A stretch of 17,295 bases of DNA, taken from NCBI GenBank assembly GCA_030041195.1, contig JASHOI010000029.1, positions 1 through 17,295 on the forward strand. The letters are read 5' to 3'. Under the pieces are notes generated by a model. That model did no database searches, was not told where the DNA came from, and saw only the letters and a program-made list of their open reading frames with translations. The first letter of the stretch is position 1, and the number at the start of each line of letters is the position of its first letter. Below are positions 1 to 17,295 of the stretch, piece after piece. Position numbers and translations under genes: made by a program. The stretch is from Streptosporangiaceae bacterium. Its GTDB lineage: Bacteria > Actinomycetota > Actinomycetes > Streptosporangiales > Streptosporangiaceae.

Positions 1-35
1 GGGGGACGCGGACCGACGGCGCGGGCCGACGGGGC

Positions 36-83
36 GGGTGCGCACGGGGACGGGTGCGCACGGGGACGGGTGCGCGCGGGGAC
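36..83. repeat. three tandem 16-bp GC-rich repeats
   Basis: Three head-to-tail copies of a 16-bp unit (GGGTGCGCACGGGGAC) lie at 36-51, 52-67 and 68-83. The third differs by one base (A to G). The run fades into looser GGTGGCG-like sequence to about 110. The rest of 1-208, downstream of the last regulator gene, holds no gene I can support. Function is unknown; it may be a small minisatellite. Confidence 0.75.
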
Positions 84-208
84 GGGTGGCGCTGGTGGCG
101 CGGGTGGGCGAAGGCAGGCAGCGCAGGCAGGCGATACGGATGGGCGCGGGTCAGCGGTGCCGGTGGCCGTGGGCCAGCGGCGCGGCCGACTGGAGCACGC
201 CGAATGGA

Positions 209-1024
209 TTAACCCGCGCTGGCTCCCTGACCAGCCGCAACGGGCAGCCGCTGCTGCGTGGCGCGCTCGCGCATCTCCTCGACGCGCAGCGGCCGGATCG
301 GCCGCACCGTGCTCGTTGCCGGTGCCAGGCTTGGGCTGCGCATCATGCCCGGCCGCCCGGCGCTGGCGGCGGTTGCGAGGTTCTCGCCGGACCACAGGTC
401 CGGCAGGCGGTGCCGCACGGCGAAGGACGCGGCCTCGAGCCTCGAGTGCACCCCGAGCTTGGTGAGCACCGACTGCAGGTGCGTGCGCACCGTGGTGCGC
501 GAGACGCCGAGCAGGTCCACCATCGCCGCGGTGTCGAGGCCCTCTACCAGCATCATGAGGCACTCCCGCTCACGGCTGGTCAGGTGCGCTGCCATCCGGA
601 GCGCCTGGCTGGGCTCTGCGGAGCGCCGCGAGGGCGGGCCATCGGGAACGTCGACGACTATCTCGCCGTCAAGCACGCGCTCGAGCGCGGAAACGAGCGC
701 ACCGAGCCCGCGTGACTGGTGCAGGTAACCAGATGCCCCCGCGTGCAGCGCACCGCCGACAGCATCGCTGCCCGGGCTGGCGCCGAGCACAATAACGCTC
801 GTGTCCGCGCAGGCGGCGAGCACCTTCCGTATGTTCTCGGCGTGCTCGTCTGCCGGGGCGTTGTGATCAATCAGGCAGGCGTCCGGTTGATGCACGCTCA
901 CCAGGGTGATCATCTCAGCGGCGCTGCGGGCTACCCCGCAGACCACGTGCCCTTGCTGACTGAGCACCGTCGACAGCGCGTCTAGGAACACAACGTGGTC
1001 GTCGCCGAGCACTACCGTGGCCAT
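209..1024 (-). CDS. NarL/LuxR-type response regulator with degenerate receiver switch residues
   Basis: A 271-residue two-domain DNA-binding regulator. Residues 1-115 form a receiver domain: the acidic pair is D8/D9 and the phospho-acceptor position is D53 (in LIDHNAP). The Ser/Thr usually found at the end of strand 4 is Gly81, and the conserved Lys after the GYL motif is Gln103, so phosphorylation-dependent switching is doubtful. Residues about 148-207 are a LuxR-type helix-turn-helix (LTSRERE ... VSRTTVRTHLQSVLTKLGVHSR). A basic, low-complexity tail of about 60 residues follows. The ATG at 1024 is chosen because it starts at the first receiver strand and has a GGGGGTG ribosome site about 6 bases upstream; the frame stays open further upstream but lacks receiver homology. 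Its C-terminal domain resembles that of the regulator at 2937-3656. It lies downstream of the exopolysaccharide genes with no kinase nearby, so it may control this locus; that is inference. Confidence 0.88.
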   Translation of the reverse strand: MATVVLGDDHVVFLDALSTVLSQQGHVVCGVARSAAEMITLVSVHQPDACLIDHNAPADEHAENIRKVLAACADTSVIVLGASPGSDAVGGALHAGASGYLHQSRGLGALVSALERVLDGEIVVDVPDGPPSRRSAEPSQALRMAAHLTSRERECLMMLVEGLDTAAMVDLLGVSRTTVRTHLQSVLTKLGVHSRLEAASFAVRHRLPDLWSGENLATAASAGRPGMMRSPSLAPATSTVRPIRPLRVEEMRERATQQRLPVAAGQGASAG

Positions 1025-1028
1025 GCGG

Positions 1029-1124
1029 TCACCCCCGAATCCCGGTGCCTGCCGGGGCGGCAGCGGGCGCACCCTGGCCCGCGCCTTCCCGGCAATAGCT
1101 CCACCCGTCGAACAAAGCCCTCAT
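1029..1124 (-). CDS. possible 31-residue leader ORF upstream of the regulator
   Basis: A short ORF starts with ATG at 1124 and reads MRALFDGWSYCREGAGQGAP followed by an Ala/Pro/Gly-rich end. Its stop is four bases before the regulator start at 1024. A purine run (GGGGGGGAGA) lies about 4 bases before the ATG and is as good as the ribosome site of the regulator itself. The position suggests translational coupling or a leader peptide. I recognise no family, and at this GC content a chance ORF is possible. Confidence 0.3.
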   Translation of the reverse strand: MRALFDGWSYCREGAGQGAPAAAPAGTGIRG

Positions 1125-1217
1125 GCTTTCTCCCCCCCGGCCCGATGAATCTCGGGGCAGCTCGCCCGCTGATCCCGAGTTTTCAGGTCGGTTATGTTGG
1201 TATGCCTGGGCCACAGC

Positions 1218-1265
1218 ACACCCGAACGGTGTTCGCCGCCAACCCGAACTGCTCGGGTCGGCGGC
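1218..1265 (-). other. two adjacent RNA hairpins in the regulator leader
   Basis: Left hairpin: arms 1218-1222 (ACACC) and 1228-1232 (GGTGT) around a 5-base loop. Right hairpin: arms 1235-1247 and 1253-1265 around the loop 1248-1252. Of its 13 positions, 12 are Watson-Crick pairs. The remaining position (1241/1259) is an A-C mismatch in plus-strand RNA but a G-U wobble in minus-strand RNA, so the stem is complete only in the transcript of the regulator's strand. No T-run follows on the minus strand. It could be a U-less terminator for the upstream glycosyltransferase operon or a leader structure of the regulator about 200 bases downstream. Confidence 0.5.
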
Positions 1266-1366
1266 CCTCCCGGTTGAACGAGCCCACGATTGAAGACGCC
1301 TTTGCCCCGGCGCACGTTTACAGGAAGTTACGACGATGTAGGGCTGTGATCGGAAAATTACTTTTA

Positions 1367-1661
1367 GTGATGACTGGCGTGGCGGTGATGACTAACGAGA
1401 TTCCGATGACCAGCCCGGTTGCGACGACTAACGCGCAGGCGAAGACTATCGCGGTTGTGATGACTGGTGCGGTTGTGGTGATGGGGGCGGTTGCGATGGC
1501 TGAGCCGGTTGCGATGACTGGCGCGGTTTGCGATGACCGGCGCGGTTGTGGTGACGCGGGCAGTAGCGATGGCTGAGGCGGTAGCGGTTGCGATGAGCGG
1601 CGCGGTTGCGATGAGCGGCGCGGTTGTGGTGACGGACGCGGTAGTGGTGACGGGCACGGCA
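1367..1661. repeat. array of sixteen 18-bp tandem repeats
   Basis: From 1367 the sequence divides into 18-bp units with consensus near GCGATGACTGGCGCGGTT. Units start at 1367, 1385, 1403, 1421, 1439, 1457, 1475, 1493, 1511, 1529, 1548, 1566, 1590, 1608, 1626 and 1644. Length is 16 x 18 plus one extra T in the unit at 1529 and an extra 6-bp GCGGTT at 1584-1589, giving exactly 295 bp. The units at 1590 and 1608 are identical; left-hand units are more diverged, so the right side looks younger. The array ends 13 bp from the stop codon of the glycosyltransferase at 1675. In the plus direction each unit reads as a six-residue motif like A-M-T-G-A-V, but the 19-bp unit breaks the frame on both strands, so coding is unlikely unless that T is an error. 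Confidence 0.9.
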
Positions 1662-1674
1662 GTGCGGAGCCGGG

Positions 1675-2940
1675 TCAGCCCGACCGCACGGGCGTGGCAG
1701 GTGCGGCCAGGCCGGCTGGCGCGTACGCGGCCGTGAGCGCGGAGCGCAGGGCGGGCTCGCCGTACTGATCGGCCACCCGGGCGCGGGCGACCGCGGCCAT
1801 GCGCGCGGCCAGCCGTGGCGAGTCGAGCAGGTGGCGGATGGCCGCAGCGAGCTGGGCTGGCCGGCCCGCCCGGACCAGCATGCCGGTCACCCCGGGTATC
1901 ACCAGATCGGGAACTGCGTTGACGGCGGTCGCAACCACCGGGATACCGCAGATCATGGCCTCCACGATCACGGTGGGCAGCCCCTCGTAACGGCTGGACA
2001 TGGCGAACACGTCGAGCGCGGGCAGCACGTCGAGCACGTCCGCCCGCTCACCCGCAAGGACCACGCGCACGCCGGGGGGCAGGCCGGCGGCCAGCCGGGC
2101 GGCGCGCTCGGCCAGCTCGCCGCCGCCGATCCAGACACCGATCACGCCGGGGCGGCCGATCTGCCGTATCGCGGCAATGAAATCCTCGGGCGCCTTCTGG
2201 TAGGTCAGCCGGCCAACCGTGCCGACCACGGTGGCGTCCTCGGGCAGCCCGAGCGCGGCGCGAGCGCGCCGGCGCGCCTCCGGCAGCCCGGCGTTCATGC
2301 TCGCCCGCAGCCGCTCCGGCCCGTCGACCGCGACGCCGATCGTGGCGACGCGTTCCGGCGCGATCAGTTCCCGCCGCACCGCCTCCGCCGCGACCGCGCT
2401 GCCCACGCACAGCGCGACGTCGGTTATGCGGCCAAGCCGCCGCTCGATCGACACGTAAGCCCGATGCCGCACCGGGGACTGGAACTGATGGAACGGGAAG
2501 CCGTGAAAGGTGTGCACGATCCTGGGCACGCCGGCCCTGCGGGCCGCTATCCGGCCCACCGCGCCCGCCTTGGCGCAGTGGGTGTGCACCACGTCGAAGT
2601 CCCGCTCACGGAAGACCGACTCCAGTCTCCCGATCGCCAGCAGGTCGCTGCGCGGCGCGATCACCTCGCGCAGCAGGGGCTCGACCAGCACCTCGATGCC
2701 CGACGCCGCGGCCTCCTCGACCAGCCGCTCCCCGCTGCCGGTCACGATCGTGGGCGTCACAACGTCGGGGTCCAGCACCTGCGCACCGCGCAGGGCGAGC
2801 ACGCCGGCCCCGCCTTCCAGCCTGGTGATGACCGTCGCGACCCGGAGCGCACGATTCCCCCCGCCCAGATCCCCATCCCCCTTCGCTATCCCGCGCGACC
2901 CCGCTCCCCATCCCCGGCCGCTGGCCGGATGGCCGATCAT
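1675..2940 (-). CDS. GT4 family glycosyltransferase
   Basis: A 421-residue GT-B fold transferase expected to add a sugar from a nucleotide donor to a lipid-linked or growing glycan at the cytoplasmic face. The N-terminal acceptor half starts after a Gly-rich stretch of about 30 residues with RVATVITRLEGGAG. It includes FDVVHTHCAKAGAVGR (about 115-130) and IVHTFHGFPFHQF. The donor-binding half has VGRLTYQK (R244, K249) and the retaining GT4 E-X7-E motif YEGLPTVIVEAM (E319, E327). The ATG at 2940 overlaps the TGA of the preceding regulator gene as ATGA, which fixes the start and indicates translational coupling. The frame is open further upstream only as a shadow of the regulator. Donor and acceptor cannot be told from sequence. 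Co-transcription with a regulator, apart from the other GT genes, is unusual. Confidence 0.93.
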   Translation of the reverse strand: MIGHPASGRGWGAGSRGIAKGDGDLGGGNRALRVATVITRLEGGAGVLALRGAQVLDPDVVTPTIVTGSGERLVEEAAASGIEVLVEPLLREVIAPRSDLLAIGRLESVFRERDFDVVHTHCAKAGAVGRIAARRAGVPRIVHTFHGFPFHQFQSPVRHRAYVSIERRLGRITDVALCVGSAVAAEAVRRELIAPERVATIGVAVDGPERLRASMNAGLPEARRRARAALGLPEDATVVGTVGRLTYQKAPEDFIAAIRQIGRPGVIGVWIGGGELAERAARLAAGLPPGVRVVLAGERADVLDVLPALDVFAMSSRYEGLPTVIVEAMICGIPVVATAVNAVPDLVIPGVTGMLVRAGRPAQLAAAIRHLLDSPRLAARMAAVARARVADQYGEPALRSALTAAYAPAGLAAPATPVRSG

Positions 2941-3656
2941 CGGCGGCCAGGGCCCGTCGGGCGGAACGGGAGCGTCGTCGACCCCCCGGTGATCCCGGAG
3001 CGCTCGGGAGGCCGCAGGCCGGCCGCCCGGGCGACCCGCACTGCCTCGAGCCTGCTGTGCACGTCGAGCTTGCTGAAGATGCTGCGGGTGTGGGTGCGGA
3101 CGGTGTCCGTAGAGATCAGCAACTCCTCGGCGATCTGCCGGCCGCGCTTGCCTTCCGCCATGCTCGCGAGCACGTCGCGCTCCCGCGGACTCAGCACGTC
3201 GAGCGGGTCGCCGGCCTCCTTTGCCTTGCGCACATCGTCGCGCAGTTCGCGCAGGATCTCGCCGAGCATCTCCGGCGGGAACCAGGAATGACCCTGGCAC
3301 ACCCCGCGCAGCACGGTCTCCAGATCGTCGGCGCCCTGCTCCTTGGACACCCAGGCCGCCGCTCCTGCCCTGGCGGCGTCCACCGCGTGGGCCACATCAT
3401 GGTCGCCGCTGACCACCACCACGTGGGCGGCCGGCCATGCCGCCTTGAGCCGCGTCAGCACCTCACCGACCGCGAAGCCCAGCGGCTCGACCTCGATCAG
3501 GATGACGTCCGGCCGCAGCCAGCGGACCACCTCGGGCAGCTGCGGGTCATCGGTGCTGCAGCACCCGGCCACCCAGAGGTCGGGCGCGGTGGACAACCGG
3601 GATGCAAGCGCTTCGGTAACCATCCTGTAGTCGTCCACAAGAAGCAGTCGCCGCAC
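2937..3656 (-). CDS. NarL/LuxR-type regulator with Glu at the phospho-acceptor site
   Basis: A 239-residue response-regulator-like protein. The receiver domain (1-118) has the acidic pair D8/D9, Ser83 and Lys105. The phospho-acceptor position, normally Asp in L(M/I)D(I/V), is Glu55 in ILIEVEPLG. Residues about 155-214 are the LuxR helix-turn-helix (LSPRERDVLASMAEGKRGRQ ... TVRTHTRSIFSKLDVHSR). The start is the GTG at 3656, 8 bases after a GGAG ribosome site; a GTG two codons upstream (3662) is in frame but only 2 bases from that site. A perfect 7-bp inverted repeat lies 37 bases upstream. The stop overlaps the start of the downstream GT4 gene. Glu at this site can mimic phosphorylated Asp in some regulators, so it may act without a kinase; none is present in the window. 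Confidence 0.9.
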   Translation of the reverse strand: MRRLLLVDDYRMVTEALASRLSTAPDLWVAGCCSTDDPQLPEVVRWLRPDVILIEVEPLGFAVGEVLTRLKAAWPAAHVVVVSGDHDVAHAVDAARAGAAAWVSKEQGADDLETVLRGVCQGHSWFPPEMLGEILRELRDDVRKAKEAGDPLDVLSPRERDVLASMAEGKRGRQIAEELLISTDTVRTHTRSIFSKLDVHSRLEAVRVARAAGLRPPERSGITGGSTTLPFRPTGPGRR

Positions 3657-3693
3657 ATCCACTACTCCACTGTGCGGTCGCGAGCTGGCATTG

Positions 3694-3715
3694 TCCTCAT
3701 ACAGATGAATGAGGA
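3694..3715. promoter_or_regulatory. perfect 7-bp inverted repeat, candidate operator
   Basis: TCCTCAT (3694-3700) and ATGAGGA (3709-3715) are perfect inverted copies separated by 8 bp, centred about 48 bases upstream of the regulator start at 3656. Size and spacing (about 15 bp centre to centre) suit a dimeric regulator as well as an RNA hairpin. It lies in the 161-bp gap that separates the spherulin-4 genes from the regulator, where a promoter is expected. Autoregulation is inference. Confidence 0.45.
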
Positions 3716-3806
3716 ACCCTCCTCCTGATAAGGGGGCGTGAACGCGGTGGCCTACCCCCGATTACCTTGCGTGCATAATCAGCTACTCTTCGGATTCAGT
3801 ACGGAT

Positions 3807-3821
3807 GCCCGCTTGCCGGGC
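3807..3821. other. small hairpin directly after the spherulin-4 gene
   Basis: GCCCG (3807-3811) and CGGGC (3817-3821) are inverted arms around a 5-base loop, starting two bases beyond the stop codon at 3824 in the direction of transcription. No T-run follows. It may mark the end of the long operon as a weak U-less terminator, or only protect the mRNA 3' end. Confidence 0.3.
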
Positions 3822-3823
3822 GG

Positions 3824-4690
3824 TCAGGGCGCGCTATTGGGGCAGCCCTGGGTGACCTCGCTGTCTTCAGTGGACCAGTAACTGGGCAAGGTGAGATAGG
3901 GGTTCTGGCCGGTCCCGTTGGTTACGTAGACATAACCCGTGTTGCGGCTCTTTGACAGGGTGAGCGCGCTGCCGACCTGGGACCCCGAGGTGGCGTAGAT
4001 CGTGTTGGCGAACCGGTCAGGACTGTAGTCAAACACCCAGCTGGGCACGTCGATGTTGTGGTATTGGGCATACTTGCCCTCGAACGACATCACGACATTG
4101 CTTACGGACATGTAGCTGGGATCCGGGAAGTCTCCCGGGTTGATCCAGATCGAGGCTCCCGGGTTAGTACCGCGAATGTAGCGCGCCAGTTTCCGGTAGT
4201 ACGAAAGCTGACTGCTGATCCCCTTGACCTCGTCAAGGAAGATATCGGTGACGCCGTACCAGGCCTTGTAGTGCCGGACGTCCGCTTCAATCTGCGAAAG
4301 CGGCCGCGCCCCGTAGCCTGTCGACGAATAACCGAGGATCGTGACGCCGGCGGCCTTTTCCTTCCTGACGATGTTCTGGAAGTGCCCCACGGGGGCAGTG
4401 CCTGCGCCGGTCCCCGAGATATCAAGAATCATGTAGCTGGGCGCGGGCTTGGTGTCCGCCGCCTGCTCCCAGATTGCCGACGAGTAGAAATAGGCGGGGA
4501 CGAACGTGTGCTGTGGATGGCAGCCCTTGCTCTGCACGGTCGCGTCCTTCTGCTCCGTGGTCAGCTTGGCCGTAATGCCGGCCGCGACGCCGAGCACGAG
4601 GATGGCCACGATCACCACGACCGTCACCGGCCTGGTTACCCACGCCAGATTTCTCCGCTGGCGGCCCCGGTGGTTCGGAATATTAGACAT
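3824..4690 (-). CDS. membrane-anchored spherulin-4 family protein (GH135-like glycosidase)
   Basis: A 288-residue protein. Residues 1-20 are basic and 21-38 form one hydrophobic helix, so it is probably a type II anchored protein with the catalytic domain outside. Residues about 62-280 match the spherulin-4/GH135 TIM-barrel pattern: FVPAYFY, ILDISGTGAG, GVTILGYSSTGYG, the acidic pair in TDIFLDEVKG (D153, E154), and a later Glu in VVMSFEG (E204). In the characterised fungal relative Sph3 the family cleaves alpha-1,4-linked N-acetylgalactosamine polymer; activity here is inferred. The only two cysteines (C57 and C283) flank the domain and could form a disulfide, which fits export. The ATG at 4690 is followed directly by the basic/TM segment; its ribosome site is weak (GGG about 10 bases upstream), and it follows the paralogue by 39 bp. 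It may trim or release the polymer. Confidence 0.85.
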   Translation of the reverse strand: MSNIPNHRGRQRRNLAWVTRPVTVVVIVAILVLGVAAGITAKLTTEQKDATVQSKGCHPQHTFVPAYFYSSAIWEQAADTKPAPSYMILDISGTGAGTAPVGHFQNIVRKEKAAGVTILGYSSTGYGARPLSQIEADVRHYKAWYGVTDIFLDEVKGISSQLSYYRKLARYIRGTNPGASIWINPGDFPDPSYMSVSNVVMSFEGKYAQYHNIDVPSWVFDYSPDRFANTIYATSGSQVGSALTLSKSRNTGYVYVTNGTGQNPYLTLPSYWSTEDSEVTQGCPNSAP

Positions 4691-4729
4691 ATCAGCATCA
4701 GCCCTGGTCGGCTCCGGCTCCTACATGTA

Positions 4730-5440
4730 TTAACGCAGCCACGGTGACTCCGGTTGGAGACCCCCGGCGGGAAGACTGTTGTACGGGTTGGCCCCGGCGC
4801 GGTCGGTGATGTACACGCTGCCCGCACGGCGCCGCATCGCGAGCAGGAATGCGTGGTCGTAGTTCTCCCGCGGCACCGCGTATACGACGTGGTAGAACTT
4901 GTCGGCCGGTCTGGACCGGGTCCACCGGGGGACCGCGAGCTGAAGGTAGGACCGCCACGGGCCCTCGAAGGTGCCGAGCAGATTGGCGTGCTCGGCGTAC
5001 GCCTCAAGCGGGTGCGCACCGTGGTTGAACATCACCATCCGGGCGCCGGCGTACCGGGCATCCCGGGACAGCCCGGAGTAGTAGCCGAGGTGCTCGGCGG
5101 TGATGGACACCCGGTCGAAGCACACCCCGGCCACGTTGTACCACTTCAGGAAGTGCTCGAGATCGGTGAGGGCCTCCCGGGGGTGGCGCTGGCCGTAGTT
5201 GGTGTCTACGTATCCGACGATCGCCACCCCGGCCTGGCGTAGCCGGTCGAGCGCGTGAGGATAGGCGGCGTCGGGCCCGGTGCCCGGGCCGTTGGCCACG
5301 TTGAGTATCACCAGCCGCACCTGCGGGCCGTGCTCGGCAAGCACCTCCCAGTCGTCCGGCCTGGTATCCGGGCGGAAGTACGCGGGCACCACCAGCCGCG
5401 GTGTGTCCAGCTGCAAGCGGTCAGTGGAGCGCCGACGCAC
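4730..5440 (-). CDS. second spherulin-4 paralogue without signal, D-R in place of D-E
   Basis: A 236-residue paralogue of the neighbour at 3824-4690. Matching blocks in order are VVPAYF, VILNVANGPGTG, GVAIVGYVDTNYG, VAGVCFDRVS, LLGTFEGPW and a shared C-terminal NPY..LP motif. There is no signal peptide or membrane segment. The acidic pair of the neighbour (FLDE) is FDR here: D109 is kept, the following Glu is Arg110, and Glu159 of the FEG motif is kept. The start is the GTG at 5440, with a GGGAGG ribosome site 6 bases upstream, overlapping the end of the SDR gene by 20 bp; the long open frame upstream is a shadow of that gene. It may be a glycosidase with altered mechanism, a binding subunit, or a partner of the anchored paralogue. 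Cytoplasmic location is inferred from the missing signal. Confidence 0.82.
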   Translation of the reverse strand: MRRRSTDRLQLDTPRLVVPAYFRPDTRPDDWEVLAEHGPQVRLVILNVANGPGTGPDAAYPHALDRLRQAGVAIVGYVDTNYGQRHPREALTDLEHFLKWYNVAGVCFDRVSITAEHLGYYSGLSRDARYAGARMVMFNHGAHPLEAYAEHANLLGTFEGPWRSYLQLAVPRWTRSRPADKFYHVVYAVPRENYDHAFLLAMRRRAGSVYITDRAGANPYNSLPAGGLQPESPWLR

Positions 5441-6338
5441 CGGTTGCCTCCCACAGGTCGGCCAGCGAGGCCGCGAGGTCGCGGCGTGGCTGCCAGTCCA
5501 GGTCCAGGCGGGCCAGACCGATGTCGGCCTGCTGCCAGTCCAGGTCACCGGATCGCGCGGAGCCGACCGAGTCCTCATGCACCGGCCCGGCGTACCCGGT
5601 GACCGCGATGAGCTCCTTGACCAGTGTCCGGGCCGGGACCCCGGTGCCGCTGCCGATGTTGAGCACGGCGTGCGGCGTCCCGGGCGCGCCAGCTGCGGCG
5701 AGCACCGCGTCGGCAACGTCGCGCGCGTCGACGAAGTCGCGGACCGCGTCCAGAGGGCCGAGTCGTACCTGGTCGCCGCCGTCCAGGGCCCGGCGCAGCT
5801 GCGCGGCGACCCTGCCAGGCAGGCCGCTCTCCGGCGCCCCGGCCCCGACCGGGTTGAACACCCGCAGCACCACGGCGTCGAGCCCGGCCGCCCGGCTCAG
5901 CTCGACCAGCCGGGTGCCGGCCAGCTTGGTCGTGCCGTACGGCGCGCCGGGCCGCGGCGGCGCGGACTCGTTGAGCGCGACGCCCGGCTCGGCACCGCCG
6001 TACTCCGCCGCCGAGCCCAGGTGCACGAGCCTGGCCGGCGTCCCGGCGGCCAGCATCGCCCGGACCAGCGTGTAGGTGCCGGTGATGTTGGCCGTGGCCA
6101 GCACGTCCGGGCCGCCAACGGTCAGCCCGGCGCAGTTGGCGATCGCTTCGGGCGCCACCGACGCGATGATCTCGGCGATCCTCGCCGGGTCGTCCGCCGC
6201 GAGGTCGAGCCGCTGGTGCGCGGGCGAGCCGGGCAGCCCGGCCCGGCCCGCGGTGACCACCTCCGCGCCGGCCGCTGTGGCCCGCCGCCACACGTGGCCG
6301 CCGAGGAACCCGCTCGCGCCGAGGATCAGCAGCCGCAT
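5421..6338 (-). CDS. NAD(P)-dependent SDR sugar reductase/epimerase
   Basis: A 305-residue extended-SDR enzyme acting on nucleotide sugars in the cytoplasm. The N-terminal Rossmann motif is GASGFLGG (7-14). The catalytic set is S109 in HLGSAAEYGG and Y134/K138 in APYGTTK. A typical sugar-nucleotide C-terminal domain follows (LRVFNPVGAG, RDFVDARDVADAV, LNIGSGTG). Overall it resembles GDP-4-keto-6-deoxy-sugar reductases and 4-epimerases. The ATG at 6338 begins at the first Rossmann strand and has CAGGA about 9 bases upstream; a GTG at 6377 overlapping the upstream gene is possible and would add 13 residues. It directly follows the 4,6-dehydratase-like gene, so a dehydratase-then-reductase pair producing a deoxy or epimerised sugar is the likely role. 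The exact substrate is not readable. Confidence 0.86.
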   Translation of the reverse strand: MRLLILGASGFLGGHVWRRATAAGAEVVTAGRAGLPGSPAHQRLDLAADDPARIAEIIASVAPEAIANCAGLTVGGPDVLATANITGTYTLVRAMLAAGTPARLVHLGSAAEYGGAEPGVALNESAPPRPGAPYGTTKLAGTRLVELSRAAGLDAVVLRVFNPVGAGAPESGLPGRVAAQLRRALDGGDQVRLGPLDAVRDFVDARDVADAVLAAAGAPGTPHAVLNIGSGTGVPARTLVKELIAVTGYAGPVHEDSVGSARSGDLDWQQADIGLARLDLDWQPRRDLAASLADLWEATGASALH

Positions 6339-6360
6339 GGCGTGCGTCCTGCCGGACAAC

Positions 6361-7356
6361 TCACTGGTGGTACTCACCTGTCTTGAACCGGGCCAGGTTC
6401 GCCGGGTCGCGGAACCATTCGATCGTCTCGGTCAGGCCCTCGTCCCTGGTGTACTGAGGCCGCCACCCGGTACGCTCGCGCAGCTTCGTCGCGTCGCACA
6501 CCAGCCGCATCACCTCAGAGTCCTTGGGACGCAGCCGCTTGGGGTCCTCCACGATATCCGCCTCGACCCCCATAAGTCTGGCGATATCCTCCGCGAGCTT
6601 GCCGATCGCGATGTCGTCGCCGGGACCGCAGTTGAACAGCTCGCCGATGACCGCCGAGGCGGGAGCCTCGCCGAGAGTCATGAACGCCTCGGCCGTGTCC
6701 AGCACATAGGAGAAGTCCCGGGTCGGGTCGAGCGCGCCCAGCATCAGCTGCTTGGAGCCGCTCGCGAGCTGGGTGATGATCTGCGGGATCACAGCGCGGG
6801 TGGACTGGCGCGGGCCGAAGGTGTTGAACGGCCGCAGCGTGACCACCGGCAGCCCGAAGCTAAGGTGATACGACTCGGCGAGTTTGTCGGCGGCGGTCTT
6901 GGAAGCCGCGTACGGCGACTGGGACTGCAGCGGGTGCGACTCGCTGATCGGGACCGTGCGCGCGGTGCCGTAGGTCTCGCTGGTCGAGGTGTGCACCACC
7001 CTCGGGGTCCGGCAGGATCGCACGGCCTCGAGCACGTGCATCGTGCCGATCGCGTTGGTATCGATGAACGACCGCGGCGCGCTGTAGGAGTAAGGGACCG
7101 AGCCGACGGCGGCGAGGTGGAACACCACCGAGGCGCCATCCACGAGCTGGAGCACGGTCGCCGGGTCGCGCACGTCCCCGAACACCACGTCGACCTGGCC
7201 GGCGATCTCCGGCTCCAGCGTCTCCAGCCATGCGGTCGAGCTCCACATGTTGTACAGGACCATGGCCTTGACCCGGTAGCCGCGTCGCACCAGTCCCTCC
7301 ACGAGGTGGGAGCCGATGAACCCCTCGGCCCCGGTGACCGCAGCGATCTCCGTCAT
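6361..7356 (-). CDS. NAD-dependent nucleotide-sugar 4,6-dehydratase, LegB-like
   Basis: A 331-residue extended-SDR enzyme. The Rossmann motif is TGAEGFIGSH (8-17), and the active-site segment is VHTSTSETYG with catalytic Y149 and K153 in SPYAASK. The LRPFNTFGPRQS loop and RDFSYVLDTAEAF are typical of sugar 4,6-dehydratases. The opening pattern GAEGFIGSHLVEGLVRRGY with VLYN resembles the LegB group, which in legionaminic acid pathways dehydrates GDP-GlcNAc; I recognise this by pattern only. The ATG at 7356 is preceded by a GGAAGGAA ribosome site with about 7-base spacing, while the ATG at 7380 has none. The partner reductase starts 22 bp downstream. No legionaminic acid synthase (NeuB-type) is visible, so the product is more likely a deoxy-amino or epimerised hexose for the polymer. 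Confidence 0.87.
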   Translation of the reverse strand: MTEIAAVTGAEGFIGSHLVEGLVRRGYRVKAMVLYNMWSSTAWLETLEPEIAGQVDVVFGDVRDPATVLQLVDGASVVFHLAAVGSVPYSYSAPRSFIDTNAIGTMHVLEAVRSCRTPRVVHTSTSETYGTARTVPISESHPLQSQSPYAASKTAADKLAESYHLSFGLPVVTLRPFNTFGPRQSTRAVIPQIITQLASGSKQLMLGALDPTRDFSYVLDTAEAFMTLGEAPASAVIGELFNCGPGDDIAIGKLAEDIARLMGVEADIVEDPKRLRPKDSEVMRLVCDATKLRERTGWRPQYTRDEGLTETIEWFRDPANLARFKTGEYHQ

Positions 7357-7398
7357 GGGTATTTCCTTCCGAATCTGCATTTACGAACTTCGCTGTCA

Positions 7399-7413
7399 GC
7401 CGCGCGTCGCGGC
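7399..7413. other. 6-bp stem hairpin between membrane protein and dehydratase genes
   Basis: GCCGCG (7399-7404) and CGCGGC (7408-7413) form a perfect 6-bp stem with a 3-base loop, starting 7 bases beyond the membrane protein stop codon in the 64-bp gap. No T-run follows, so it may be a weak attenuator or an mRNA processing or stability element that sets expression of the sugar genes apart from the upstream ones. Confidence 0.35.
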
Positions 7414-7420
7414 CCTGTGT

Positions 7421-8878
7421 CTAGTAGGCGTGACGCACCGCCCTCCCCAGCACGATGAGCGCGAACCCGCCGACGACGACGAGCAACTCCACGCACGCAA
7501 CGATCTGCGCGGTCACGCCAAGGCCGCGGAAGATGATCTCGATGGCGAGGGCAACGGCGCAGGCGACGAGCGGAAAGATGCGCGAGCCGAGTGCCTGAAG
7601 CGTCAGCGCGATGAACATCGCCGCGCCCAGCGCGCCGTACGCCGCGAGCTGGGGCAGGAACGTCAGGTTCGGGTGCAGCAGCCCGGTCTTGCTCGCGATC
7701 TCCGCCGCGGCCAGGGTCAGCACCGCGGCAGCGGCCATGTACTGGAGCACCGCCGCCACCAGGATCAGTCGCGCACGGGTCCCGAACCCGCGCATCTGCC
7801 TGGTCGTGCGCAGCAGCCGCTGCGTTCGCCTCCGGTACCAGAGCAGGCTCACCTCGGCCGCGCCCATGCTCAAGGACAGCGGCACCCCGGCGAGCAGCGC
7901 CGCGAAGTTGATGCCGCCGTGGCCGTGCGGGCCCGCCGCGACGGGGAAGATCAGCAGGCCAGCGGCCACAAGCCCGAAGCCGATCGCGGGCAGCGTCCCC
8001 AGCCACTCCTCGCGATCGAACAGCTTGCCCGTCGCCGGGCCGGCCCGGTGCGTGAAGATCAAGGCCAGCGCCAGCGCGAGCAGCGGGGTGGTGGCCATCG
8101 TTGCCCACGCCACGTGCTGCAGGTAGACCGGTCTGCCCAGGGCCAGGAACGCGGCACTGTACAGAACGCCGGGTGCGAGCGCGACCATGAGCCACGCCTC
8201 GGCGCCGAGCACCATCAGGGCGCCGGCGCCGAGCATGTAGATGCCCTCGCCGAAACCGAACAGCAGTGCCGACGGTGGCGCGTGCACCACGCGTCCGGTG
8301 ACGGCCAGCGCCGCGGCCACCACCAGGAGCCCTCCGGCCAGGGCGACCCGCAGCACCCGCCGTGTCTGGTCCATGTCCGTCGTCCGGCCGAGCCTGATGT
8401 AGCCAAGGTAGGCCAGCCCCTGACCCATCGACCACGCCGCGACCAGCGCCACGATCAGCGCGATCTCCACGCCCGGTCCTATGAGCAGGCCGACGGCGGC
8501 GGGGAAGCAGACTCCGGGCAGGGCGTAGAGCAGGCCGTGCAGCAGCGGCCGGAGTTTGCCGTTGGCCGCCCACGGGTCCGACGGCACGTCCGGCTCGGCC
8601 GGCTGGCGCTTTACCCGGAAGTACATGTCCTGGGCGAGCGCGAACACGTCGGGATAGCCGTAACGCCGCTTGGCTGCCTGATCGCCCAGGCCCTCGAACT
8701 CGAGCGCGCTGGCGATCTCCAGCGGATCGACGGCGGACTCGCACACCGACGAGAACTGCTCGCATAGCGCCGCCACGGTGCGCGGCACGCGGTGGTGCTG
8801 CCCGTTGGCCGGGTGCGGCTTAGCCGGGGCCGCCAGCTGCGACCCCGACACTGGCTCGTGCCCGTTGCTGATGCTCAT
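7421..8878 (-). CDS. polytopic membrane protein, candidate polysaccharide exporter
   Basis: A 485-residue protein with a cytoplasmic N-terminal part (1-110) and about twelve hydrophobic helices (roughly 114-134, 137-160, 176-196, 204-224, 226-247, 258-275, 295-315, 324-344, 370-392, 407-430, 433-452, 456-478). The N-terminal part contains a conserved-looking stretch, ALEFEGLGDQAAKRRYGYPD, that I cannot assign. A positively charged loop (about 348-370, YRRRTQRLLRTTRQMRGFG) lies between helices 8 and 9. Twelve helices and the position directly after a PelF-like transferase gene (13-bp gap) suggest an analogue of PelG or a Wzx/MOP-type flippase. I see no clear PelG signature at the N-terminus, so this is inference from topology and context. 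The ATG at 8878 has GCGGGAA about 7 bases upstream and removes a 78-residue shadow of the transferase gene. Confidence 0.82.
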   Translation of the reverse strand: MSISNGHEPVSGSQLAAPAKPHPANGQHHRVPRTVAALCEQFSSVCESAVDPLEIASALEFEGLGDQAAKRRYGYPDVFALAQDMYFRVKRQPAEPDVPSDPWAANGKLRPLLHGLLYALPGVCFPAAVGLLIGPGVEIALIVALVAAWSMGQGLAYLGYIRLGRTTDMDQTRRVLRVALAGGLLVVAAALAVTGRVVHAPPSALLFGFGEGIYMLGAGALMVLGAEAWLMVALAPGVLYSAAFLALGRPVYLQHVAWATMATTPLLALALALIFTHRAGPATGKLFDREEWLGTLPAIGFGLVAAGLLIFPVAAGPHGHGGINFAALLAGVPLSLSMGAAEVSLLWYRRRTQRLLRTTRQMRGFGTRARLILVAAVLQYMAAAAVLTLAAAEIASKTGLLHPNLTFLPQLAAYGALGAAMFIALTLQALGSRIFPLVACAVALAIEIIFRGLGVTAQIVACVELLVVVGGFALIVLGRAVRHAY

Positions 8879-8891
8879 GCCGTGTTCCCGC

Positions 8892-10403
8892 TCACCCTGC
8901 GGCCTCGAGCAGTTCGGTCTCCTCGTCACGCCCTGGCATCGCGGACACGGTACGGTCGTCCGACTCGTCCTCATGCTCGGCATTCGGCAGCTCGAGGCCC
9001 GTACCGACGAACGTGTAGATCTCATCGAACGCGCTGATCGCGCGGTCGACCGTGAAGTACTCCAGCGCACGCATCCGCGCCGCTGCTCCGAGCTTCCGGC
9101 GCAGGCTGGCATCCCGCAGCAGGGTCAGGCAGGACTGGGCCAGCGCCTCCGGGCTGCGCGGGGGGACGATCATGCCGGTATCGGCGACCGCTTCGCTGAC
9201 GCCGCCGACGTCGGTGGCAACGCACGGCCGCCCGCAGGTCATCGCCTCGATCAGGGTGTAAGGGAAGCCTTCGGAGATGCTGCAGAGCACCACGACCTGC
9301 CCGGAGTCGTAGGCGTCGCGGATCTTCTCCACGCGGCCCTCGAAGGTCGCGACACCGGAGAGGCCGAGATCGGCCGCGAGCTCCTTGCAGCGTTCCAGGT
9401 ATGCCTCCTGGCCCTGCGGAGGAGAACCGAACATCCGCAGCTTTGCCTCCGGCATTTCCCGGTGCACCAGCGCGAACGCGAGCAGCAGGGTCTCCAGGTC
9501 CTTGACCGGGTCGACGCGGCCTGCCCACGAGATCGTCGGGGTATCGGGCTCGGTCTCGCTGGCGGGGAAGTCGGCGGGATCCACCCCGTTGTACACGGTG
9601 CGCACCCGGGACAGATCAGCGCCAAGCTGCTCCTCCCAGCGCTTGTTGTAGACGTTGCCCGGCGTGATCAGTTCCGCTTCGGCGTAGCCGAGCGAGCACA
9701 TCCGGCGCAGGAACCGCAGGTGCAGGGCGCGCACCGGCCAGCGGAACGGGACATCACGGCTGTGCAGGTACTGCTCCCGCATGTAGATGCCGTGCTCGGT
9801 GACCACCATCGGAGTGCCGTAGCGCCACTTGGCGGCCAGCGCGGGCAGCGCACCGAGACCATTCGTCACCGCGTGCGCGATATCTGCCCGCACCGGCGGG
9901 TACGACAGCGGACGCAGGGAGTGCTCGAGCAACTGCATCGCGGTCACCGTGTCGTGCAGCGAAGGCGACGCCTCCGTCGAGTCGAGCCGCCAGTCCCGCC
10001 AGGTCTCGCTGAGCAGGCGCACGGCATGGTTGCTGGACAGGCTGGCGCTGAGGTTCTCGGTCTGGGCGAACTCGAAGACCTCGCGCAGCACATCGCCGAA
10101 GCGGTCCTGCTTCTCGGACGGCGAGGCGAGCAAGATATCGATCAGATCGGGGAGGGCCGGGCACGGCACCGCCCGAGTCCGCCGACCGCGCCGGAGCGCG
10201 GGCGGCGGACCCCAGAGCGGCATGCTCTGCACCGAAGCGACGTTGCCCGGCAGCGACCACCGAACCGGCTCGGCACCCGTCGCGGTCAGTGCAACCAGCA
10301 GGAAGTCATAGTCAGGCATCCCGCGGACAAGCTGGTCACACCAGACGCTGACCCCACCGAACTGGTGCGGGTAGGTGCCTTCTCCGATTAGCGCGACATC
10401 CAT
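8892..10403 (-). CDS. PelF-like GT4 family glycosyltransferase
   Basis: A 503-residue GT4 enzyme, longer than usual for GT4, as in PelF. The N-terminus MDVALIGEGTYPHQFGGVSV followed by W matches the PelF opening, where the GGVS-W segment is characteristic. Further PelF-like landmarks are ADIAHAVTNGLG (173-184), MVVTEHGIYMREQYL (199-213) and ITPGNVYNKRWEEQLG. The donor half has VYNGVDP, WAGRVDPVKD (R296, K301) and the E-X7-E motif SEGFPYTLIEAM (E378, E386). PelF in the Pel pathway uses UDP-activated sugar to build a GalNAc-rich polymer in the cytoplasm; substrate identity here is inferred. An acidic C-terminal tail (about 470-503) is extra. The start at 10403 sits at the first strand with AGGTGA about 10 bases upstream. 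It is followed 13 bp later by the 12-TM protein, mirroring pelF-pelG order. Confidence 0.9.
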   Translation of the reverse strand: MDVALIGEGTYPHQFGGVSVWCDQLVRGMPDYDFLLVALTATGAEPVRWSLPGNVASVQSMPLWGPPPALRRGRRTRAVPCPALPDLIDILLASPSEKQDRFGDVLREVFEFAQTENLSASLSSNHAVRLLSETWRDWRLDSTEASPSLHDTVTAMQLLEHSLRPLSYPPVRADIAHAVTNGLGALPALAAKWRYGTPMVVTEHGIYMREQYLHSRDVPFRWPVRALHLRFLRRMCSLGYAEAELITPGNVYNKRWEEQLGADLSRVRTVYNGVDPADFPASETEPDTPTISWAGRVDPVKDLETLLLAFALVHREMPEAKLRMFGSPPQGQEAYLERCKELAADLGLSGVATFEGRVEKIRDAYDSGQVVVLCSISEGFPYTLIEAMTCGRPCVATDVGGVSEAVADTGMIVPPRSPEALAQSCLTLLRDASLRRKLGAAARMRALEYFTVDRAISAFDEIYTFVGTGLELPNAEHEDESDDRTVSAMPGRDEETELLEAAG

Positions 10404-10621
10404 TTATTTTTCGTCACCTGACTTGAAGTTGTGTGCTCCTGTCTGCTGCGTGGGGAGGGGTAACAAGCTCTGCTTGACTGCCTTCCGTTGCCCTCGAGAT
10501 CGCGGAGCCGAGCTTGCCCTTGGGCACGGCCAGGGTGTTCACCATGTCGTTGATGGCTTTTGCCGAATGGGCCCGGCCGCCACGGTGATCACGAACCGCA
10601 ATCTCCCGCTCATGTTTCCTG

Positions 10622-11818
10622 TCAGCCTGTCCCTTCGTTGCTGCTGGCCGCAGACGCCGCAGCGGCCGGGCTTGCCCGTCGTGACGCGGCCGCCGACCGG
10701 CGGCGCGCGACCTTGCGCTGGTCCCGGCGCGGCCGGGCCTCGAGGATCTTCTCGTAGAAGTCGTCGATCCGGCTGACCACGGAATCGATGCCGTACCTGG
10801 CGAACACCCTGCTGTCCGCGACGCGCGGCCGGGGGCCGGTGTCAAGCTCCTTGTGGATCTCGTCCCGCAGTGCGTCCGGGGTGCCCGCGACCATGCGGGC
10901 ACGCTCGGTCTGGATGCCGTCGAGGGCAGGGCAGGTCGTGTACAGCACGGGCAGCCCGCTGGCCAGCGCCTCGAGCACGGACAGCCCGAACGTCTCCTGC
11001 AGCGAGGCCGCCACGTACAGGTCGAAGGCGGCGAGCATCGCCGTGGTGTCGGACCGGTAGCCGCCGAAAATCACGTGATCGGTCACGCCGAGCCGCTTCG
11101 CCGTGGCCTCGAGCCTCGGCTGGTCCTCGCCGCGCCCGATCACCAGGATCTTGCACTTGTCGCCGAGCATCGGCGCAGCCGCCTCCATGGTCAGGTCGAC
11201 CCGCTTGTTCGGGTCCAGGCGGCCGAGCGCGCCGATCACATACGTGTCCGGCGGGATACCGAACTCCACGCGGATGCGGTCTCGCGCCTCCGCGTCGAAG
11301 CCGAGCTCGTCGGTGTCCACCCCGTTTGGGATGACGGTGACCTTGCCGGGCCGCACGCCCCAGCGCACCAGGCGGTCCTTGACGATGTCGGACACGGCGA
11401 TCGTGGCGTCGGAAAACCTCTCGGAGCTCAGGTACAGCGCCTGAACGCCCCTGGTCATCTTGCGCCGCTCGATATGCGTCTCGCCGATCGAGTGCTCGGT
11501 GGTCAGCACCACCGGCGTGCCAGCCAGCCGGGCGGCGGGGCGGGCATAGATCTGCGCGCGGTACAGGTGCGTGTGCACCACGTCGTACTGGCCGTCCTTG
11601 ATCAGCTTGCGCAGCCGCAGCAGCGCGGGCAGCTCGGTGTTGCGCTGCATGCCGAGGTTGCGGACCGTGGTCCCCTGGGCCTTGATCATGTCGGCGACCG
11701 GGCCCGGGTTGTACAGCGTCACCACGTCCGATTCGTGCCGGGTGCGCCGCAGGATCATTGCGAGCTGCAGCTCGGCGCCACCAGCGTCGAGACCGGTGAT
11801 GACGTGAAGCACTTTCAT
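10622..11818 (-). CDS. GT4 family glycosyltransferase
   Basis: A 398-residue retaining GT-B transferase. The acceptor half begins MKVLHVITGLDAGGAELQLA, the usual GT4 opening with a GGAE loop, then YDVVHTHLYRAQIYAR (78-93) and TTEHSIGE. The donor half has IPNGVDTDEL, GALGRLDPNKR (R200, K205) and the E-X7-E motif QETFGLSVLEAL (E275, E283). The last 35-40 residues are Arg- then Ala/Ser-rich and probably disordered. The start at 11818 is decided by an excellent AAGGAGG ribosome site 9 bases upstream, which overlaps the stop codon of the deacetylase gene, so the two are coupled. It would add one sugar to the lipid-linked repeat or polymer. Donor is unknown. Confidence 0.93.
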   Translation of the reverse strand: MKVLHVITGLDAGGAELQLAMILRRTRHESDVVTLYNPGPVADMIKAQGTTVRNLGMQRNTELPALLRLRKLIKDGQYDVVHTHLYRAQIYARPAARLAGTPVVLTTEHSIGETHIERRKMTRGVQALYLSSERFSDATIAVSDIVKDRLVRWGVRPGKVTVIPNGVDTDELGFDAEARDRIRVEFGIPPDTYVIGALGRLDPNKRVDLTMEAAAPMLGDKCKILVIGRGEDQPRLEATAKRLGVTDHVIFGGYRSDTTAMLAAFDLYVAASLQETFGLSVLEALASGLPVLYTTCPALDGIQTERARMVAGTPDALRDEIHKELDTGPRPRVADSRVFARYGIDSVVSRIDDFYEKILEARPRRDQRKVARRRSAAASRRASPAAAASAASSNEGTG

Positions 11819-11832
11819 AAAACGTCTCCTCC

Positions 11833-12675
11833 TTAGCTGGTGGCTCGGGGCGCTCGTCCCCCCGAGCCGCCAGGCGGGGGGGTCTGGGGGTCCTGGGAGG
11901 TCTGGTCCCCCGGGCGGGAACGCGTCGCGATGCGGGCCCGGTAGAGCAGCCGCTTGACAGTCATCCGCCTCGCATCGTCCTGCTCGCCGACGTAGAGCCT
12001 TGGCAGTGCCATCAGGCCGATCTCGGCCGTCGAGGCCTCCACGGCGCATGCGTGCTCGTAGCCCGCGTCGCGCACGGCCCGCCGGGCAGCGGCGTCCATC
12101 GACCCGTATGGGTAGGCGAACCCGCGGATCTCGGTGCCGAGCAGCGTGCCGAGGCTGGTCCTGCTCTCGCTGATCTCGGCCGTCAGCTGGGCCGGGCTCG
12201 CCCCGGCCAGGCGCATGTGGGTGGCCGCGTGCGAGCCGATCTCGATCCCCGACGCCGCGAGCTCGCGTACCTGATCGCCGGTCATCAGCTGCCAGACCGG
12301 GCCCTCGTCCCACTCGTTGGTGCCGCCGAGCCGGTCGGAGATGATGTACGCGGTCGCGCCGAAGCCGTGCCGCCGCAGCACCGGCAGCGCGGTCTCGAGC
12401 ACGTTGGTGTACCCGTCATCAAAGGTCAGGCCCACGAGTCCACGCTGACGGCCTGCGCGCATCGCATCGACGAGTTCCGATATGCCGACGCCGCGCAGAC
12501 CATGGCGGGCTAGCCAGGCCATCTGCTCGGCGAACCGGGCGGGCGAGACGCAGAGCTGGTTCGGGTCCTCGTCCACGTCGGCAACACCGTGGTACATGAA
12601 GATCATTGGAGCCTCGCGCAGCTTGAGCTGGCCATCCTCGAGCCACCGTGCGGCGCTTACGGTCGCGGGGCTCAT
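11833..12675 (-). CDS. polysaccharide deacetylase (NodB/CE4 family) without signal peptide
   Basis: A 280-residue CE4-type deacetylase, expected to remove N-acetyl groups from amino sugars with a divalent metal. Visible motifs are: MYHG near the start (27-30); motif 1 TFDDG (84-88, with catalytic D86 and metal-binding D87); motif 2 SHAATH (H149, H153); and motif 3 FAYPYG (187-191 region). The C-terminus is Pro/Gly/Arg-rich. There is no signal peptide or membrane helix, unlike exported deacetylases such as PgaB or the PelA domain, so it may act in the cytoplasm on a precursor or lipid-linked sugar, or leave by another route. The ATG at 12675 overlaps the sugar transferase stop as ATGA and has a GGAGGAA ribosome site 3 to 4 bases upstream. 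With the sugar transferase just before it, it may deacetylate the first lipid-linked sugar. Confidence 0.92.
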   Translation of the reverse strand: MSPATVSAARWLEDGQLKLREAPMIFMYHGVADVDEDPNQLCVSPARFAEQMAWLARHGLRGVGISELVDAMRAGRQRGLVGLTFDDGYTNVLETALPVLRRHGFGATAYIISDRLGGTNEWDEGPVWQLMTGDQVRELAASGIEIGSHAATHMRLAGASPAQLTAEISESRTSLGTLLGTEIRGFAYPYGSMDAAARRAVRDAGYEHACAVEASTAEIGLMALPRLYVGEQDDARRMTVKRLLYRARIATRSRPGDQTSQDPQTPPPGGSGGRAPRATS

Positions 12676-14114
12676 CGTTCCTCCGATCGGCGAGTGATCG
12701 TGGACGCGAGGGTGCGGGCGAGGATCACGACGTCCAGCCATGGCGACCAGTACTCGATGTACTGGTTGTCGAAACGGGCGCGCTCGACGATCGAGGTGTC
12801 CCCGTTGAGGCCGTGGACCTGTGCCCAGCCGGTCAGGCCGGCCTGCATCCTGGTCCGGTCGCTGTACCGCAGGATCTCGTGGCCAAACTGATCGGCGAAA
12901 TACGGCCGCTCCGGCCTGGGGCCGACCAGCGACAGGTCCCCGCGCAGCACGTTCCAGAGCTGCGGCAGCTCGTCCAGGTGCGTGTCACGCAGCCAGCGGC
13001 CCAGGGCACTGCTCTGATGCCCGGATACCCCCCACGAGGTGTCAGGGTCGGCGCTGCCGCTGAGCGTGCGCAGCTTGACGACCGACGACGTCCGGCCGCG
13101 GCCGGTGACCCGCTGCTGGCGGAACAGCGCGGTCTGGCCCGTCCGCAGCCTGATCGCTGCGGAAAGGACGAACAGCACTGGCGCCGCCGCGATCAGCAAG
13201 GTCGCCGCGATGACCACGTCGAGGGTGCGCTTCAGCGCCAGGCTCACGACCGAACGGCTCAGGCGCCGGAGCGGGATCAGCGGTATGCCCCAGATCTCGT
13301 CCAGGCAGGCGCGCGGCACCGCCATGCCGACCTCGTAGAGCCGCGGCACCACGCAGATGTCGGCGCGCAGTGGCCCAGCCGCGCGCAGCACGTTGACCAG
13401 GTCCTCGTCCTTGCACGCGGCGTAGCACACGATGACCCGGCGGATGCCGAGCGTGGTGACGACCTGCGCGAGGTCGGCGGGCACGCCGAGCGACGGGAGT
13501 GCCAGGTCTCGGCGGGGCGGGCCGTAGTCCAGGTAGCCCCGCACCCGGAGCCCCAGCTCCGGGTGCGCGCGCATCAGCTCGCCGATGTGCGCACCGAACG
13601 TCCCTGCCCCGATGATGATCGCTGACTCGCCGAGCAGGCCGCCGCGCCGTGCGGTGCGCAGCACCGCGCACACCGCGATGCGGAACGCGATCATCAGGCC
13701 GGCCGACCAGAGCGCGAGCCGGACAGCGGCCCCGGCCGGCATCCACAGCAGCAGCGCCAGCAACGGCAGCGCGGCCGCTGTGATGATCCGCCCGGCCTGG
13801 TCGGCGACGCGCAGGCAGATCCGCAGCCGGTGCAGCCCCAGTGCGCCGAGGACGCAGAGGACGGCGAGCGCGTAGAGTATTTCCGGCGCTGCCGCCCTCC
13901 CTGCCACCCCGACGGCGGCGGCCAGCGCGAGGGCGTCGGCAGCTGGCAGCGCCACGACCGGCACGATCCGGCTGGCCCGCCCGGCTCGGTGCGCCCGCCG
14001 CTGCTGGCGCGCGAGCTGGGCCGGCCGGTCAAACCCCCCGTCACCGGGCCGCGCAGCAGGGACACGCCCGAACGGGTCCGTGTCCGCGCTGCGCTGCCCG
14101 AAGTCTCCGGTCAT
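12672..14114 (-). CDS. polyprenyl glycosylphosphotransferase (priming sugar transferase)
   Basis: A 480-residue enzyme of the WcaJ/WbaP-like family that transfers sugar-1-phosphate from a nucleotide sugar to undecaprenyl phosphate, the first step of lipid-linked polysaccharide synthesis. Four N-terminal helices lie at about 50-72, 78-96, 110-126 and 131-152. A Rossmann-like CoA-binding-type domain follows (SAIIIGAGTFGAHIGELM, 164-181). The C-terminal transferase domain begins with KRTLDVVIAATLLIAAAPVL (295-314), then FRQQRVTGRG, the catalytic pair in HLDELPQLWNVLRGDLSLVG (D381, E382), PRPERP and AGLTGWAQVHGLNGD. The usual K-F-R-S-M is VKLRTL. The start at 14114 overlaps the flavoprotein stop as TAATG. 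The frame is open upstream but shows only shadow sequence. Its presence implies synthesis on a lipid carrier. Confidence 0.94.
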   Translation of the reverse strand: MTGDFGQRSADTDPFGRVPAARPGDGGFDRPAQLARQQRRAHRAGRASRIVPVVALPAADALALAAAVGVAGRAAAPEILYALAVLCVLGALGLHRLRICLRVADQAGRIITAAALPLLALLLWMPAGAAVRLALWSAGLMIAFRIAVCAVLRTARRGGLLGESAIIIGAGTFGAHIGELMRAHPELGLRVRGYLDYGPPRRDLALPSLGVPADLAQVVTTLGIRRVIVCYAACKDEDLVNVLRAAGPLRADICVVPRLYEVGMAVPRACLDEIWGIPLIPLRRLSRSVVSLALKRTLDVVIAATLLIAAAPVLFVLSAAIRLRTGQTALFRQQRVTGRGRTSSVVKLRTLSGSADPDTSWGVSGHQSSALGRWLRDTHLDELPQLWNVLRGDLSLVGPRPERPYFADQFGHEILRYSDRTRMQAGLTGWAQVHGLNGDTSIVERARFDNQYIEYWSPWLDVVILARTLASTITRRSEER

Positions 14115-15352
14115 TACCGGCCCGCTGCCACTGCTGCCCGGGACCGGCTGCCCGTACTGGATCCGATGAGCTGCCGCGCCACCGTGGTGGCGGCGTGCTC
14201 GGAGCCGAAGACGAAGCGCATGACCGGCCCCATGGTCGGGGCGACGGCGGGGCCCATGATGTACAGGCCGGGAACGGTGGTCTGGTAGTCGCGGCCCACC
14301 GCGGCGCTGCCGGTGCCCGGCACGTTGCGCAGGCCGGCCAGCATCTGCTCGCCGAAGAACGACAGCCGGGTCATGTCCCACCGGTAGCCGGTGCCCGCGA
14401 TCACGTGGTCGGCGCCGAGCTCACGCGTGCCGCCGACTCCGGTGAGCCCCAGGCGGACGCCGCCGTCCTGCATTCTTGCCCACTTGATCGACAGGCCGGT
14501 CAGGGTCGGGAACTGCCCCTCGACGCGCTCACGCAGCCAGCTTGCGCCGGCCGGGCCGAGCGCGGTCCTGGCCCGGTAGACCCGCGTGGACCGCGGCAGC
14601 CGGCGGAACGTGCCGGGGTGGTTGGAGTAGAACCAGGTCGCCCAGCCCGAGCCGAGGCCCGACTCGGGCTCCTTGAGCCGCTGCAGCAGCGGGCGGTCGA
14701 GCGCCAGCGGCAGGCCGTTCCAGCGGATGACGTCCTTCCTGGCGACCAGCTGGACCTTGGCGCCCTTCTCGTGCAGCAGCGCGGCCGTCTCGAGCGCGGA
14801 GTTGCCGGCGCCGACGACGATGACCTCCTGGCCGGAGAAGACCCCCAGGTCGCTGTGGGCCGAGGAGTGCGTGCACACCGCCGACGGCAGCGCGGACAGC
14901 GGCTCGGGCACATAGGCGAACGCCTCGACGCCGATGGCCACGACGACCTTGCGCGCCCGCACCTGCTCGGAATTCGCCAGCGTGACCTCGAAACCGTCGC
15001 CGACCTTGGCGATGTCGGTGACGAGCACCTCGTCGATGTCCGGCACGAGTTGCTCACGGAACCACTGGCCGTAGGCGACGAACGTGTCCAGCGCCACCGG
15101 CAGGCCGTAGTCGCGGTAGGGCCGGCCGGTCGCCTTGCAGAAGGCCTCGAGCGTGTGCGTGTGGTCGGGGTCGGACAGGTTGGACGCGAACCCCTGCGAC
15201 TTCAGGTACATGCCCTCGGGCATGAAGTCCCGCCAGAGCTGCATGGGCAGCCCGAACTGACGCACGCTCACGCCGGCCTTACGCAGGTGCGCGCCGAGCG
15301 ACAGTCCATACGGGCCGGCTCCGACGATCGCGACCTCAACGGCGTCGCTCAT
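14114..15352 (-). CDS. FAD/NAD(P)-binding oxidoreductase of flavin monooxygenase type
   Basis: A 412-residue flavoprotein. The FAD Rossmann motif is VAIVGAGPYGLSLG (7-20), the NADPH-binding motif is VIVVGAGNSALETA (177-190), and an ATG-Y-type motif is IAGTGYRWD (318-326). A C-terminal FAD-closing segment follows (VPGLYIMGPAVAPTMGPVMRFV). The order matches class B flavin monooxygenases and lysine/ornithine N-hydroxylase-like proteins, which oxygenate amines, sulfides or ketones; the substrate here is not known. The start at 15352 is decided by an AAGGAGGGG ribosome site about 8 bases upstream and an ATGA overlap with the ATP-grasp gene. A longer open frame upstream is a shadow. It is sandwiched between ATP-grasp and priming transferase genes with overlapping ends, so it is probably a tailoring enzyme of the polymer or of a substituent. 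Confidence 0.87.
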   Translation of the reverse strand: MSDAVEVAIVGAGPYGLSLGAHLRKAGVSVRQFGLPMQLWRDFMPEGMYLKSQGFASNLSDPDHTHTLEAFCKATGRPYRDYGLPVALDTFVAYGQWFREQLVPDIDEVLVTDIAKVGDGFEVTLANSEQVRARKVVVAIGVEAFAYVPEPLSALPSAVCTHSSAHSDLGVFSGQEVIVVGAGNSALETAALLHEKGAKVQLVARKDVIRWNGLPLALDRPLLQRLKEPESGLGSGWATWFYSNHPGTFRRLPRSTRVYRARTALGPAGASWLRERVEGQFPTLTGLSIKWARMQDGGVRLGLTGVGGTRELGADHVIAGTGYRWDMTRLSFFGEQMLAGLRNVPGTGSAAVGRDYQTTVPGLYIMGPAVAPTMGPVMRFVFGSEHAATTVARQLIGSSTGSRSRAAVAAGR

Positions 15353-16725
15353 ACTTTTGTCCCCTCCTTGGGAGATCGCGGCTCCGTTTGCCGCGCTTTC
15401 TCGGTCTGACTTACTGGGGTAGTGACCAGCTGCGAGCGCGGCGCGCCCCGGCCGGCCCTGGCAGCGCCCCGGCCGCCGGAGAAACGGAAATCCGTGCTTG
15501 ACGCCTTGCCCTGCGGCAGGCGGAGCGGCCTGGTGGCCACGCGCCAGCCCATGCGCAGGCACATCACCCCGAACGGCCGCAGGTCGTCGCGAGCGAACCA
15601 TGCGGTCTCGTCGATCGTGCGCATCGACGCCAGCCACGACCGCAGGTCGAGCTCGCCGCCGCGCCAGTACCGGAACGCTGCGATCGGGTCGTAGTTCTCG
15701 ACCACGAACCTGCGGGATACCTGCTCGCTCTCGGGTATGGCCTGCCCGGTCAGGTCGAGGTAGCAGGCCGTGGCGACGTCGGTGCCTGCGGCGTCGCGGA
15801 AGAGCTTGAACTGCGCGCCGATCCTGGGGTTGAAGTCCAGCAGCTTGTACTGGCCGTCCCTGGGGTCGTACCGGATGTCGAGGTCGAGGATCCCCTGGTA
15901 GCCGATGCTCTGCAGCAGTCCGGTGATCTGGTCGCGCAGCTTGTCGTTGGGCTCGGAGCGACCCAGGCAGGTCAGCCCCGCATGCGCCGGGTAGGACCTC
16001 TCCTTGACACCGGTGAACGCCGGGCGGCATGCCGAGCTGGCGTCGCAGTAGCCGTGGAAGAACCAGTCCTGCCCCGGCCCGTCCGGGATGAACTCCTGCA
16101 GCATCAGCCCGACGCCAGCCTCTGTGCACGCACGGTAGATGTCATCGAGGTCACCGGTGTCGGCCAGGATCGAGGTGCTGCGTACCCTTCCGTGCCCGGT
16201 CCACGGAGATGCCAGCTTGGCGATCAGCGGGAAGCCCGTCACAGCCGCGAACCCGCGCGCCGCGTCCAGCGACTCCGGCATCGTGGCCTGCACGCTCGGC
16301 ATGCCGACCTCCCGCAGCAGCTCGTGCAGCGAGTACTTGTCGGCAACCCGGCGGGGCAGATCCCGGGGCGGGGCCGGGAACAGGAAGTGCTCGCGGAGAC
16401 CGTCCCCGTGCTCCGTGAGGAAGATCGAACCCGCGTCGTCGGTGGGGATGAGCACGGCGCGCTGGCCGATCCGCTCCGCGAGCCGCAGCAGGCCTGCCTG
16501 GACTCGCTCGACGTCGTCTGGGTTCGGCTGCCAGAAGAACCGGCCGTGCAGATACCTGGAGTTCGCCGCTGGCGCCCACGGCCCCTCGTGCACCCCGTAG
16601 ACCGGCGCGCCGAGTCGTCCTAGGCTGCGGATGACACCAAGGCCGCCGTGATGCATGACGTTCGGGTCGAACTTCAACACCACCGCCGGCGTTGTCCCGG
16701 TGGCACGCGCGTTGTCGCTGCTCAT
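15349..16725 (-). CDS. ATP-grasp domain ligase-like protein
   Basis: A 458-residue protein of carbamoyl-phosphate-synthase-like ATP-grasp type. After an N-terminal pre-ATP-grasp domain (AVVLKFDPNVMHHGGLGVIR, then VLIPTDDAGS about 91-100) come VADKYSLHELLREVGMP (K130), PLIAKLASP (K170, ATP phosphate contact), LMLQEFIPDG (208-216, adenine hinge) and the metal-binding ILDLDIRYDP and LLDFNPRIGAQF (D297, N299, R301). The usual catalytic Glu before NPR is Asp297. Such enzymes activate a carboxylate as acyl-phosphate and join it to an amine. The ATG at 16725 fits the domain start, but the ribosome site is weak (GGTG), so the real start is less certain. It is the first gene of the coupled block and likely works with the flavoprotein. 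It could attach an amino acid or other acid to an amino sugar; that is inference. Confidence 0.87.
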   Translation of the reverse strand: MSSDNARATGTTPAVVLKFDPNVMHHGGLGVIRSLGRLGAPVYGVHEGPWAPAANSRYLHGRFFWQPNPDDVERVQAGLLRLAERIGQRAVLIPTDDAGSIFLTEHGDGLREHFLFPAPPRDLPRRVADKYSLHELLREVGMPSVQATMPESLDAARGFAAVTGFPLIAKLASPWTGHGRVRSTSILADTGDLDDIYRACTEAGVGLMLQEFIPDGPGQDWFFHGYCDASSACRPAFTGVKERSYPAHAGLTCLGRSEPNDKLRDQITGLLQSIGYQGILDLDIRYDPRDGQYKLLDFNPRIGAQFKLFRDAAGTDVATACYLDLTGQAIPESEQVSRRFVVENYDPIAAFRYWRGGELDLRSWLASMRTIDETAWFARDDLRPFGVMCLRMGWRVATRPLRLPQGKASSTDFRFSGGRGAARAGRGAPRSQLVTTPVSQTEKARQTEPRSPKEGTKV

Positions 16726-16802
16726 CAGCGCACCGGCCGCGTGGGCTCGGGTACGGACACTGTGAATCCCCCTGGCGGTATGGCGGTCGTCACGCGCTAC
16801 GC

Positions 16803-16825
16803 GGCACGTGCGATAAAACTGTGCC
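16803..16825. promoter_or_regulatory. inverted repeat upstream of the ATP-grasp gene
   Basis: GGCAC (16803-16807) and GTGCC (16821-16825) are inverted around 13 bp, and the left arm is part of a perfect 8-bp palindrome GCACGTGC (16804-16811). It lies about 80-100 bases upstream of the ATP-grasp start, where an operator for the operon could sit. Short palindromes are common in GC-rich DNA, so support is weak. Confidence 0.25.
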
Positions 16826-17231
16826 AGCTGCGTTAGCCCGGAACATCCGTCATCAGGGTGAGGAAATCTACCCACAGCGGCCGAGCATGAGCGCTGAGTG
16901 TCCCGCCACGGCCACGCTTCGCCTGTGCAGCAGGGCATTGCGGGTGCTGGGCCAGCGGGGTGAGAGCGGGGGTGATTCTCCCGCGAAAGGGCGCTGAAAA
17001 CTGGCGCAGCGACGCCCCATGCCCCCATGTCCCGCACCTTTCCCCACTACGCATTTGCTGTACGGCCGTGACAAGACACTACGTGCGTGACGTGGGAGGC
17101 ATTCGGTATATTCCTGAGAAAATCGCAAGCGAGCGCAGCGCGCTCGAGTGAGATTGCGCACAGTGACAGATGCGCGTCGTGGTAAGGCTCCCTAGGGGCG
17201 CCGGGTGGCCCGGAGGGCTGGGGAGGCTGCG

Positions 17232-17278
17232 GCGCGCGGCGGGCCAGGCGCGCGGCGGGCCAGGCGCCCTCAGGCCAG
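17232..17278. repeat. 16-bp tandem repeat, two exact copies plus a degenerate third
   Basis: GCGCGCGGCGGGCCAG occurs at 17232-17247 and again exactly at 17248-17263. A 15-bp degenerate copy (GCGCCCTCAGGCCAG) follows at 17264-17278. It lies at the right edge of the gene-free upstream region. Function is unknown. Confidence 0.75.
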
Positions 17279-17295
17279 GCCGCGCACGGCGTCCG

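Follow-up and report, generated by a model that had tools for sequence, protein, structure and literature searches.

The closest described systems to the locus analysed here are the Pel operon, which is pelABCDEFG or, in its Gram-positive form, pelDEA-DA-FG (as outlined in PMC7112168), and the fungal galactosaminogalactan (GAG) cluster, which gathers uge3, gtb3, sph3, ega3, and agd3. The agd3-containing bacterial operons of Bamford et al. 2020 (PMC7229062) are of the same kind as the locus and its relatives: they encode a cytoplasmic glycosyltransferase, a multi-spanning membrane protein, an Agd3 homologue, and GH114, and spherulin-4 occurs among them in some Actinobacteria. Passages of that text do not identify the actinobacterial glycosyltransferase as PelF, and they give neither the family of the membrane protein nor a location for spherulin-4 nor a variant with CE4 and priming. 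The holdfast of Caulobacter is also relevant because it shares with the locus lipid priming (HfsE) and a CE4 deacetylase (HfsH), the latter reported to be cytosolic (PMC5362036).

We describe a gene cluster that probably enables a soil actinobacterium (Streptosporangiaceae) to produce a sticky coat of amino sugars and to export it. It lies in a window, i.e., the whole stretch of DNA analysed, of 17,295 nucleotides. The cluster probably combines the chain-building enzyme of Pel with an exporter unlike that of Pel; of the processing enzymes, two seem to be intracellular, not extracellular. All the proteins named in the first-pass annotation were found on the minus strand, in a single run of genes (3824-16725; Table 1), and the scores confirm the two spherulin-4/GH135-like proteins, the CE4 deacetylase, the priming transferase, and the sugar-nucleotide SDRs that it had listed. 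It had also placed two more GT4s in the locus; GT4a is inside the run and GTb outside it. The run further contains an ATP-grasp protein and a flavoprotein absent from that annotation.

Table 1. Genes of the window, listed in the direction of transcription.
Feature	Position	Strand	Main evidence
ATP-grasp ligase-like protein, 458 aa	15349..16725	-	PF02786 24.9 bits
FAD/NAD(P)-dependent oxidoreductase, 412 aa	14114..15352	-	PF13738 73.2 bits
Polyprenyl-phosphate sugar-1-phosphate transferase (priming GT)	12672..14114	-	PF02397 170.2 bits
CE4 polysaccharide deacetylase, without signal peptide	11833..12675	-	PF01522 97.5 bits
GT4a, GT4 glycosyltransferase	10622..11818	-	PF13439 99.6 bits, PF13692 88.7 bits
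PelF-family GT4 (DUF3492 + GT1)	8892..10403	-	PF11997 177.6 bits, NF038011 174.3 bits
12-TM MOP-fold membrane protein, not PelG	7421..8878	-	AF2 model, fold match
SDR1, NAD-dependent 4,6-dehydratase-like (LegB-like)	6361..7380	-	PF16363 237.9 bits, PF01370 195 bits
SDR2, epimerase/4-ketoreductase-like	5421..6338	-	PF01370 141.9 bits
Sph4b, spherulin-4/GH135 core copy, predicted cytosolic	4730..5440	-	PF12138 113.9 bits
Sph4a, second spherulin-4/GH135 copy, N-terminal membrane anchor	3824..4690	-	PF12138 108.5 bits
NarL/LuxR-type response regulator, possible locus regulator	2937..3662	-	PF00072, PF00196
GTb, further GT4 glycosyltransferase	1675..2940	-	PF00534 107.3 bits
Second NarL/LuxR-type response regulator, membership uncertain	209..1024	-	PF00072, PF00196

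The polymer expected of a Pel operon is a partly deacetylated alpha-1,4-GalNAc/GalN chain. The locus shares with the Pel operon the PelF synthase, a membrane protein next to it, and a deacetylase and a glycosidase within one operon. It differs by lacking a PelG family member, the PelD c-di-GMP receptor, and PelE, by adding the priming transferase and sugar genes, and by a CE4 and a core glycosidase without export signals. With the GAG cluster it shares the Sph3-like GH135, and its sister loci also share CE18 (Agd3) and GH114 (Ega3). In contrast, the fungal synthase Gtb3 is a membrane protein whereas PelF is soluble, and the window lacks CE18, GH114, and an export signal on the core GH135.

Overlaps of 4 nt join the ATP-grasp gene to the next one and the CE4 gene to that of the priming transferase, 13 nt separate PelF from the start of the membrane protein, and Sph4b overlaps SDR2 by 20 nt if its uncertain start is 5440 (and not 5416 or 5392). 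A gap of 218 nt separates GT4a from PelF, and the two halves of the locus might therefore be separate units in the window. No Rfam family reached its gathering score in the window. We analysed conservation in 16 genome loci (L001-L016) retrieved with the 12-TM protein as query. PelF precedes it in 15 of them (the contig of L004 begins at the membrane protein), both SDRs follow it in 15 (L006 has none), and spherulin-4 is present in all 16. Because this order recurs, the genes are associated more than expected by chance, and the neighbourhood conservation that the first-pass annotation had asked for does hold in sister loci. The ATP-grasp protein, whose CPSase/ATP-grasp PDB matches are weak, has homologues that are the first gene of the same module in L002, L005, and L007; the flavoprotein is kept in the same three loci, and a structure search found no close solved relative of either. 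GT4a is kept in L001, L002, L005, L006, and L007. GTb follows Sph4a in L002 and L004 and the regulator in L001, where the first response regulator has an orthologue at the same place; the second one has a match only in L001 among the 16 loci. More broadly, 26 of 246 sampled Actinomycete-class genomes, about one tenth, encode PelF loci. For the survey of neighbourhoods and hydropathy, we merged the PelF matches that were split in G101, G185, and G211 (44 to 41 rows) and left out a second membrane match of G203 (41 to 40).

The assignment of the glycosyltransferase to PelF, proposed earlier, is backed by a profile, an alignment, and a tree. Its NF038011 score exceeds the cut-off of 100, it is 28-30% identical to three PelFs associated with PelG, and the residues R296, K301, E378, and E386 are invariant in 16 rows including these three. 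In a tree of 63 rows, 55 Actinomycete-class PelFs are split from the three PelG-associated ones with a support of 96/98, even if the latter have long branches or odd composition: composition was unlike in four rows, the three among them, and long-branch warnings concerned L079, L081-L083, L097, and GTb.

The protein encoded straight after PelF has the 12 transmembrane segments claimed for it, counted as long hydrophobic helices on an AF2 model (pLDDT 86), with an N-terminal helical domain at residues about 35-90. Structure comparison gives it the 12-helix MOP fold of MATE, WzxE, and MurJ; the absence of a family from the list of fold matches excludes no family. The first-pass annotation had read this pair as the pelF-pelG order, which stands for position and not for family. 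We found no match to the protein in Pfam (E 0.001) or NCBIfam, PF16933 (PelG) has no Pfam match in the window, a profile of 9 PelGs finds nothing there, and hhalign gave 0.1% with sets of 3 and of 9 PelGs. We thus rejected PelG as its identity, with which only fold and position agree. Comparison by hhalign gave at most 2.3% with Wzx and at most 0.5% with MurJ (control sets trimmed by hydropathy and length from 20 to 19 and from 16 to 12) and did not establish kinship by sequence with either. Its counterpart in Streptomyces californicus is labelled hypothetical in RefSeq.

These data bear on whether the locus is a true Pel operon in which pelD, pelE, and pelA were lost or diverged and PelG evolved fast. 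Fold and position would fit, but we regard this scenario as unlikely: the hhalign test that fails to join the protein to PelG does link PelG to Wzx, the PelF tree separates the two groups (with the caveats given above), and PF16933 is absent from all 12 genomes bearing such loci. At E 0.01 it matched in 11 of the 246 class genomes, three times above cut-off, and we rejected these three as PelG (30-32 bits, in frames of 1,339-1,432 aa). In addition, the GAF/GGDEF families of PelD and the TPR families of PelE, both present in the Pel operon L104, are absent from the 14 window proteins, as is any c-di-GMP receptor (Pfam), in line with the earlier annotation.

A different scenario, in which the 12-TM protein flips an oligosaccharide built on a lipid, a Wzy from elsewhere in the genome polymerises it, and PelF adds a single sugar, accounts for the priming transferase (TIGR03025 294.4 bits, for a cut-off of 295.55), the three GT4s (PelF, GT4a, and GTb), the Wzx-like fold, and the deoxy sugar suggested by the sugar genes. 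We nevertheless give it a low probability. None of the 14 window proteins matches a polymerase family (Wzy). The priming module is missing from all 39 class-wide regions, where PelF and the MOP-fold protein must suffice, and PelF thus generally needs no such module, which also speaks against the primed scheme given below. This count covers 39 of 41 loci, leaving out G003 and a 2.8-kb contig-end stretch, and only genes matched by 12 profiles. The locus of G003 (L005), examined separately, is the only one of that draw with a priming module, and it lacks CE4. Finally, in L073 and L077 the type II operon has no genes other than those for the Agd3-like protein, PelF, the membrane protein, and spherulin-4. 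The holdfast models HfsE and HfsH match window proteins below their cut-offs (127.8 and 56.5 bits), and unlike in the holdfast no Wzy/HfsC was found among the 14. PelF and GH135 are not known from the holdfast.

Both spherulin-4 copies are homologues of the GH135 Sph3 (profile to 5c5g, E 2.6e-24), and the model of Sph4b superposes on 5c5g with a TMq of 0.82. Hydropathy indicates no hydrophobic N-terminus in Sph4b and a 19-residue hydrophobic segment (KD 2.42) in Sph4a, whose D-E...E set matches 5c5g. Both copies keep the catalytic Asp and Glu, as do all 22 rows of alignment A4. The type III clade lost the Glu and retained the gene, which would fit a GH135-fold protein that is a subunit and not a hydrolase; in these counts the rows of L008-L016 are in both A4 and type I, and added type III rows may be partly misplaced. 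CE4 has the motifs FDDGY and SH(A/G/S)ATH in four of four sequences and a hydrophobic N-terminus in none. The lack of an export signal in the core spherulin-4 and CE4, judged from hydropathy, had been overlooked.

The earlier annotation proposed an amino-sugar polymer and rightly marked its identity as interpretation. Agd3-like CE18 and GH114 enzymes are encoded in sister loci and link the system to galactosaminans of the Pel/GAG type. As to the sugar, the proposal has to be amended. SDR1 has the dehydratase-type motif TSTSETYG (24 of 27 rows, the others being the low-scoring SDR of L082, 112 bits, a split-gene half in L004, and L009 with TSTSETFG) and LegB as nearest curated model (TIGR04180, 417.9 bits, below the cut-off of 475), so that a 6-deoxy sugar has to be considered no less likely than GalNAc. 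The PDB matches of SDR2 include 2pk3, a GDP-6-deoxy-D-lyxo-4-hexulose reductase. Agd3-like CE18 genes are in 11 of the 16 named sister loci; the profile finds none in the window, L001, L002, L004, or L006. At the genome level, G528 and G529 have none and G001 one copy on a separate contig. L002 is a CE4-type locus, yet its genome retains an Agd3-like gene elsewhere, on a different contig, and the 19.9 kb around that gene contain no PelF; a replacement of Agd3 by CE4 is therefore tentative at most. GH114 (PF03537) is absent from the 14 window proteins and present in the genomes of 6 of 10 relatives. In summary, the Pel/GAG-like hybrid proposed earlier keeps PelF, a conserved neighbourhood, and the galactosaminan ties, and loses PelG.

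Many lipid-primed glycans are attached to the wall in actinomycetes, and the product could be a teichuronic- or teichoic-like polymer or a surface glycoconjugate instead of a free exopolysaccharide. We find this improbable: LCP-type ligase and polyol-phosphate families are absent from the 14 window proteins, and the characterised GH135, GH114, and CE18 described in PMC7229062 and PMC12054363 act on secreted galactosaminans.

What the analysis shows directly is the family of the proteins, the order of the genes, the predicted fold, the lack of export signals (hydropathy), and conservation; catalysis, the order of steps, and the polymer are inferred. We consider it rather likely that the product of the operon is an extracellular polysaccharide containing amino sugars, made as follows. 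SDR1 and SDR2 would supply an activated sugar; the priming transferase would load a sugar phosphate onto polyprenyl phosphate, to be extended by GT4a. PelF would polymerise at the cytosolic face, and the lipid-linked or nascent glycan would cross the membrane via the MOP-fold protein in PelG's stead. CE4, in the place held by a secreted Agd3-like deacetylase in sister loci, would deacetylate in the cytosol ahead of export, as has been proposed for HfsH. Cytosolic spherulin-4 may trim the growing chain or hold it, and trimming outside may fall to the anchored copy. The ATP-grasp protein and the flavoprotein, two of the 11 genes, have no part in this scheme. A broader view, which we put forward tentatively and with more doubt than confidence, is that Actinomycetes and Deinococci share a distinct PelF complex of PelF, a new MOP-superfamily exporter with an N-terminal cytosolic domain, and an intracellular GH135-fold structural or chain-handling subunit that is not a hydrolase. 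The clade of the window would have added lipid priming and exchanged the extracellular CE18 for an intracellular CE4 at the locus, moving deacetylation inside.

This analysis assigns a previously unannotated membrane partner to a MOP-fold family in the position of PelG. It also suggests a testable three-part synthase, formed by a core GH135 without export signal, PelF, and the MOP protein, in an operon without c-di-GMP receptor. If the scheme is true, partial de-N-acetylation can precede export, whereas it follows export in Pel and GAG. Galactosaminan-like polymers of streptomycetes are covered in PMC7229062, in what it cites on them, by scattered chemical reports alone, and these loci may guide the search for such matrix polymers.

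The eleven genes from the ATP-grasp gene to the anchored spherulin-4 copy (Sph4a) form a run in which neighbours overlap or lie at most 40 nt apart, except for the 218 nt between the glycosyltransferase GT4a and PelF. A further GT4 gene lies downstream, between two response regulator genes, and all 14 genes called in the window are on the minus strand. The two regulators are of the NarL/LuxR type, and none of the 14 genes encodes a histidine kinase to accompany them. The window proteins were scanned with Pfam and also with NCBIfam. A Pfam family was assigned to 13 of the 14, the 12-TM membrane protein after PelF being the only exception. An Rfam scan of the window gave no family at the gathering score.

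Positions and composition of the features and locus types
Feature	Sequence	Position	Strand	Content
Eleven-gene run	window	16725 down to 3824	-	ATP-grasp, FAD oxidoreductase, priming transferase, CE4, GT4a, PelF, 12-TM protein, SDR1, SDR2, Sph4b, Sph4a
ATP-grasp and FAD oxidoreductase pair	window	14114-16725	-	
Response regulator	window	209-1024	-	
Response regulator	window	2937-3662	-	
Pel operon	L104	5493-12770		GAF/GGDEF protein, TPR protein, PelF, PelG, Agd3
Plasmid unit	L154	2514-11582		Agd3-like, PelF, membrane protein, spherulin-4, GH114
Agd3-like gene	L156	9252-11381		
Open frame	L003	17795-21394		1200 residues, clipped by locus end; remote Agd3-like match (84 bits)
Type I locus				Agd3-like, PelF, MOP protein, SDR1, nucleotidyltransferase, SDR2, Sph4
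Type II locus				Agd3-like, PelF, MOP protein, Sph4
Type III locus				PelF, MOP protein, SDR2, Sph4; Agd3-like gene absent

The window glycosyltransferase exceeds the cut-off of the NCBIfam PelF equivalog (174.3 versus 100 bits) and also matches the Pfam model DUF3492. R296, K301, E378, and E386, which we take to be GT4 active-site residues, are invariant when the protein is aligned to 12 relatives and to 3 PelFs encoded ahead of true PelGs. A maximum-likelihood tree of 63 rows, midpoint-rooted for drawing only, joins all 58 PelFs against 5 other GT4s (support 100/97) and splits the 55 PelFs of the Actinomycete class from the 3 PelG-associated ones (support 96/98, with long-branch and unlike-composition warnings). 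The first-pass annotation had read the gene pair as pelF-pelG. The membrane protein is not of the PelG family, but it does occupy the place of PelG and, by prediction, has its fold (MOP).

We compared 16 loci encoding a homologue of this protein (L001-L016), from Streptosporangiaceae, Trebonia, Pseudonocardiaceae, and Acrocarpospora. PelF lies ahead of it in 15, the contig of L004 beginning at the membrane protein itself. SDR1 and SDR2 follow in 15, and spherulin-4 is present in all 16; in L006 it comes directly after the membrane protein and the SDRs are absent. An extra gene separates the two SDRs in L003, L005, and L007-L016; it is a nucleotidyltransferase (PF00483) in all three loci scanned with Pfam (L005, L008, L011), and was not found in the window. 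Among 246 genomes drawn evenly from the class, PelF and the membrane family each occur in 26, Pfam spherulin-4 in 19, and a marginal match to PelG, above the cut-off, in 3. The membrane protein is present at 39 of 41 PelF loci and PelF with 39 of 40 membrane proteins. For spherulin-4, 25 of 30 matches fall no farther than 12 kb from PelF. Short contigs or contig ends hold one of the two exceptions for PelF and three of the five for spherulin-4. Pfam alone finds spherulin-4 at 24 of the 41 PelF loci, and a custom profile in 35 of 39 extended regions. These 39 regions are mainly of three types (see table), and 17 have the Agd3-like gene (one on the other strand, one a weak match of 98 bits). In the only type III region scanned (L058), the unit has an oligopeptide-type ABC transporter on one side and a ThiF/rhodanese gene on the other. 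The initial grouping of these genes into one locus holds: this is a real, conserved exopolysaccharide locus, a variant of the Pel/galactosaminogalactan-like kind.

In 11 of the 16 loci, a protein of 642-698 residues (as called) is encoded ahead of PelF. Four were scanned with Pfam and matched Agd3 models below the cut-off; the only PDB match of their alignment is the Agd3 structure 6nwz (E 8.8e-10). All ten Agd3-like proteins checked (8 of the 11, plus those of L146 and L154) have a hydrophobic leader, some upstream of the called start. GH114 genes follow in L008, L009, and L146. A Pel operon of the same phylum (L104; PelF at 490.7 bits) has an Agd3/CE18 deacetylase directly after PelG (85.8 bits, cut-off 27.6). 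According to Bamford et al. 2020 (PMC7229062), 30 Terrabacteria have Agd3 homologues, and every operon identified encodes a cytoplasmic glycosyltransferase and a multi-spanning membrane protein, commonly with GH114 and, in some Actinobacteria, with spherulin-4; the general kind of operon is therefore already in print. Gram-positive pel loci with PelG are described by Whitfield et al. 2020 (PMC7112168) and by Bundalovic-Torma et al. 2020 (PMC7112194). Among the titles listed for open-licence papers on PelF/PelG, Agd3, or spherulin-4 in bacteria, Actinobacteria, or Streptomyces, none concerns the present variant.

Two features are unusual, the CE4 deacetylase and the core spherulin-4. The CE4, which lacks a signal peptide, is encoded within the priming module of the window, L001, L002, and L006. 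In L005 and L007, the module has no CE4 and is accompanied by an Agd3-like gene. The module occurs in none of the 39 class-wide regions. Its leading ATP-grasp and FAD oxidoreductase pair, shared by the window, L002, L005, and L007, possibly acts on a sugar substituent. No Agd3-like gene turned up when the whole draft genomes of L001 and L004/L006 were searched. The L002 genome retains one on another contig (L156), while its PelF locus has CE4, and the 19.9 kb around that gene contain no PelF, membrane protein, or spherulin-4. At the locus, CE4 has therefore taken the place of CE18; for the cell as a whole, such a replacement is only suggested. In the L003 genome, contig C90 has Agd3-like pieces in a 1924-residue frame and a GH114 match.

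Sph4b, the core spherulin-4 copy, and its orthologues lack a hydrophobic N-terminus by hydropathy, and their start overlaps or closely trails the preceding gene. Such an N-terminus is present in the second copies from the window and L001-L003, in the single copy observed in L006, and in an extra copy in L079. The hydrophobic stretch is further in for the second copy of L004, and the high value of L009 (2.01) falls inside the domain. The Sph4b model is a GH135 fold (pLDDT 92.7, TMq 0.82 to Sph3) and keeps the Asp and Glu aligned with the Sph3 pair. For Sph3, this pair appears in PMC12054363 as Glu222 and Asp196; since the aligned Asp precedes the aligned Glu by 56 residues, it would be residue 166, and we take the printed number as a slip. 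Directly after this Asp, Sph3 and the Sph4a copies of the window and L001 have Glu, and the remaining 20 alignment rows have Arg or Gln. All 19 rows from the type III regions (L047-L065, L084, L085) lack the acid/base Glu, replaced by Ser in 12; the retention of the gene in place despite this loss points to a putative non-hydrolytic role.

The SDR1 motif TSTSETYG is present in 24 of 27 rows (TSTSETFG in L009), with a T-x-E arrangement as in 4,6-dehydratases. Among curated models, LegB fits SDR1 best, at 417.9 bits, which falls short of the cut-off of 475. The PDB relatives of SDR1 include both dehydratases and epimerases; those of SDR2 include 4-keto-6-deoxy reductases and epimerases, with similar scores. 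FucNAc, QuiNAc, or another 6-deoxyhexosamine is thus a live alternative to GalNAc. Type II loci show none of these sugar genes, so their polymer would be built from housekeeping nucleotides.

PelF matches occur in 38 plasmid records; in each of the six examined from Pseudomonadota, the gene that follows is annotated as pelG. PelF is paired with the membrane protein on plasmids of Streptomyces californicus (213.9 bits), Kocuria rosea (38.8), and two Deinococcus records (158.3 and 125.2), and, only with a widened profile, of Thermus (46 bits). The Deinococcus plasmids (L145, L155) carry the pair with SDR, nucleotidyltransferase, and Agd3-like genes. The mobilizable K. rosea plasmid (NZ_CP126484.1) has a compact unit (L154), whose GH114 as annotated lacks a hydrophobic leader, flanked by two transposase genes sharing one protein accession. 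The presence of the pair across phyla suggests horizontal transfer, and the K. rosea unit may be a mobile matrix-polymer unit.
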